Shown: piece after piece, positions 1 to 64,000 of the stretch | Numbering within the stretch: the first letter of the stretch is position 1 | How the letters are laid out: each line of letters begins with the position of its first letter | DNA from: Flavobacteriaceae bacterium | GTDB taxonomy: Bacteria > Bacteroidota > Bacteroidia > Flavobacteriales > Flavobacteriaceae | Direction of reading: 5' to 3' | Assembly (NCBI GenBank): GCA_024640565.1 | Contig: JAHEET010000001.1 | Span: 1 to 64,000 of the forward strand | Length of the DNA: 64,000 bases | Translations under genes and position numbers: made by a program | The notes under the pieces: model-generated | Database searches by the model: none | Seen by the model: only the letters and a program-made list of their open reading frames with translations | What the model was told of the DNA's origin: nothing

Positions 1-33
1 ATTTATGTGGGAGAGTAGGTCGCCGCCTTTCTT
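1..33 (+). rRNA. rrf: 5S rRNA, 3' end only
   Basis: The first bases match the conserved 3' end of flavobacterial 5S rRNA (GGGAGAGTAGGTCGCCGCC followed by TTTCTT). The rest of the gene, and presumably a 16S-23S-5S operon, lies upstream of the window. The exact 3' end is uncertain by a few bases. A terminator follows directly. Confidence 0.85.
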
Positions 34-58
34 TATACTGATTTTTATCAGTCCTTTA

Positions 59-92
59 AACCTCATATCTAACGATATGAGGTTTTTTTTTA
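59..92 (+). terminator. Intrinsic terminator of the rRNA operon
   Basis: Stem AACCTCATAT (59-68) pairs with ATATGAGGTT (75-84) around a 6-nt loop, followed by a T run. It sits just after the 5S rRNA end. Confidence 0.85.
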
Positions 93-164
93 ACCCTCGA
101 TGAAATAAATAAGCGCTTGTTCGTTATTATGTAAGATATTCTTTTTTCCTTTGTAAGATCGTTT

Positions 165-1184
165 ATGAAACATTTGTTTGGTTTTCTTACCTTTTTCTAT
201 TTTACCAACTTTTTTGCTCAAGTTGGAGGAGCATCCGTTTATCAATTTTTAAATCTATCTTCATCAGCAAGACAAATTGCCTTAGGCGGTGAAACTTTGA
301 CGATAATGGATGATGTAAATCAACCTATTTGGAATCCCTCGGTTATCAATTCAGAAATGGATAACAAAATTTCGGTCAACTATTCAAGTTTTTTAGCGGG
401 TGTTAATATTGGTTCTGTATCCTATGCAAAAACACTTTCTAGAAGATTTGGAACGCTCCATGCTAGTATTAAATACTTAGATTATGGATCTATGATAGCT
501 GCGAATGAATTTGGTGTTGAAACTGGAAATTTTAGTGCAAATGATATCGCTATTTCTGTGGGGTATGCCTATTCTATTCCGAGATCCAATATCGCCATAG
601 GCGCCAACCTAAAGTTGATAAACGCTACTATTAGTAATTTTACATCTTTTGGGACTGCAATCGATTTTGCGATTCTTTATTACAGCGAATTTCAACCACT
701 TTCAATGTCCCTTGTTGTTCGAAATCTTGGCACCCAATTAAAATCTTTTAATGGTGTCCAAGAAAAAATGCCTTTAAAGGTTGCATTGGGAGTTTCTTAT
801 CGTTTACAATATGTTCCTATAAAATGGTATGGTACCTTGGATAATTTACAGCAATGGGATATCTCTGTGGCCAATCCATCCAATCAAACTGTTGATTTGG
901 AAGGAAATGTAACCAAAGAGGATATTAATTTTTTAAACAATATGTTTCGACATATCATTGTAGGTGCTGAGTTATTTCCTGATAATCTGATAAATATTCG
1001 TGCTGGTTACAATTTTAAAAGAGCCCGTGAACTGGCATTGCAAAATGTGAGAACATTTAGTGGTGTTTCTTTAGGTTTTGGTGTAAAAATGAATAAATTT
1101 AAGTTCAATTATGCATATTCTAAATTTCATGCTGCTGCCAATGCGAGTACTTTTAGTTTATTAATAAATTTGGATAGAAGATAA
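165..1184 (+). CDS. porQ: Type IX secretion system protein PorQ
   Basis: Predicted outer-membrane beta-barrel protein of 339 residues. PorQ takes part in the Bacteroidota-specific type IX secretion system, where it acts at the outer membrane with the attachment complex. An N-terminal signal peptide (about residues 1-18, ending FFA) precedes the mature start QVGGASVYQFLNL, which is typical of PorQ, and the remainder is a run of amphipathic beta strands ending in a short basic tail. It lies 2 bp upstream of cmk, an arrangement I recall as common in flavobacteria. No T9SS cargo C-terminal domain was recognised elsewhere in the window. The assignment rests on recognised sequence character. Confidence 0.85.
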   Translation: MKHLFGFLTFFYFTNFFAQVGGASVYQFLNLSSSARQIALGGETLTIMDDVNQPIWNPSVINSEMDNKISVNYSSFLAGVNIGSVSYAKTLSRRFGTLHASIKYLDYGSMIAANEFGVETGNFSANDIAISVGYAYSIPRSNIAIGANLKLINATISNFTSFGTAIDFAILYYSEFQPLSMSLVVRNLGTQLKSFNGVQEKMPLKVALGVSYRLQYVPIKWYGTLDNLQQWDISVANPSNQTVDLEGNVTKEDINFLNNMFRHIIVGAELFPDNLINIRAGYNFKRARELALQNVRTFSGVSLGFGVKMNKFKFNYAYSKFHAAANASTFSLLINLDRR

Positions 1185-1186
1185 TT

Positions 1187-1882
1187 ATGAAAAAGAAAAT
1201 TACAATAGCAATTGATGGATTTTCATCAACCGGTAAAAGTACCATTGCCAAACAATTGGCACAAAAGTTAGGTTATATCTATGTAGATACTGGTGCTATG
1301 TATAGAGCAGTGACGCTTTTTGCCATGAATCAAAATCTCATTACAGCTACTGAATTTGATATTGCTGGTTTGGAAAAAGAACTTTCAAGAATCTCGTTGT
1401 CCTTCACTTTTAATTCCAACTTTGGCTTCGCAGAGATGTATTTGAATGGTGTGAATGTTGAAAAAGAAATTAGAACTCTAGAAGTTTCTCAATTGGTGAG
1501 TAAAGTTGCTGCGGTTTCTTCTGTGAGGAAAAAGTTAGTTCTGGAACAACAAGCGATGGGTAAAAATAAAGGCATCGTTATGGATGGTAGGGATATTGGT
1601 ACGGTTGTCTTTCCGGATGCTGAATTGAAAATTTTTATGGTAGCTTCTGCAAATACAAGAGCGCAAAGGCGTTATAAAGAATTGATTGCCAAAGGAGATA
1701 CTGTTAGTTATGAAGAAATTTTACAGAATGTAGTAGAAAGAGATCATTTAGATTCTACCCGAAAAGACTCTCCACTTGTTAGAGCGGAGGACGCTATTGA
1801 AATTGATAATTCTGACCTCGGCTTTAAAGAGCAGTTTGATAAAATTTATGCACTCGTAGAAAGCCTATCCTCTTTGAATTAA
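1187..1882 (+). CDS. cmk: (d)CMP kinase
   Basis: Cytoplasmic cytidylate kinase of 231 residues that phosphorylates CMP and dCMP with ATP in pyrimidine nucleotide synthesis. The P-loop GFSSTGKST is at residues 11-19. The CMP-binding segment YVDTGAMYRA follows, and the conserved MDGRDIGT motif starts near residue 132. Length fits the family. It follows porQ by 2 bp, so the two are likely cotranscribed. Its last 4 bp overlap the end of convergent queE, with no terminator hairpin between them. Confidence 0.95.
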   Translation: MKKKITIAIDGFSSTGKSTIAKQLAQKLGYIYVDTGAMYRAVTLFAMNQNLITATEFDIAGLEKELSRISLSFTFNSNFGFAEMYLNGVNVEKEIRTLEVSQLVSKVAAVSSVRKKLVLEQQAMGKNKGIVMDGRDIGTVVFPDAELKIFMVASANTRAQRRYKELIAKGDTVSYEEILQNVVERDHLDSTRKDSPLVRAEDAIEIDNSDLGFKEQFDKIYALVESLSSLN

Positions 1883-2514
1883 GGAATGTTTAGGTATTTG
1901 TGTGTTTGTAGTGATATTTTCCATTTCGGATTTTTCATTACATAGTCTACAATTAATGCTGTCATTTTTTCTTTACGACTCCATTCAGGTTGTAAAAATA
2001 ATTGACATTCTTCATTTACCTTTTGGGCTTGGGCTTCAGCAAATTCGAAATCTGATTTGTTATGAATAATCATTTTCAATTCATTTGCTTCTTTGTAAAC
2101 TTCTTCTAAAGGTAATTTTGTTTTCTTTGGAGACAGGCAAAACCAGTCCCATTTTCCAGAAAAAGAATAGGCACCGGATGTTTCTATATGTGTTTTTATT
2201 TTGTTTTTTTGGAGTAATTCTGTAAGGTAATCCATAGACCACATCAAGGGCTCACCCCCAGTAATAACAACTGTATTGGCATGTTTTGTTATATTTTTAA
2301 CTATGGTGTCTGCGTATGTAGGTGGGTGCAAATCTGCATTCCAACTTTCTTTTACATCGCACCAATGGCAACCTACGTCACATCCACCAACTCTAACAAA
2401 GTAGGCAGCAGTTCCAGTATGAGCGCCTTCGCCTTGTATTGTATAAAATTCTTCCATCAGTGGAAGCATAATACCTTGATTTACTAAATCTTGTGTTTTT
2501 TTATCCATTGCCAT
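1879..2514 (-). CDS. queE: 7-carboxy-7-deazaguanine synthase (radical SAM)
   Basis: QueE of 211 residues. It converts 6-carboxy-tetrahydropterin to 7-carboxy-7-deazaguanine, a step toward preQ0 and queuosine. The radical SAM cluster motif CX3CX2C is at C45, C49 and C52, in the segment GGCDVGCHWCD. The family signature FYTIQGEGAHTGT lies just before it, and VVITGGEP further on binds SAM. It is transcribed toward cmk, and the two coding regions overlap by 4 bp. The start is the first of two close ATGs (ATG GCA ATG), so the protein may be two residues shorter. Confidence 0.92.
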   Translation of the reverse strand: MAMDKKTQDLVNQGIMLPLMEEFYTIQGEGAHTGTAAYFVRVGGCDVGCHWCDVKESWNADLHPPTYADTIVKNITKHANTVVITGGEPLMWSMDYLTELLQKNKIKTHIETSGAYSFSGKWDWFCLSPKKTKLPLEEVYKEANELKMIIHNKSDFEFAEAQAQKVNEECQLFLQPEWSRKEKMTALIVDYVMKNPKWKISLQTHKYLNIP

Positions 2515-2622
2515 TGTATTCTCTAAAAAAGTTTTGAGAAATGCAAAGGTAGTTTTTTGATTAGCAACAATAAAAAGAATAATAAATTAATTCTAACACC
2601 TTAAAAATCAAATGATTTTTTG

Positions 2623-2630
2623 TAAATTTG
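2623..2630 (+). promoter_or_regulatory. -7 element upstream of rpsA
   Basis: TAAATTTG matches the Bacteroidota -7 consensus TAnnTTTG. No convincing TTG -33 element is visible at the usual spacing. A start here would give rpsA an untranslated leader of about 115 nt. Confidence 0.5.
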
Positions 2631-2632
2631 CA

Positions 2633-2665
2633 CTCCTTTTTACGGTAACAGATTTAAAGAAGGAG
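2633..2665 (+). promoter_or_regulatory. Stem-loop in the rpsA leader
   Basis: CTCCTTTTT (2633-2641) can pair with AAAGAAGGAG (2656-2665), with one G-U pair, around a loop of about 14 nt. It lies right after the predicted transcription start and about 90 nt before the rpsA ATG, so the AAGGAG is too far away to act as its Shine-Dalgarno. Leader structures control rpsA in other bacteria; a role here is inference. Confidence 0.35.
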
Positions 2666-2753
2666 CGAAACAAATCATTTTATAAAAACAACTCTTGGCG
2701 TTTTTATCGTTAAAAATCTGAAAAACAATAAGATACAAAAATTATTTTCGGAC

Positions 2754-4565
2754 ATGTCTGAAGAAACAAAAAACACTGAAGAGCAAGTTGTTGCTACAGA
2801 AGTACAAGAAACAGTGGTAGAAACTGTAAATCCAGAACAATTTTTAGCGGATTTTAACTGGCACAAATACGAACAAGGTATTGAAGCTGTTGATGAGGAA
2901 AAATTAGCAGAATTTGAAAAAGCGTTGGAAGGAACTGTAGGTTTCGTAAACGAGCGTGATGTAATTGAAGGTACTGTCATTAGAATTACAGACAGAGACG
3001 CAATCATTGACATTAATTCTAAATCTGAAGGAGTTATCTCTTTGAACGAATTTCGTTACAACCAAGCATTAGCAGAAGGAGATAAAGTAGAAGTATTGGT
3101 AGACAAGAGAGAAGATTCTTCTGGTCAATTAGTATTGTCTCACAAAAAAGCAAGAGTTATAAAGGCATGGGAACGTGTTAATAATGCACATGAAACTGGT
3201 GAAGTAGTCAACGGTTTTGTTAAATGTAGAACTAGAGGTGGTATGATTGTTGATGTTTTCGGAATCGAAGCTTTCTTACCTGGTTCTCAGATTGATGTGA
3301 AGCCAATTAGAGATTACGATCAATATGTAGAGAAAACAATGGAATTCAAAGTTGTGAAAATCAACCACGAATTTAAAAACGTTGTTGTATCTCATAAAGC
3401 ATTAATTGAAGCTGATATTGAAATTCAAAAGAAAGAAATTATTGGTCAACTTGAAAAAGGACAAGTATTAGAAGGTGTTGTTAAAAACATTACTTCTTAT
3501 GGTGTGTTTGTTGATTTAGGTGGTGTAGATGGTTTGGTGCATATTACTGATTTATCATGGTCAAGAATCAATCATCCAAATGAAGTTGTTGAATTGGATC
3601 AAAAATTAAACGTTGTAATTTTAGACTTTGACGATAACAAATCTAGAATCCAATTAGGATTAAAACAATTGTCAGCACATCCATGGGAAGCTTTAAACAC
3701 AGACTTGAAAGTTGGAGATAAAGTAACTGGTGAAGTTGTAGTTTTAGCAGATTATGGAGCATTTGTAGAAGTTGAACAAGGAGTAGAGGGATTGATTCAC
3801 GTTTCTGAAATGTCTTGGTCTACACACTTACGTTCTGCACAAGATTTCGTAAAAGTTGGAGATAAAGTAGAAGCACAAGTCTTAACGCTAGATCGTGAAG
3901 ATCGAAAAATGTCGCTAGGGATCAAACAATTACATCCAGATCCTTGGACCGATATTACAACGAAATACCCAGTTGGAACGACGCATACAGGAACTGTTCG
4001 CAACTATACCAACTTTGGTGTATTTGTAGAATTGGAAGAAGGTATTGATGGCTTGGTTTATATTTCTGATTTATCTTGGACTAAGAAAATCAAACACCCA
4101 TCAGATTTCGTAACTGTTGGCGATAAATTAGAAGTTCAGGTACTAGAATTAGATGTTGAGAATAGAAAGTTAAACTTAGGGCATAAGCAAACTCAAGACA
4201 ACCCTTGGGATGCACATGAAGCTACCTATGCGATCGATTCTAAGCACGAAGGAACAATCAAAGAAAAGAATGACAAAGGCGCAGTAGTAACTTTTGCTGA
4301 TGGAGTAGAAGGTTTTGCACCAAGTCGTTTCTTAGAAAAAGAAGATGGTTCTAAATTAGATAAAGGTCAAACAGCTGAATTTGTAGTTTTAGAGTTTTCT
4401 AAAGAATACAGAAGAGTTGTTGTTTCTCATACTTCAATTTTTAAAGTGCAAGAAAGAAAGAATATCAAAGCAGCAGCAAAGAAATCTGCTGATGCTGAAA
4501 AAACCACATTGGGGGATATTGGAGGTCTTGCAGCCTTAAAAAAGAAAATGGAAGAAGGTAAATAA
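2754..4565 (+). CDS. rpsA: 30S ribosomal protein S1
   Basis: S1 of 603 residues, which binds mRNA on the small ribosomal subunit. After an acidic N-terminus rich in Glu and Val come about six S1 RNA-binding repeats from residue 65 onward. They are recognisable by repeated patterns such as GVVKNITSYGVFVDLGGVDGLVH, TGEVVVLADYGAFVEV and GTVRNYTNFGVFVEL. The C-terminus is Lys-rich. The gene is monocistronic, with its own leader and a strong terminator. The use of well-translated codons fits high expression. Start ATG at 2754 gives the acidic N-terminus usual in the phylum. Confidence 0.95.
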   Translation: MSEETKNTEEQVVATEVQETVVETVNPEQFLADFNWHKYEQGIEAVDEEKLAEFEKALEGTVGFVNERDVIEGTVIRITDRDAIIDINSKSEGVISLNEFRYNQALAEGDKVEVLVDKREDSSGQLVLSHKKARVIKAWERVNNAHETGEVVNGFVKCRTRGGMIVDVFGIEAFLPGSQIDVKPIRDYDQYVEKTMEFKVVKINHEFKNVVVSHKALIEADIEIQKKEIIGQLEKGQVLEGVVKNITSYGVFVDLGGVDGLVHITDLSWSRINHPNEVVELDQKLNVVILDFDDNKSRIQLGLKQLSAHPWEALNTDLKVGDKVTGEVVVLADYGAFVEVEQGVEGLIHVSEMSWSTHLRSAQDFVKVGDKVEAQVLTLDREDRKMSLGIKQLHPDPWTDITTKYPVGTTHTGTVRNYTNFGVFVELEEGIDGLVYISDLSWTKKIKHPSDFVTVGDKLEVQVLELDVENRKLNLGHKQTQDNPWDAHEATYAIDSKHEGTIKEKNDKGAVVTFADGVEGFAPSRFLEKEDGSKLDKGQTAEFVVLEFSKEYRRVVVSHTSIFKVQERKNIKAAAKKSADAEKTTLGDIGGLAALKKKMEEGK

Positions 4566-4590
4566 TCATTTACATTTCATATAATTTTAA

Positions 4591-4621
4591 AAGCCGATAC
4601 AATTTGTATCGGCTTTTTTTA
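4591..4621 (+). terminator. Intrinsic terminator after rpsA
   Basis: AAGCCGATAC (4591-4600) and GTATCGGCTT (4606-4615) form a 10-bp stem with a 5-nt loop, followed by a run of T. Confidence 0.9.
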
Positions 4622-5008
4622 TTAAAGATTAGTACTGGTGTATCTATTCAATTTTTTCAAAGCGCTACATTTTGTAATTCTTACAATCCTATTTTTTTGT
4701 GCTGTTTATCTATATGATTATCTTCAAATAAATTATTCATTTACATCATTTTCTAAATTTAAAAAAGATCATTTTTTAATTTTCCACTTATTCTTATATC
4801 CTCCCACTTATTCCTTGTTTCTCCCACTTATTACTTGACGTTAGTTTTCCTATTTTCTTTATCGCACATTCGTATGGCTATTGCTACTTTAAATAGGTTT
4901 TTGGATTTTATACCACAAAAAAATAAATGATTTCAATGAAATAAAATCATTCCTTGAACCTTTTTTTACGATGAGTTTGCAACAAACTTTTAGCGTTAAA
5001 GAGACCCA
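4622..5008. other. Non-coding gap between rpsA and the scramblase-like gene
   Basis: No convincing gene is seen. A 66-codon open frame at 4638-4838 has low-complexity Phe/Leu-rich content and is not accepted. The stretch contains the 20-bp tandem repeat described separately; no clear promoter for the next gene was found. Confidence 0.6.
4781..4840. repeat. Three degenerate 20-bp tandem repeats
   Basis: Three consecutive units of exactly 20 bp share the core CCACTTATTC/A: TTTCCACTTATTCTTATATC, CTCCCACTTATTCCTTGTTT and CTCCCACTTATTACTTGACG. The period is conserved while the flanks vary. This is too short and too contiguous for CRISPR. Confidence 0.75.
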
Positions 5009-5593
5009 ATGATGAACTCTATTTTTTTTGATTCGAATACTTTTTTTATTGATAAAAAGAGCAATCATTTTAAATACGAAAGTTACTTCAGAGTATTTAA
5101 TGAAAATGGAAACCATGTTGGTTTTATTATCGAAGAAGTTTCTAGCTTACAAAAAATTCTCTCACACTTTCTTAACAAGAATATACTACCCTTTCGGTTC
5201 CAAATTAAGGATTGTAAAGGGAATTTACAATCTTCAGTTTTTAAAGGGTGGACACTCCTGGGTTCTCCAATTATCATAAAGAATGACCAAAACATTACCA
5301 TTGGTTATGTGAAACGAAAACCTAAGGTATTCAACCTTGTTTTTAAAATTTACAATCAAAACAATTTAGTTATTGCATCTGTAATAGATTCTTTTTCCAA
5401 TTATTCATTACACATAGTGGATGCAACTGGAAAAGTCATTGGGAAATTTAATGAAAAATGGGACGGAGAGCTGTCAGGTTTTTTTTCCACCGCAGACAAA
5501 TCCTTTCTCAGTTTGAAAACTAATGCCATGGATTTTTCAAGCAAGTGCATGCTCTTATCTGGTGCACTGATTATTGATAAGATTTTAAAATAA
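5009..5593 (+). CDS. Scramblase/LURP-one-like protein
   Basis: Protein of 194 residues without a signal peptide or clear internal membrane spans. The pattern of short beta strands (FDSNTFFIDKK, YFRVFNENGNHVGFI, LHIVDATGKVIGKF) and the hydrophobic C-terminal end CMLLSGALIIDKIL resemble the phospholipid scramblase/LURP-one fold, a beta-barrel around a hydrophobic helix. Related flavobacterial proteins are annotated as scramblase-related; their function in bacteria is not established. Two adjacent ATG codons make the start uncertain by one residue. The gene stands alone between rpsA and glmM. Confidence 0.5.
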   Translation: MMNSIFFDSNTFFIDKKSNHFKYESYFRVFNENGNHVGFIIEEVSSLQKILSHFLNKNILPFRFQIKDCKGNLQSSVFKGWTLLGSPIIIKNDQNITIGYVKRKPKVFNLVFKIYNQNNLVIASVIDSFSNYSLHIVDATGKVIGKFNEKWDGELSGFFSTADKSFLSLKTNAMDFSSKCMLLSGALIIDKILK

Positions 5594-5701
5594 AGAGTTT
5601 CCCTTTTTTTGCTTTAGAAGTATTCTATTATAAATCCACTTTTTTGATGTATAAATCTTTCTTTTTTTTAACTCAAATTAAGGAAGTAAATTAGAATCAT
5701 T

Positions 5702-5709
5702 TATCTTTG
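5702..5709 (+). promoter_or_regulatory. -7 element upstream of glmM
   Basis: TATCTTTG fits TAnnTTTG and lies 20 bp before the glmM ATG. No clear TTG -33 partner is visible. Confidence 0.5.
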
Positions 5710-5729
5710 TTTTACATAAATTTAGAGAA

Positions 5730-7124
5730 ATGACACTAATTAAATCAATATCAGGCATTAGAGGCACCATTGGTGGAAATATTGGCGATAATTTAACCCC
5801 AATAGATGCCGTAAAATTTGCAGCTGCTTATGGTACATTCATTATCAATAGAAATGCAAATAAAGATAAAATTAAGGTAGTCATTGGAAGAGATGCGCGC
5901 ATTTCTGGAAAAATGATTTCGAGCTTGGTGGCCAATACTTTAGTAGGACTTGGGATAGATGTCGTAGATTTAGGGCTTTCTACAACTCCTACTGTTGAAG
6001 TCGCTGTCTCCATGGAAAATGCAGACGGAGGAATCATTATTACTGCTTCCCACAACCCCAAACAATGGAATGCACTCAAGCTATTAAATGCGCAAGGAGA
6101 GTTCTTAAATGGAGCAGAAGGGGAGCAGATACTAGCATTGGCAGATCGTGAATCTTTTTCTTTTGCAGCTGTTGACGATTTAGGAACCTATACCAAAGAC
6201 AATACCTATTTAGAGAAGCATATTCAAGAAGTTTTAAATTTAGAATTGGTAGATGTTGCCGCAATCCAAAAAGCAAATTTCAAAGTAGTTGTAGATGGGG
6301 TGAATTCGACAGGAGGTATTTTTATTCCAGCCCTGTTGAAAGAATTAAAGGTAACCTGTATCGAGTTGTATTGTACTCCTAATGGTCAATTTCCACACAA
6401 TCCAGAACCTCTAAAAGAGCATTTAACTGCGATCTCAAATTTAGTTGTTGAAAAGCAAGCAGATTTTGGGATTGTAGTTGATCCAGATGTAGATCGTTTG
6501 GCGTTGGTATCGGAGGATGGTTCTATGTTTGGTGAAGAATATACACTCGTTGCTTGTGCAGATTATGTTATAGGTAGATTGGGAGGTGGGAACACCGTGT
6601 CTAATTTATCTTCTTCCCGAGCTTTAAGAGATGTTACTCAAAAACATGGTGGTGAATATACCGCAAGTGCTGTTGGTGAAGTAAATGTTGTTATTAAAAT
6701 GAAAGAAACTAATACCGTAATTGGTGGTGAAGGAAATGGAGGAATTATTTACCCAGCCTCACATTATGGTCGTGATTCTTTGGTTGGGGTTGCATTGTTT
6801 TTGTCACACTTAGCGCATAAAAAAATATCTTGTAAAACGCTTAGAGATTCTTATCCCAGTTATTTTATGAGTAAAAATAAAATTGAGTTAACACCCGAAA
6901 TTGACGTAGACACGATTTTAGAAACGATGGCAACAACGTATAAAAATGAAGATGTCAATACCATCGATGGTGTTAAAATCGATTTTGATGCACAATGGAT
7001 TCACTTGAGAAAGTCCAATACAGAGCCTATTATTAGAATATATACGGAAGCAACTTCACAACAGGCTGCTGATGATTTGGCTGTTCGGTTTATCAATGAA
7101 ATAAAAGAAATTATTGAATGCTAA
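5730..7124 (+). CDS. glmM: Phosphoglucosamine mutase
   Basis: Alpha-D-phosphohexomutase of 464 residues that interconverts glucosamine-6-phosphate and glucosamine-1-phosphate for UDP-GlcNAc, and so for peptidoglycan and LPS. The phosphoserine loop TASHNPKQW carries S107. The metal-binding motif DPDVDR is at 251-256. The sugar-binding segment GEGNGGIIYP and the phosphate-binding C-terminal motif RKSNTEPIIRIY follow. Length fits the Bacteroidota form. A phosphomannomutase activity cannot be excluded by eye. It overlaps the next gene by 7 bp. Confidence 0.88.
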   Translation: MTLIKSISGIRGTIGGNIGDNLTPIDAVKFAAAYGTFIINRNANKDKIKVVIGRDARISGKMISSLVANTLVGLGIDVVDLGLSTTPTVEVAVSMENADGGIIITASHNPKQWNALKLLNAQGEFLNGAEGEQILALADRESFSFAAVDDLGTYTKDNTYLEKHIQEVLNLELVDVAAIQKANFKVVVDGVNSTGGIFIPALLKELKVTCIELYCTPNGQFPHNPEPLKEHLTAISNLVVEKQADFGIVVDPDVDRLALVSEDGSMFGEEYTLVACADYVIGRLGGGNTVSNLSSSRALRDVTQKHGGEYTASAVGEVNVVIKMKETNTVIGGEGNGGIIYPASHYGRDSLVGVALFLSHLAHKKISCKTLRDSYPSYFMSKNKIELTPEIDVDTILETMATTYKNEDVNTIDGVKIDFDAQWIHLRKSNTEPIIRIYTEATSQQAADDLAVRFINEIKEIIEC

Positions 7125-8587
7125 GTTTAGAACACTATTTTGATCAATTTCGAAAGAATATTGTTGGTATTGATCAAACGTTTTTTTCTCCATACGGAGA
7201 GAAAAAGATGGTCTATACAGATTGGACAGCAAGTGGAAGGTTGTACCATCCTATTGAAGAAAAAATGCTGCATAAATTTGGCCCTTTTGTAGCCAATACT
7301 CATACCGAAACAGCAACTTCTGGTGCTGCTATGACCCTAGCATACCATACAGCTAGAGGTATTATAAAAAAACATGTTAATGCCGATGATAATGATGTAT
7401 TAATCACATCGGGCTCTGGAATGACTGGTGTTGTCAATAAGTTTCAACGAATTCTGGGCTTAAAAGTTTCCGAGAATTTAAAAGCACACACAACGATACC
7501 AGAAGACTTAAAACCAATAGTTTTTGTTTCCCATATGGAACACCACTCCAATCATACATCATGGTTGGAAACTATTGCAGACGTGGTGGTGGTCCCCGGT
7601 GATGATCAAGGGTTACTGTGTTTAAAAAACTTTGAAAAATCCATGAAGGAATATCAGCATCGGAAAATTAAAATTGCGGCGATTACTTCTTGTTCAAATG
7701 TAACTGGTATAAAAACACCCTATCATAAAGTAGCCAAATTAATCCACAAATACAATGGATATTGTTTTGTAGATTTTGCTTGTTGTGCACCTTATGTAGC
7801 TATTAATATGCACCCAGCATCAAAAGATGAACATCTCGATGCTATTTTCTTTTCACCCCATAAATTTTTAGGAGGCCCAGGAAGTGCTGGGGTTTTAATT
7901 TTTAACAAAAACTTATACAAAAATACCATTCCGGACAATCCAGGGGGCGGAACGGTAACTTATACCAACCCATGGGGAGAACATGATTATTTTGAGGATG
8001 TTGAAACTCGAGAAGATGGTGGAACACCAGCATTTCTACAAACGATCAGAACAGCGCTTTCCATACAGTTGAAAGAACAAATGGGAACGGCGAATATTGA
8101 AAAAAGAGAAGCGGAAGTTAATGAAGTGCTCTTTGAAACTTTAGAAAGTTTGTCTGGAGTAAAAATTTTAGCACCAAATCATAAAAAACGACTCAGTATT
8201 TTTTCTTTCTATTTTGAGAAATACCATTTCAATTTAGTTGTAAAGTTGTTAAATGATCGCTTTGGATTACAAACCAGAGGTGGTTGTTCTTGTGCAGGAA
8301 CCTATGGGCATTTCTTGTTAAATGTAGACCAATTCACTTCCAATAAAATTAAAAGTCAAATTTTAGAAGGATGTACTACATCAAAGCCAGGTTGGGTTCG
8401 TCTGTCTGTGCATCCAACCATTACAAATGCAGAAGTTACTTTTATCTGCAATTCTCTAAAAGAGTTAATGAAAAATATTGAAGCATGGTCAAAAGATTAT
8501 TTTTATGACGCTCAAAAGAACGATTATATACACCATAATCAAGCCCCTATAGAAAAGGAGTTAGTTGCAAATTGGTTTTCTCTGTAG
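7118..8587 (+). CDS. Class V aminotransferase-fold PLP enzyme (cysteine desulfurase-like)
   Basis: PLP-dependent fold-type I protein of 489 residues, longer than NifS/IscS (about 400). The PLP-binding lysine is K249 in FFSPHKFLGGPGSAG. The GSGMTG segment binds cofactor phosphate. Late in the protein RGGCSCAGTYG carries cysteines where cysteine desulfurases hold their catalytic loop. A true, separate cysteine desulfurase is present at 28557, so this one may act on another substrate; the specific reaction is unknown. The start overlaps glmM by 7 bp (ATG inside GAATGCTAA), suggesting translational coupling. Confidence 0.7.
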   Translation: MLSLEHYFDQFRKNIVGIDQTFFSPYGEKKMVYTDWTASGRLYHPIEEKMLHKFGPFVANTHTETATSGAAMTLAYHTARGIIKKHVNADDNDVLITSGSGMTGVVNKFQRILGLKVSENLKAHTTIPEDLKPIVFVSHMEHHSNHTSWLETIADVVVVPGDDQGLLCLKNFEKSMKEYQHRKIKIAAITSCSNVTGIKTPYHKVAKLIHKYNGYCFVDFACCAPYVAINMHPASKDEHLDAIFFSPHKFLGGPGSAGVLIFNKNLYKNTIPDNPGGGTVTYTNPWGEHDYFEDVETREDGGTPAFLQTIRTALSIQLKEQMGTANIEKREAEVNEVLFETLESLSGVKILAPNHKKRLSIFSFYFEKYHFNLVVKLLNDRFGLQTRGGCSCAGTYGHFLLNVDQFTSNKIKSQILEGCTTSKPGWVRLSVHPTITNAEVTFICNSLKELMKNIEAWSKDYFYDAQKNDYIHHNQAPIEKELVANWFSL

Positions 8588-8590
8588 TCT

Positions 8591-9484
8591 TTATTGAAAA
8601 GCTGCAGGTACTTTATTTCTGTGTTTAAAACGTTTGTGAGACCAAAGATAAAATTCGGGTTGTTCCAGAATGTTTTTTTCAGTTAACGCAATGTATTTGT
8701 CTGTAATTTCATAATCTTTAAATTCTTTGGGAGTCTCTGTAATCAATTGAAATTCTGTTTCATAATACCCTCTTTTTATTTTTTTTGTGATGTAGTTAAT
8801 GACAACTAAATCAAATTTTTTGGACAACATTTCTGCCCCCGTATGAATGGGTACCTTTACACCGAAAAATTCACTCCAATAATAGGTTTTATGAACTTGG
8901 GGAGATTGATCACTCAATAAAAGATACGCACCTTGTTCCTTGTTGGCAAACCGCTGTTGCATGCCTTTTACCATTTCAGAGGTTTTATAACCAATACAAC
9001 CAAATTTTTCTCTAGATTCACGAACCCACTTTTCAAAGTATTTGTTACTGAGCCTGGTGTAGGCTCCGTAAAGTGGAGTTTCTAACACTAAAGGAAGACT
9101 AATAGACCATTCCCAGTTTGCTTGATGCGCTCCCATTAAAGCAATATTTCGTTTTTTTTTGAAATAATTATTTACCAATTCAGGGTTCTTATATGTATAT
9201 CTTTTTAAAATTTCTTTCTTACTAATGGAAAATGCTTTGATACTTTCTACAAATAAATCTGTAAAATGAGTGAAAAATTGTTTTGCGATTTTCTTTCTTT
9301 CAATGGCTGTTTTTTCTGGAAACACCAGTTTCAGATTTTCTAAAACAACTTGCTTTCGATACTTGAATACAGTATATATTAAAAAATATAGAACATCTGA
9401 CAAAAGATATAGCATTGACATTGGCAATCTTGACAAAACCCATATTATTGGGTATGAAATTATAAACAAAAGAAACTGCATCAT
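8591..9484 (-). CDS. Lysophospholipid/lipid A acyltransferase (LpxL/HtrB type)
   Basis: Inner-membrane acyltransferase of 297 residues, of the lipid A secondary acyltransferase family. The N-terminal hydrophobic segment QFLLFIISYPIIWVLSRL anchors it. The HX4E catalytic motif is in GAHQANWEWS. Further on are the segments QSPQ and FFGVKVPIHTG, typical of LpxL homologues, which transfer an acyl chain to lipid A or a related amino lipid. I chose ATG 9484 over an upstream TTG (9502), because the TTG sits in a sequence resembling the promoter -7 element. It converges on the PLP enzyme gene with a 3-bp gap. Confidence 0.8.
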   Translation of the reverse strand: MMQFLLFIISYPIIWVLSRLPMSMLYLLSDVLYFLIYTVFKYRKQVVLENLKLVFPEKTAIERKKIAKQFFTHFTDLFVESIKAFSISKKEILKRYTYKNPELVNNYFKKKRNIALMGAHQANWEWSISLPLVLETPLYGAYTRLSNKYFEKWVRESREKFGCIGYKTSEMVKGMQQRFANKEQGAYLLLSDQSPQVHKTYYWSEFFGVKVPIHTGAEMLSKKFDLVVINYITKKIKRGYYETEFQLITETPKEFKDYEITDKYIALTEKNILEQPEFYLWSHKRFKHRNKVPAAFQ

Positions 9485-9551
9485 TACATATTTATTTTGC
9501 AAATATCGGATTTAAATTAATAATGAGATCGTTTTCTTAAGTTCATTTTAG

Positions 9552-9559
9552 TATGTTTG
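9552..9559 (+). promoter_or_regulatory. -7 element upstream of the rhomboid gene
   Basis: TATGTTTG matches TAnnTTTG and lies 16 bp before the ATG. No clear -33 TTG was found. Confidence 0.45.
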
Positions 9560-9575
9560 TCTCAGTTTTAAGAAG

Positions 9576-10223
9576 ATGAATCAAGCAATTTTATTTATTA
9601 TTATCGCAAATGTCATAACCTCTATGAAGGGGTTTAAAGATTATTCATTTATAAATTCCTATAAATTTCAAGTCAATAGAATTTTAGCAGGTGAAAAAAT
9701 AAGGATGCTTACATCTGGTTTTCTTCACGTAGATTGGACGCATCTTGGTTTTAATATGTATGCATTGTATTTATTTGGAGCTATAGTAACCAATGGAATG
9801 GGAACTCTTTCTTTTGTGATCATTTACCTAGGGAGTTTACTAACAGGTAGTTTGTATTCGTTACGTTTTCATAAAAATGAGCCTTACTATAGTGCTGTAG
9901 GTGCTTCAGGAGCAGTTTCCGGGATTTTATTTTCAGGGATTATTTTAGCGCCCAATAAACTGTATAATTTTATTTTTTTTCCATTCGTAGATATTCCAGG
10001 ATATATTCTTGGGGTTGGTTATCTGCTGTATTCTATTTATGGAATGAAAAAACAACTCGGAAATGTTGGACATGCAGCCCATTTAGGGGGAGCCATGGGT
10101 GGTTTTGTTTTGACCTTAATTTTAAATCCCGAAGTATTTGTTGCCCATACTTTTGTTGTTGTTTTATTAACAATACCGATTGTCTTACTATTACTTTTTG
10201 GTGATAAGTTAAAGAATTTATAA
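9576..10223 (+). CDS. Rhomboid family intramembrane serine protease
   Basis: Integral membrane protein of 215 residues with about six transmembrane helices. The catalytic serine is S111 in GASGAVSG, and the catalytic histidine is H169 in GHAAHLGGAMGG. The rhomboid L1 region HVDWTHLGFNMYALYLFG is also present. It is expected to cleave membrane proteins within the bilayer; its substrates are unknown. The gene is divergent from the acyltransferase. The start follows a good -7 element. Confidence 0.9.
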   Translation: MNQAILFIIIANVITSMKGFKDYSFINSYKFQVNRILAGEKIRMLTSGFLHVDWTHLGFNMYALYLFGAIVTNGMGTLSFVIIYLGSLLTGSLYSLRFHKNEPYYSAVGASGAVSGILFSGIILAPNKLYNFIFFPFVDIPGYILGVGYLLYSIYGMKKQLGNVGHAAHLGGAMGGFVLTLILNPEVFVAHTFVVVLLTIPIVLLLLFGDKLKNL

Positions 10224-10330
10224 GCTAAGAAATCAGTTATATTTCATGTTCCATTGAGATCGTTTTTCTGTTTCTTTGTTCGCTACAAATTTCTAATCTT
10301 ATCGATTTTTTACATTAAATTTAGGGAATA

Positions 10331-10362
10331 AAAAAGACTTTACAGTTATGTAAAGTCTTTTT
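10331..10362 (-). terminator. Terminator of the tRNA-Gly gene
   Basis: AAAAAGACTTTACA (10331-10344) and TGTAAAGTCTTTTT (10349-10362) form a 14-bp stem with loop GTTA. On the minus strand it follows directly after the encoded CCA of the tRNA and ends in T residues. Confidence 0.85.
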
Positions 10363-10437
10363 GGAGCGAAAGACCAGGTTCGAACTGGCGACATTCAGCT
10401 TGGAAGGCTGACGCTCTACCAACTGAGCTACTTTCGC
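10362..10437 (-). tRNA. tRNA-Gly (anticodon TCC)
   Basis: The reverse complement starts GCGAAAGTAGCTCAGTTGG and has the anticodon loop CTTCCAA in a TCAGC/GCTGA stem. It continues with a TTCGAAC T-loop and a CTTTCGC acceptor strand, discriminator T, and an encoded CCA. Length is 76 nt including CCA. Confidence 0.95.
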
Positions 10438-10594
10438 ATGGTAAAGAGATTACAAATATAGCATCCTTTTTAACTTACACAACCTTTTTTTTAATAAAAT
10501 TAATAAAAATTACCGTCATTTCTCACTTTTTTGAAAGGCAGAAAAGTAAGAAACGTAGTGTTTGTTTTATGGGTTTGGAAATCAGTTTGTAATA

Positions 10595-10624
10595 AAAAAC
10601 CCCAAACATTTGTTTGGGGTTTTT
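10595..10624 (-). terminator. Terminator after tRNA-Met
   Basis: AAAAACCCCAAACA (10595-10608) and TGTTTGGGGTTTTT (10611-10624) form a perfect stem. It lies just 3' of the tRNA on the minus strand. The symmetry would also permit termination from the plus strand. Confidence 0.8.
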
Positions 10625-10627
10625 GTG

Positions 10628-10701
10628 TAGCGAAAACGGGATTTGAACCCGTGACCTCAGGGTTATGAATCCTGCGCTCTAACCAACTGAGCTACCTCGC
10701 C
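10628..10701 (-). tRNA. tRNA-Met (anticodon CAT)
   Basis: The reverse complement starts GGCGAGGTAGCTCAGTTGG, has the anticodon loop TTCATAA, and a TTCAAAT T-loop. CCA is not encoded. The first base pair is G-T, so it lacks the C1-A72 mismatch of initiator tRNA. It is probably elongator Met; a CAT-anticodon Ile2 tRNA cannot be excluded by eye. Confidence 0.9.
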
Positions 10702-10811
10702 ATTTGTTCTTTGGGCTGCAAATATAATTGAATTTTGTAGACTAGCAAGTGCTGTTTTTATATTTTTTTAAAATAGAATAAATAACTATCTTGTCACCTC
10801 AATTAATACCT

Positions 10812-11195
10812 ATGAAAAAAATAAAATATGAAATTGAGATCCCTATTCATGCTTCGCCAAGAATGTTGTATCAATACATTTCTTCCCCGTCTAATTTACA
10901 AGAATGGTTTGCTGATAAAGTGAATTCTAGAGGTAAAGTTTACAGTTTTTTTTGGGAAGGTGTAGAGGAGAAAGCGGAATTAATTACCAAAAAATCGGAC
11001 GATAGAGTTCGTTTTAAATGGCTAGAAAGTGAAGGAGATGATAGTTTTTTTGAAATCAAAATACTAGTGGATGCATTAACAAAAGATGTTTCATTAATCA
11101 TTACCGATTTTGCAGAGGATGAGGAGGAACTTGAGGAATCAAAACAATTATGGGAGAACCAAATAGATGAATTGAAACACACAATTGGTGCCTAA
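10812..11195 (+). CDS. START-like/SRPBCC domain protein
   Basis: Small cytoplasmic protein of 127 residues from a flavobacterial family with the START/AHSA1-like helix-grip fold. The start MKKIKYEIEIPIHASPRMLYQYISSPSNLQEWFADKV is typical of the fold, which binds hydrophobic ligands. The C-terminus is strongly acidic. ATG 10812 was chosen over an upstream TTG (10791) because family members begin at MKKIKYE. Function unknown. It has its own terminator. Confidence 0.75.
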   Translation: MKKIKYEIEIPIHASPRMLYQYISSPSNLQEWFADKVNSRGKVYSFFWEGVEEKAELITKKSDDRVRFKWLESEGDDSFFEIKILVDALTKDVSLIITDFAEDEEELEESKQLWENQIDELKHTIGA

Positions 11196-11218
11196 GGTAC
11201 CATTAAAAGTTTTTATAT

Positions 11219-11244
11219 AACTCGACAAATCGTCGAGTTTTTTT
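11219..11244 (+). terminator. Intrinsic terminator after the START-like gene
   Basis: AACTCGAC (11219-11226) and GTCGAGTT (11232-11239) form an 8-bp stem with a 5-nt loop and a T run. Confidence 0.85.
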
Positions 11245-11296
11245 ATGTCTCATTGTTTCAAAAAACATTAATTTTACAACTTAAGAAAAACGGATA

Positions 11297-12130
11297 ATGA
11301 TAAATTTTAATGGGACTTTAGAATCTTCAGAAAACTTCACTTTAACAATAAATAACAGAGCCTTTAAGTATGGTGATGGAATTTTCGAAACCGTTAAGGT
11401 ATTGAACAATAATATTGTTTTTTGGGAAGACCACTATTTTAGATTAATGTCTTCTATGAGAATGTTGCGTATGAAAATACCCATGTCTTTTACCTTAGAG
11501 TTTTTGGAAACAGAAATTTTAAAAACTGTCAAATCTCATGAGATGTCAGGTTCTTTTAGAGTGCGTTTAAGTGTGTACAGGCAAGATGGAGGCTTGTACA
11601 AACCAAATACAAATAATATTGATTATTTAATAGAAGTTTCCCAATTAAAGATTCAAGAAAAAGCTTCTTACACCATTGATTTGTTCAAAGATTTTTATAA
11701 TTATTCTGGTTTGCTTTCTACCGTAAAAACCAATAATAGAATGCTAAATACCTTGGCAAGTGTTTTTGCTTCAGAAAATGATTTAGACAATGCCATTCTT
11801 TTAAATGAAAAAAAAGGAGTCGTAGAGGCTACAAATGGGAATCTATTTGTTGTTAAAGGAAATACAATTAAAACTCCAGCCTTAACAGAAGGTTGTATTA
11901 AAGGAATTACACGCGGTAAAATCATAGAAATTATTACTAAAAATGCTGATTTTGAAATTGAAGAAACCTCAATTTCACCCTTTGAAATTCAAAAAGCTGA
12001 CGAGGTGTTTATTACCAACGCGATTACAGGTGTTCAAATTGTTACCAATTATCGAAAGAAAGTGTTTTCTAGAGTTGTTGGTGACAAATTGTCTAACTCA
12101 TTGCGAGTGTTACAGGTTTTAAAAAAATAA
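11297..12130 (+). CDS. Class IV aminotransferase
   Basis: PLP-dependent fold-type IV enzyme of 277 residues. The family includes aminodeoxychorismate lyase (PabC), D-amino acid aminotransferase and branched-chain aminotransferase. Seen: YGDGIFETVKV near the N-terminus, the probable PLP lysine in STVKTNNRMLN, the segment EATNGNLFVVKG, and TPALTEGCIKGITRGKI. The short length and the Asn/Gly-rich EATNGN motif favour PabC or D-amino acid transaminase, but specificity cannot be fixed. It is convergent with yqgE with no gap. Confidence 0.75.
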   Translation: MINFNGTLESSENFTLTINNRAFKYGDGIFETVKVLNNNIVFWEDHYFRLMSSMRMLRMKIPMSFTLEFLETEILKTVKSHEMSGSFRVRLSVYRQDGGLYKPNTNNIDYLIEVSQLKIQEKASYTIDLFKDFYNYSGLLSTVKTNNRMLNTLASVFASENDLDNAILLNEKKGVVEATNGNLFVVKGNTIKTPALTEGCIKGITRGKIIEIITKNADFEIEETSISPFEIQKADEVFITNAITGVQIVTNYRKKVFSRVVGDKLSNSLRVLQVLKK

Positions 12131-12682
12131 TTAGTTAAGGTTGATATCGCCAGGTGCATTTGCCCATAGTTTATATTTCCCTCCTTTTTGTAGTAATTTG
12201 TTTTTCCAAAGAGTTTCATCATTTACAGAAAAAATATTTTTAAAATCATTTTCTGATACAAACCAAGAATCCGTTTGTATTTCGTCTTTGAGTTGACGTT
12301 CACTCCACCCAGAGTATCCAAGAAAAAAACGAATTTCTGTAGCATTTAAAATATTATTAACCAATAGTTTTTTGAGCGCATTAAAATTACCTCCCCAATA
12401 AATTCCGTTACTCACAGCTATACTGTTAGGGATTAAATATGGAACTCTATGCACGAAATAGAGATTTTCTTTTCCTACAGGGCCTCCTTCATAAATTGTA
12501 AATTGAGAATGTATGTCTGGTAGTAAATCTTGAATTGTAAACTCTGAGGGTCTATTCAATATAAAGCCAATTGCATTGCTATCTGAAATTTCGGTAAACA
12601 GTATGATGGTTCTATTAAATGTATTGTCATTTAGTATAGAAGGTGCTGCAATCAGTAAGTTTCCAGTTGTTGGTTCGATAAT
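12131..12682 (-). CDS. yqgE: YqgE/AlgH family protein with an apparent ATT start
   Basis: UPF0301 family protein of 183 residues, close to the usual length for the family. Conserved parts are GNLLIAAPSILNDNTFNRT at the N-terminus, GFILNRP, GGPV, and FLGYSGWSERQL. The N-terminal family homology extends upstream to an in-frame TAA at 12683-12685. No ATG, GTG or TTG exists before residue 42 (TTG at 12559), so translation most likely begins at the ATT just after that stop (12680-12682) or at the next codon, ATC. The family's function is unclear. Starting at 12559 would remove the conserved first strand-helix unit. Sequencing error or pseudogenisation is an alternative. Confidence 0.8.
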   Translation of the reverse strand: MIEPTTGNLLIAAPSILNDNTFNRTIILFTEISDSNAIGFILNRPSEFTIQDLLPDIHSQFTIYEGGPVGKENLYFVHRVPYLIPNSIAVSNGIYWGGNFNALKKLLVNNILNATEIRFFLGYSGWSERQLKDEIQTDSWFVSENDFKNIFSVNDETLWKNKLLQKGGKYKLWANAPGDINLN

Positions 12683-12729
12683 TTATTTTTTATAGAATCT
12701 AAGATACATTTTTTTAATCCATAAAAAAA

Positions 12730-12757
12730 ACTCTCTTAAAACAAGAGAGTTTTTGTA
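12730..12757 (-). terminator. Terminator of the HU gene
   Basis: ACTCTCTT (12730-12737) and AAGAGAGT (12743-12750) form the stem; A and T runs flank both sides, so it could act in both directions. It lies just past the HU stop codon. Confidence 0.8.
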
Positions 12758-12774
12758 TCACTTAAAGTGTTTTC

Positions 12775-13047
12775 TTAGTTTACAGCTTCGCTTAAACCTG
12801 CACCTGCTTTAAATTTAGCTACATTTTTAGCAGCAATTTGAATTGTTTTTCCTGTTTGAGGGTTTCTACCATTTCTAGCAGCTCTGTTAGAAACAGAAAA
12901 TGTTCCAAAACCAACTAATGCAACTTTATCACCACCTTTTAAAGCTGATGTTACATTACCTGTAAAAGATTCTAATGCTGCTTTAGCTGCTACTTTAGAA
13001 ATTCCTGCATCTGCAGCCATTGCGTCGATTAAATCTGACTTGTTCAT
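12775..13047 (-). CDS. hup: HU family DNA-binding protein
   Basis: Nucleoid-associated protein of 90 residues. The whole HU fold is visible: [25 protein letters not shown], then the beta-arm region [25 protein letters not shown], whose RNPQTG tip inserts into the DNA minor groove. It ends with an Ala/Gly-rich tail GAGLSEAVN. The gene is monocistronic with a recognisable promoter and terminator. Confidence 0.95.
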
Positions 13048-13093
13048 AATTAATAGATTTTTTAAGTTAATATTATTTTGCTTAATAGCTTAA

Positions 13094-13123
13094 CAAATAT
13101 AGACGGATTAAGGTGTCATGCAA
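13094..13123 (-). promoter_or_regulatory. HU promoter (TTG-N19-TATATTTG)
   Basis: On the minus strand, TTG (13123-13121) is followed by a 19-bp spacer and TATATTTG (13101-13094). Both elements and the spacing match the flavobacterial -33/-7 consensus. It is 46 bp before the ATG. Confidence 0.7.
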
Positions 13124-13228
13124 ATTAATGTCCTCAAAAAGGAGGGTTTTGTTAATAAATACAATCAAATTGTTAATAACAGCTGAGTGATAGCAATGTG
13201 TTTCTCGAAAACCAAGCTAGTATTGGCT

Positions 13229-14173
13229 TTACACCATTTTAGCGTTTTCGGTAAAAACATATCCATTCAAAAGACTTTTTGCATCCATTTTCTTCTTTCC
13301 AGCAAGTTTAATTTCTCCAATACATATGTAGCCATTTTTTACAGCAACTTTTAACTCCTTTTTTGTGTACATTATTTTTCCAGCTTCATATTGATGCACT
13401 GCAATTTCTTTTTTGATCTTGTAGATTTTCGCGGAAATTTCTTCGCCATTATTATGCATGTTTGTCCACGCTGCTGGAAATGGATTTAGTCCGCGTATTT
13501 GATTGTAAATGTCTTCCAAAGAAGCAGTCCAGTCTATTTTACAAAGGGTAGGGTTTAATTTATGAGCAGGTTTCGCTTCTAATTCTGGTTGTTTGACGGT
13601 TGTAACACGATCATCTTTAATCAATGCAACAGTATCATTCACCAATGCTGCTCCTAGGTGCATTAATTTATCATGTAAGGTGCCAACAATTTCATCCGTA
13701 GCTATTTCAATGGCTTTTTGAAGAATTATTTCACCAGTGTCAATTTTGTCATCAATAAAAAAAGTGGTTACACCTGTCTTCGTTTCGCCATTTATAATTG
13801 CCCAATGTATTGGTGCTGCTCCTCTGTATTCAGGCAATAGGGATGCATGCAGATTAAACGTTCCATAAAGAGGCATTTGCCATACTTTCTTGGGCAACAT
13901 TCTAAAAGCGACTACTATTTGTAGGTTCGCGTTTAAGCGCTTGAGTTCTTTTTGAAAATCTTCGTTTTTTAAATTTGTAGGTTGTAAAATAGGAAGTTCT
14001 TGCGATAAAGCATATTCTTTTACGGCGGATTGATGTATTTTTCTACCCCTACCAGCAGGTCTGTCTGGCGCGGTAATAACTCCTGCAATCGTATAATTTG
14101 CTGCGATTAAATTTTTTAGAATGGTCACAGCAAAATCGGGTGTTCCCATAAAAACAATGCGTATATCTCTCAT
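13229..14173 (-). CDS. fmt: Methionyl-tRNA formyltransferase
   Basis: Fmt of 314 residues formylates initiator Met-tRNA using 10-formyl-tetrahydrofolate. The N-terminus RIVFMGTPDFAV, the folate-site motif FNLHASLLPEYRGAAPIHWA and TGVTTFFIDDKIDTG are all present. The C-terminal domain (PTLCKIDW, NPFPAAW) binds the tRNA acceptor. The ATG overlaps the stop of recQ by 1 bp, so it is the last gene of an operon with recQ and the upstream kinase-like gene. Confidence 0.95.
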   Translation of the reverse strand: MRDIRIVFMGTPDFAVTILKNLIAANYTIAGVITAPDRPAGRGRKIHQSAVKEYALSQELPILQPTNLKNEDFQKELKRLNANLQIVVAFRMLPKKVWQMPLYGTFNLHASLLPEYRGAAPIHWAIINGETKTGVTTFFIDDKIDTGEIILQKAIEIATDEIVGTLHDKLMHLGAALVNDTVALIKDDRVTTVKQPELEAKPAHKLNPTLCKIDWTASLEDIYNQIRGLNPFPAAWTNMHNNGEEISAKIYKIKKEIAVHQYEAGKIMYTKKELKVAVKNGYICIGEIKLAGKKKMDAKSLLNGYVFTENAKMV

Positions 14174-16068
14174 TATTGATTAGTTAGGTAGAATTTATTT
14201 TGATGGTTGAGTGTAACCTTTCCTTCCGAGAGTAGGAATTGCAAATGTATTAAAATGTGCTTCTCATTGGTGTCTATAAGATGACATATTTCTAAAGAAC
14301 TAATTGAAGTTGTTCTTGAAAGGAGCTCTAAGATCCGAGTTCTTAACCAATCAGGCGCTTTCTTATTGGACAAACACACATCACAAATACCACATCTTGT
14401 GGATTCTTTTTCATCAAAATAGGTAAGTATTTGCTGGCTTCTACAAATCCTATTCTCTTTAATGAAAGCAATTACTTCTGCCGCTTTCTTTTTTTTCTGA
14501 TCTAGGTATTGTTGTATTTCTTTGGCATTCCTATTGATGGTTTTTTCATCTTCTCTTGGATGTAAAAATAAAATTTCTGTATTCAAGGTCGATTGTTGAT
14601 ATACAAGGACATCTGCATCCGCCAGTTTTTTGAGATACGTTCTTACCAATTGATTGGTAATCCCTGCTTTTTTTGCTAAATAATATTCATCAATCTTCGT
14701 TTCTTGTTCAAACAATCCCCCATAACTTCTCAGTAAAACTGTGATAAACTGATGCAATTTGTTGTTGTTTTTGGTAAAATTGATGACTTTTTTACTTGTG
14801 GTCGTAAAGTATACTAGTGATTTTTTGTTGAAATCGGTTTGAACCGTTATAATTCCTTGGTTGTTTAATATCTTTAAACAGGTAGTCACTTTGGAAGAAC
14901 TAAAACTATATTTTTCACAGAATTCTAAAAAATTAAATTCTAATGAATTCTCAAGTAATTCTCCATTTCCAATTTGAAAATGCTGAAACATTTTTTTATA
15001 GATTTCTTTGATCTCTTTAATCGTTGGTAAATTTCGAGCCAATTGTTTTTCAAAGTAGCGAATATCGGTGTCATTTTGCAAGACTACCGAGAATGATTTT
15101 TTACCATTTCTACCGGCTCTTCCTGCTTCTTGTACATAATTTTCGATACTCGAAGGAATGTCTAAATGAACTACAACACCAACATTTGCCTTGTCAATAC
15201 CCATTCCAAAGGCATTGGTAGCAACCATAATAGGGGTCTTTTCTGTCTTCCAATTCGCTAGCGTATTTTTCTTTACTTCAGCCGATAATCCTGCATGGTA
15301 AAAACTACTCTTGAACTTGTTTGCATTGAGAAAATTTGAAATATCCTCCGTCTTTTTTCTAGAGTTGCTGTAAACAATAGCAGGTGTTTTTGTTTTATTG
15401 AAAATTTGTAAAAGACGGTTTAATTTATCTTCAACGGTAAAAATCTGATAGGCTAATTTTTCACGTTTAAATGATTGTTTGAAAAGAATTTTTTCTTCTT
15501 CTAATTTTAGATTTAAAAAAATATCTTTAATTACTTTTTGATTCGCCGTGGCAGTAAGTGCAATGAAATTGACATTTGGCACCAATTCCCTAAGGATACT
15601 TATTTTTCGGTATGATGGTCTAAAATCATGTCCCCATTCAGAAATACAATGCGCTTCGTCTATTGCTACAAAAGAAACATTAAGTTCTTTAATCTTTTGT
15701 TGTATGAAGTTTGATTGCAGTCTTTCGGGTGAGAGGTACAAGAATTTAAAATTTCCAAATTTTAAATTATCAAAAAGGGTAATTATTTCGTTTTGAGAAC
15801 TTTTTGCAGGAATTCTCATTGCTTTTATTCCCTTTTCTTGCAAACGCATTACTTGGTCTTCTATTAATGCTGTTAGTGGAGATATTACTATACAAACTCC
15901 ATCCAATAGTAGTGCTGGAACTTGAAAGCAAATTGATTTTCCCCCACCAGTTGGCAATAAGGCTACCGTATTTTTTTTTGCTAAAACCGCATTGATGATT
16001 TCCTCTTGTAAAGGTCTAAACGCAAGGTGCCCCCAATGTTCTTTCAATATTTCTCTTGGAGAAATCAT
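14173..16068 (-). CDS. recQ: RecQ family ATP-dependent DNA helicase
   Basis: Superfamily 2 3'-5' helicase of 631 residues. Motif I is LLPTGGGKSICFQVP, motif II is DEAHCISEWGHDFR, and the helicase C domain contains ATNAFGMGIDKANV and QEAGRAGRNG. The Zn-binding RecQ-Ct region is CRSQQILTYF...CGICDVC. No clear HRDC domain follows the zinc site; the C-terminal segment resembles a winged helix. It overlaps the kinase-like gene upstream by 4 bp and fmt by 1 bp. Confidence 0.93.
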   Translation of the reverse strand: MISPREILKEHWGHLAFRPLQEEIINAVLAKKNTVALLPTGGGKSICFQVPALLLDGVCIVISPLTALIEDQVMRLQEKGIKAMRIPAKSSQNEIITLFDNLKFGNFKFLYLSPERLQSNFIQQKIKELNVSFVAIDEAHCISEWGHDFRPSYRKISILRELVPNVNFIALTATANQKVIKDIFLNLKLEEEKILFKQSFKREKLAYQIFTVEDKLNRLLQIFNKTKTPAIVYSNSRKKTEDISNFLNANKFKSSFYHAGLSAEVKKNTLANWKTEKTPIMVATNAFGMGIDKANVGVVVHLDIPSSIENYVQEAGRAGRNGKKSFSVVLQNDTDIRYFEKQLARNLPTIKEIKEIYKKMFQHFQIGNGELLENSLEFNFLEFCEKYSFSSSKVTTCLKILNNQGIITVQTDFNKKSLVYFTTTSKKVINFTKNNNKLHQFITVLLRSYGGLFEQETKIDEYYLAKKAGITNQLVRTYLKKLADADVLVYQQSTLNTEILFLHPREDEKTINRNAKEIQQYLDQKKKKAAEVIAFIKENRICRSQQILTYFDEKESTRCGICDVCLSNKKAPDWLRTRILELLSRTTSISSLEICHLIDTNEKHILIHLQFLLSEGKVTLNHQNKFYLTNQ

Positions 16069-16607
16069 TCTTTTGTGTCTAGTGAATTGAGAATGAAGTT
16101 GGTGCGGTCTTCGATACTTCCAAAAGGAACTGTGATCAACTCATATCCTATTTTTTTGTATGCTTTTTCAAGAAAAGTATTGATCACAATTGCTTGTTCA
16201 AAAGTTTCATATCGCTCATTGTCTGAGGTGTAAATTTCTTCCCAGGGGGAAAACATAAAAACTTTGTTATACAGGTACTCTTTGCTTTTTTCAATGAAAA
16301 TAGAAGGGTAAGATATTTTAAAATAATCCATATAGGCAAAAACATCTGGAATCCCGCGATCAAAAAAAACAATTTCTTCTTCGGTGTTGGTCGCTTTTTG
16401 ATATTGCTTTTCTCTACCTTCCAAGAGTTTTTCACTAAAGAGTAATGGCGCCGTTAAAAACAACTGATCAATGCCGTCTTTCTTCGCTTTTAAGATGACT
16501 TCCCTTGATACTTCAGCCATGCAAAAAAAGCCTTTTTGACTTAGGGTATTAAGTACTGAAGTTTTCCCAGTACCTGGTCCACCAATTAAAACTATTTTTT
16601 GCTGCAT
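16065..16607 (-). CDS. NadR/Ttd14-like AAA family ATPase
   Basis: P-loop NTPase of 180 residues. The Walker A motif GGPGTGKTS is at residues 9-17, and FFDRGIPDVFAYMDY lies in the middle, as in NadR-type kinases. It may phosphorylate a nucleoside or small metabolite; the substrate is unknown. I chose ATG 16607 (MQQKIVLIGG) over the ATG at 16625 because the shorter form has the usual distance to the P-loop. It is first in an operon with recQ and fmt, overlapping recQ by 4 bp. Confidence 0.75.
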   Translation of the reverse strand: MQQKIVLIGGPGTGKTSVLNTLSQKGFFCMAEVSREVILKAKKDGIDQLFLTAPLLFSEKLLEGREKQYQKATNTEEEIVFFDRGIPDVFAYMDYFKISYPSIFIEKSKEYLYNKVFMFSPWEEIYTSDNERYETFEQAIVINTFLEKAYKKIGYELITVPFGSIEDRTNFILNSLDTKE

Positions 16608-16651
16608 ACCACAAAAATAAATCATTCCCTTTATAAAACTAATATTTAGTG

Positions 16652-16659
16652 TAATTTTG
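16652..16659 (+). promoter_or_regulatory. -7 element upstream of the DUF493 gene
   Basis: TAATTTTG matches TAnnTTTG, 42 bp before the ATG; no -33 TTG is evident. Confidence 0.4.
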
Positions 16660-16700
16660 TGTATTGTTATTTGTAAATTATAAACTTAAAAATTCAATTT

Positions 16701-16985
16701 ATGGTTAATGAAAGAGAAGCATTTTATGCAAAGTTAAAAGTACAGTTAGGAGAAACAAGTAAGTTTCCTTCGGATTATATGTATAAATTTATTGTGCCCA
16801 AGACTCAAAACCAAGTGCAAGAGGTAAGAGATCTTTTTAGTGGAACCAATGCTGACATTAAAATTAAAAAATCAAAAACAGGAAAGTACGAAAGCTTATC
16901 TATTGTTTTACAAGTGAAAAGTCCTTCAGAAATTATATCCTATTATAAAAAAGCAGAAAAGATTAAAGGAATTATCTCCCTATAA
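16701..16985 (+). CDS. DUF493 family protein
   Basis: Small cytoplasmic protein of 94 residues. The segments FPSDYMYKFIVPKT and GKYESLSIVLQVKSPSEIISYYKKAEKIKGI are characteristic of the DUF493 (YbeD-like) ferredoxin-like fold, which resembles regulatory ACT domains. Role unknown. It lies 7 bp upstream of the first peptidyl-prolyl isomerase gene and may lead that operon. Confidence 0.85.
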   Translation: MVNEREAFYAKLKVQLGETSKFPSDYMYKFIVPKTQNQVQEVRDLFSGTNADIKIKKSKTGKYESLSIVLQVKSPSEIISYYKKAEKIKGIISL

Positions 16986-16992
16986 AAAAACT

Positions 16993-18630
16993 ATGAAAAA
17001 AAGTATTGTATTCTTCATGCTAGTGGTGCATGTTTTGGTGTTTTCTCAAAAGAAATCAAAAACGTTGGTTACGATAAATAATTCAAAAATAACAGTAGCA
17101 GACTTTAAAAAGGTCTATGAAAAAAATTTGGATGCAATTGACAATGAGGAATCGAAAAACATTCACTATAATTTAGATTTGTTCATCAATTATAGTTTAA
17201 AGGTAAAAGAAGCGTATCAACTTAAATTAGATACCTTACCTTCCTATATAAAGGAGATTGAAACCTACAGAAATCAACTTTCTGCGCCTTATCTTCAGGA
17301 TAAAAGCTTTACCGATAAATTAATCAAAGAGGCTTATTTTAGAACTAAAAATGAAATAAAAGCAAAACATATTTTAATTCGAACTAAAAAAAATGCTACA
17401 CCCGAAGATACCTTAGCCGCCTACAATAAAATTTTAAACATTCGAAATAGAATTCTTGCGGGTGAAGATTTTGAAAAAGTGGCCGTTGCAGTTTCAGAGG
17501 ATGCCTCGGCTAGAGACAATCCACAAAGAAATTTTAAAGGGAATCAAGGGAATTTAGGTTATTTTTCAGCGTTTAAAATGGTCTATCCTTTTGAAGTGGC
17601 TGCTTATAAAACTCCCGTAGGAGAAATATCTATGCCATTTAAAACAAGGTTTGGATACCATATTGTAAAAGTTGATCAAATTAGAATTTCCAAAGGAGAA
17701 GTAGAAGTTGCTCATCTTTTGATTACCGATTTAACACCAACGGGCAAAACAAAAATAGAGCAAGTATATGCTAAGTTAGTTGCGGGTAAATCCTTTGATT
17801 CTCTAGTTAAGGCCTATTCTAATGACAATTCCTCAAAAGATAAAGGTGGAAAATTGGCCAAATTTGGAACAGGTAGAATGGTGCCCCCTTTTGAAGAGGC
17901 CGCTTTTTCTTTGCAATCAGTCGGTGATTTTTCAAAGCCTTTTAAAACTCGCTTTGGATGGCATATTCTTCGCTTATTAAAAAAACATCCTTTAAAGTCT
18001 TTTGACGAAATGAAAGCGACGATTACTGCAAGTTTAAAGAGAAGTGGAAGAATGAAACTTTCTGATGATGCTGTTCTAAATAAATTGAAGAAAAACTACC
18101 AGATTATTGAGCATGAAAAGGCAAAAGAACTTTTCAATAGAAAAGATATTAGAAAGATTTCAAAAGATTCTTTACAAAACATTCTTTTCAGTATTAATGA
18201 GCGTGCGTTTACGCAAGCAGATTTTGTTTCTTTCATTGCAAATAAAAAACAACAGCCTATTGGCATTCTTTTTGAAAACTATAAAAATCAACAAATTGTA
18301 AAGTATTTTAAAGAAAATTTGGTTAACACAGTTCCAGAATATGCAACCCTCCTAAAAGAATATGAAGATGGCTTGCTGCTGTTTGAACTAATGCAGCAAA
18401 AAATATGGAATACATCTTCAAAAGACACTTTAGGGTTGAAGCAATTTTTTAGAGACAATAAAAAAAACTATGCTGCGCAGGAATTAACCGAGATAAAAGG
18501 ACAAGTAATTAACGATTATCAAAATTTTCTTGAACAAAATTGGATTGCTGATTTAAGAAAGAAAAACAAGATCAAAATCAATAAAAAACAACTTAAAAAA
18601 CTAATTAAATTTTACGAGAAAAAAGAATGA
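16993..18630 (+). CDS. Periplasmic peptidyl-prolyl isomerase with two parvulin domains
   Basis: Secreted PPIase of 545 residues. A signal peptide (about residues 1-18, ending VLVFSQ) precedes a SurA-like N-terminal region. Two rotamase domains follow: one from about KAKHILIRT, with GNLGYFSAFKMVYPFE and RFGYHIVKV, and a second from about EVEVAHLLITD, with GKLAKFGTGRMVPPFE and RFGWHILRL. It likely assists folding of outer-membrane proteins. The C-terminal third is Lys-rich. It overlaps the next gene by 4 bp and heads a run of three chaperone-like genes. Confidence 0.88.
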   Translation: MKKSIVFFMLVVHVLVFSQKKSKTLVTINNSKITVADFKKVYEKNLDAIDNEESKNIHYNLDLFINYSLKVKEAYQLKLDTLPSYIKEIETYRNQLSAPYLQDKSFTDKLIKEAYFRTKNEIKAKHILIRTKKNATPEDTLAAYNKILNIRNRILAGEDFEKVAVAVSEDASARDNPQRNFKGNQGNLGYFSAFKMVYPFEVAAYKTPVGEISMPFKTRFGYHIVKVDQIRISKGEVEVAHLLITDLTPTGKTKIEQVYAKLVAGKSFDSLVKAYSNDNSSKDKGGKLAKFGTGRMVPPFEEAAFSLQSVGDFSKPFKTRFGWHILRLLKKHPLKSFDEMKATITASLKRSGRMKLSDDAVLNKLKKNYQIIEHEKAKELFNRKDIRKISKDSLQNILFSINERAFTQADFVSFIANKKQQPIGILFENYKNQQIVKYFKENLVNTVPEYATLLKEYEDGLLLFELMQQKIWNTSSKDTLGLKQFFRDNKKNYAAQELTEIKGQVINDYQNFLEQNWIADLRKKNKIKINKKQLKKLIKFYEKKE

Positions 18631-19472
18631 AATTTGTACGTGTTTTAATGTTTTTATTTCTTTTTTCATCCTGTAATTATTTTGGTTTAAAAAAAGAAAC
18701 AGCTCCCAAAGACATGCCTATTGCATCGCTCTTTGATGAGGAACTGTATAAACATGGCTTAGAAAATTTAATTCCAAACAACATCTCGAAAGAAGATAGT
18801 TTGGTGTTGGTCAAAAGTATGATTCACAATTGGGCAGTAAAAAAATTGTTGCTTAAAAAATCGTTAGAAAATAATTCTTCTCAAGAAAATTCTGCGATCA
18901 ATGAACTGGTTGAAAATTATAAACACAGCTTATTAATCAATAATTATAAAGAACAGTTGATAAAACAGCAACTGGATACTGTAATTTCTGAAGCAGAAAT
19001 CGATAGCTATTATGCATTGAATAAAAAAAATTTTAAATTGAATGAAGAACTTATAAAGGTTAAATTTATAAACTTCAATAACAATTTGATAAATAAAAAA
19101 GAAGTGGTTGCTCTGTTCAAATCAGATGACTCAGAAGCCACGGAAGCTCTTGAGAAATACCACCTAAACTTTAAATCTTTTCAGTTAAACGATAGTGTAT
19201 GGGTACCATTAGATAACATTATGTTAAAAATCCCTTTTTTGAAGGAAAAATTGTTAAAAAAAACAAAATTCATTCAAAAACAAGATTCATTAAGTTTATA
19301 TTTGGTGGCTGTAAAAGATGTTTTGAGAAGAAATGACCTCGCACCCAAGAGTTATATAAAATCGACCATCAAACAATTAATTTTACATCAGCGTAAAATT
19401 GAATTAATTAGAGAAATAGAACAAATAATAGTTAAAGATGCCTTACAAAACGAGAATTTCAAAATATATTAA
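18627..19472 (+). CDS. SurA-N-like lipoprotein without a PPIase domain
   Basis: Lipoprotein of 281 residues. A hydrophobic leader ends at the lipobox LFSSC, giving lipidated C16. The body is predicted helical and resembles the SurA/PpiC chaperone region (IDSYYALNKKNFKLNEELIKVKFI), but no rotamase motif is visible. It probably works with the flanking PPIases. It overlaps the upstream gene by 4 bp and the downstream surA-like gene by 35 bp. Function is inferred from fold character and context. Confidence 0.65.
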   Translation: MKFVRVLMFLFLFSSCNYFGLKKETAPKDMPIASLFDEELYKHGLENLIPNNISKEDSLVLVKSMIHNWAVKKLLLKKSLENNSSQENSAINELVENYKHSLLINNYKEQLIKQQLDTVISEAEIDSYYALNKKNFKLNEELIKVKFINFNNNLINKKEVVALFKSDDSEATEALEKYHLNFKSFQLNDSVWVPLDNIMLKIPFLKEKLLKKTKFIQKQDSLSLYLVAVKDVLRRNDLAPKSYIKSTIKQLILHQRKIELIREIEQIIVKDALQNENFKIY

Positions 19473-20823
19473 ATCAATTACATTATTTGCTTGCTTTGCA
19501 ATTTCAATACCAACCTCCATTGCCCAGAAAATAAAAATTGATGGTGTAGCTGTTGTTATTGGTAAAAATATTGTTTTGGACTCTGACATCGATAAATTTA
19601 AACAAGAAGTTTTAGCCAATAGTGAAGGAAAGATAGAAATTTCAGATTGTGAAATGCTAGAGCAACTAATGTTGCAAAAATTACTTTCGCACCATGCCGT
19701 TGTAGATAGTGTTATTGTTTCAGATGAACAAGTCAATGCAAGTGTTGAAAATAATATTGCTTATTTTAAACAACAATTTGGCTCTGTAGAAAAAATGGTT
19801 GCTGCTTATGGTTTTAATGATGAAGAAGATTTAAAGAAAGAGTTGTTTGTAATTGAAAAAGAAAATGCACTTATTAAACAAGAACAACAAAAAATTACAG
19901 AAAAAGTAGATTTAACTCCAGAAGAAGTACGTTTGTATTACAAAGGGTTAAAAGAGAATAATGAATTGCCAGAATTTCCAGCAGAAATAGAATTGGCTCA
20001 AATTGTTATCAATGCAGAACCAACTGCAGAAGAGAATGAACGAATTGTTGCAAAACTTAACCAAATAAGACAAGATATTTTAGACGGATCGAGCTTTAAA
20101 ATGAAAGCAATCATAAATTCGGATGACCCCGCTGTAACCAACAATGGAGGGAAATATGAACTTACCAAAGAAACACAATTTATCAAAGAGTTTAAAGAAG
20201 TAGCATTTACTTTAGATACAGAAGGTCAAATTTCAGAACCTTTTAAATCTTTGTTTGGGTACCACATTATTCAATTGCATAAAATCAAGGGAAACACGAG
20301 GTCTGTTTCTCATATTTTAATGCAGCCAGAAATCCCTGAAGCGAAGTTAAAAGAAACCGAAAAGAAAGCCGCAGCTATCATTAAAGAGATTGAAGAGGGG
20401 AAGATTACTTTTGAAGAAGCTGTAAAAAAATACTCTCAAGATAAAGATACTAAAAATAATGCAGGTTTGCTCATTAATGGTCAAACCGGAGAGTCCAAGT
20501 TTGATTTGACAAGAATGGATCCTGCTTTGTACGCCAGAGTAAGTGATTTGAGTCAAGGAAATATGACACCTCCGTTTTATGATGAAACCAGAGGAGGTGA
20601 GAAAATGTACAAATTCTTCTACATGAGAGATAGAACAGATACTCATACGGCGGACTTGGTAACGGACTATGAAAAAATACAAAACTTAGCGCTTCGAAAG
20701 AAGAAAGAAGAATCAATTGCAAAATGGTCTAAAGAAAAGATTTTTGAAACCTACATTAAATTGAATAATAAGCACGCTAAATGTACTTTTGAAAGAAATT
20801 GGAAAAAGGAAATTAGTAAATAA
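19438..20823 (+). CDS. SurA-like peptidyl-prolyl isomerase
   Basis: Periplasmic chaperone/PPIase of 461 residues. The signal peptide (ending near TSIAQ) is followed by a SurA N-terminal domain (IDGVAVVIGKNIVLDSDIDKFKQEV, and CEMLEQLMLQKLLSHHAV). Two parvulin-like regions come next, the first with IELAQIVINAEPT and SEPFKSLFGYHIIQLHK, the second with SVSHILMQPEIPE. It is expected to escort outer-membrane proteins such as TonB-dependent receptors. The start ATG lies 35 bp inside the preceding gene; a later start would lose the signal peptide. Confidence 0.88.
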   Translation: MPYKTRISKYIKSITLFACFAISIPTSIAQKIKIDGVAVVIGKNIVLDSDIDKFKQEVLANSEGKIEISDCEMLEQLMLQKLLSHHAVVDSVIVSDEQVNASVENNIAYFKQQFGSVEKMVAAYGFNDEEDLKKELFVIEKENALIKQEQQKITEKVDLTPEEVRLYYKGLKENNELPEFPAEIELAQIVINAEPTAEENERIVAKLNQIRQDILDGSSFKMKAIINSDDPAVTNNGGKYELTKETQFIKEFKEVAFTLDTEGQISEPFKSLFGYHIIQLHKIKGNTRSVSHILMQPEIPEAKLKETEKKAAAIIKEIEEGKITFEEAVKKYSQDKDTKNNAGLLINGQTGESKFDLTRMDPALYARVSDLSQGNMTPPFYDETRGGEKMYKFFYMRDRTDTHTADLVTDYEKIQNLALRKKKEESIAKWSKEKIFETYIKLNNKHAKCTFERNWKKEISK

Positions 20824-21776
20824 TGTCAGACGTTGCAGCCGTAAATAATCTAGTAGAAAAGTACCATCAACTAAAAAAAGAAATTGGTAAAGTAATTATT
20901 GGGCAGCACGAAGCTGTAAATTATACTTTACTCTCTGTTTTTTGTGGCGGACATTCGCTGTTAATTGGTGTGCCAGGTTTGGCAAAGACACTTTTAGTAA
21001 ATACTGTTTCAGATGCCTTAGGATTGAATTTTAAAAGAATTCAATTTACCCCAGATTTAATGCCTTCCGATATTTTAGGAAGTCAAATTTTAGACGAAAA
21101 CCGGCAGTTTAAATTTTTAAAAGGACCTATTTTTTCTAATATCATTCTTGCAGATGAAATCAATAGAACTCCCCCCAAAACGCAGGCAGCTTTACTAGAA
21201 GCCATGCAAGAACGTTCTGTTACTATAGCAGGGAATCAATACCAGTTGGCATTGCCTTTCTTTGTATTGGCAACTCAGAATCCAATAGAACAAGAAGGAA
21301 CCTATCCTTTGCCAGAAGCCCAATTGGATCGGTTTATGTTTTCCATCAATTTAGAATACCCAAGTTTTGATGAAGAAGTTGCTGTTGTTAAGAACACTAC
21401 ATCTGCTATTGTTCACCGGGTAAAATCTTTGTTTTCTGCTCAAGAGATCGTTGCTGTGCAGCAATTAATTAGAAAAATACCCGTTGCAGACAATGTTATT
21501 GAGTATGCGGTAAAACTAGTAAGTAAAACAAGACCAACCACCTCTGAAGCCACCGTGCTAGTAAAAAAATACATCGATTGGGGAGCAGGTCCAAGAGCGT
21601 CTCAGAATTTAATTTTGGCAGCAAAAGCGCATGCGGCTGTCAATGGGAAGTATTCGCCTGATATTGAGGATGTAAAAGCTGTGGCCATTCCAATTTTATC
21701 GCATCGTATTGTGAAAAATTACAAAGCCGAAGCAGAAGGAATCACCCTCTCAGAGATTATTACGTCTTTGTTCTAA
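20823..21776 (+). CDS. MoxR family AAA+ ATPase
   Basis: ATPase of 317 residues. The Walker A variant GVPGLAKTLLV and Walker B ADEINRTPPKTQAALLEAMQE are characteristic of MoxR proteins, as are QNPIEQEGTYPLPEAQLDRF and the C-terminal lid GPRASQNL. MoxR proteins act as chaperones, usually with VWA-domain partners; no partner is adjacent here. The ATG overlaps the surA-like stop (TAATG), so the gene is part of the chaperone operon. Confidence 0.92.
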   Translation: MSDVAAVNNLVEKYHQLKKEIGKVIIGQHEAVNYTLLSVFCGGHSLLIGVPGLAKTLLVNTVSDALGLNFKRIQFTPDLMPSDILGSQILDENRQFKFLKGPIFSNIILADEINRTPPKTQAALLEAMQERSVTIAGNQYQLALPFFVLATQNPIEQEGTYPLPEAQLDRFMFSINLEYPSFDEEVAVVKNTTSAIVHRVKSLFSAQEIVAVQQLIRKIPVADNVIEYAVKLVSKTRPTTSEATVLVKKYIDWGAGPRASQNLILAAKAHAAVNGKYSPDIEDVKAVAIPILSHRIVKNYKAEAEGITLSEIITSLF

Positions 21777-21831
21777 TCTAGATAATTTGTTTATTGATAA
21801 GCATAAAAAAACAGCAAAACTGTATTTTACA

Positions 21832-22368
21832 TTAGTATTCAAAAAAGCTAAATACATTCCCACCATAGTGTTTTTCATACGCGTATTTTTTATGCTTTGT
21901 TAAATCGGTATGCTTCGAGTGTTCTATAATTAGGACACCTTGCTCGCGTAAGATTTCTTTTTCAAAAACCAAATCGGCAATTTTTAGAAATTGTTCCTCT
22001 GCAAAATCATAAGGAGGATCTGCAAAGATAACATCAGCTTTAAGCGCTGTTTTTTCAAGAAATGTATACACGTCATTTTTGTAGGCGTTGATGTCTAAGT
22101 CTAGTTCTTTTGCAGTTTCATTAATGTATTTTATACAACCAAAAAAAGCATCAACAGCATACATTTCTTTTGTTCCTCTAGAGGCAAATTCAAAACTAAT
22201 ATTTCCGGTGCCTGCAAATAAATCAATGACAGCGATGGCATCAAAATAATAAGTATTGTTTAGAATGTTAAACAGTGATTCTTTCGCCATATCGGTGGTG
22301 GGGCGAACTGGTAATTTTTTAGGTGCTTTTAAGCGTCTTCCTTTGTGTTTCCCTGATATAATACGCAT
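21832..22368 (-). CDS. rsmD: 16S rRNA (guanine(966)-N(2))-methyltransferase
   Basis: RsmD of 178 residues, a class I SAM methyltransferase of 16S rRNA G966. The N-terminus MRIISGKHKGRRLKAP is diagnostic. SAM-binding motif I is DLFAGTGNISFE, and the catalytic motif is FADPPYDF. It follows the DUF3822 gene by 4 bp on the same strand. Confidence 0.95.
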   Translation of the reverse strand: MRIISGKHKGRRLKAPKKLPVRPTTDMAKESLFNILNNTYYFDAIAVIDLFAGTGNISFEFASRGTKEMYAVDAFFGCIKYINETAKELDLDINAYKNDVYTFLEKTALKADVIFADPPYDFAEEQFLKIADLVFEKEILREQGVLIIEHSKHTDLTKHKKYAYEKHYGGNVFSFFEY

Positions 22369-22372
22369 AAGT

Positions 22373-23191
22373 CTATCCTAAAAGTATAAAGTGTGAGTGG
22401 CTTGAAAAACTGGAATTTATGAAAATAGGGTTCTTACTTCGTAAAAAATCAATATTTCGAATATATTGAAAGGCAATTTTATAAATTTCGGTGTCTTCTA
22501 GAATATCCCCTGTAAAGAATAACGGAAATTCATTGGTGTCTAATTCGAGTTGCTCTGCTGTGAAGAGAAGATAATAAATGAAATCTTCTTTAGATGTAAA
22601 GGCAAAGGAATTGGAAAATAATACTTCCTTGTTTTCTAGCACCACAACAGAAATTTGATCTTTCCAAACATCTACAAACATTGTTTTTTCCTGAGTAGTT
22701 GTTGTTTGAAGCAATTTTTGAATGAAAGCGGTCACTGAATGTTGGTATTCGAATTCTCCAAAATTTTGGAATAAATAATTGTTAACGTTAACAAAGGGGA
22801 CATACACATTTTTCGCAGCAATTTGATCGATACTGTCAAAAGCAAAGAAATCAGTTTCTAAGGTCTTAATATTGTATGCTAAGTACTCCTTAAGCTGTGT
22901 TTCCTTAAAAAAGGTATTGGGTACTAACGTTGCCAGATTATTCTGATGAATGACCAAGATCTCCTTAAAATCTTCTTGAAGATAGTTGTCATTCTGAAAA
23001 ATAGTTTCAAAATGAGCAACTAATTTTTCTGGGGTTTCTAATGTTTTTGGAAATGTATAGGCACAAAAATGTATGATTTCTTGTGTGTCTAAATTAGTAA
23101 TGCAAAAAGAAAATCCACCCAATGTAAATTGGATGGATAATTTATGGTGATTAGATTTCTCTAATGTTGTCTTAATTGTCTTTTTTTGCAC
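22373..23191 (-). CDS. DUF3822 family protein
   Basis: Protein of 272 residues from a Bacteroidota family with an ASKHA-like pattern (HHKLSIQFTLGGFSFCITNLDTQEI; TMFVDVWKDQISVVVLENKEVLFSNSF). It has no signal peptide. Function unknown; linkage to rsmD is common in flavobacteria. No ATG is present near the expected N-terminus. I prefer GTG 23191 (VQKKTIKTTLEKS), which overlaps the upstream gene by 20 bp; another GTG at 23224 would add 11 residues. Confidence 0.7.
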   Translation of the reverse strand: MQKKTIKTTLEKSNHHKLSIQFTLGGFSFCITNLDTQEIIHFCAYTFPKTLETPEKLVAHFETIFQNDNYLQEDFKEILVIHQNNLATLVPNTFFKETQLKEYLAYNIKTLETDFFAFDSIDQIAAKNVYVPFVNVNNYLFQNFGEFEYQHSVTAFIQKLLQTTTTQEKTMFVDVWKDQISVVVLENKEVLFSNSFAFTSKEDFIYYLLFTAEQLELDTNEFPLFFTGDILEDTEIYKIAFQYIRNIDFLRSKNPIFINSSFSSHSHFILLG

Positions 23192-23921
23192 TTTTCTTAT
23201 CGTATAATGGAGGCCAGTTTCCACCTGTAGTCACCTTGTTTAATGAACCTACCGAAACGTATTCTCCTTTGATTTCATCAGTCGCGTTTGCTTCAAGCTC
23301 TAATTTCACTAAAGAAGGATTTAGATCTTTTAAAATCGCCTTCTTTTCAGTTCTTGCTTCAAAGGTTGGTACAATTAAACCTTGGAATTTTTCGATAACT
23401 CCAGTTTGTAGTTCAAATGTTTTACCGGCTACACCTGGTACTTCAAACATGGTTTTGTAATCAACATCTTTAAAATACTTAGAAACGGGTTCATAACCAA
23501 TTGTGTCTTTAATTCTCATTTCTACATCCACCATGATTCTACCCCAGGTATTGTTACTACCTTTATTCACTTTTACTACAGTATCTCTAATTTCTGTTAG
23601 AGCAAGTTGCGCAGAATCTATGAATTGAATTAAAGCGTCCTTGTCTTTGGTGTACACACCGTTTACTTCATAAAATCGAATCTCAGCATTTCTAATTATT
23701 TTTAGTTTCTCGACTACTTTTGCGTAGCGAACAACTTTTTCTTTATTGAAGTTGATGGGTTCCATGATACCATCATAAATTTTTGTTACTAATAGAACAG
23801 TACACAATAATAGTAGCAAAGAAGCTATCCATCTGAATTTTAAAGGTAAAAATTTAACCACTACAATAGCTAGCACAACAGCAACTAAAACCGCTGCTAA
23901 AATCTGTAATATTAATCCCAT
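23172..23921 (-). CDS. Conserved membrane-anchored protein of unknown function
   Basis: Protein of 249 residues with two hydrophobic segments at the N-terminus (about residues 3-25 and 31-47). A predicted periplasmic domain follows, with a segment VYTKDKDALIQFIDSAQLALTEIRDTVVKV that recalls small flavobacterial envelope proteins. The rest is soluble and of mixed charge. I do not recognise a named domain. It is first in an apparent operon with the DUF3822 gene and rsmD. Confidence 0.6.
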   Translation of the reverse strand: MGLILQILAAVLVAVVLAIVVVKFLPLKFRWIASLLLLLCTVLLVTKIYDGIMEPINFNKEKVVRYAKVVEKLKIIRNAEIRFYEVNGVYTKDKDALIQFIDSAQLALTEIRDTVVKVNKGSNNTWGRIMVDVEMRIKDTIGYEPVSKYFKDVDYKTMFEVPGVAGKTFELQTGVIEKFQGLIVPTFEARTEKKAILKDLNPSLVKLELEANATDEIKGEYVSVGSLNKVTTGGNWPPLYDKKSAKKDN

Positions 23922-24001
23922 CTGATATTTTTATTTTTATAGTATTACGGCAAATCTACAATTTTTTTTCATTGATAAAAATTTTTATTCGCAATTCAAT
24001 G

Positions 24002-24009
24002 TATCTTTG
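24002..24009 (+). promoter_or_regulatory. -7 element of the RecD-like helicase gene
   Basis: TATCTTTG matches TAnnTTTG. It lies inside the longest open frame (from 23972) and 17 bp before ATG 24026, which supports the shorter start. Confidence 0.55.
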
Positions 24010-24025
24010 GTATTTTAATAGATTT

Positions 24026-25453
24026 ATGATAGAATTGCCTGCTGATTTTTATAAAGAAACCGTAAAAAAATTTCCGTTTCAATTAACAATCAAACAACGT
24101 ACCTTATTTCGTTTGTTGTCAGATTTTATTTTTGATGAAGACAAAAGCACTGTTTTTATCTTAAAAGGGTATGCAGGTACCGGTAAGACAACCACCATAA
24201 GTACACTCGTTAATAGTCTGTGGAAAGCAAAAAAAAAAGCGGTTTTATTGGCCCCAACCGGAAGAGCAGCCAAATTGATTGCTGTGTATTCAAAAAAACC
24301 AGCATTTACCATTCACAAAAAAATTTATTTCCCTAAAAAACAAAGTAATGGTGGTGTACGTTTTGTTCTTCAACCCAACAAGCATCGTGATACTATTTTT
24401 ATTGTGGATGAAGCATCGATGATTCCAGACAAAGCCCAAAACGGTCAACTTTTTGACGCTACTTCATTATTGGATGATTTAATTTCCTATGTATCTGCAG
24501 GTAAAGACTGTAAGCTAATTTTCGTGGGAGACACCGCACAACTTCCTCCTGTAAAATTGGATATAAGCCCCGCTTTAGTTGCAAATACATTCGAATTGGA
24601 TTATCAAAAAAGTGTCGTTGAAATTGAGCTGGATGAAGTAACACGACAACAAGAAAATTCTGGAGTATTGGCAAATGCCACATCGCTAAGGTTGCACATC
24701 AAACAAAGTAGTATTCACTTTAAATTTGATTTGAATTTTCCAGATATTGTCCGCTTAACAGATGGCTACGATATCGAAGATGCTTTGGTAACGGCCTACG
24801 ATTATGGTGTTGAAGACACTGCATTTATTGTTCGCTCCAACAAAAGAGCCAATCAATATAATGAACAAATACGATTTCAAATTAGAGGTCAAGAAAATGA
24901 GATTTCTACAGGCGATTACCTGATGATCGTAAAGAATAATTACTATTGGTTGGACGAATCTTCGGATGCTGGATTTATTGCCAACGGAGATATCTGTGAG
25001 GTTGTAAGAATCAAAACAATTAAAGAATTGTATGGATTTAAATTTGCTGAAGTAACAATACGAATGATCGATTACCCCCACATGAAACCATTTGATACTG
25101 TAGTAATGTTAGATACGCTTTCAAGTGAAACCCCCTCTTTATCTTACGAAGAATCCAATAGGTTATATGAAGCCGTAAAAGAAGACTATGCCGATGAAAA
25201 ATCGAAATACAAACAATTTTTAGCCATAAAAAAGAATAAGTATTTCAATGCTTTACAAATTAAATTTTCTTATGCAATTACCTGTCACAAATCGCAAGGA
25301 GGGCAATGGAAAACTGTTTTTATAGAACAACCTTATTTGCCAGATGGACCCTCGGTTATTTATTATAGATGGCTGTATACTGCTATTACAAGAGCCCAAG
25401 AAAAATTATACTTAATTGGATTTAAGGATGAGAATTTTGAATTGGCTAAATAA
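24026..25453 (+). CDS. RecD-like SF1 DNA helicase/AAA ATPase
   Basis: Superfamily 1B helicase of 475 residues. Walker A GYAGTGKT is at 48-55, and Walker B is IVDEASMIPD. Helicase motif III is FVGDTAQLPPV, and the C-terminal UvrD-like motifs are ITCHKSQGGQWKTVFIE and YTAITRAQEKLYLIG. It resembles a stand-alone RecD (exodeoxyribonuclease V alpha-like) without RecB or RecC neighbours. Start 24026 (MIELPADFY) was chosen over 23972 because a promoter element lies between them and the extra residues look non-coding. Confidence 0.85.
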   Translation: MIELPADFYKETVKKFPFQLTIKQRTLFRLLSDFIFDEDKSTVFILKGYAGTGKTTTISTLVNSLWKAKKKAVLLAPTGRAAKLIAVYSKKPAFTIHKKIYFPKKQSNGGVRFVLQPNKHRDTIFIVDEASMIPDKAQNGQLFDATSLLDDLISYVSAGKDCKLIFVGDTAQLPPVKLDISPALVANTFELDYQKSVVEIELDEVTRQQENSGVLANATSLRLHIKQSSIHFKFDLNFPDIVRLTDGYDIEDALVTAYDYGVEDTAFIVRSNKRANQYNEQIRFQIRGQENEISTGDYLMIVKNNYYWLDESSDAGFIANGDICEVVRIKTIKELYGFKFAEVTIRMIDYPHMKPFDTVVMLDTLSSETPSLSYEESNRLYEAVKEDYADEKSKYKQFLAIKKNKYFNALQIKFSYAITCHKSQGGQWKTVFIEQPYLPDGPSVIYYRWLYTAITRAQEKLYLIGFKDENFELAK

Positions 25454-25654
25454 ATGCCTTCACGCTCCATAAATGTTTCTTTATAGATGGGGTAGGAAAT
25501 GATGGATGTTTTTAAATTAAACAGTGAATTCTTTTCGCTATTTTGTTTAAAAGGTGTAAAGCAACATTGAAATAGGTAAATTGTTATTTAAATTGAGAAT
25601 TATTTAACAATTTAATAAAAAAAAGGAATTACTTTAGATTTCTAATTCAATAAG

Positions 25655-26515
25655 ATGGCTGCACAAAAAAATAAACTCTCTTTGGCTGATTTTGAAAATC
25701 TTGAAACAAATAAAGATTTGCTCAGTGTATTGGAACATAGAAAAATTTCTTTTCAGAAAGTACAAAAAAGAATTTTGTACAATGAAGAGTTAAGATTATT
25801 ACAAATAGAATTGGTGAAACTTCAGCAATGGATTTCTAAAAACAAAAAACGAGTTGCTATTATTTTTGAAGGAAGAGATGCGGCAGGAAAAGGAGGAAGT
25901 ATTCGTCGTTTTATGGAACATATGAATCCAAGATCTTCCCGATTGGTCGCTTTAAATAAGCCTACAGAAGTAGAAAAAGGGCAATGGTATTTTCAAAGAT
26001 ATATTAAAGAATTGCCCAATCCAGGAGAGATTGTTTATTTTGATAGAAGCTGGTATAACAGAGCTGTTGTGGAGCCTGTCATGGGCTTTTGTACCGAAGC
26101 ACAGTATAAAGATTTCTTGGTGCAAGTGCCAGAATATGAACACATGATGTATGAAGACGGACTCATTATTATTAAGTTTTGGCTTTCGATCTCAAAAGAT
26201 GAGCAATTGAAACGATTTGAAGCCCGTAAGACCAACCCTTTAAAACGATGGAAATTTAGTCCTGTAGACCAAAAAGGACAAGAACTTTGGGATTCATACA
26301 CAGATTACAAAGATGAAATGTTTAGTAAAACACATACTTCTTACAGTCCTTGGATTATTATCAAAACAAATGATAAAAAGACGGCAAGATTAGAAGCAAT
26401 TCGACATGTGCTCTCAAAATTCAATTATGATGATAAAGGAACTGTGGCCACTACATTAGCACCCGATCCAAATGTTGTGATGCGTTACTTTCGTTCAAAT
26501 GACCAAATTGATTAA
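25655..26515 (+). CDS. ppk2: Polyphosphate kinase 2 family protein (first copy)
   Basis: PPK2 of 286 residues. It transfers phosphate between polyphosphate and nucleotides, commonly phosphorylating GDP/ADP or AMP. Walker A FEGRDAAGKGG covers G73-G81, and Walker B YFDRSWYNRAVVEPVMGF follows, with the lid-region arginines near KTNPLKRWKFSP. The second copy begins 2 bp after this stop. The subclass (NDP versus NMP kinase) cannot be decided by eye. A 200-bp gap precedes it; TACTTTAG in that gap could be a weak -7 element. Confidence 0.9.
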   Translation: MAAQKNKLSLADFENLETNKDLLSVLEHRKISFQKVQKRILYNEELRLLQIELVKLQQWISKNKKRVAIIFEGRDAAGKGGSIRRFMEHMNPRSSRLVALNKPTEVEKGQWYFQRYIKELPNPGEIVYFDRSWYNRAVVEPVMGFCTEAQYKDFLVQVPEYEHMMYEDGLIIIKFWLSISKDEQLKRFEARKTNPLKRWKFSPVDQKGQELWDSYTDYKDEMFSKTHTSYSPWIIIKTNDKKTARLEAIRHVLSKFNYDDKGTVATTLAPDPNVVMRYFRSNDQID

Positions 26516-26517
26516 CA

Positions 26518-27303
26518 ATGAAGAAGATACTTACAGAAGCAGATTTAAAAAAACTTAACTCAAAAAAAGGGCTTTTAGCATTGTTATCCAAAGGTCCAAT
26601 AAATACAGATAGAGCCTTACGCTATGTAGACTATGAGAAAAAACTGGTCAAGCTACAAACCGAATTGATTCGATTACAGACCTGGGCCATCGAAAAAAAT
26701 GAACGAATCATTATTCTGTTCCAAGGAAGAGATGCAGCAGGGAAAGGGGGCGCAATTCGAAGAGTTACCGAAAGAATTAACCCAAGGCATATGCGAATTG
26801 TTGCATTGCCAAAGCCAACAATAGACGAACAAAGCCAGTGGTATTTTCAAAGATATGTTGAACAATTTCCAAAAGCAGGAGAAATTGTACTATTTGATAG
26901 AAGTTGGTACAATAGAGCAGTCGTTGAGCCTGTAAACGGTTTCTGTACTCAGAAACAATACGATGTTTTTATGAATCAAGTAAATAATTTTGAGCAAATG
27001 ATTCTAGAGTCTGGAATACATTTGGTCAAGATTTACATGTCAATTTCTAAAAAAGAGCAGGCAAAACGTTTTGAAGATATTAAAAGTGATCCGTTAAAAC
27101 AGTGGAAAATGACTCCCGTAGACGAAAGAGCTCAAGAGCTTTGGGATGATTATACAATCTATAAAAAAGCCATGTTTGCCAAAACAAATACAGCTACATC
27201 CCCTTGGAAAATTATTCGAGCAAACCGAAAAACGGAAGCTAGAGTCAATGTGATTAATCATATTCTAAAAAGTATTCCCTACGATAAGAACATTGAAGTT
27301 TAA
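26518..27303 (+). CDS. ppk2: Polyphosphate kinase 2 family protein (second copy)
   Basis: Paralogue of the preceding gene, 261 residues. Walker A FQGRDAAGKGGAIRR covers G70-G78, and Walker B LFDRSWYNRAVVEPVNGF follows. The two proteins align throughout but differ in the N-terminus (KKLNSKKGLLALLSKGPIN) and the lid (SDPLKQWKMTPVDERAQ), so the duplication is not recent. They may form a hetero-oligomer or cover different nucleotide substrates. The stop overlaps the end of the convergent phosphatase gene by 4 bp. Confidence 0.9.
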   Translation: MKKILTEADLKKLNSKKGLLALLSKGPINTDRALRYVDYEKKLVKLQTELIRLQTWAIEKNERIIILFQGRDAAGKGGAIRRVTERINPRHMRIVALPKPTIDEQSQWYFQRYVEQFPKAGEIVLFDRSWYNRAVVEPVNGFCTQKQYDVFMNQVNNFEQMILESGIHLVKIYMSISKKEQAKRFEDIKSDPLKQWKMTPVDERAQELWDDYTIYKKAMFAKTNTATSPWKIIRANRKTEARVNVINHILKSIPYDKNIEV

Positions 27304-27932
27304 ACCATTCGATCCCTTACTTTTGTGAATATGTAAAAAAGTTCCCCTGCAATTTGTTGGCTTGTTTTTTCATAGGTTTCGTGAGCAGCTTCAGTTTCAT
27401 CAGAAAACTTAGGATCTACAAAAGGCAAATGAAAACGATGCGTTGCGGTAGGAATAAAAGGACAATTCTCATCAGCACTATTACAAGTCGTAATTGCAAT
27501 AAATGGATTTAGATTCTGAGCATCATCAAACAACTTCGAAAATCCGAGAATCGTTTTGTCTGTTCCCTCAAATGAAATTGAATATTTTGGATTTTGATGC
27601 GAAAAATCGACGAGCTTAAAATGAAATCCTTCCGATACCAATGTTTGTACCGTATTCCTAAAAAAAGCAGTAACTTCGGTGCCACCTGAAAAAGCATGAA
27701 TGTTTAACTTAAAGTATGCTGCAGCAAAAAAAGCCCAAGCTTGTCCAAACTGACTTCTTCTCGAATTGTGTGTGCAAATAAAATTTAAGTTCACAGTTCC
27801 TTCTTTCTGATATTCTTTTGCAATGTTTTCTGCAATAGTACCTAGTAATTGCCTTCTCTCATTAGAAATTGAAATTGTATTTCCTGAATTTTCGAAGAAA
27901 TTTTTGATAGAAGTAGTAGAAGTCTTTGTCAT
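27300..27932 (-). CDS. Low-molecular-weight phosphotyrosine phosphatase/ArsC-like protein
   Basis: Protein of 210 residues with the CX5R phosphatase loop C53-THNSR-R59 in NFICTHNSRRSQFGQAWA. It is longer than canonical LMW-PTP or ArsC (about 140-150). After the P-loop the order resembles thioredoxin-linked arsenate reductases, but no ars genes are nearby. The segment CNSADENCPFIP near the C-terminus could supply redox cysteines. Start ATG 27932 follows a TATTTTTG -7 element on the minus strand. Substrate unknown. Confidence 0.75.
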   Translation of the reverse strand: MTKTSTTSIKNFFENSGNTISISNERRQLLGTIAENIAKEYQKEGTVNLNFICTHNSRRSQFGQAWAFFAAAYFKLNIHAFSGGTEVTAFFRNTVQTLVSEGFHFKLVDFSHQNPKYSISFEGTDKTILGFSKLFDDAQNLNPFIAITTCNSADENCPFIPTATHRFHLPFVDPKFSDETEAAHETYEKTSQQIAGELFYIFTKVRDRMV

Positions 27933-27936
27933 CTTG

Positions 27937-27956
27937 TTATTTTTGTACAAAAATAA
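27937..27956. promoter_or_regulatory. 20-bp perfect palindrome formed by two opposed -7 elements
   Basis: TTATTTTTGTACAAAAATAA is its own reverse complement. It contains TATTTTTG on the plus strand (27938-27945) and on the minus strand (27955-27948), both matching TAnnTTTG. It lies between divergent genes: the minus element is 16 bp from the phosphatase ATG and the plus element about 50 bp from the Smr gene ATG. It may also be a dimeric repressor site. Confidence 0.6.
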
Positions 27957-27994
27957 GACATCAAAATAAGTCTTACGTGAATTAATTGTTAAGT

Positions 27995-28540
27995 ATGCGT
28001 TTTCATATTGGTCAAAAAGTAGCTGTTTTAGATGATGTTCTAAAAGGAGAAATTGTTGCTGTAAATGGGAGTAGCATCACTATCAGAGATGCACAGGAAA
28101 TGCTGTTTAGTTTCGAGTCCAATGAATTGGTTCTTATTGAAGCACAGCAATCTGAACTTTCTAAATTTTCAGACATCAATCATCCTTTACTAAAACAAAA
28201 GATGATGGATGTAAAAAAGAAAAAATCGGCATTCATTACCGAAAAAAAAGAAGTGATCTTAGAAGTTGATTTACACATCAATCAATTGACGAAGTCTACC
28301 CGTGGAATGGATAATTTTGAGATGTTGACTTTACAATTAAATACTGCTCGAGACAAAGTGGAATTTGCCATTCAAAAAAGAATTTCTAAACTCGTTTTTA
28401 TTCATGGGGTGGGAGCAGGTGTTTTAAAAACGGAATTGAATTACTTGCTGAATAAATATCCAGTAAAATATTACGATGCTTCCTATAAAAAATATGGACT
28501 CGGCGCCACTGAAGTGTACATCTATCAAAACCCAAATTAA
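27995..28540 (+). CDS. Smr domain protein (DUF2027-like)
   Basis: Protein of 181 residues. The N-terminal part, FHIGQKVAVLDDVLKGEIVAVNGSSITIRD, looks like a small SH3-like beta-barrel. The C-terminal part, VDLHINQLT...FIHGVGAGVLKTEL, is an Smr (small MutS-related) domain, a family with nicking endonuclease or RNase activity. The motif HGVGAG corresponds to the catalytic HGxGxG loop. Start ATG 27995 was chosen over TTG 27986. It is divergent from the phosphatase. Confidence 0.85.
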   Translation: MRFHIGQKVAVLDDVLKGEIVAVNGSSITIRDAQEMLFSFESNELVLIEAQQSELSKFSDINHPLLKQKMMDVKKKKSAFITEKKEVILEVDLHINQLTKSTRGMDNFEMLTLQLNTARDKVEFAIQKRISKLVFIHGVGAGVLKTELNYLLNKYPVKYYDASYKKYGLGATEVYIYQNPN

Positions 28541-28544
28541 TACG

Positions 28545-28552
28545 TATTTTTG
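28545..28552 (+). promoter_or_regulatory. -7 element 4 bp before the cysteine desulfurase ATG
   Basis: TATTTTTG matches TAnnTTTG and ends only 4 bp before the ATG at 28557. If used, transcription would start at or near the ATG and give a leaderless mRNA. Cotranscription from the upstream Smr gene is the alternative. Confidence 0.4.
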
Positions 28553-28556
28553 TATC

Positions 28557-29690
28557 ATGAATTTAATTTATTTAGACAACGCGGCCACTACTTCTATGGA
28601 TCCAGAAGTGATTCAAGTGATGCAATCCTCTATGAAGCATAACTTTGGAAACCCTTCTTCGACACATCAATTTGGAAGAAAAGCCAAATCTGCACTGGAA
28701 ACCGCACGCAAAAATATTGCCCATCATTTTAATGTTACCGCAAGTGAGATTGTCTTTACGTCTGGGGGTACAGAAGCTGACAACTTAATACTTCACAATG
28801 CTGTGACACATTTAGGTGTGCAAAGAATTATCTCTACAAAAATTGAACACCACGCAGTGTCACACACCATTGCACATTTGCATGAAAAGTATGGTACTAT
28901 TGTTGAAAATGTAGATATAGATGAATTTGGGACGGTTGATTTGGAACATTTAGAAGCCCTATTAAGCAATTCAACTCAGAAAACTTTAGTGAGTTTGATG
29001 CTTATTAACAATGAAATAGGAAACATATTGCCAGCAGATGCTGTTTGTGCTTTGTGTAAAAAATACAATGCGTTGTTTCATTCAGACACTGTTCAGGTTG
29101 TTGGGCATTATCCGTTAGATTTACAGAAAACACCCATTGATTTTATCGTGGCGAGTGCGCACAAGTTTCACGGTCCCAAAGGGGTGGGCTTTGCTTTTTT
29201 TAGAAAAGGCTTTGGAATCATGCCTATGTTTCATGGGGGAGACCAAGAAAGAGGTGCAAGGTCAAGTACCGAAAATGTTCATGCTATCTTAGGAATGGAA
29301 ACTGCATTGGATATTGCCATTGGAGGAATGGAGCATGATAAAATAAAGATTCAAAAAATAAAAAACTACTTTATTCAGGAACTTAAAAAATTAAATTCAA
29401 AGATAGCTTTTAATGGGCTTTCTGCAGATGTAAATAATGGAACTTACACGATTTTAAACGTTCGTTTCCCTTTTGATAATGATATGTTGCTTTTTAGTTT
29501 AGATCTAGCAGGAATTGCTGTTTCTGGAGGTTCTGCCTGTCAGAGTGGTAGTAATTCAGGTTCTCATGTACTGCAAGAAATTTTAAAGGATACTGCATCC
29601 AATAATACCTCGATTCGATTTTCTTTTTCAAAACTGACGACATATCAAGATATTGACACCACGCTTTTAAAGTTACAAGCACTTTTGTAG
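28557..29690 (+). CDS. Cysteine desulfurase (IscS/NifS type)
   Basis: PLP enzyme of 377 residues that takes sulfur from cysteine for Fe-S clusters or tRNA thiolation. The N-terminus is IYLDNAATTSMDPEV. The PLP lysine is K203 in SAHKFHGPKGVGF, and the catalytic cysteine is C328 in GGSACQSGSNSGSHVL. The open frame reaches back to 28476, overlapping the Smr gene, but family members begin at MNLIYLDNAATT, so ATG 28557 was chosen. No isc or suf neighbours are present. Confidence 0.92.
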   Translation: MNLIYLDNAATTSMDPEVIQVMQSSMKHNFGNPSSTHQFGRKAKSALETARKNIAHHFNVTASEIVFTSGGTEADNLILHNAVTHLGVQRIISTKIEHHAVSHTIAHLHEKYGTIVENVDIDEFGTVDLEHLEALLSNSTQKTLVSLMLINNEIGNILPADAVCALCKKYNALFHSDTVQVVGHYPLDLQKTPIDFIVASAHKFHGPKGVGFAFFRKGFGIMPMFHGGDQERGARSSTENVHAILGMETALDIAIGGMEHDKIKIQKIKNYFIQELKKLNSKIAFNGLSADVNNGTYTILNVRFPFDNDMLLFSLDLAGIAVSGGSACQSGSNSGSHVLQEILKDTASNNTSIRFSFSKLTTYQDIDTTLLKLQALL

Positions 29691-30041
29691 AGTGCCGCAT
29701 TGGCTGTGTCTAAAGTTTGCGCTCCTACCAACAGGGTATTGACACCTCTAAAACGAATGTGATTTTAGAGGAGTTATTAAAAAGTATTTGGGTAGATTGG
29801 GCGTACTCTTTGTACTGAACTTTCATTTCCTTTTTTTATTTTACATTTTATAGGGCTGTAATTTTTTTCACAGTACTACAGTTGATGGTTTGTAATGATG
29901 AAAGTAACAATAGCTCTGTGTATTGAAAGTTTTGTGATCATTATTCAACCATACAAAATGAATTTTTTACACTACATTATTTTTAAAATCCCTAATCATA
30001 TTGCTTTTTTCATTAATTTAGAGCCCAAAAACTTCAAGATA
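29691..30041. other. Intergenic region upstream of the PUL regulator
   Basis: No gene is accepted here. The region holds an inverted repeat, CCTCTAAAA (29745-29753) with TTTTAGAGG (29763-29771), that lacks a T run. It also holds the candidate operator AACCATACAA (29947-29956) and a TTAATTTAG sequence (30013-30021) where a -7 element would be expected for the regulator gene. Confidence 0.6.
29947..29956 (+). promoter_or_regulatory. Candidate PUL operator, copy 1
   Basis: AACCATACAA, identical to sequences upstream of susC (32865) and the last gene (62649). It lies 86 bp before the regulator ATG, so autoregulation is possible. Confidence 0.4.
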
Positions 30042-32843
30042 ATGTCCACATTTTTTTCAAAAATAACGAGGTTTATATTTTTATTCTTTGCTTGCTATGT
30101 TAGTTTTTCACAAGAACTTCCACCAATTAATGTTTTTACTACAGAAGATTACACTGCAGAAAATCAGAATTGGGCAATATCACAATCCGACAATGGATTT
30201 ATGTATGTTGCAAATAATCTGGGATTGTTAGAGTTTAACGGAGCAAGTTGGCAACTGAATCAAACGCCAAACAATACGATCATGCGATCTGTGAAAGCAT
30301 ATGAGGATAAAATTTTTACCGGTTTTTATATGGACTTTGGTTTTTGGAAGAAAAACAAACATGGTGCACTCGAATATACTTCCATTGTAAAAGAAAAGGG
30401 TATAAAGATGCTTGAAGATGAACAAATCTGGAAGATTATTGAAATAGAGGGTTGGTTTTTGTTTAAGTCGCTTCAAAGAATTTACATGTATAACATAGAA
30501 ACAAAAGAAATTAAAATTATTAACGGCGAAAATCGAATCCATGCACTCTCAAAATCAAAAGATATTATCTATTTTCAAGAAGCCAACAAAGGAATTTTTA
30601 AAATTGAGAATGGCAGTCCTATATTAATTTCTGATGCTCCTGTTTTCAAAGATAACATTGTAGTAGATTTTTTTGAGAAAGAGAATGCTCTTTTAGCTCT
30701 AACACAACAAAAAGGCTTCTACCTTCTGAATGATGGTAAAGTCAATAAATGGAAGTTGCCTTCCAATGTTTTGAAGGATAAAACTATATATAGTGCAATA
30801 CAATTAAAGAATAACAATTTTTTACTAGGAAGTATTTCTAATGGGATTCTTTATTTGAACGAAAATGGATCTGTTAATTATCAAATGAATAAGAGTTCGG
30901 GATTAAGCAATAATACCATTCTTTCCGTTTATGAAGATAAAAGTAATAATATCTGGTTGGGGCTAGATAATGGAATTAATTGTGTTAATAATGCTTCTGT
31001 ATTTAAAAAAGGAAATGAGGAAAGTGACTATTTAGGTACTATATACACTTCAATTGTTTATAATGAAAACCTTTATTTAGGAACCAATCAAGGGTTGTTT
31101 TATCGAAATATAAAATCAAAAAATTCTTTTCAATTGATCAAAAATACCCAAGGTCAGGTTTGGAGTTTAATTCAGATTGATGGCGCGTTGTTTTGTGGGC
31201 ATGACTCCGGAACTTTCTTAATAGAAGAGCATCAAGCCAAACAGATTTTTGATAAGCAAGGTACTTGGAATGTAAAAAAAATAAATTCGACAACCCTCTT
31301 GCAGGGATGTTATGATGGCTTGTATGTGCTAGAAAAAAAGAATCAAACTTGGAGTCTTAAAAATAAAATTCGTGGTTTTGAAAACTCCAGTAAGCATGTG
31401 GTTCTATGGAATAATAAGGTTTTTGTCAACCATGAATACAAAGGAGTTTTTAAATTAGATGTAGATCCAAGCTATACAAAGATTATCAAAGTTGAGAAAG
31501 ATACCTCTTTAAAAAAAGGAGTACATTCTAGTATTATCAAATATCAAAATAAGATCCTGTATGCCAGTAAAAAAGGTGTTTTTGTATATGACGAAGCAAA
31601 AGATTCATTTAAGAAAGACCCAGTTTACAGTAGTTTAATTGATGCAGATAATTTCATTTCTGCAAAATTAATTCATGACCCTGTAAAAAATTGGTTATGG
31701 TCTTTTACAAAAGAGGAAATTAAATACTTAACTCCAGGAAAATTAAGCAATAAACCAAAAGTAAACACCATTTCAATATCAGAATACATACCCAAAGCAG
31801 TTTCGGGATATGAAAACATCACCTATCTAGCGCCTCAAAAATACCTCATTGGTACCTCCGATGGATTTATACAAATGGATTTAAATTCATTAAAAAAACC
31901 AGCGGACTTTATTGTGCACATAAACAGTATTCATAGTTTTAAATTGGATGGCATTAAAAAAAGTATTGACCTTTCCTTAGTAAAAGAATTTCCAAATGAT
32001 GAAAATAATATTGAGCTATCTTTTAGTACTCCTAACTTTAATAATACTTCGGTAACGAAGTATCAATATCAGTTGTTGGGGCAAAACAAAGATTGGAGCG
32101 CAGCTTCCAAAGCTTCTTCTGTATTGTTTGAAAACCTGCCATATGGTAGCTATACATTCAAAGTTCGAGGAATTATAGCTGGTAAAATGAGTACTAATGT
32201 GGCCAAATATCAATTTAAAATTAAAAGGCCTTGGTATTATTCCAACCTTTTTATCGCTGGTTATGTAAGTTTGTTTTTGTTTTTTATATACCTACTGCAC
32301 CTTGCCTCTAAAAGGTACTATAAACGTCAAAGAGAGCGTTTGTTGGACAAGGCTCAAAAGGAATTAGAATTAAAAGAATTGGAAAGTTCGCAGACCATCA
32401 TTAAACTTAATAATGAAAAGCTTCGCAATGATATTGAAAGTAAAAATAGAGAGTTGGCCATTTCAACCATGAACATTATTAAAAAGAATGAGTTTTTAAA
32501 CTCTATCAAAACAGAATTAATAAAGTCTGATGTGAATAAAAATTCAAGTGTTGTGAAGATTATTGATAAAAATTTGAACAATACAGATGATTGGAAAATG
32601 TTTCAAGAAGCGTTTAACAATGCCGACAAAGATTTTTTAAAGAAAATGAAAAGTATGCACTCAGATTTAACACCAAACGATCTACGATTGTGTGCCTATT
32701 TGCGATTGAATTTATCTTCCAAAGAAATTTCTCCACTATTGAATATTTCACCAAGAAGTGTAGAGGTAAAACGATATCGATTACGCAAAAAGATGTCTTT
32801 GCCACACGATGCGAATTTAACAAACTATATTTTAGAAGTTTAA
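30042..32843 (+). CDS. Membrane-spanning Y_Y_Y/LuxR-type PUL regulator
   Basis: One-protein sensor-regulator of 933 residues. A signal peptide (to about residue 23, ending SFSQ) is followed by a periplasmic seven-bladed propeller-type sensor with Reg_prop-like repeats (NNIWLGLDNGINCVNN). Next come a Y_Y_Y domain (about 655-710), one transmembrane helix (about 733-757), a coiled coil (about 760-800) and a LuxR/GerE helix-turn-helix (about 876-933; LSSKEISPLLNISPRSVEVKRYRLRKK). There is no histidine kinase or receiver domain, so the DNA-binding domain is joined directly to the sensor. It likely senses an oligosaccharide and controls the adjacent susCD. Start 30042 was chosen over 29895 for its signal peptide. 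Confidence 0.85.
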   Translation: MSTFFSKITRFIFLFFACYVSFSQELPPINVFTTEDYTAENQNWAISQSDNGFMYVANNLGLLEFNGASWQLNQTPNNTIMRSVKAYEDKIFTGFYMDFGFWKKNKHGALEYTSIVKEKGIKMLEDEQIWKIIEIEGWFLFKSLQRIYMYNIETKEIKIINGENRIHALSKSKDIIYFQEANKGIFKIENGSPILISDAPVFKDNIVVDFFEKENALLALTQQKGFYLLNDGKVNKWKLPSNVLKDKTIYSAIQLKNNNFLLGSISNGILYLNENGSVNYQMNKSSGLSNNTILSVYEDKSNNIWLGLDNGINCVNNASVFKKGNEESDYLGTIYTSIVYNENLYLGTNQGLFYRNIKSKNSFQLIKNTQGQVWSLIQIDGALFCGHDSGTFLIEEHQAKQIFDKQGTWNVKKINSTTLLQGCYDGLYVLEKKNQTWSLKNKIRGFENSSKHVVLWNNKVFVNHEYKGVFKLDVDPSYTKIIKVEKDTSLKKGVHSSIIKYQNKILYASKKGVFVYDEAKDSFKKDPVYSSLIDADNFISAKLIHDPVKNWLWSFTKEEIKYLTPGKLSNKPKVNTISISEYIPKAVSGYENITYLAPQKYLIGTSDGFIQMDLNSLKKPADFIVHINSIHSFKLDGIKKSIDLSLVKEFPNDENNIELSFSTPNFNNTSVTKYQYQLLGQNKDWSAASKASSVLFENLPYGSYTFKVRGIIAGKMSTNVAKYQFKIKRPWYYSNLFIAGYVSLFLFFIYLLHLASKRYYKRQRERLLDKAQKELELKELESSQTIIKLNNEKLRNDIESKNRELAISTMNIIKKNEFLNSIKTELIKSDVNKNSSVVKIIDKNLNNTDDWKMFQEAFNNADKDFLKKMKSMHSDLTPNDLRLCAYLRLNLSSKEISPLLNISPRSVEVKRYRLRKKMSLPHDANLTNYILEV

Positions 32844-32864
32844 TGTTTTAAGTAGTGTTTTTCA

Positions 32865-32874
32865 AACCATACAA
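32865..32874 (+). promoter_or_regulatory. Candidate PUL operator, copy 2
   Basis: AACCATACAA upstream of susC, followed by AACCACAACA (32875-32884), which resembles sequences upstream of 50076. It lies 108 bp before the -33 element. Confidence 0.4.
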
Positions 32875-32981
32875 AACCACAACATTCATCGAATTAAAGT
32901 TTTCATTTTTTGTTTTTTTTAAGCTATTCTTGAGTTAAACTATTTTTTTATGATGTATGTTTTTAGTTGGGGTTAATTTTT

Positions 32982-33012
32982 TTGATTCAGTAATTTTTAT
33001 CCTGTATATTTA
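32982..33012 (+). promoter_or_regulatory. Candidate susC promoter
   Basis: TTG (32982-32984), a 20-bp spacer, then TATATTTA (33005-33012). The last base departs from the TAnnTTTG consensus. It lies 25 bp before the ATG. Confidence 0.5.
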
Positions 33013-33037
33013 GAGTATCAATAATAAATAACATTTT

Positions 33038-36000
33038 ATGCTTAGAAAAATCACAGTATTACTTTTTGCATTATCAACATTGTGTGCAACTGCTCAAAAG
33101 TTGAATGTAAAAGGAATTGTAAAAGATGCAGCGTCTGGAGAAGTTCTCCCAGGGGTTAGTATTGTCATTAAGGGGAGTACCACTGGAACTGAAACAGATT
33201 TCGATGGACAGTACAGCTTCACCAATGTATCAAAAGGTGCAACGCTTGTTTTTAGATACCTAGGGTACAAAACAAACGAAGTTGTCGTAAACAGTGCAAC
33301 CATCAATGTTTCTCTAGAAGCCACTGCTGAGACTCTAGATGAAATTGTTGTAATTGGGTATGGTACACAACGTAAAAAAGAAGTTACAGGTGCCGTATCT
33401 GTTATTTCAAGTGAATCCATAGAACAATTAAAACCAACACGTATAGAACAAGCATTGCAAGGACAAGTTGCCGGTGTAAACGTTACGGCATCTTCAGGTT
33501 CTCCTGGAGCCGCTTCCAACATTCGAATTCGTGGAATCTCTACCAATGGAGACAACAGACCCTTGATTTTAGTGGATGGGAATGTGATTGAAGATTTAAG
33601 TGTGGTGAATCCTTCCGATATCGAATCAATCAATGTATTAAAAGATGCAACGGCAGGTATTTATGGAGTAAGAGGTGCTAACGGAGTTATTCTGATTACC
33701 ACCAAATCGGGTAAGAAAGCAACAGATTACAAATCAACTTTGAACTACTATGTAGGTTTTCAACAAACCACAAAAGAGATTTCATTGTTAAATGCAACCG
33801 AATATGCATTGCTTGCCAATGAAGCTTTCGCTGCCAATGGAGAAGCATTGCCGTTTCCAAATGTAAATGGTTTAGGACAAGGGACAAACTGGCAAAAGGC
33901 CGTTTTTGATACCGCACCAATTTATAGTTTGGATTATACCTTAAACAAAGGAACCGATAAATCAACCTATTCATTAGGAATTTCTGTTTTAGACCAAGAC
34001 GGGATCGTTGGAGGAGACAAAGCCAACTTTAACAGAAGGAATGTTAAGTTTAACTACAACAGAGATCTTTCTGATAAGTTGAAATTAACAACTTCTACTA
34101 TTTATACAAATACCAACAAAAAGAATTTAATAGAAAACACTTTAGGATCTGTTTTGTTCAATGCTTTGAACATGCCAGCAACCACACCTGTTTATGATGC
34201 GAATGGCGATTTCTCATTGCCTCCTGCAATTGGAACGGGTATAGAAGTTGCCAACCCACTCGCTCAAGTAGACAATAGTTACAACCGAACTTGGGTGAAT
34301 AAAATTTCGGGTTCTTATGGATTGAATTACAAATTTTTAGATGGTTTCGCTGCAGAAGCAAGATACCAATTTAACCATGCAAAAGTAAATGGGAAATCTT
34401 TCTCCCCAGTAGCTTATTTTGGAAACGGTAGTGTTTTTAACGTAGATGTTGCCGGTCTTAACGAATATAGCCAAACCTATAAGGATTATACTTTTGATGC
34501 TTTTGTAAGCTATGAAAATACTTTTGATGAAGATCACAACGTAAAAGTATTGTTAGGAACATCTGTATTTAGATCTCAAGGATTTAACGATACGAATTTT
34601 TCGCAAAATGGTGTAACTGGTACCGACTTAAATAGTGTGAGCATTACTGCTGGAGCACAAGATAATTTAGCGTTGAGCAACAATCCAAGACAATTTTTTG
34701 ATAGCCGATTGCTATCTTATTTCTCTCGTTTGCAATACAATTACAAGGGGAAATATTTAGTGTCTGCTGTCATAAGAAGAGATGGTTCCTCAAACTTTGG
34801 ACCTAAAAACAAGTTTGGTTTTTTCCCAACAGCCTCTCTGGGTTGGGTAGTTTCAGATGAAGCTTTTCTTGAAGATTCAGCAGTTATCAATAACTTAAAA
34901 TTAAGAGCCAGTTATGGTATCATTGGAAACGATCGAATAGGATCTTTTGGTTTTGTCTCTTTATTAACAGGACAAGGAACTTATGTCTTCAACAATCAAT
35001 TGAACTATGGAACAGCTTTAGGAGCGATTTCCAATCCAGAAATTAAATGGGAAAAACAAATCCCATTGGATGTAGGTCTTGATATCAGTTTGTTCAATAA
35101 CAAAATAGACATTACTGCCGATTATTTTAAAAAGACGACAGAAGATTTATTACTAGTGCCCCAGGTATCTGGAATATTGGGTGTTACAGCTCCTGGATCA
35201 GGTGCACCTATTGTAAATGCAGGTTCTGTTGTCAATGAAGGATTTGAATTCTCTATTGGATACAATCAAACCGTATCTGAAGATTTCAAATTCGGTGCCA
35301 ACTATAACTTTACCACATTAGACAACAATGTAACTTTTGTAGGGAATGCGACGGGTGTAATAGAAGGTGGATCTTTTGGAGTAGGGCAACAGCCACCCTC
35401 TAGAATGGAAGCGGGTTTCCCAATTGGGTATTTTTACGGATACCAAACCAACGGAATCTTTCAAACCCAAGCCGATGTTGACGCACATGCTACACAAACC
35501 AATGCAGCGCCTGGAGATTTGAGATTTGTTGATACGAATGGCGACGGAACGATTACCAATGAAGATAGAACGTATATCGGTGATCCGATTGCAGACATTA
35601 CTATGGGGATGAATTTTTCATTCAACTACAAAGCCTTTGATTTCAATGCCTATGCATTTGCATCTTTAGGAAATGAAATTGTAAGAAGCTATGAGAGAAA
35701 CTTACCATTGACCAATCGACTTAGCTATGTTTTAGACCGATGGACGGGTCCTGGGACAAGCAACACTTCGCCAAGAGTAACCACAGGGGCAACAGGAAAC
35801 ACTTTGTTTTCTGACTTTTATGTAGAAGACGGTTCTTTCCTAAGATTGCAAAACATCCAATTGGGGTACACATTTACCGCGGACCAATTAGAGAAATTGC
35901 AATTTGATACGGTACGTTTTTATGTGTCAGCTAGCAACTTGTTTACATTGACAAAATACAAAGGATACGATCCAACAACTTCTAACGGAAGTCCAATTGG

Positions 36001-36070
36001 AGGCGGAATCGATCAAGGATTCTACCCGAGTCCAAAGACCTTTTTATTCGGAGTTAATCTTAATTTTTAA
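33038..36070 (+). CDS. susC: SusC/RagA family TonB-dependent outer-membrane transporter
   Basis: Outer-membrane glycan importer of 1010 residues. After the signal peptide (about 1-21) comes a CarboxypepD_reg-like domain (about 22-100; GIVKDAASGEVLPGVSIVIKGS). A TonB-box-like segment DEIVVIGYG, a plug domain (VTGAVSVISSESIEQL...GIYGVRGANGVILITTKSGK) and a long beta-barrel follow, ending FLFGVNLNF with a terminal aromatic. SusC works with the SusD lid in a bin-and-pump mechanism and is energised by TonB-ExbBD. It is first of a four-gene operon (11 bp to susD). The substrate is inferred to be a beta-glucan from the locus. Confidence 0.95.
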   Translation: MLRKITVLLFALSTLCATAQKLNVKGIVKDAASGEVLPGVSIVIKGSTTGTETDFDGQYSFTNVSKGATLVFRYLGYKTNEVVVNSATINVSLEATAETLDEIVVIGYGTQRKKEVTGAVSVISSESIEQLKPTRIEQALQGQVAGVNVTASSGSPGAASNIRIRGISTNGDNRPLILVDGNVIEDLSVVNPSDIESINVLKDATAGIYGVRGANGVILITTKSGKKATDYKSTLNYYVGFQQTTKEISLLNATEYALLANEAFAANGEALPFPNVNGLGQGTNWQKAVFDTAPIYSLDYTLNKGTDKSTYSLGISVLDQDGIVGGDKANFNRRNVKFNYNRDLSDKLKLTTSTIYTNTNKKNLIENTLGSVLFNALNMPATTPVYDANGDFSLPPAIGTGIEVANPLAQVDNSYNRTWVNKISGSYGLNYKFLDGFAAEARYQFNHAKVNGKSFSPVAYFGNGSVFNVDVAGLNEYSQTYKDYTFDAFVSYENTFDEDHNVKVLLGTSVFRSQGFNDTNFSQNGVTGTDLNSVSITAGAQDNLALSNNPRQFFDSRLLSYFSRLQYNYKGKYLVSAVIRRDGSSNFGPKNKFGFFPTASLGWVVSDEAFLEDSAVINNLKLRASYGIIGNDRIGSFGFVSLLTGQGTYVFNNQLNYGTALGAISNPEIKWEKQIPLDVGLDISLFNNKIDITADYFKKTTEDLLLVPQVSGILGVTAPGSGAPIVNAGSVVNEGFEFSIGYNQTVSEDFKFGANYNFTTLDNNVTFVGNATGVIEGGSFGVGQQPPSRMEAGFPIGYFYGYQTNGIFQTQADVDAHATQTNAAPGDLRFVDTNGDGTITNEDRTYIGDPIADITMGMNFSFNYKAFDFNAYAFASLGNEIVRSYERNLPLTNRLSYVLDRWTGPGTSNTSPRVTTGATGNTLFSDFYVEDGSFLRLQNIQLGYTFTADQLEKLQFDTVRFYVSASNLFTLTKYKGYDPTTSNGSPIGGGIDQGFYPSPKTFLFGVNLNF

Positions 36071-36081
36071 AATAAAGAAAA

Positions 36082-37575
36082 ATGAAAAAAATAAACATAA
36101 AGATTTTATCAGCAATCGTTCTTCTTACACTTGGTTTTTCGTGTAGTGATGATTTTGTGGATGTAAAATCTCAAGCAGAGAATTCAGAAGACTACTTCAA
36201 CACTGAAGAAGATTATCAGAATGCATTAATTGGTGCATACGATTTATTACAATCGAGTTACATCAACGTAATGTTAGGAGAAATTGCTTCTGACAATACC
36301 TTAGCCGGTGGAGAAAGCGCCACTGACGTTATTGGTATTCAAGAAGTAGACGACATGACCCACACCCCCGTAAATGCGCAATTAAGAGATATTTGGGGAT
36401 GGATGTTTTCAGGAGTCAATAGAGCCAACTATATATTAGAATTTAAAGATAAGACAGATTTTGAAGGGAAAGAAGAAATTCTTGCTCAAGCACGCTTCTT
36501 AAGAGCTTACTATTATTTTGAATTGGTAAAGTGGTTTGGAGACGTTCCATTGGTGGTCGATCAAAGAATTTTATTTGGTGATCAATTCAATGTAGATCGA
36601 ACTCCAAAAGCACAGGTATATGCTCAGATTGAAATGGATTTAATATATGCAGCAGACAACCTACCATATACACAAGCTGAAACCGGAAGAATTACAAAAG
36701 GGGCAGCACAAGCTTTATTAGGAAAAGCGTACTTGTACCAAAATAAATTTGAAGAAGCAGCAACTGTTTTGGAGAATTTGATTTTAAACGGACCCTATGA
36801 TTTGGTAGCCGATTATGATACCATGTTTGAAATGGAAGGAGAAAACAATATCGAATCTGTTTTTGAAGTACAATACTCAGAATTGGAAGGTGCTAGTTTT
36901 GCATGTCTACAATGTAGTGAAGGAAATGTAGCTGTTGGTTTTAGTGGAATCCGTAATTACTCTGCAACACCAGGATCTGAAGGAGATATTTTCTCTTCAG
37001 GATTTAGTTTTAATGTTCCTGTACAAGAACTTGCAGATGCATTTGAAGACGGAGATTTAAGAAAAGATGTTACTGTTTTAGACATTGATGCTTGGGCGGC
37101 ACAAACCGGAATTACCTTTGGAACAGGGAATGAGCATACTGGTTTTTTCAACAGAAAATACATTCCAAGAAAAAGAAGTGATGCGGCGCAAGGAGATCGA
37201 AACTTGACCAATCCAAACAATTACAGATCAATTCGTTTTGCAGACGTTTTATTAATGGCTGCAGAAGCCTTCAATAGAAGCGCAACTCCAAACGATGCCA
37301 AGGCACAAAGTTACTTAAACAGAGTTCGACAACGAGCTTTTGGAGACATGATGCACAATATCACAGCAACAGGTACTACTTTAACAGAAAATATCTACCA
37401 AGAAAGAAGAGTAGAATTGGCTGGAGAAGGACATCGTTTTTTCGATTTGGTACGAACAGGAAAAGCAGCACAAGAAATTGATGGTTTTGTTGCAGGAAAA
37501 CACGAAGTATTTCCAATTCCAGTGATAGAAATTCAATTAACAGGTAACCGTTGGTCTCAAAATCCAGGGTACTAA
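36082..37575 (+). CDS. susD: SusD/RagB family surface glycan-binding lipoprotein
   Basis: Surface lipoprotein of 497 residues that caps SusC and binds the incoming oligosaccharide. The leader ends at lipobox GFSC, giving C21, and the acidic SDD after it fits surface export of Bacteroidota lipoproteins. The alpha-helical TPR-like core (RTPKAQVYAQIEMDLIYAADNLP; ITKGAAQALLGKAYLYQNKFEEAATVLENLI) and the C-terminal YQERRVELAGEGHRFFDLVRTGKA are typical of the family. It is 11 bp after susC. Confidence 0.95.
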   Translation: MKKINIKILSAIVLLTLGFSCSDDFVDVKSQAENSEDYFNTEEDYQNALIGAYDLLQSSYINVMLGEIASDNTLAGGESATDVIGIQEVDDMTHTPVNAQLRDIWGWMFSGVNRANYILEFKDKTDFEGKEEILAQARFLRAYYYFELVKWFGDVPLVVDQRILFGDQFNVDRTPKAQVYAQIEMDLIYAADNLPYTQAETGRITKGAAQALLGKAYLYQNKFEEAATVLENLILNGPYDLVADYDTMFEMEGENNIESVFEVQYSELEGASFACLQCSEGNVAVGFSGIRNYSATPGSEGDIFSSGFSFNVPVQELADAFEDGDLRKDVTVLDIDAWAAQTGITFGTGNEHTGFFNRKYIPRKRSDAAQGDRNLTNPNNYRSIRFADVLLMAAEAFNRSATPNDAKAQSYLNRVRQRAFGDMMHNITATGTTLTENIYQERRVELAGEGHRFFDLVRTGKAAQEIDGFVAGKHEVFPIPVIEIQLTGNRWSQNPGY

Positions 37576-37587
37576 AAAAATACAACC

Positions 37588-39579
37588 ATGAGAAAACTTA
37601 AAAATATTTACAAAACAATTGCAGTGTTGCTATTCATAGCAGCCTGTACAGATACCGATGTAAGAGAGTTGTCTTTCCTAGACAGCATGTCTGCACCTAC
37701 CAATTTAGAAATGTTGTTCAACATTACACAAGACAACACCGGAGCTGCTACCATCACACCCAATGCAGATGGTGCATCTACTTTTGATGTTTATTTTGGG
37801 GATGCAACTCCAGATCCATTAAGAATACCCAATGGAGAGAATGCACAGCATGTGTATGCAGAAGGTACTTATGATGTGAAATTGGTAGCTTACAATACCA
37901 AAGGTGATGCTACAGAATTGATAAAACCAATTGTGGTTTCTTTCAGAGCACCCGAAAATTTGATGACGACCATTGAAAATGATGCAGCCGTTTCGAAACA
38001 AGTAAATGTAAGTGCTTCCGCTGACTTTGCTACCATGTATGAATTTCATTCTGGTGAAACTGGCGTAACGCAGCCTGTTGCCACCGCAAATATTGGTGAA
38101 GCATTGTCTTACCAATATGCTGATCCAGGTACCTATACCGTTCAAATTATTGCAAAAGGGGGGGCGATAGAAACAACAACTTATACCGTTGATTTTGAAG
38201 TTACTGAAATCTTAGCACCAACAGTAGGAGCAACAACTCCTCCAGGAAGAGATGCTTCAGATGTCGTTTCAATCTTTAGTGATGCATATACAAACGTAAC
38301 TTTGGATGAATTACCAACGAGTTGGTCTTCTTCAGGTTTTGAGGCAACAACCATCGGTAGCGATAACGTATGGAAGCTAACCAACTTAGATTTTGTGGGT
38401 ATGGTAACCAACTATGCAAATGGAATAGACGTTGCTGCAATGGAAATGATGCACATTGATTATTGGGTACCAGAAGGAGTCACCAATGAACTGCTCGTTA
38501 AAATTGTAAATACTGTAGATGGTGGTGAAGATGTAGAATCTTTAGGTACTACCTTAGCAGGTTCTTGGCAAAGTGTGGAGATAGATATGGCCAATTTTGA
38601 TGGAAATCTTGCTAACAAAAACAAAATAACCCAGCTATTAATCGATTCAGACGGCGTTGCAGGAATTGTGTATGTAGATAATTTTTATTTCTACAAAGCG
38701 AGCTCGGCTTCTACTTTTGATGATGGATTATTAACCAATGGAGATTTTGAGGCAGGAAGTGAAGCTTGGCTTGTTGGAGTAGATGACAATTCTGCTGCAC
38801 CCGTAGTTACTGTTAGTGGAAATACTTACTATTCTTTTAATGTTACCAATGCGGGAAATCCGTATGATGTGAACATGAGTCAAAAAGTAGAAATTATAGA
38901 CGGGAATACTTACACCTTAACCTTTGATGCTTGGTCAGATACGAACAGACCAATTGTAGCAGGAGTTGGTTTGAGTGCTTCACCATGGTCAAATACCACA
39001 GAAACAGTTAATTTAACCACCTCGAGAACCACCTATTCGGTGACCGTTGCAGCTTCTGGATATGGTGCACCCGATGCCCGTGTTATTTTTGATTTGGGTG
39101 CCGCTACTGGTTTGGTAAATATTGACAATGTCTCTCTAAGAATCGGAAACGGAAATTTAGTTACTAACGGAGATTTTCAAGCAGGAAGTGCTTCCTGGTT
39201 GGTAGGAGTAGATGATAATTCTGCTGCACCCGTAGTTACAGAAAATGGAAATACATATTATTCAGTATCTGTAGCAACTGCTGGTAACCCATATGATGTA
39301 AATATGAGTCAAAAATTAGAAATTATTGACGGAAACACTTATACATTGGTTTTTGATGCATGGTCAGATACCGATAGAAATGTTGTTGCAGGAATAGGCC
39401 TAAGCGGTGCTCCTTGGTCAAATACAACAGAGACAGTAGCAATTAACACAACTAGAACTACCTATTCAGTAACAGTCGCTGCTTCAGGATATGGAGCTCC
39501 TGATGCGCGTGTTCTTTTTGATGTAGGCGCAGATACCGGTATGGTAAATATTGATAATGTTTCTTTGTCTATTAATTAG
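37588..39579 (+). CDS. Modular surface glycan-binding lipoprotein (SusE-position)
   Basis: Lipoprotein of 663 residues, lipobox IAAC with C20. Seen in order: two PKD-like beta-sandwich domains (about 36-120 and 122-206), the shared ~150-residue module (about 219-372, starting DASDVVSIFSDAYTNV), and two nearly identical CBM4/9-like jelly-roll domains (about 385-524 and 528-663; NGDFEAGSEAWLVGVDDNSAAP and its repeat). It likely captures beta-glucan at the cell surface for SusCD. No catalytic residues are evident. It follows susD by 12 bp. Binding specificity is inferred from the locus. Confidence 0.75.
   Translation: MRKLKNIYKTIAVLLFIAACTDTDVRELSFLDSMSAPTNLEMLFNITQDNTGAATITPNADGASTFDVYFGDATPDPLRIPNGENAQHVYAEGTYDVKLVAYNTKGDATELIKPIVVSFRAPENLMTTIENDAAVSKQVNVSASADFATMYEFHSGETGVTQPVATANIGEALSYQYADPGTYTVQIIAKGGAIETTTYTVDFEVTEILAPTVGATTPPGRDASDVVSIFSDAYTNVTLDELPTSWSSSGFEATTIGSDNVWKLTNLDFVGMVTNYANGIDVAAMEMMHIDYWVPEGVTNELLVKIVNTVDGGEDVESLGTTLAGSWQSVEIDMANFDGNLANKNKITQLLIDSDGVAGIVYVDNFYFYKASSASTFDDGLLTNGDFEAGSEAWLVGVDDNSAAPVVTVSGNTYYSFNVTNAGNPYDVNMSQKVEIIDGNTYTLTFDAWSDTNRPIVAGVGLSASPWSNTTETVNLTTSRTTYSVTVAASGYGAPDARVIFDLGAATGLVNIDNVSLRIGNGNLVTNGDFQAGSASWLVGVDDNSAAPVVTENGNTYYSVSVATAGNPYDVNMSQKLEIIDGNTYTLVFDAWSDTDRNVVAGIGLSGAPWSNTTETVAINTTRTTYSVTVAASGYGAPDARVLFDVGADTGMVNIDNVSLSIN
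38731..39579 (+). repeat. Tandem 429-bp duplication encoding two CBM4/9-like domains
   Basis: Equivalent positions (GGAGATTTT at 38740 and at 39169) are 429 bp, or 143 codons, apart. Both units share long stretches at the DNA level, for example GTAGATGA-AATTCTGCTGCACC, and differ mainly at third positions. Confidence 0.8.
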
Positions 39580-39622
39580 ATTAAAAACATTCATGATCAT
39601 TAACGTTCTTAAATTATAAAAA

Positions 39623-40537
39623 ATGAAAAATTTAAAAAATATTTATTTCCTCTTATTTTCCGCAATGGTGGCTTTTTATGGCTGTCAAGAAGATGAGTAT
39701 TCTTTTGGAGACATTGTGACGCCTTCAAATATTCAAATTACAGCTGAAATTGTAGGAGCAGATGCAGCAAACCCTTATGGGGATGGTAGTGGTGTTGTAA
39801 ATTTTGCAGCAACTGCAGACAATGCCGTATCCTACAAGTATGTATTCAATGGTGAAGAAACAGTTTCTTTGTCTGGAAACAATAGTATAAGCTTTAGTTC
39901 TCTAGGGGTAAACACCTATACGGTAACCGTAGTTGCTTCTGGAACTGCTGGCGTAAGTTCTAGCAAATCCATCGAAGTAGAAGTATTGTCTACCTATGCA
40001 CCCCCTGCAGATTTAATTGCAAAGCTCTATGGATACGATGCTGCAGACCCTACAGCAGTAACTTCTAGAACTTGGAAAATTCACTCAGCCAAAAACAAAC
40101 ACTTTGGATTAGGCCCCGTAGGAGGACAAGTTTTGACAGAATGGTATGGAGCTGGTCCCGATGAAAAAGTGGGAACAGGAATGTATGACGACCGTTTTAC
40201 CTTTAGTTCAGACGGTACCTTTACTCACGTTACCAATGGAACTATTTTTGGTAGAGATCCATATATCGTGAACGATTTAGGACCCAATGCATCCGGAAAT
40301 GTAAACGGAGCAGATATCGAAAACTATGCTTTTGACGATTATGCATCCACTTGGACTTTAACAGCTCCAGGAGGAACCGAAACGATTAGCCTTTCGGGGA
40401 CTGCATTTTTAGGATACTATACCGGTGGAAATCACCAGTATCAAATCTTTGATAGGGAAACTCCTAATGAAATGATCCTAAAAACAACCGATGCAAATGC
40501 TGAATTTGACTGGTGGTTCATCATTACTTTAGAATAA
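39623..40537 (+). CDS. PKD-like surface lipoprotein of the PUL
   Basis: Lipoprotein of 304 residues, with C21 after AFYG. A PKD-like domain (about 36-125) is followed by a C-terminal beta-rich domain (about 130-304; SRTWKIHSAKNKHFGLGPVGG, FTFSSDGTFTHVTNGTIFG) of a kind I recall at the N-terminus of some flavobacterial glucanases and in stand-alone binding proteins. No glycosidase catalytic pair is seen. It probably acts as a surface glycan-binding protein and ends the susCD operon. Confidence 0.65.
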   Translation: MKNLKNIYFLLFSAMVAFYGCQEDEYSFGDIVTPSNIQITAEIVGADAANPYGDGSGVVNFAATADNAVSYKYVFNGEETVSLSGNNSISFSSLGVNTYTVTVVASGTAGVSSSKSIEVEVLSTYAPPADLIAKLYGYDAADPTAVTSRTWKIHSAKNKHFGLGPVGGQVLTEWYGAGPDEKVGTGMYDDRFTFSSDGTFTHVTNGTIFGRDPYIVNDLGPNASGNVNGADIENYAFDDYASTWTLTAPGGTETISLSGTAFLGYYTGGNHQYQIFDRETPNEMILKTTDANAEFDWWFIITLE

Positions 40538-40593
40538 GGTTATTCTTTAAATACGTGGCAACCCTTTTTGATGGGTTTGCCTACCACAAAAAA

Positions 40594-40622
40594 ACTCAAG
40601 ACATATTGTCTTGAGTTTTTTT
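40594..40622 (+). terminator. Terminator of the susCD operon
   Basis: ACTCAAGACA (40594-40603) and TGTCTTGAGT (40607-40616) form a 10-bp stem with a TAT loop and a T run. Confidence 0.9.
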
Positions 40623-40952
40623 ACTTTTAAACAACAGGCTAGTAGGAAGCACTGATGAAATAAGTTGCTAAATTTTAGCATTACTAGCCTACTCCAGCCG
40701 CATAAGATCTAATTACCTCCCAGTGTCTTCTAGACTATGCGTTTGTGTCATTATCTATGCTTTTATTAGGAAATAGTGTGTTTTGAGAGCATCCATCATT
40801 GTACTTCCTTGTTTTTTATGTGCCGCTATGTCAAAGACTTTGTGGAGTGGTCAATTCTATTATCTACTTTGGCTTTTATATTCTAATTGTTTTTCCCTAT
40901 TCAATAAAGACACTCAGCGATAAGACAACTTTTAAATTTTCAATAGAAAGCA

Positions 40953-40986
40953 AAAAAAACTCCAACGAATTTCGTTGGAGTTTTTT
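40953..40986 (-). terminator. Terminator of the first M1 peptidase gene
   Basis: ACTCCAACG (40959-40967) and CGTTGGAGT (40973-40981) form the stem with loop AATTT. On the minus strand it ends in a T run and lies just after the peptidase stop; A/T runs on both sides make it bidirectional. Confidence 0.85.
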
Positions 40987-41005
40987 GATCTAGTAAAAAG
41001 AAATA

Positions 41006-43210
41006 TTATCCTTTTACTTTGTTTTTGAAGTTTTCAAATTTTGTTGCTTCCTTTTTAGGCCAGCTATTGTTTGAAGTATCTACGTCCGCAGTTTCTTCGT
41101 CTGGATCTAGTTTAAAGCTTACAATTTCTTGAGTAGCAGAGAACACTCTTTTTACAGAAGTGTCGTTTTGCATCCAAATTTGAGCAGGGAAGGTTTGTCT
41201 TTCCGTAGTTCCATCTGCATAGGTCAATTCTACAATGATTGGCATTACCAATCCACCTGGCTTTTCAAACTCTACAGCATAGATAAAAGAAGGTACTTCT
41301 TTTCCATCTACATAAGTATCCATTGCTTTCGCATTGGCATCTTCCTTTTTGTCGGTAATGTATACCAAGTCTCCAAGGTTGTCAAAATACTGCTTGTATT
41401 GTTGTTTTAATTGGGTTACTCTTTCGTTTGGCTTGTCGGTTAAATACAAAGGCTTTACAGACTTAATTCCGATATCCGTTACATCCGTAGTATAGAACCA
41501 TCCTCTCCAGAACCAATCCAAATCCATTCCAGAAGCATCTTCCATAGAACGGAAGAAGTCAGCCGGTGTTGGGTGCTTAAACATCCATCTCTTCGAATAG
41601 GTTCTAAAAGCATGATCAAACAATTCAGGCCCCATAATGGTCTTTCTTAACATGTACAAACCGGCAGCTGGTTTCGAGTAGGCATTCGGTCCAAATTGCT
41701 TTACATAATCTCCTTGAGACATGATTGGAGAGATGTTCGATTGATCTCCGCCCATATAACGCGTAATCGCTTTGGTTGGGTTGGAAGCAAACAATTCGGC
41801 ATCATACACATCTTCTGCTAAAATTTCTACAAAAGAATTCAATCCTTCATCCATCCAAGTCCATTGTCTTTCGTCAGAGTTTACAATCATTGGAAAGAAA
41901 TTGTGCCCCACTTCATGAATAATCACACCAATCATTCCTTTTTTGGTTCTGTCTGAATAGGTTCCATCTGGATTTGGTCTTCCAAAGTTGAAGCAAATCA
42001 TTGGATATTCCATTCCTTGTCTTTCTGAGTGTACAGAAATTGCTTTAGAATATGGATAGTCAAAAGTTAATTTTGAGTATTCAACAAGGGTGGTAGCCAC
42101 CGCTCTAGTAGAGTGCTCTTCCCATAAAGGATTTCCTTCCTTCGGGTATAAAGAAACCGCCATTACAGTTTTTCCATTGACATTGGTTGCCATAGCATCC
42201 CAAATGTATTTTCTAGAAGTCGCAAAAGCAAAATCACGTACTTTGTCTGCTTTAAAGTGCCATGTTTTTGTTCCCGTAGCACGTCCTTTTTCTGCAGCTT
42301 CCGCTTCCGCTTGGGTCACAATTAAAACAGGATTGTCAAAAGTTTTTCTTGCTTTCGCAAAGCGTTGACGTTGTTTTTTAGACAATACTTTTTTCTCATT
42401 TTGTAAATCTCCCGTTGCATCTAAGATATGATCTGCAGGTACGGTAATTTTTACATCATAGCTTCCAAATTCTAAGGCCCATTCACTACGTCCCCAGAAT
42501 TGCATATTTTGCCAGCCTTCTACGTTGTTGTAGACTGCCAATCTTGGAAAAAACTGTGCAATGGTGTAGTTGTTGTTTCCGTCAGGAAATGTTTCCAAAC
42601 CAGATCTTCCTCCGTCTTTATTGATGTCGTTAATCTTATAATTCCATGCAATGCGAAATTTAAACTTTTCTCCTGGCTGTAAAGCATTTGGTAGGTTGAC
42701 ACGCATCATGGTTCTGTTGATGAAATGGGATAGGGGAGCACCATTACTTTCTACTGCTGTAATGTTGAATCCAAATCCTTTCTTTTCATTCATATAAGTA
42801 CTCTGAAAATTCGCTGGAGTGATAAAAAGAGAAGCACCGTTTGACTTCGCCAAGGGTGTTTTAGAATCGTCTGCTCTCATGTTCTGATCTAATTGGACCC
42901 ATAAGTAGTCTAAAACGTCCTTAGAATTGTTGTGGTAGGTAATGTTTTCATCACCATAAATACGATTGGCACTTTCATCCAAACGAATGTCCATTACATA
43001 ATCTACCTTTTGTTGCGTGTATTGGCTTCCTGGAGCGCCAGATGCAGCATGCTGGTCATTTGGTGTTGCCAAAACATCTTTCATTTGTCTGAATTTGTTT
43101 TGATCGGTGTGTCCTTGTTGTGTTTTCTTTTTTTCTTTAACAGGCGCTTGTGCAAAAGAAGCAGTCGCCACAAAGAAAAGTGAAAATACGAGTACAGATA
43201 ATTTTCTCAT
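41006..43210 (-). CDS. M1 family aminopeptidase (copy A)
   Basis: Secreted gluzincin metallopeptidase of 734 residues. The signal peptide ends near ATASFAQ. The zinc site is HEVGH (H432, E433, H436) with the third ligand E455 in WMDEGLNSF (spacing HEXXH-X18-E). The GAMEN-like exopeptidase motif appears as GMEYP. It removes N-terminal residues from peptides, probably in the periplasm. ATG 43210 (MRKLSVLVFSLFF) was chosen over 43276 because it starts the signal peptide. It is a close paralogue of the next gene. Confidence 0.88.
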   Translation of the reverse strand: MRKLSVLVFSLFFVATASFAQAPVKEKKKTQQGHTDQNKFRQMKDVLATPNDQHAASGAPGSQYTQQKVDYVMDIRLDESANRIYGDENITYHNNSKDVLDYLWVQLDQNMRADDSKTPLAKSNGASLFITPANFQSTYMNEKKGFGFNITAVESNGAPLSHFINRTMMRVNLPNALQPGEKFKFRIAWNYKINDINKDGGRSGLETFPDGNNNYTIAQFFPRLAVYNNVEGWQNMQFWGRSEWALEFGSYDVKITVPADHILDATGDLQNEKKVLSKKQRQRFAKARKTFDNPVLIVTQAEAEAAEKGRATGTKTWHFKADKVRDFAFATSRKYIWDAMATNVNGKTVMAVSLYPKEGNPLWEEHSTRAVATTLVEYSKLTFDYPYSKAISVHSERQGMEYPMICFNFGRPNPDGTYSDRTKKGMIGVIIHEVGHNFFPMIVNSDERQWTWMDEGLNSFVEILAEDVYDAELFASNPTKAITRYMGGDQSNISPIMSQGDYVKQFGPNAYSKPAAGLYMLRKTIMGPELFDHAFRTYSKRWMFKHPTPADFFRSMEDASGMDLDWFWRGWFYTTDVTDIGIKSVKPLYLTDKPNERVTQLKQQYKQYFDNLGDLVYITDKKEDANAKAMDTYVDGKEVPSFIYAVEFEKPGGLVMPIIVELTYADGTTERQTFPAQIWMQNDTSVKRVFSATQEIVSFKLDPDEETADVDTSNNSWPKKEATKFENFKNKVKG

Positions 43211-43326
43211 TTTTTTGTTTTTTTGAAATGGCGTGTAAATTAAGAATTTGAATTTAAATGAGTAAAAAAAAAGCAAAGAATTAACAAATATTTATCAGAC
43301 AAAACTTCTAAATAGTTGCAAAAAAA

Positions 43327-43351
43327 AAGCGAAATCAAATTGATTTCGCTT
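43327..43351 (-). terminator. Terminator of the second M1 peptidase gene
   Basis: AAGCGAAATCA (43327-43337) and TGATTTCGCTT (43341-43351) form an 11-bp stem with a 3-nt loop; on the minus strand it is followed by a T run. Confidence 0.85.
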
Positions 43352-43371
43352 TCTGGAAAAAAAGGCATTTT

Positions 43372-45492
43372 CTAACCTTTCATTTTCTTTTTAAATTGGG
43401 TAAATTTTATTTGCTCTTCTCTAGGAAAACTATTGTTTGAAGTATCTACATCTGCTGTTTCTAAATCTGGATCCAATGCAATTTTTGTAATCTCCTTTTC
43501 AGAGGAGAAGATCTTTGTCACTTCCTTGTCATTATATCTCCAAATTTGTGCTGGATAGGTTTTTCTTTCTTTAGCGCCGTCTTTATAAGTAAATTCTACA
43601 ATGATTGGCATCACCAACCCCCCCGGTTTGTTGTAGGTAATTTCATAATGAAATTTTGAATTAACCTCTTTATTGGTAAAACTTAATCCTGCAGAGGTAT
43701 CCTCCACAAATTCGATCTCGTCATTTTCACCTGTTTTTGTTTGAAACTTTTTTACACTTTGGATTCCAATGTCTGTTACGTCTGTTGTGTAGAACCATCC
43801 TCTCCAAAACCAATCTAAATCCATTGCAGAAGCATCTTCCATAGAACGAAAGAAATCGGCTGGCGTTGGATGTTTAAATTTCCATCGCTGTGAGTAGGTT
43901 TTAAAAGCATGATCAAACAATTCTTTTCCCATAATGGTTTCTCGAAGAATCCATAGGGCTGTAGCCGGTTTCCCATATGCGTTGTTCCCAAAACTATATA
44001 CGTTGTCTCCTTTAGACATGATGGGTGCAATTTTAGATTGATCTCCATTCATGTACTTGACAATATTTTTTGGATACCCTCTCGTAATTGGGAAATCTTT
44101 GTCATAGGCCAATTCTGCTAACATTTCCATATAAGAATTCAATCCCTCATCCATCCAAGTCCATTGTCTTTCATCCGAATTTACAATCATAGGAAAGAAA
44201 TTATGTCCTACTTCATGAATCGTTACTTTAATCATTCTGTATTTAACACGGTCCGAATAGGTTCCGTCAGCATTTGGTCTTCCAGGATTGAAACAAATTT
44301 GTGGATATTCCATTCCCATTTGTCCATCTACAGAAATTGCTTTGTGATATGGATAATCAAAAGTATATTCGGAATAGGTTTTTAAGGTTTGAGCCACTGC
44401 CTTTGTAGAATGGTCTCCATACAATGGGTTTGCCTCTCTAGAGTAGTAGGAATAGGCCATAACGGTCTTCCCATTTATGTCTACAGCCATACCGTCCCAA
44501 ATAAATTTTCTCGAACTTGCAAATGCATAATCACGCACATTGGTGGCTTTAAATTTCCAAGTTTTGGTTTTCGTTGCTCTTTTCTTTTCAACCTTTTCAG
44601 CTTCTTCCTGAGATTGAATGATGACAATTTTATCAAAAGACTTTTTAGCTTCTGCTAATTTTTTTAATTGCTTGCGTGTTAATACCTCTTTCTCATTGAG
44701 TAAAACACCTGTTGCACCCAACATATGATCTTCGGGCGTGGTAATGTTTACCGTGAAATCTCCAAATTCCAAAGCGAATTCACTACGTCCCCAAAATTGA
44801 TCATTCTGCCATCCTTCTACATTGTCATACACACACATTCTCGGATAAAATTGTGCAATTACATAGTTGTTGTTTCCATCCGGAAAGTGTTCATATCCAG
44901 ATCTTCCTCCTTGAGTTCTATGGTTGTTAATGTTGTACCACCATTTTATTTTGAATTCAAACGTAGCACCAGACGGCAAAGGTGTTGTAAGATTGATACG
45001 CATCATGGTTTGATTGATTGTGTAGGATAAGTCCGAACCATCTACATGGGTCACCTCTTCAATTTTAAAACCTCCATCAAAAGCTTCAGCTGGGAAGCTT
45101 CGATCGAACCTACTTTTACTTAGTTTGCGAGGTATTTTATTGGGTTGAATGTCTGGTGTTTTAGAATCTGAAGCACGCATGTTTTGATCTAACTGTACCC
45201 ATAAATAAGCAAGTTTGTCTACAGAATTATTGTGGTAGGTAATGGTTTCATTTCCATAAATTCGTTGGTTGTCATCATCTAAAACAATGTCCATATTGTA
45301 ATCTACCTTTTGTTGGGTATAAGCAATACCTGGAGCTCCAGAAGCTGTATGTTGGCTGTTTGGAGTTGCCAACTCATCTTTTAATTGTCTGAATTTATTC
45401 TGGTTTGTGTGTCCTTGTTTTGTTTTTTGCTGTGCAAAATTGGCTCCAGCGATGAAAACAAATGAAAACAATAGGAAGCTTAATTTTTTCAT
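43372..45492 (-). CDS. M1 family aminopeptidase (copy B)
   Basis: Secreted M1 metallopeptidase of 706 residues. The signal peptide ends at GANFAQ. The zinc motif is HEVGH (H426, E427, H430), with the third ligand E449 in WMDEGLNSYMEM, and the substrate motif is GMEYP. The same PSNSQHTASGAPG-type N-terminal segment and STNNSFP-type C-terminal end occur in copy A. The two copies come from a tandem duplication, but each has its own terminator. It is upstream of copy A on the same strand. Confidence 0.88.
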   Translation of the reverse strand: MKKLSFLLFSFVFIAGANFAQQKTKQGHTNQNKFRQLKDELATPNSQHTASGAPGIAYTQQKVDYNMDIVLDDDNQRIYGNETITYHNNSVDKLAYLWVQLDQNMRASDSKTPDIQPNKIPRKLSKSRFDRSFPAEAFDGGFKIEEVTHVDGSDLSYTINQTMMRINLTTPLPSGATFEFKIKWWYNINNHRTQGGRSGYEHFPDGNNNYVIAQFYPRMCVYDNVEGWQNDQFWGRSEFALEFGDFTVNITTPEDHMLGATGVLLNEKEVLTRKQLKKLAEAKKSFDKIVIIQSQEEAEKVEKKRATKTKTWKFKATNVRDYAFASSRKFIWDGMAVDINGKTVMAYSYYSREANPLYGDHSTKAVAQTLKTYSEYTFDYPYHKAISVDGQMGMEYPQICFNPGRPNADGTYSDRVKYRMIKVTIHEVGHNFFPMIVNSDERQWTWMDEGLNSYMEMLAELAYDKDFPITRGYPKNIVKYMNGDQSKIAPIMSKGDNVYSFGNNAYGKPATALWILRETIMGKELFDHAFKTYSQRWKFKHPTPADFFRSMEDASAMDLDWFWRGWFYTTDVTDIGIQSVKKFQTKTGENDEIEFVEDTSAGLSFTNKEVNSKFHYEITYNKPGGLVMPIIVEFTYKDGAKERKTYPAQIWRYNDKEVTKIFSSEKEITKIALDPDLETADVDTSNNSFPREEQIKFTQFKKKMKG

Positions 45493-45558
45493 TCTAATTA
45501 ATTGGTTTTAATTTTTTCTAAATTTATGAATATCTGTGAATATAGGGGTGTTAAATTT

Positions 45559-46056
45559 TTAATATTTTAAAGTTTCTGAGTAATTTTTTGCATTTAATAA
45601 TACACTTTTATTGACTTGACCAACTTTCGATTTTATGAGATTTTCTTGTGCTGGAAAGTGTTGGATGAGTAATTTATTAGAAATAGCGATTTGATCAACA
45701 GCATTAATATTTTCAATCTCTAAATAAAAATACACCAATTCTCCCTCGTATTCTTTGCCAATATAATTAAACCTCTTTGCAATACCATTTACTTTAAAGG
45801 ATAGTTTCTCATTCAAATACTTTTCAAAATAAACATCATTTTCTTTGAGTTCTTTTTTAGTGGTCAATTGTAAGTCAATACTATAATCCTGGTTTAACGC
45901 TGTTTCTATGTCGTCCATAAAAACATTGATAATTATTTGGATCGATTTTGATTTGGGATTAAAGTTTATTTGTGTGAGACTCAAGTAATATTTGTGTGCA
46001 GAAAAAGACAGCACTGGTAGGAGCAGTAATAACAAAAAAGTTTTGTATCGTTTCAT
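45559..46056 (-). CDS. DUF6702-like envelope protein
   Basis: Secreted protein of 165 residues. The signal peptide ends near LSFSAHKYY. The body, YLSLTQINFNPKSKSIQIIINVFMDDIETALNQD, is typical of a small flavobacterial family commonly found next to M1 peptidases. Function unknown. ATG 46056 was chosen over TTG 46074, since it begins the basic-hydrophobic signal peptide. It sits 18 bp after the upstream gene's stop. Confidence 0.7.
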   Translation of the reverse strand: MKRYKTFLLLLLLPVLSFSAHKYYLSLTQINFNPKSKSIQIIINVFMDDIETALNQDYSIDLQLTTKKELKENDVYFEKYLNEKLSFKVNGIAKRFNYIGKEYEGELVYFYLEIENINAVDQIAISNKLLIQHFPAQENLIKSKVGQVNKSVLLNAKNYSETLKY

Positions 46057-46074
46057 AGAGGAGGAGCAATTCAA

Positions 46075-46851
46075 TTAGCGGTCCAAATTACTGTTTAATT
46101 TATTAAATTCGATGGCTTTTTCTTCTAAGAATTTAATAAGTGCAAATTCATCGTTAAAGAGCCCTTTGTTAAACATCTTGTCGGTTCTGCAAAAATACAA
46201 GAAGCGTGTTGTGTGCTCTTTTTGAATGTTAAAATTTTTTTCCAAATCATAATTGTACTGCTTCAATAAGATTTGAACATCCATATTTTCTTCAACTATC
46301 ACTTTCTTTTTTCGCAACATTTTTATTCTACCCGATAAGGTGTTTAATAGGTGATCCAAAGAGATACCGCCGCTACTGGTGGTAGCGGTGTAAATTTCGC
46401 GATCTACTTTTTTTATTTTTTTTCTTCCTGCATTCGGGAGTTCCAGGGTAACAGCGCTTATTTTATCCTCCTTCATCACTTTTTGAACATCGATGCCCAA
46501 GCGTCCAGACAAATCATGCTTTTTTAATTCAAACGCTTCTAAGACAGTAGTCTGAATAAGCAATTGAATGGCTAATTTTTTACGCGTTAAAATAGTCTTA
46601 GAAATGTAGATGATTTTTGTAATGTGCTGTACTGAAGAGAATCGCAAAGAATCTCCCAAACGCACGCGGATTTCAAACACCCCCGAATTGTTAGAAACCG
46701 TTCCTCTTTTTGTATTTAAATTTACAATGGTAGCGTCGGAAATGGTCCCAATAGAATCTTTAAGTTGCCCTGTTATCAAAGTGCTTCTTTGTGCGACCAT
46801 TCCTTTTGATACAAAGCAGAAAAGGAATAAAAAGAGCACTGTCTTATACAT
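46075..46851 (-). CDS. CarboxypepD_reg-like domain protein
   Basis: Secreted protein of 258 residues. The signal peptide ends at GMVAQ. A carboxypeptidase regulatory-like beta-sandwich follows (LITGQLKDSIGTISDATIVNLNTKRGTVSNNSGVFEI), and then a helical, Lys-rich C-terminal half with no recognised domain. Such proteins often stand beside M1 peptidase genes in flavobacteria; function unknown. ATG 46851 was chosen over GTG 46884 because the minus-strand -7 element TATTTTTG (46891-46884) overlaps the GTG. Confidence 0.65.
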   Translation of the reverse strand: MYKTVLFLFLFCFVSKGMVAQRSTLITGQLKDSIGTISDATIVNLNTKRGTVSNNSGVFEIRVRLGDSLRFSSVQHITKIIYISKTILTRKKLAIQLLIQTTVLEAFELKKHDLSGRLGIDVQKVMKEDKISAVTLELPNAGRKKIKKVDREIYTATTSSGGISLDHLLNTLSGRIKMLRKKKVIVEENMDVQILLKQYNYDLEKNFNIQKEHTTRFLYFCRTDKMFNKGLFNDEFALIKFLEEKAIEFNKLNSNLDR

Positions 46852-46883
46852 GGATATTTCTATTTTAGAAGAAAGGATACGCA

Positions 46884-46891
46884 CAAAAATA
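46884..46891 (-). promoter_or_regulatory. -7 element of the CarboxypepD-like gene
   Basis: Reads TATTTTTG on the minus strand, 32 bp before ATG 46851. A TTG at 46919-46917 is 25 bp upstream, longer than the usual spacing. Confidence 0.45.
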
Positions 46892-47021
46892 AGAAAAAAT
46901 AACCCTTCTATAAGAACAAAGAAAATTCAACGAGTTGTTTAATTGTTTGAAGTTACTGGTAAATTTTTGTTAAATAACCCTTTTAATTTTTTTAAATTCG
47001 CTGTTCATAAACCATGCTATT

Positions 47022-47723
47022 TTGAAAAAATTAATCATTGCAAGTACATCAACCCTTTATGGCAGCACCTATTTGGAGTATCTGCTGCCAACATTAGCTA
47101 CATTTTTTGAGGGAGTTACCTCATTGTTATTCATTCCATATGCAAGACCTGGTGGTATTTCCTATGACGGATATACGAAAATTGCAGCGAATGCATTTGC
47201 AAAAATAAAGATGGATGTGAAGGGGATTCATGAATTTGAAAATCCTAAGGAGGCAGTCCAAAATGCACAAGCCATCTTTACTGGTGGAGGAAATACTTTT
47301 GAGTTGTTAAACCAACTCTATCAACAGGATCTTATTACAGAATTAAAAACCGTTTTGGAAAACGGAACGCCCTATTTAGGGACCAGTGCCGGAAGTAATA
47401 TTTGTGGTGTTTCTATTCGCAATACCAATGACATGCCTATTGTGTATCCTCCTAGCTTTAAGGCATTGGAGACGATACCTTTCAATATCAATGCACATTA
47501 TTTGGATCCCGTTAAAGGGTCTACACATATGGGGGAAACGCGTGAGACACGTATCCAAGAATTTCATGTTTATAATGACACACCTGTTTTAGGTTTGCGA
47601 GAAGGTAGCTGGCTTGAAGTAATTCATGAAAAGATCTTACTAAAAGGTAAGTTGCCTGCAAGGCTGTTCCAAAAAAACCAACTCCCTAAAGAATTAACTT
47701 CAGGGCTTGAAGTGTTCATATAA
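47022..47723 (+). CDS. pepE: Dipeptidase E (peptidase S51), TTG start
   Basis: Cytoplasmic Asp-specific dipeptidase of 233 residues. The nucleophile is S122 in GTSAGSNICG. The family segments LFIPYARPGG, FTGGGNTFELLNQLY, FNINAHYLDP and GLREGSWLEV are all seen. The family start (M)KKLIIASTSTLYGSTYLEYLL maps to TTG 47022. The only nearby upstream ATG (47014) is in another frame and stops after three codons, with its TGA overlapping the TTG. The gene is divergent from the envelope-protein genes. Confidence 0.88.
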   Translation: MKKLIIASTSTLYGSTYLEYLLPTLATFFEGVTSLLFIPYARPGGISYDGYTKIAANAFAKIKMDVKGIHEFENPKEAVQNAQAIFTGGGNTFELLNQLYQQDLITELKTVLENGTPYLGTSAGSNICGVSIRNTNDMPIVYPPSFKALETIPFNINAHYLDPVKGSTHMGETRETRIQEFHVYNDTPVLGLREGSWLEVIHEKILLKGKLPARLFQKNQLPKELTSGLEVFI

Positions 47724-47728
47724 AAAAA

Positions 47729-47760
47729 AAAGCTGTAAATGAATTACAGCTTTTTTTTTA
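47729..47760 (+). terminator. Bidirectional terminator between pepE and fumC
   Basis: AGCTGTAA (47731-47738) and TTACAGCT (47744-47751) form the stem, flanked by A and T runs that serve both convergent genes. Confidence 0.85.
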
Positions 47761-47780
47761 ATATAAAGATGAGGGAGGGT

Positions 47781-49178
47781 TTATTTTAATCCACCAATCA
47801 TTTCTTCAGGTTTTACCCAAGCATCATATTCTTCAGGGGTTACATAGCCCAAACGAATGGCCGCTACTTTTAAGGTAGTGCCATTTTCATGCGCTGTATT
47901 TGCAATTTCAGCAGCTTTGTAATACCCAATTTTTGTATTTAAAGCGGTGACCAACATTAAAGAATTATTCACTAATTCTTTAATTCTTGTGTGATTTGGT
48001 TCAATTCCTGTAGCACAGTTTTCATCAAAAGATTTGCAAGCATCTCCTATTAATTGAGCAGATTGTAATACGTTTGCAGCCATCATGGGTTTAAAAACAT
48101 TTAATTCATAATGTCCCTGAGTACCACCAACTGTTACTGCGACATCATTTCCCATTACTTGCGCACACACCATGGTCAAGGCTTCTGCTTGTGTTGGATT
48201 TACTTTTCCGGGCATGATAGACGAACCGGGTTCGTTTGCCGGAATGATCAATTCTCCAATTCCAGATCGAGGTCCAGAGGCCATCATGCGAATGTCGTTT
48301 GCAATTTTATTTAATGAAACAGCAATTTGTTTCAACGATCCATGTGTTTCTACAAAAGCATCATGGGCAGCCAATGCTTCAAACTTATTTTCTGCGGTTA
48401 TAAAGGGCAATCCCGTAAACTGTGCAATGTACTTAGCCACCAAAATGTCATACCCTGGAGGGGTGTTTAAGCCGGTTCCAACAGCAGTTCCTCCGAGTGC
48501 TAATTGACTTAAATGCGTTAAGGTGTTTTTCAAAGCTTTTACGCCAAAATTTAATTGGGCTACATAGCCAGAAAACTCTTGTCCCAAAGTTAGTGGAGTA
48601 GCATCCATTAAATGCGTTCTTCCAATTTTTACAACATCTTTAAATTCTTCTGACTTTAATTTTAAGGTAGTTTTCAGTTGCTCGATGCCCGGAAGGGTGG
48701 TTTCGACAATTTTCTTGTAGACAGCAATGTGCATCCCCGTGGGAAAAGTGTCGTTTGAAGATTGTGATTTATTGACATCATCATTGGGCTGAATCGTTTT
48801 TTCGCCTTCACCAATGACATTTCCTGCAATTTCATGGGCTCTGTTGGCAATCACTTCATTCACATTCATATTTGATTGTGTACCTGACCCCGTTTGCCAG
48901 ATGACTAATGGGAATTGATCATCATGTTTCCCGGCCAAAATTTCATCACATACCTGTGCAATTAAATCCCTTTTTTCTGCAGTTAGAACACCCAAATCAC
49001 AATTGGTGTATGCTGCTGCTTTTTTAAGATAAGCAAACCCATATACAATTTCAAGAGGCATCGATCCTGCTGCACCTATTTTAAAGTTGTTGCGAGATCG
49101 TTCTGTTTGGGCTCCCCAATATTTATCTGCTGGAACCTTTACCTGTCCCATGGTATCCTTTTCTATTCTGTAGGTCAT
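47781..49178 (-). CDS. fumC: Class II fumarate hydratase
   Basis: Iron-independent fumarase of 465 residues that interconverts fumarate and malate in the TCA cycle. Conserved stretches are [28 protein letters not shown], the [14 protein letters not shown] segment with its active-site histidine, and the fumarase/lyase signature [13 protein letters not shown]. Length is as usual. It converges on pepE with a shared terminator. Confidence 0.96.
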
Positions 49179-49300
49179 GTTTGTTTCTGTGAAAAATTAA
49201 AATACAAATTTACGAAAACTAAGATAAAAGCTATTATGAAACGCTTTTAAAAACAATTGAAAAATTTTCATTTTACATAGTAGAATTTGAAAATATGTAT

Positions 49301-49308
49301 TATTTTTG
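49301..49308 (+). promoter_or_regulatory. -7 element of the small membrane protein gene
   Basis: TATTTTTG matches TAnnTTTG, 28 bp before ATG 49337. Confidence 0.5.
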
Positions 49309-49336
49309 CAGTATCAATATTCTCAAACAAAAGCAA

Positions 49337-49510
49337 ATGTTAGATTTTTCACAATTTTCAGGATTAGTTTTATTCATGTTCATCTTTACAGCCGGTTTTT
49401 GGTTGTTGATTTTCCTGTTAACATTTGTCGTTCCTTACTGGATTGGCGGTACAATTTGGGAAAATTTAAAATTAAAAAGAGAAGCCAAAAAAGCTGCCGA
49501 AGGTAAATAA
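49337..49510 (+). CDS. Small single-pass membrane protein
   Basis: Protein of 57 residues with one long hydrophobic segment (about residues 6-31; GLVLFMFIFTAGFWLLIFLLTFVVPYW) and a basic C-terminal tail, NLKLKREAKKAAEGK. No family was recognised. The frame is open from 49295, but ATG 49337 follows a good -7 element and lies upstream of a strong terminator, which supports a real monocistronic gene. Orientation would place the Lys-rich tail in the cytoplasm. Confidence 0.6.
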   Translation: MLDFSQFSGLVLFMFIFTAGFWLLIFLLTFVVPYWIGGTIWENLKLKREAKKAAEGK

Positions 49511-49560
49511 GTAGTTTTTTATAGAGATCGTTTTTTATGCGGTCCAACAAAATTAAAAAA

Positions 49561-49590
49561 GCAATAATCTTTTGATTATTGCTTTTTTCT
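49561..49590 (+). terminator. Terminator of the small membrane protein gene
   Basis: GCAATAATC (49561-49569) and GATTATTGC (49574-49582) form the stem with a TTTT loop and a T run. Confidence 0.85.
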
Positions 49591-50075
49591 TGCTCCAGTA
49601 TTTTCTTAGCAAAAGAAAGTGTTTTACTTTTTTTATAATTTTTTACTCAACAACCCATCCTCAACAAGTGAAATTTAAAATTTAAAATTGAGCTTTCATT
49701 TTTGATACTTTATGTTCAAGGATTGCTCTAAGAATCTCTCTATTACAAGGATGTTTTTTAGAAAACCAGAACGCAACATATATTTTCTAAATTTAAATAT
49801 CCACAACAACTGCTAAATAAGCAATACAATACCACAACAATTACTCCCAATGTGTTTTTTTTTGTTAAGAGAATCATAGTTATTTTGGCGCTATCACTAT
49901 GATTTTAGTTTATTCAAATTTGTATGTTTTTTATTGTGGTATAATTCACAGATTGAACATTTATAATACTTAAATTTATGAAAATTAATAAAAGTAGAAA
50001 CCTTTGCTCTCATTCATTTGGGTAAAATAAGTGTCTGGATGTAAATTTAGATTGTCTACAAAACAAAAATAACAC
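49591..50075. other. Long upstream region of the enzyme-barrel operon
   Basis: Nearly 500 bp without a gene. It contains two direct CCACAACAA copies (49801-49809 and 49832-49840), the inverted pair ATACCACAA (49829-49837) and TTGTGGTAT (49934-49942), and a candidate promoter next to the operon. The length and repeats suggest regulated transcription. Confidence 0.55.
50018..50049 (+). promoter_or_regulatory. Candidate promoter of the second PUL operon
   Basis: TTG (50018-50020), a 21-bp spacer, then TAAATTTA (50042-50049). It has the same terminal A as the susC -7 element and lies 26 bp before the ATG. Confidence 0.45.
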
Positions 50076-53000
50076 ATGAAGAATTATTTATTAAGAATTA
50101 TTTTACTCAGCTGTTCTTTGAGCTTTTTTGCACAAACGAATAGCGTTAAGTTAATTGACAATGCTCAAGGAATAAGATTGTCTGTCAATGGGAACAGTTT
50201 TATGATTAATGGTATGAATTGGGACTATTTTCCAATTGGTACGAACTACTCATACAGTTTATGGAATCAGTCCGAAGATGTTATTAAGGCTGCTTTAGAT
50301 GCAGAAATGAGTTTACTCAAAAATATGGGTGTAAACACTATACGAGTATACACGGGCATTCAGCCGAAATGGATTACTTACATCTATGAAACCTATGGGA
50401 TTCATACAATGCTTAATCACTCCTTTGGTAGGTATGGATTGACAATCAATGGCGCTTGGGTGGCCAAGACAGATTATTCAGATGCGACTACGCAAGCTGT
50501 TTTGTTGGAGGAAATGAAAGCCGTTGTTTCTGAATACAAAAACACCCCTGGATTACTTATGTACCTATTAGGAAATGAAAATAATTATGGATTGGTATGG
50601 AAAGGAGCCGAAACGGAAGACTTGCCTATCAATGAAGATGATTATTCTGTTGCCGCTAAGTATCTATACCAAATGTTTAACAAGGCAGCAGTCCTTATGA
50701 AAGCGATCGATGGTTCGCATCCAGTGGCAATCTGTAATGGTGATTTAGGTTTTTTAGATATTGTTGCAAAAGAATGTAAGGATGTAGACATTTACGGAAC
50801 AAATATGTATCGTGGGAAGTCTTTCGGAGATGCCTTCAAAAGAGTAAAAAATGAACTAAACATGCCCATCATGTTTACAGAATTTGGAGCAGATGCCTTC
50901 AATGCAGTGACCAACGAAGAAGATCAAAAAATGCAAGCGCACTTTATGGTTGAAAACTGGAGAGAAATTTACCAAAATGCTGCCGGATTAGGAAAAGCAG
51001 AAAATTCTTTGGGTGGTTTTACCTTTCAGTTTAGTGATGGTTGGTGGAAGTTTGGTCAGACAAAAGATTTAGATGTGCACGACAACAATGCCTCTTGGTC
51101 CAACGGAGGGTATTACATAGATTTCAAAGAAGGAAAAAATAATATGAACGAAGAATGGTTTGGAATCTGTGCCAAAGGACCTACAAATGCGGCAGGATTG
51201 TATACTTTATATCCAAGAGCTGCGTATTATTCTTTACAAGAAGCACATCGCATCAATCCATTTGATGAAGGAGTTACCTCCAGTTCAGTAGCAAAACATT
51301 TTTCGAACATTAGTTTAATGGACGGTGTCTTAAGAGCAAGAGGCGGTAATGCTACGATGGGGAGTAGTGAAAAAATACGTCTGAGTAATTTAAGAGCAGA
51401 ATTTACAACATTTAATACAGGAGGAGATTTATTAACCACCCCAAGTATTGCCGATCCAGAAAATACAGGCTATCCAAATAGAACCGGTTTCGATCATATG
51501 CAATCTTACTTTGTTGGAGTACAAGCACAACCATCTGCAAATATGAGCGCAGAAGTGAATGTCAATGTTCTAGGAAATGTAGCCGCAAATCCGATTGATG
51601 AAATATTTTATGAAAATAGAAATCGTCCAGTTGTAGTCAATACAGATAATGGAAATGTTACGCTTACAGACAATAATAGAGTGCAAGTTTACAATGCATC
51701 TTTCGATTGGAAATCAAATGCTTTTAATGTGAGAGGTTTTTATAGAACTGGTCATTACCACTGGCAATATGAAGGTGATGTTTTTGGGTTATACCCAGAA
51801 GCAAATTATGGACCTAATTTAGATATTTACGGAGGTGAGATTTTAGGTGTAGAAGTAGATGGTAAAGGTGTTTTAGAAGGCTTAAAAGCGGCTTTTGGAC
51901 CACAATTATGGTGGGGAGCGAATCCGGCCTTGCTTTTAAAATATAGTACACAAATAGGAAATTACACCTTTACAAGTGTGTTTCATGAAGATGTTAATAA
52001 AAGAGATACTAGAGAAGCACAAACATCTGGTTTTATTCCCTTACCTCAAACACGAAGACTTACCCTAGCATTGGAAAGAAAATATGACAATTTTGGATTC
52101 CAATTAGGAGGAATCTGGGGAGGTCAACCTTTAAACGGAAGAGAATATCAAGATATTAGATACAATAATGATGGTACAAGTGATGTTGTGGTAGATCGTG
52201 TAAAAGCAGCTGATAACTGGGGAAGTAAATTAAAAGTTACCTACACCAAAGGAACTTTTAACTGGTATGCACAATCTGCTGTCATGGGACTTGTTGCAAA
52301 CGGAGGTGCCGATGCAACCACTACTTTTACAGGTTGGAAATTGAAAGACACCGGAAGTGGGAATCAGGCAAACTTTTTAACAGGATTTACATTCAGTTCA
52401 GGAAACTTACAAATTGCACCAAACTTTTTATGGCAAAAACCTCTTGTAGCTGCCATGCCAAATGATATTGATGCTCCAGGAAGATTGAGAAATATACAAG
52501 CAGATCCATTTGTGGTAAGAGGCAACAGGGAAACAACTGCAGGAGAAATTTTATTTACCTACGATCCAACCCCAGGAACTTGGATGTATGAGTGGGATAA
52601 TGACCGTGCAGAAGATGCAAATTTTGCGATGAATTTAGGATTTGTATACAGACACCTACCAACAACACAAGATGCTGCAATCGGTTTCTTTTCCAATCGA
52701 TCAATTTTTGCCTTTGGAGAATCAACACCTGCAGAAGACCTTTGGGAAGTAAATTCAAGAATTGTTTCCAAAATGAGTCCAGACTTTGGGTTTATTGCAA
52801 ACCTATATTACGGAAACGGTCAAGCAAACGGGAGTGATGCACGACTGATAACAAGATCGGGAGGAGACCTTCGTATGATTTATAATAAATTGAAAGTAAC
52901 CGCTACTGCAAAGTTTAATGATTGGGGACCTTTTGACTATCATCGAGATTTTAACCTAACGTATCCAACACAGCTAATGTTGGATTTTTCGACTACTTTA

Positions 53001-53192
53001 GGAAAGCCAGGTTGGTTTGTGCTGCCAAACACCAAAATGGGAATCCGAGGAACTTGGAGATCCCTAGACCAATATTCTCCGAGATATACTTTTAGCAGTA
53101 CAGATGCTTCTACTTTAAACCTTGCAGGACAGTCGAACGGTTCTGAATGGGAAATTAGAACATACATTCATATTAATGTTGGAAAACAATAA
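50076..53192 (+). CDS. Secreted GH-A-type glycosidase fused to a putative outer-membrane beta-barrel
   Basis: Protein of 1038 residues. A signal peptide (about 1-19, ending SFFAQ) precedes a TIM-barrel glycosidase-like domain (about 22-400) resembling GH2-TIM or GH72-like enzymes of clan GH-A (FMINGMNWDYFP, GVNTIRVYTG). E168 in LLGNENN is the likely acid/base and E269 in MFTEFGAD the likely nucleophile. Residues about 420-1038 are a series of alternating polar/aromatic strands (LKVTYTKGTFNWYAQ, FLTGFTFSSGNLQIAPNFLW, NSRIVSKMSPDFGFIANLYYG, ending WEIRTYIHINVGKQ) that looks like an outer-membrane barrel. The fold and localisation of this part are inference. It heads the second PUL operon; the next gene begins 12 bp later. 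The exact GH family is not determined. Confidence 0.7.
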   Translation: MKNYLLRIILLSCSLSFFAQTNSVKLIDNAQGIRLSVNGNSFMINGMNWDYFPIGTNYSYSLWNQSEDVIKAALDAEMSLLKNMGVNTIRVYTGIQPKWITYIYETYGIHTMLNHSFGRYGLTINGAWVAKTDYSDATTQAVLLEEMKAVVSEYKNTPGLLMYLLGNENNYGLVWKGAETEDLPINEDDYSVAAKYLYQMFNKAAVLMKAIDGSHPVAICNGDLGFLDIVAKECKDVDIYGTNMYRGKSFGDAFKRVKNELNMPIMFTEFGADAFNAVTNEEDQKMQAHFMVENWREIYQNAAGLGKAENSLGGFTFQFSDGWWKFGQTKDLDVHDNNASWSNGGYYIDFKEGKNNMNEEWFGICAKGPTNAAGLYTLYPRAAYYSLQEAHRINPFDEGVTSSSVAKHFSNISLMDGVLRARGGNATMGSSEKIRLSNLRAEFTTFNTGGDLLTTPSIADPENTGYPNRTGFDHMQSYFVGVQAQPSANMSAEVNVNVLGNVAANPIDEIFYENRNRPVVVNTDNGNVTLTDNNRVQVYNASFDWKSNAFNVRGFYRTGHYHWQYEGDVFGLYPEANYGPNLDIYGGEILGVEVDGKGVLEGLKAAFGPQLWWGANPALLLKYSTQIGNYTFTSVFHEDVNKRDTREAQTSGFIPLPQTRRLTLALERKYDNFGFQLGGIWGGQPLNGREYQDIRYNNDGTSDVVVDRVKAADNWGSKLKVTYTKGTFNWYAQSAVMGLVANGGADATTTFTGWKLKDTGSGNQANFLTGFTFSSGNLQIAPNFLWQKPLVAAMPNDIDAPGRLRNIQADPFVVRGNRETTAGEILFTYDPTPGTWMYEWDNDRAEDANFAMNLGFVYRHLPTTQDAAIGFFSNRSIFAFGESTPAEDLWEVNSRIVSKMSPDFGFIANLYYGNGQANGSDARLITRSGGDLRMIYNKLKVTATAKFNDWGPFDYHRDFNLTYPTQLMLDFSTTLGKPGWFVLPNTKMGIRGTWRSLDQYSPRYTFSSTDASTLNLAGQSNGSEWEIRTYIHINVGKQ

Positions 53193-53204
53193 ACAGTTAC
53201 GATC

Positions 53205-54608
53205 ATGAAAACAAGAAAACAAATTTATTCAAAAATTACCCTTCTTTTAAGTTTACTTTTAATTATAACCATAGGCTGTGAAAGAGCGCTTTCAGAAGAT
53301 GTTGTTTTGGCTACCTATTCTCCATCGCCGGATGTTTATATAGATGGTTTTAGTAGTGGGCTAGAATACTACCCATATTTAAATTCTAAATACGAAGCCT
53401 TTTCTGTAGACACACAAGTAAAGTATAAAGGAAGTTCTTCAATGCGTTTTGATGTTCCTGTAGAAGGAGATCCAGCCGGAGGGTATGCGGGAGCCATTTT
53501 TAGAGATGATAATGGTGGAAGGAATTTAACTCAGTATGATGTTTTAACATTTTGGGCAAAAGCAACCCAATCGGCAAAAATTAATGACATTGGTTTTGGA
53601 CAAGACTTTGGAGAAAACAAATTCGAAGTAAGTAGTCGAGGATTGCAATTGACAACCAATTGGGTAAAATATATAATCCCAATTCCAGATGCCTCCAGAT
53701 TAATTCAAGAAAAAGGAATGCTTTGGTATGCAGAAGGGCCAGAAAATGGAGAAGGATATAGCTTTTGGATCGATGAAGTGAAGTTTGAAAAATTAGGAAC
53801 CATCTCAGCGATTGAACCACTAATTTTATTGGGAGACGACAAAGTAATTACCTCCTTTAATGGTGTACAAACAACCATAGATGGAGTTTCTGCAACCTTT
53901 AGCTTCACAGATCAGCTCTCTCAAACCATCTCGATCTCTCCTGCTTATTTAAACTTCAGTTCTTCGAATACAAGTGTTGCTACTGTTGATGAATTTGGTG
54001 TAGTAACTACCCTTAATGAAGGAACTGCAGTCATAACAGCAACCTTTAATGAGCAACAAGTGTCAGGAAGTCTAACCATTAATTCTTTAGGAGCATTTTC
54101 TCATGCACCAGTTCCAACACAGGATCCAGCAAATGTAATTTCATTATTTTCAGATGCCTATACCAATGTACCTGTAAATTATTACAATGGATATTGGGCT
54201 CCTTGGCAAACAACTTTGTCAGATGATTTCACAGTAGATGGCGACAATATTTTACAATACACCATTTTTAATTTTGTAGGTGTGGAGTTCAGTTCACCTA
54301 CCGTAGATGCTACATCAATGTCCCATTTTCATTTAGACGCATACATTCCAGGTCCCATTACTCCTGGAAGACAGCTTAGAGTTTTGTTGGTAGATTTTGG
54401 TGCCGATGGCGCTTATGGAGGTGGAGACGATACCAGGCATTCAACAACCTTTACAGCCCCTACATTGGTGTCTCAAAATTGGATATCAATTGATTTGCCT
54501 TTTTCGAGTTTAACAGGTTTGGATAGCAGATCTAATTTGGCACAATTGATATTGGAAGGTGGAGATGGCTCCAAAATTTTTATAGACAACCTTTATTTTT
54601 ATAATTAA
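53205..54608 (+). CDS. Surface glycan-binding lipoprotein with Ig-like and shared modules
   Basis: Lipoprotein of 467 residues, lipobox TIGC with C25. Seen in order: a jelly-roll carbohydrate-binding-like domain (about 40-195; YIDGFSSGLEYYPYL...SFWIDEVKFEKLG), a bacterial Ig-like Big_2-type domain (about 198-295; STVATV-like SNTSVATVDEFGVVTTLNEGTAVITA), and the shared ~150-residue module (about 304-467, from DPANVISLFSDAYTNV to GSKIFIDNLYFYN). No catalytic pair is seen. It likely binds glucan at the surface beside the enzyme-barrel protein. Confidence 0.7.
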   Translation: MKTRKQIYSKITLLLSLLLIITIGCERALSEDVVLATYSPSPDVYIDGFSSGLEYYPYLNSKYEAFSVDTQVKYKGSSSMRFDVPVEGDPAGGYAGAIFRDDNGGRNLTQYDVLTFWAKATQSAKINDIGFGQDFGENKFEVSSRGLQLTTNWVKYIIPIPDASRLIQEKGMLWYAEGPENGEGYSFWIDEVKFEKLGTISAIEPLILLGDDKVITSFNGVQTTIDGVSATFSFTDQLSQTISISPAYLNFSSSNTSVATVDEFGVVTTLNEGTAVITATFNEQQVSGSLTINSLGAFSHAPVPTQDPANVISLFSDAYTNVPVNYYNGYWAPWQTTLSDDFTVDGDNILQYTIFNFVGVEFSSPTVDATSMSHFHLDAYIPGPITPGRQLRVLLVDFGADGAYGGGDDTRHSTTFTAPTLVSQNWISIDLPFSSLTGLDSRSNLAQLILEGGDGSKIFIDNLYFYN

Positions 54609-54641
54609 GCAAACAGTATAAATAGTAATTTTAAAAAGTAA

Positions 54642-54665
54642 AAAACATATGGGACCATATGTTTT
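54642..54665 (+). promoter_or_regulatory. Perfect hairpin abutting the phosphorylase start codon
   Basis: AAAACATATGG (54642-54652) and CCATATGTTTT (54655-54665) are perfect inverted repeats; in RNA a 10-bp stem with loop GGAC forms. The ATG of the next gene is the very next base. It may be an attenuator, a translation-control element or a protein-binding palindrome. The short T4 tail makes a simple terminator less likely. Confidence 0.6.
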
Positions 54666-57600
54666 ATGAAGTATTTTATGACGAAGAATCCGATTTTTTT
54701 AGGTAAAAATAGCGCTTATAACCCTTCTCTAGAAGTAAGCGGAACTCAAGTAATTATTGAAGGTGAGGTCTATTACAAAATTTTAAATAGCAATAAAATG
54801 AGACCGTTTTTCATCAGTCTCGTAAGCAATTCCGATCATTGGATGTTTATTTCTAGTAATGGAGGTTTATCTGCTGGTAGAAAAAATGCTGAGAACGCAT
54901 TGTTTCCCTACTATACAGATGACAAAATAACAGAATCTTCCGATATTACTGGAAGTAAAACCATACTTCATGTTTATAAAGAGGCGAAAACATTTCTTTG
55001 GGAACCGTTTTCAGACAAATATGAGGGTGTATACGCAATTAAAAGAAATTTGTACAAAAATAATTATGGCAACAAGCTTATTTTTGAAGAAATTAATGAA
55101 GATCTAGGAATTACTTTTCAATACCAATGGAATTCAAGTACCAAATATGGTTTTGTTAAAAAATCTACCTTATATAACACAAACACCGCTGCTGTTGAGG
55201 TAAGTATTTTAGACGGAGTTCAAAATATTTTACCTTATGGGATCGCTTCAGATTTTCAAAATAGTACGAGTAATCTTATTGACGCCTACAAAAAATGTGA
55301 ATTAGAAAAAGATACCGGTTTAGGAATTTTTGCTTTGAGCGCTGTGATTGTTGATAAAGCAGAACCAAGTGAAGCTTTGAAGGCCAATACAGTTTGGTCT
55401 ACAGGGGTTAAAAATCCGACTTATTTAATTTCGTCACTACAACTAAATGCTTTCAGAAAAGGTGAAGAGGTATTCCAAGAAGAAGATATAAAGGCAGAAA
55501 AAGGGGCTTATTTTACTGTGCAGCACCTTACACTAACTTCTAATAATCCAACTTCTTGGATGTTGGTAGCAAATGTAAATCAGAACCTTATTTCAATACA
55601 AGAAACAAAGGCAATCATTAAAAACACTCCAGATGTTACTGCTTTGATTCAAAAAGATATCGAAACGGGTACCGCAAAGCTGGTTCAACTAGTTGCTGCC
55701 TCTGATGGATTGCAATTGGGTGAAAACCAACCCAGAAACACAAGGCATTTTGCCAATACTCTTTTTAATATTATGAGAGGTGGTATCTTTGATGATAATT
55801 ATCAAATTGAAAAAGAAGATTTTATAAAATACATTTCAAAGGCCAATAAAAAAGTCACCAAAAAGAAAGAAGATGTTTTAAAAAACTTACCTGAACTTTT
55901 CAATGTTGATTTTATTAAAAACCTAGCAAATGCTCAGTATGACGCCAATTTCAAAAGACTTTGTTACGAATATTTACCATTAAAATTTAGTAGAAGACAT
56001 GGAGATCCAAGTAGACCTTGGAATAAGTTTTCTATCAATACACGAAGTGAAATTGACGGTTCTAAAATTTTAGATTACCAAGGAAATTGGAGAGATATAT
56101 TCCAGAACTGGGAAGCCTTAGCGCATTCTTATCCAGAGTTCATAGAAGGAATGATCTATAAGTTTTTAAATGCAACAACTTTTGAAGGATACAATCCGTA
56201 TCGAGTAACCAAAGATGGTTTCGACTGGGAGATTATTGAAGAAAACGACCCTTGGTCTTATATTGGATACTGGGGAGATCATCAAATTATTTATTTGCTG
56301 AAGTTCCTAGAATTTATAGAAAAATATTATCCAAATAAATTGGCTAAAAACTTCACAGAAGATGTGTTTGTATATGCGAATGTACCTTATGTAATTAAAA
56401 GTTACGAGGACACCTTAAAAGACCCAAAAGATACCATTGATTTCAATGCAAAATTAGATCAAAAAATTCAAGAAGAGAAAGAAAGACTTGGTGCTGATGG
56501 CGCTTTGTTAAGAGACGAAAATTTCTTTATTCACAAAGTGAATTTAATCGAAAAATTATTGGCCACTGTATTGGCGAAAGTTTCCAACTTTATTCCAGGA
56601 GGAGGTATTTGGTTGAACACCCAAAGGCCCGAATGGAATGATGCAAACAATGCTCTAGTAGGGAATGGAGTATCTATGGTGACACTCTATTATTTAAGAA
56701 GATTTATTAACTTTTTTGAAGATATCATAGAAAAATCTTCGGAAGCATCCTATGCAGTCTCAAAAGAACTAACACACTTTTTCCAATCGGTAGCTTCAGG
56801 ATTATACAGTCAAGAGGGCATATTGTCAGGAAAAATTTCAGATACTGACCGTAAAACACTTTTAGACATCCTTGGAAAAGCAGGAAGTACCTATAGAGCC
56901 ACAATATATGAAACGGGTTTTACTAGTGATAAAGAAGCAATTACGAAAGATGATTTAACTTCGTTCTTCAATGTGCTTAAAAAATATTTAGACCACACAA
57001 TTGTTGCCAACAAACGTACAGACAATCTGTATCATGCCTATAACCTGATGACGGTAGAAAACGATGCTGAGGTGTCTATTTCCTATCTATCAGAAATGTT
57101 AGAAGGTCAAGTAGCTGTTTTAAGTTCTGGTTATTTATCTGCAAAAGAAGCCTTATCTGTGTTGGATGGTTTAAAAGCAAGTGCTCTCTTTAGAGAAGAT
57201 CAATACAGTTATATTCTCTATCCGAATAAAGACCTGCCAAGGTTTACTAGCAAGAATATTATTCCAGCAGCATCCGTAGAAAAATCGGAATTATTAAATC
57301 AACTCCTCGCAGATGGGAATACCCAAATCATCGAAAAAGACATTACAGGGGCATGTCACTTTAATGCGAATTTTAACAACGGCGCTCGATTAAAAGAAAC
57401 CTTGGATACCCTTTCAGATAAGTACCAATCTTTATTGGCAAAGGATGAAAAACTCATTTTAGCGATTTATGAAGAAATGTTTGATCATAAATCCTTTACA
57501 GGAAGATCTGGAACATTTTTTGGCTATGAAGGTTTAGGGTCAATCTACTGGCATATGGTTTCGAAGTTGCTAATTGCAGCTCAAGAAAACTGTTTGTTGG

Positions 57601-58136
57601 CAATTGAAGAAAATGAAAGTGAGGAAGTAATCGGAAGATTGTTGGAGCACTATTATGAAATAAATGAAGGGATTGGCGTTCATAAGTCTCCGGAATTGTA
57701 CGGTGCATTTCCAACAGATCCTTATTCACATACCCCAGCTGGAAAAGGGGCACAACAACCAGGAATGACCGGACAAGTGAAAGAAGATATTCTTTCGAGG
57801 TTCGGTGAAATTGGTGTTTTTGTAAAAGCCGGACAGTTACAGTTCAATCCAAGGTTGTTAAGAAAAGAAGAGTTTTTAACAACTTCAAAAGAGTTTGCCT
57901 ACGTTGATCTTGACAATAGCGAAAAGACCATACGGATAGAACCAAATAGTTTTTGTTTTACCTATTGTCAAATTCCAGTAATTTATAAGACTTCAGAGAA
58001 GAAGGGTGTTGAAGTGTCTTTTGAAGATGCATCAACCAAAACCTATGAAGACTTAATGATTGAGTCCTCGGTGAGTCAAAAAATATTTGAGAGAACCGGT
58101 GAAGTAAAAAAAATAATTGTTTTTATCCCTAAATAA
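54666..58136 (+). CDS. Putative beta-1,3-oligoglucan phosphorylase (GH149/GH161-like)
   Basis: Cytoplasmic protein of 1156 residues, with no signal peptide. Its layout fits the large GH94-related phosphorylases: an N-terminal beta-sandwich (about 1-300), a helical linker, and an (alpha/alpha)6 barrel with PRNTRHFANTLFNIMRGG, SRRHGDPSRPWNKF, YWGDHQIIYLLKF (D538) and EWNDANNALVGNG, where D659 matches the catalytic Asp of GH94 DWND motifs. GH149 and GH161 members split beta-1,3-oligoglucans with phosphate to glucose-1-phosphate. The family placement is from recall and context, not alignment. ATG 54678 (MTKNPIFLGK) is an alternative start beyond the hairpin. It precedes the GH17 gene by 2 bp. Confidence 0.65.
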   Translation: MKYFMTKNPIFLGKNSAYNPSLEVSGTQVIIEGEVYYKILNSNKMRPFFISLVSNSDHWMFISSNGGLSAGRKNAENALFPYYTDDKITESSDITGSKTILHVYKEAKTFLWEPFSDKYEGVYAIKRNLYKNNYGNKLIFEEINEDLGITFQYQWNSSTKYGFVKKSTLYNTNTAAVEVSILDGVQNILPYGIASDFQNSTSNLIDAYKKCELEKDTGLGIFALSAVIVDKAEPSEALKANTVWSTGVKNPTYLISSLQLNAFRKGEEVFQEEDIKAEKGAYFTVQHLTLTSNNPTSWMLVANVNQNLISIQETKAIIKNTPDVTALIQKDIETGTAKLVQLVAASDGLQLGENQPRNTRHFANTLFNIMRGGIFDDNYQIEKEDFIKYISKANKKVTKKKEDVLKNLPELFNVDFIKNLANAQYDANFKRLCYEYLPLKFSRRHGDPSRPWNKFSINTRSEIDGSKILDYQGNWRDIFQNWEALAHSYPEFIEGMIYKFLNATTFEGYNPYRVTKDGFDWEIIEENDPWSYIGYWGDHQIIYLLKFLEFIEKYYPNKLAKNFTEDVFVYANVPYVIKSYEDTLKDPKDTIDFNAKLDQKIQEEKERLGADGALLRDENFFIHKVNLIEKLLATVLAKVSNFIPGGGIWLNTQRPEWNDANNALVGNGVSMVTLYYLRRFINFFEDIIEKSSEASYAVSKELTHFFQSVASGLYSQEGILSGKISDTDRKTLLDILGKAGSTYRATIYETGFTSDKEAITKDDLTSFFNVLKKYLDHTIVANKRTDNLYHAYNLMTVENDAEVSISYLSEMLEGQVAVLSSGYLSAKEALSVLDGLKASALFREDQYSYILYPNKDLPRFTSKNIIPAASVEKSELLNQLLADGNTQIIEKDITGACHFNANFNNGARLKETLDTLSDKYQSLLAKDEKLILAIYEEMFDHKSFTGRSGTFFGYEGLGSIYWHMVSKLLIAAQENCLLAIEENESEEVIGRLLEHYYEINEGIGVHKSPELYGAFPTDPYSHTPAGKGAQQPGMTGQVKEDILSRFGEIGVFVKAGQLQFNPRLLRKEEFLTTSKEFAYVDLDNSEKTIRIEPNSFCFTYCQIPVIYKTSEKKGVEVSFEDASTKTYEDLMIESSVSQKIFERTGEVKKIIVFIPK

Positions 58137-58138
58137 GC

Positions 58139-59446
58139 ATGCAAAAGAAGCGAAGGTTTACTTATCGAATTTCTAGAAAAGCAATACGCATTTTGAGTAT
58201 GACGCTACTGGTGTTTGTTTTTTCATGTACTTCTTCAGTCCCCAAAGATGTAAGGGTCGAAAAGACATCTAAGACGGCTGCACAGCTCTTGGGGAATCCG
58301 AATTACTTGGCAATGTCTTACGGTGGTTATAGAGAAAACTCAAGAGACATACAACCTTCGATAGAAGCATTGAAAGAAGATTTAAAGATTCTTTCAGCAA
58401 TGGGTATTAAAATCATTCGAACCTATAATGTACAAATTCAATTTCCTCATGCGGCCAATGTTTTAAGAGCAATAACCGAGCTTAAAAAGGAAGATCCTAA
58501 TTTTGAAATGTATGTGATGTTGGGAGCTTGGATAGATTGTTTAAATGCATTGTCTTCATCTCTACCAGACCATACCAAAGAAAGTTTGCAAAATGCAGGA
58601 GAGATAGATAGAGCTGTAGCTTTGGCAAAACAATATCCAGCTATTGTAAAGGTAATTGCTGTGGGAAATGAAGCCATGGTAAAATGGGCTACAAGTTATT
58701 TTGTGCAGCCTAAAATAATCTTAAAATGGGTTAACCACCTTCAAAAATTAAAAAAAGAAGGCATCTTAAGTAAAGATCTATGGATTACAAGTTCCGATGA
58801 TTTTTCTTCATGGGGTGGCGGTGATTCTAGCTATCACACGCAAGATTTAGAAGCTTTGATGCGTGCAGTGGATTTTGTTTCAATGCATACCTATCCTTAT
58901 CATAATTCTCATTACAATCCTTCTTTTTGGAAAACACCAGACCATTTGGAGAATTTTTCAGAGCATGAAAAAATTGATGCTTCCATGTCGCGCGCGCTAC
59001 ATTTTGCAAAAAACCAATATTATGCAGTTTCAAACTATATGAAAAGTCTTGGAATTGAAAAGCCAATCCATATTGGAGAAACAGGATGGGCAACGGTTTC
59101 AAATGGAAAGTATGGGGTTGATGGATCCAGAGCAACGGATGAATACAAACAAGGTTTGTACTATCAGGCAATTCGAAGATGGACCAATAAAGAAGGTATT
59201 TCTTGTTTCTTTTTTGAAGCTTTTGATGAGCCTTGGAAAGATCCTAATAATGTCAGCGGTTCTGAAAATAATTTTGGTTTGATTACGCGCGATGGTGCTG
59301 TAAAATTTGGACTGTGGAATTTAGTAGATCAAGAAGTTTTTAAGGATTTGAAAAGAAATGGAAATCCAATAACAAAAACATTTAATGGTAATCATAAGGA
59401 ATTGATGAAAACTGTGTTGGTTCCGAATACAATATATAAACGATAA
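58139..59446 (+). CDS. GH17 family glucanase lipoprotein
   Basis: Lipoprotein of 435 residues, with C30 after FVFS; the N-terminus has an unusually long basic stretch before the hydrophobic core. The TIM barrel of family GH17 (beta-1,3-glucanases and glucosyltransferases) is indicated by LKILSAMGIKIIRTYNVQ. E178 in AVGNEAMV is the acid/base and E314 in HIGETGWA the nucleophile. FFFEAFDEPWK follows. It likely cuts beta-1,3-glucan at the surface or in the periplasm. Confidence 0.88.
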   Translation: MQKKRRFTYRISRKAIRILSMTLLVFVFSCTSSVPKDVRVEKTSKTAAQLLGNPNYLAMSYGGYRENSRDIQPSIEALKEDLKILSAMGIKIIRTYNVQIQFPHAANVLRAITELKKEDPNFEMYVMLGAWIDCLNALSSSLPDHTKESLQNAGEIDRAVALAKQYPAIVKVIAVGNEAMVKWATSYFVQPKIILKWVNHLQKLKKEGILSKDLWITSSDDFSSWGGGDSSYHTQDLEALMRAVDFVSMHTYPYHNSHYNPSFWKTPDHLENFSEHEKIDASMSRALHFAKNQYYAVSNYMKSLGIEKPIHIGETGWATVSNGKYGVDGSRATDEYKQGLYYQAIRRWTNKEGISCFFFEAFDEPWKDPNNVSGSENNFGLITRDGAVKFGLWNLVDQEVFKDLKRNGNPITKTFNGNHKELMKTVLVPNTIYKR

Positions 59447-59457
59447 ATCTAAAATCG

Positions 59458-60954
59458 ATGAAAAAAACAATCTACCTATATCAAATAATACTTCTATTGA
59501 TCGTTTTGAGTTGCAATCAAAAAGAAAGTGAATTACTGGTTACGGTATACGAAACTTCGGAAAGTGGGAATCACTTAACAAAAGTTTCGGGTTTCACAGC
59601 AGTTGAAAGCGCAGCTACTATTACTTTAAATCCTTTAGAGAAATTTCAAACGATTTCGGGATTTGGGGGGGCTTTTACAGAGGCTTCTGCTTATTTACTC
59701 AACCAATTAAGTGAGAAAAATAGAGATAGCATCATGCAAGCCTATTTTGGTAAAGAGGGGGCCAATTATTCATTAACAAGAACCCATATGAATTCCTGTG
59801 ACTTTTCTTTGTCTCAGTATTCCTATTCTCCTGTTGCAGAAGACATGACATTGGAACATTTTACCATTCAAGAAGATAAAGATGATCTAATACCAATGAT
59901 CAAAGAAGCTTTGAGAGTGTCTGAAGACGGCTTTAGAATCATTGCTTCCCCTTGGACCGCTGCCCCTTGGATGAAAGACAATAAAAAATGGGTAGGTGGG
60001 AAATTATTGCCAAAGTACTACGATACTTGGGCCTTGTTTTTTTCTAAATATTTAGATGCCTACAAAGAAGAAGGGATTGATCTTTGGGGTTTTACAGTAG
60101 AAAATGAGCCGCATGGGAATGGTAATAATTGGGAAAGTATGCATTATTCTCCCAAAGAAATGACCACTTTTGTGGAACATCACCTAGGACCAAAGCTAGA
60201 AGCGGATGGTTATGGCGATAAAATTATTTTAGGATATGATCAAAATAGAGCGGGTATTAAAGAATGGGTAGATGTAATGTATGCGACTGAAGCATCTTCA
60301 AAATATTATGATGGTACTGCGATTCATTGGTACGAAAGCACCTATGAAGTTTTTCCAGATGCATTGCAATATGCACATCAAAAAGCACCTAATAAATATT
60401 TAATAGAAACCGAAGGTTGTATTGATTCTCAAATTCCTGAATGGAAAAATGACGCTTGGTATTGGTTGAAAGAAGCTACTGATTGGGGCTGGGATTGGGC
60501 ATCAGAAAAAGACAAGTATTTACATCCAAAATATGCACCTGTAAACCGCTATGCCAGAGATATTATTGGCTGCCTAAACAATTGGGTAGATGGATGGATT
60601 GACTGGAACATGGTATTGGACAAACAAGGAGGTCCAAATTGGTTTAAAAATTGGTGTGTGGCACCCATATTGGTAGATCCAGAGAAAGATGAGGTCTATT
60701 TTACGCCGCTCTATTATACCATGGCACATTTTAGCAAATACATTCGTCCCAATGCACAAGTAATTGGCTTGGAAAGTACTGATAAAGAATTACAAGTCAC
60801 CGCTGCAAAAAACCCAGATGGTACAATTGCAGTAATTGTATTTAATGAAGGAAAAAAAGAAAAGAATTTTAAAGTTCGCCTAGGAATCAAAGAAACTTCA
60901 ATCCGGATCAATGCACAAGCATTGCAAACGATTGTTATAGCATCAACCATATAA
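59458..60954 (+). CDS. GH30 family glucanase lipoprotein
   Basis: Lipoprotein of 498 residues, with C19 after VLS. The GH30 fold is recognisable from QTISGFGGAFTEASAYLL and RIIASPWTAAPWMKD. E217 in TVENEPHGN is the acid/base and E319 in LIETEGC the nucleophile. A C-terminal beta domain (TAAKNPDGTIAVIVFNEG) follows. In laminarin loci GH30 enzymes commonly remove beta-1,6-linked glucose branches; the similarity to glucosylceramidase is general to the family. It follows the GH17 gene by 11 bp. Confidence 0.9.
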   Translation: MKKTIYLYQIILLLIVLSCNQKESELLVTVYETSESGNHLTKVSGFTAVESAATITLNPLEKFQTISGFGGAFTEASAYLLNQLSEKNRDSIMQAYFGKEGANYSLTRTHMNSCDFSLSQYSYSPVAEDMTLEHFTIQEDKDDLIPMIKEALRVSEDGFRIIASPWTAAPWMKDNKKWVGGKLLPKYYDTWALFFSKYLDAYKEEGIDLWGFTVENEPHGNGNNWESMHYSPKEMTTFVEHHLGPKLEADGYGDKIILGYDQNRAGIKEWVDVMYATEASSKYYDGTAIHWYESTYEVFPDALQYAHQKAPNKYLIETEGCIDSQIPEWKNDAWYWLKEATDWGWDWASEKDKYLHPKYAPVNRYARDIIGCLNNWVDGWIDWNMVLDKQGGPNWFKNWCVAPILVDPEKDEVYFTPLYYTMAHFSKYIRPNAQVIGLESTDKELQVTAAKNPDGTIAVIVFNEGKKEKNFKVRLGIKETSIRINAQALQTIVIASTI

Positions 60955-60969
60955 TAAACAAAAACGCAT

Positions 60970-62406
60970 ATGTCAAATATCAATACCCCTAATAAAATCC
61001 CAATGGGACAAAAAATAGCTTTTGGATTGGGAATGTTGGCCAATCAAATGTTTCCCGCTGCATTGGGTATTTTTATGGTGGTTTTAGTACAAGATTATAA
61101 AATTCCTACTTGGATGTGGGGAATCTTATTTTTTCTTCCACGTATTTTTGATTCCATCACAGATCCAATCATGGGTTTTATTTCAGACAACACAAGATCC
61201 ATTTGGGGAAGACGCAGACAATACGTTTTTTTAGGAGCCATCATTATGGGCGTGTCTTTTGCTTTAATGTGGCAACTTCAAGCAGTTAATATTGAAGAAA
61301 GTATCAATTACAACTTTACTTATTTTTTGATTTGGTCTTTGGTTTTTTACGTTGGATTAACTGTTTTTAGTGTTCCTTATGTAGCGATGGGCTATGAAAT
61401 GAGTGATGATTTTCATGAACGCACAAACATCATGGCAATTGCACAATGGATTGGGCAATGGGCTTGGGTAATAGCTCCTTGGTTTTGGGTGGTTATGTAT
61501 GATGAAAATTGGTTTGGAAATGATACAGCCGAAACCACTAAATATCTTGGTGTTTGGGTGGGTGTTATTTTTGCTTTATTAGCAATGGTACCTGCTATTT
61601 TTATTAAAAGTGAATCCACTCTAGATGATGATAATTTAACACCTTTATCACTAAAAACAATTGGTGGAAGCCTGAAACAGATTTCAGAGAACTTTAAAGA
61701 AGCTTTTAAAATTGAGGCTTTTAGAAAACTATGTTTTTCAACGTTTCTAATTTTTAATGCGTTTAATACGGTTGCAGGTTTTTCGTTTTTTATCGTAGTA
61801 TACTATCTGTTCGAGGGAAGCACAGAGGCAGCAGGTCTTTGGCCAACCCTTTTGGGAAGTATTGGCGCTTTGTCGACTACTTTTTTAGTAATACCAACCG
61901 TAGCAAAAATGTCATTAAAAATAGGGAAAAAGAAGACGTTTTTAGTTTCCCAAGGAATTTCGGTGATTGGGTATTTAATGCTTTGGTTTTTGTTCATTCC
62001 AGGGAAACCTTACATGTTTTTATTTGCATTGCCTTTTTTCTCGTTCGGAATCGGAAGTCTGTTTACCATCATGATGTCCATGACTTCAGATATTATTGAT
62101 ATCGATGAATTGAATACGGGGAAACGAAGAGAAGGTGTATTTGGAGCGATTTATTGGTGGATGGTAAAATTTGGTTTTGCAATTGCTGGATTATTAACCG
62201 GCGCTATCATGTCATTAGTAGGTTTTGTGCCAGATACCATTAACTCGGAAGCATCCATTACTGGAATAAGATTATTTTATTCCGGGTTGCCAATACTAGG
62301 TACACTGGGAGCAATTTGGATAATGCGTAATTACGATCATACCGAAGAAAAAGCGCGAGCAGTAAGTCGAGAATTAGATGCAAGATCTGCTCAAAATAAC
62401 TCTTAA
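60970..62406 (+). CDS. GPH family sugar:cation symporter (MFS)
   Basis: Inner-membrane transporter of 478 residues with about 12 transmembrane segments, of the glycoside-pentoside-hexuronide symporter group within the MFS superfamily. The motifs GMLANQMFPAALGIFMVVLVQ, RIFDSITDPIMGFISDNTRS and RRRQYVFLGA are typical. It is the last gene of the operon, 15 bp after GH30, and is followed by a terminator. It probably imports the oligosaccharides released by GH17/GH30 for the phosphorylase; this is inferred from context. Confidence 0.88.
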   Translation: MSNINTPNKIPMGQKIAFGLGMLANQMFPAALGIFMVVLVQDYKIPTWMWGILFFLPRIFDSITDPIMGFISDNTRSIWGRRRQYVFLGAIIMGVSFALMWQLQAVNIEESINYNFTYFLIWSLVFYVGLTVFSVPYVAMGYEMSDDFHERTNIMAIAQWIGQWAWVIAPWFWVVMYDENWFGNDTAETTKYLGVWVGVIFALLAMVPAIFIKSESTLDDDNLTPLSLKTIGGSLKQISENFKEAFKIEAFRKLCFSTFLIFNAFNTVAGFSFFIVVYYLFEGSTEAAGLWPTLLGSIGALSTTFLVIPTVAKMSLKIGKKKTFLVSQGISVIGYLMLWFLFIPGKPYMFLFALPFFSFGIGSLFTIMMSMTSDIIDIDELNTGKRREGVFGAIYWWMVKFGFAIAGLLTGAIMSLVGFVPDTINSEASITGIRLFYSGLPILGTLGAIWIMRNYDHTEEKARAVSRELDARSAQNNS

Positions 62407-62446
62407 ATAAAACAAAAGCTACATTTTTTATTGAAGATATACTTTT

Positions 62447-62480
62447 AAAATCGCCTGCAGCTGCTGCAAGCGATTTTTTA
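62447..62480 (+). terminator. Terminator of the second PUL operon
   Basis: AAATCGC (62448-62454) with GCGATTT (62470-62476), extended by the inner stem TGCAG (62456-62460)/CTGCA (62464-62468), followed by T residues. Confidence 0.85.
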
Positions 62481-62603
62481 TTTCATATCCAAACCTATTG
62501 CTACTTCATGACGGCAAAAAAAATAAAGCCATTTTTGTTTGTAACGAATTGATTTTTTGTAACATGGCTACCTTCAAAACATTTTAGCATATTTTTCATC
62601 GGA

Positions 62604-62613
62604 TAGTATGGTT
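62604..62613 (-). promoter_or_regulatory. Candidate PUL operator, inverted copy
   Basis: The minus strand reads AACCATACTA, 9 of 10 matches to AACCATACAA. It faces the perfect copy at 62649. Confidence 0.35.
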
Positions 62614-62648
62614 CAAAGCAGCTATCGAATCAGATTCACCAATACAAA

Positions 62649-62658
62649 AACCATACAA
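62649..62658 (+). promoter_or_regulatory. Candidate PUL operator, copy 3
   Basis: AACCATACAA, identical to copies at 29947 and 32865, 186 bp before the ATG of the last gene. Confidence 0.4.
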
Positions 62659-62843
62659 GTATTTTAATGTGCCATTTTTTAGGCTTTGCTATTCAAATTT
62701 AATCCCTTTAAAATCATCGATTGGGAGCCTTTTTAATGTAACTTTAATTTATGTTCAGTATGTATGTATTATATATAGGTGTTAATTGTTCAGAAAGAAA
62801 AAAAAAACATTAATATTATAAAGTTAAATTAAATCAAATTTTT

Positions 62844-64000
62844 ATGAAAAAGATTACTTTGTATTTTGCAATGATTTTATCATCATTGATGTATGCGCAA
62901 GCACCTGGAAGTGCCGCAACCGAACCTTCAGCAAGAGCTGCTGAGAATGTAATTTCTTTATTTACACAAACAACCGATGCCACAACAACGGTGTATGACG
63001 ATATTGCAGTGTCAGATTTTAACCCAAACTGGGGATCTACCTCTGGAAATGTAACTACAGAAACACTCAACAGTGACAATGTATTGAAATACCCTGCTTT
63101 TAACTATCAAGGAATCGTAATTGGTTCTGAGATTAACATTGCAGGAATGACAAAAATGCATGTAGATATCTGGACAAACGGAATCTCTCCAAATGTATTT
63201 TTAATAAGTGCCACAACCGGAGAAAAATCTGTCAATGTTCCTGCAAACGCAGGTGCGTGGTCGAGTGTAGAAATTCCGTTATCTGATTTTACAGACCAAG
63301 GAATGTCGATTGCAGACATTAAAGAATTGAAATTTGATGGTGGAGATTCTACCACAGATATTTATATAGACAATATTTATTTTTGGAAAGAACCTGTAGC
63401 TGAAGGAACCGATGCTTCTTTGAGCGATTTAAATGTCAATGGAACCATCGTAACAAATTTTAGTCCTTCTACCTTTGCATATACGGTTGGAGTAGCTGTT
63501 GGTGCTTCTGTTCCAGAAGTTACCGCATCAGCAACAGATGCCAATGTAACTAGCGTTACCATTACACAAGCTACAGCGGTTCCCGGAGAAGCAAGTGTAG
63601 TCGTAGTTTCACAAGATGGTTCTGTAACCAATGAGTATACAATTTCATTTGTGGTCGAAGGTCCATCTGAAGCAGCTCCAACGCCACCGGCAAGGAATGC
63701 AGAAGATGTAGTTTCTTTGTTTAGTAATGCTTATACAGACATGCCCATTGATACTTGGTCTGCAGCATGGGATGATTCTTCGATTGAAGACATCCAAATT
63801 CAAGGAAATGATACCAAAAAAATAAATTTCGTAAACTTTATTGGTGTAGAATTTCAAGATGCTGGAAGAATAGATGCAACAGAATTTACGCACTTTCACA
63901 TTGATATTTATACGGAAACGGAAACACTTGATAAAAGTTTCAACTTGAAGTTTTCAAACTGGGCAGGAGGGACTGCTGAAGCAAATGCTATTGAATTTTC
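62844..64000 (+). CDS. Modular secreted protein, 3' end beyond window
   Basis: Open from ATG 62844 to the window edge (385 codons, no stop). A signal peptide (about 1-18, ending SLMYAQ) is followed by the shared module (about 31-185, from AENVISLFTQTT to DIYIDNIYFW), then a cadherin-like beta-sandwich (about 190-277; LSDLNVNGTIVTNFSPSTFAYTV) and a second shared module from about 285 (AEDVVSLFSNAYTDM) that is cut by the edge. No catalytic motif has appeared yet; a glycosidase domain, for example GH16, or a sorting domain may follow. It has its own upstream region with candidate operators. Confidence 0.75.
   Translation, partial: MKKITLYFAMILSSLMYAQAPGSAATEPSARAAENVISLFTQTTDATTTVYDDIAVSDFNPNWGSTSGNVTTETLNSDNVLKYPAFNYQGIVIGSEINIAGMTKMHVDIWTNGISPNVFLISATTGEKSVNVPANAGAWSSVEIPLSDFTDQGMSIADIKELKFDGGDSTTDIYIDNIYFWKEPVAEGTDASLSDLNVNGTIVTNFSPSTFAYTVGVAVGASVPEVTASATDANVTSVTITQATAVPGEASVVVVSQDGSVTNEYTISFVVEGPSEAAPTPPARNAEDVVSLFSNAYTDMPIDTWSAAWDDSSIEDIQIQGNDTKKINFVNFIGVEFQDAGRIDATEFTHFHIDIYTETETLDKSFNLKFSNWAGGTAEANAIEF

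Follow-up and report, generated by a model that had tools for sequence, protein, structure and literature searches.

The gene at 50076–53192 (+ strand) of the window, the whole 64,000-nucleotide stretch of Flavobacteriaceae DNA analysed here, encodes a 1038-residue protein in which a signal peptide is followed by a clan GH-A glycosidase and an outer-membrane barrel. This enzyme-barrel fusion is a real, large and widespread family. It is accompanied by a lipoprotein gene (53205–54608, + strand), new here and absent from the earlier note on this DNA. Sequence or structure prediction shows both domains, an intact catalytic pair, the fold of the barrel, the strict lipoprotein pairing and the polysaccharide utilization locus (PUL) context. 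As best explanation we favour, at somewhat better than even confidence, a capture-pass-cut unit for uptake of β-1,3-glucan (laminarin).

The only Pfam match in the fusion covered the N-terminal part, as a GH2 TIM barrel (PF02836, residues 72–284, 31.5 bits for a cut-off of 21). GH2 enzymes carry N-terminal sugar-binding and Ig-like sandwich domains ahead of the TIM barrel; no Pfam match to either was found in the fusion up to E 1, and its TIM barrel starts almost directly behind the signal peptide. The AlphaFold2 model of the full protein (pLDDT 85.2, pTM 0.78) displayed a TIM barrel at residues 24–400, helices at 402–410 and 414–423 and, over residues 434–1036, long strands. Nearest folds of the TIM part were the GH157/GH158 laminarinases, with GH158 alignments extending to query residues 427–436. 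At the profile level the GH158 match was very weak (E 0.0013) and GH157 was absent from the matches; the clan GH-A fold with an active-site Glu pair, as in GH157/GH158, was found in the enzyme part. E168 (50577–50579, + strand), the predicted acid/base, belongs to an LLGNE motif behind β-strand 160–165, and E269 (50880–50882, + strand), the predicted nucleophile, to a TEFG motif within strand 265–270. Both were invariant in all 149 aligned homologues, and the catalytic pair named in the earlier note was thus right. Its TIM barrel of residues 22–400 held as a fold and not as a limit of the enzyme, which extends to about residue 423: the glycosidase domain comprises residues 21–423 (50136–51344, + strand), TIM barrel and both helices included.

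A linker (residues 424–433; 51345–51374, + strand), 10–13 residues long in all 149 homologues, leads to the barrel (residues 434–1036; 51375–53183, + strand), for which we counted 22 strands from DSSP of two models, full and barrel alone. Since VIA rows for the whole fusion model covered the TIM part alone, the barrel was folded and searched separately. Residues 424–1038 were modelled by AlphaFold2 with pLDDT 87.2 and pTM 0.86. With this model, 49 of the best 50 listed Foldseek rows were outer-membrane barrel proteins, by name or known as such, including 4q35, labelled merely 'membrane protein', which we take to be LptD; the remaining row, 9j9p, is an engineered protein as long as a porin. Similarly, all 50 listed rows of VIA-align 2 were outer-membrane barrels. 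The Foldseek superpositions were loose, with query-based TM-scores no higher than 0.36 and an rmsd of 12–19, so that these matches indicate the class of barrel and not its family. In/out hydrophobic alternation of the strands had a mean of 2.22, a value reached by 1 of 2000 within-strand shuffles (shuffle mean 1.38); it was tested as a mean only because individual strands were uneven, with strands 1 and 4 near zero. The structure predictions asked for earlier, of the full protein and of the barrel region, gave a barrel and bore out the reading of residues 420–1038 as an outer-membrane type. A soluble β-sandwich reading of the same residues was rejected, the barrel-alone model matching outer-membrane barrels. 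Among 26 members no binding domain of Pfam was matched, the sole match being DUF6882, in 2 of them (best E 0.03). A plug domain (PF07715) gave no Pfam match in the fusion up to E 1, the TIM barrel filling the N-terminal part.

At E 0.001 or better, a search with the barrel part returned 4961 of 7995 scored candidates. Among the best 120 of these, 109 were 1010–1063 residues long and 11 were shorter (611–975). In ten of the shorter ones some of the enzyme is missing, and the eleventh (P0092) is a barrel alone, from residue 428; all 11 are 96.0–99.6% identical to the window protein over their own length and are probably broken, partial or mis-called copies. A search from a distant member gave 5672 matches, with named sources including Melioribacteraceae, Ignavibacteriaceae and Calditrichota, and the best 120 of them were all 1027–1105 residues long with both parts joined. 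In 395 genomes of the window's phylum (Bacteroidota, by the names of relatives), the whole protein found a match in 54, some merely distant TIM barrels. The barrel profile matched 35: 33 with the fusion (including G204, where it is split across two contigs), one with a broken copy (G235) and one with a 54-position barrel remnant behind an enzyme-only gene (G119). By this profile no stand-alone barrel gene was found in the 395 genomes, and its search of all ORFs of the loci retrieved nothing other than fusions or parts of them (E 0.38 for the best other match). The proposal of a glycosidase joined to an outer-membrane-type barrel was supported, the parts being together in 33 of the 35 barrel-matching genomes and in the best 120 relatives of the distant member.

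In the partner lipoprotein, a lipobox-like Cys is followed by ERALSED and further by a Big_2 Ig domain, and some of its relatives show CBM11/CBM30-like matches. Against Pfam, 19 relatives gave Big_2 in 13, CBM_11 in 6 and CBM30 in 5, as well as Big-like domains, with none of the SusD domains PF07980 and PF14322; solved relatives offered nothing informative beyond Big_2-type and weak CBM matches. The gene lies directly downstream of the fusion in 106 of 107 loci (out of 112 fused loci, those whose downstream sequence extends for 1 kb or more). L106, from genome G144, is the exception: a weaker relative is located just upstream and a near-full-length copy about 9.6 kb off on the same contig. A near-full-length match was present in 33/33 fusion genomes (split over two contigs in G305) and in 0/10 genomes with enzyme-only, truncated or decayed genes, compared by hand (G104, G119, G123, G235, G242, G297, G304, G332, G336 and G368). 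The C-terminal domain (about 300–467), the only portion present in G104 and G123, is common in other proteins and was left out of these counts. One genome without fusion, G126, carries a 33% identical relative over residues 44–466. The pairing of lipoprotein and fusion is strict and looks obligate. A lipobox-like Cys occurred in 104/104 near-full-length relatives by a looser pattern, used instead of a stricter one that found 54/108; these signal classes are patterns and not SignalP calls. Behind the Cys, an acidic tail with at least 3 D/E at +2 to +9 was observed in 82/104 and [ST][DE][DE] in 64/104. This tail resembles SDDFE, the surface export consensus reported for F. johnsoniae (PMC5080379).

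The pair is followed on the + strand by genes for a GH149 β-1,3-glucan phosphorylase (54666–58136; NF058639, 1800 bits), a GH17-like enzyme (58139–59446; its 25.9 bits fall short of Pfam's cut-off, 28.2, and it is conserved with the cluster), a GH30 enzyme (59458–60954) and an MFS/GPH sugar symporter (60970–62406), the latter with no GH17 match in Pfam. On the same strand upstream are a Y_Y_Y/LuxR-type PUL regulator (29895–32843) and, in the other half of the PUL, a SusC-SusD pair (33038–37575). Context was counted in the 51 loci whose flanks each extend for 9.9 kb or more, by tblastn with the window's proteins at E 1e-5, a procedure by which a remote SusC could be missed. GH149 was found downstream in 44/51 loci, GH17 in 41/51 and GH30 in 34/51, which links the fusion to these genes, a co-occurrence that the earlier note had asked about. 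SusC was found in 15/51 and SusD in 14/51, both 1.8–7 kb upstream of the fusion in 14/51. A regulator homologue ends less than 600 bp upstream of the fusion in 28/51 loci, and tblastn found no SusC/SusD within 10 kb in 27 of these 28. Spot checks of two loci, L015 and L068, revealed no other complete SusC-sized gene; their complete ORFs of at least 600 residues were those of regulator, fusion and GH149, besides the lipoprotein in L015 and a UvrA-like gene in L068, and both have a GH16 gene between lipoprotein and GH149. The earlier view of a second PUL half devoid of SusCD thus holds for the window lineage and many others, and fails in 14/51 relatives' loci.

The enzyme-only genes L111–L118 have open frames of 438–480 residues, the start of a ninth (L127) being cut by the contig end. 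They end near query residues 415–431 and keep both catalytic Glu in 9/9; the region of helix 402–410 is kept in 9/9 and that of helix 414–423 in 5/9 (L111, L112, L115, L117 and L118). GH149 is directly downstream, at 32–270 bp, in 6/8 of L111–L118 (L111, L113, L114, L115, L117 and L118). In a tree of 69 TIM domains, enzyme-only forms appear at 5 places among the fusions; the tree was built quickly and without bootstraps and, as the outgroup is barrel-less too, leaves the first gain of the fusion undated. With enzyme-only genes at five places and the lipoprotein absent, several joint losses of barrel and lipoprotein most likely took place. The database protein P0261 reaches only just past strand 1. 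By crude signal patterns (not SignalP), 102 enzyme-only database proteins, those of 400–480 residues among 120 listed relatives of this form, divided into 48 lipoprotein-like, 43 with plain signals and 11 with neither, and 146 fusions into 2, 135 and 9, respectively. The enzyme-only lipoproteins mostly were without export motif (at least 3 D/E in 7/48; [ST][DE][DE] in 2/48).

These data bear on which side of the membrane holds the enzyme. As a rule, outer-membrane barrels have long loops outside and both termini in the periplasm. In our models, loops after odd strands were mostly long (19, 36, 61, 20, 30, 26, 31, 28, 7, 11 and 24 residues) and even strands were mostly followed by short turns (2, 3, 2, 3, 2, 2, 21, 2, 2 and 12). 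By this rule strand 1 would start, and strand 22 end, in the periplasm. The linker of 10–13 residues would leave little room to thread the chain out through the pore. Strand parity, short linker and signal sequences together make a periplasmic position of the enzyme, under the pore, the most likely one. The acidic tail of the partner, mostly missing in enzyme-only lipoproteins, similarly suggests that the lipoprotein probably lies outside the cell and the enzyme inside. Glucan cutting at the cell surface, as the earlier note had proposed, is disfavoured accordingly: strand 1 is on the short-turn side, and the helices before the barrel are kept in enzyme-only relatives, whose signals are plain or of a mostly non-export lipoprotein type. 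For the same reasons it is unlikely that the fusion is a new kind of autotransporter, whose barrel would bring the enzyme to the surface for laminarin to be cut there. Such a protein would share the general autotransporter (type V) layout of N-terminal passenger, here an enzyme, and C-terminal barrel, and the partner lipoprotein does look surface-exposed. However, known autotransporter barrels have 12 or 16 strands and not 22, no pore-spanning helix was recognised in the fusion, and both pre-barrel helices seem part of the enzyme, the first being retained by 9/9 and the second by 5/9 enzyme-only relatives and both falling within the reach of the GH158 alignments.

Whether the barrel is channel or anchor, alternatives both raised before, was approached by conservation. 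Columns at least 90% conserved made up 41% of the outer loops, 41% of the enzyme and 35% of the strands. Loop 557–617 (51744–51926, + strand), the longest, was the most conserved of the long loops (66%), with conserved His, Trp and Tyr abundant, and is a candidate glycan-contact or constriction loop; loop 951–961 reached 91% and five outer loops 10–31%. Altogether the outer loops hold 22 conserved aromatic or His residues. Among strand positions, 48% were conserved on the pore side and 22% on the lipid side (sides assigned by hydrophobicity). Periplasmic loop 830–850, with 67% conserved columns, could be a docking site for the enzyme. That the barrel merely anchors the glycosidase to the membrane, replacing the lipid that anchors enzyme-only relatives, has on its side the signal counts, 48/102 lipoprotein-like enzyme-only proteins versus 2/146 fusions, by which lipid and barrel seem interchangeable tethers. 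Yet outer loops and pore-side residues are conserved as much as the enzyme, a 600-residue, 22-strand barrel is costly for a mere tether, and the lipoprotein's presence or absence tracks the barrel and not the enzyme. A pure anchor thus appears rather unlikely, and the channel role is favoured by loop and pore-side conservation together with a glycan-binding-type lipoprotein coming and going with the barrel. We consider it very unlikely that the pair is auxiliary to SusC/SusD, with oligosaccharides entering via SusCD and the barrel only docking the enzyme beside it or recruiting the lipoprotein. This would agree with the SusC/SusD genes upstream in 14/51 loci and in the window, but not with the 27/51 loci where regulator and fusion-lipoprotein pair occur with no SusC/SusD found within 10 kb, nor with the spot checks within the loci L015 and L068.

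For the capture-pass-cut unit we infer the following course. The surface lipoprotein (53205–54608) would bind β-glucan outside the cell, and the plug-less 22-stranded barrel would act as a pore letting it through. The GH157/GH158-like β-glucanase, tethered to the periplasmic start of strand 1, would cut the emerging chain at the inner mouth. Short products would be trapped and handed to the GH17, GH30, sugar symporter and GH149 phosphorylase of the cluster. Only tentatively, and at less than even confidence, do we extend this to a class of outer-membrane polysaccharide importers independent of SusCD, made of a CBM-type lipoprotein, a plug-less 22-strand pore and an attached periplasmic glucanase, in which cleavage and not TonB would make uptake one-way.

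By the features tested, the pair stands outside SusC, SusD and known autotransporters. SusC barrels have 22 strands. The fusion, by our count, shares this number with them, and an adjoining lipoprotein gene in a PUL with SusC/SusD; unlike SusC, it is without plug or carboxypeptidase-like domain and has its enzyme covalently attached, and unlike SusD its partner is Big_2/CBM-like. Solved GH157/GH158 endo-β-1,3-glucanases (9g4n, 9oro and 6pal) are chains of about 400–530 residues without membrane barrel. To our knowledge, laminarin uptake in Bacteroidota has been attributed nearly entirely to TonB-driven SusC/SusD. An enzyme-barrel with its own lipoprotein, in many clusters without nearby SusC/SusD, would be a new import design with a clear prediction, cleavage inside, behind the pore. 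The SusCD-independent importer class, if real, would explain at the molecular level how PULs without SusC/SusD support 'selfish' laminarin uptake. Among algal carbon pools laminarin is a very large one (PMC11345257), and in a North Sea bloom peak expression was highest for PULs with laminarin as predicted target (PMC10108472).

In PMC titles and abstract openings no glycosidase-outer-membrane-barrel fusion was mentioned among the matches listed. Among the closest described cases is FbGH17B of Formosa, likewise a transporter joined to a β-glucan hydrolase in a laminarin PUL, for which the authors suggested that hydrolysis and uptake might be coupled and knew no other transporter-CAZyme fusion (Unfried et al., PMC6246565). 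It differs in combining an inner-membrane MFS carrier with GH17 (PMC6246565), against an outer-membrane barrel, a GH157/158-like enzyme and a lipoprotein partner here. Judging by gene order, the fusion has very likely been met before: a 'GH2 β-glycosidase' near GH16, GH149, GH17, GH30 and MFS genes in a Muricauda laminarin PUL (PMC13188888) is very likely the same gene, and probably so is the 'GH0' beside GH149 in PULs of North Sea Polaribacter and Aurantivirga bloom MAGs (PMC10108472). In the searched text of these two papers 'porin' did not occur and 'barrel' was used for TIM barrels only. By expression, GH0 ranked among the top 10% in one Aurantivirga MAG, and an NS4-clade MAG has a variant 1 laminarin PUL without susCD (PMC10108472). 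An outer-membrane protein can stand behind a gene label such as 'GH2 glycosidase' or 'GH0'. In databases, relatives of the fusion are named 'glycosidase', 'hypothetical protein' or 'glycoside hydrolase family 2 TIM barrel-domain containing protein'.

The two halves of the PUL, one with the SusC-SusD pair and the other with the fusion of a TIM-barrel glycosidase to an outer-membrane beta-barrel, are separated in the window by two M1-type peptidase genes and others (41006-45492). Among the relatives, loci such as L049, L056 and L081 showed the compact order SusC-SusD-PKD/CBM-p39623-fusion, where p39623 denotes the gene at window 39623-40537. Its product, a 304-aa protein, matched no Pfam family at E 0.01. 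Of the genes tested, this one was the nearest upstream neighbour of the fusion in several loci of the SusCD type.

At L119 (genome G235), stops split the fusion gene into pieces, and a search of the same genome for a match to the partner lipoprotein, encoded directly after the fusion in the window, found none. This fusion locus is apparently undergoing decay. Distant TIM relatives (24-27% identical) adjoin GH149 on the opposite strand at L123 and L126, in two genomes, and possibly represent a further branch of GH149-linked glycosidases.

In the published Formosa MFS-GH17 fusion, GH17 is joined to the MFS, whereas no GH17 match was found for the MFS symporter at window 60970-62406. We also observed a 1040-residue open frame (window 63063-64000) extending beyond the window end to about 65672 (G000:C11), with at least three matches to the C-terminal domain of the partner lipoprotein.
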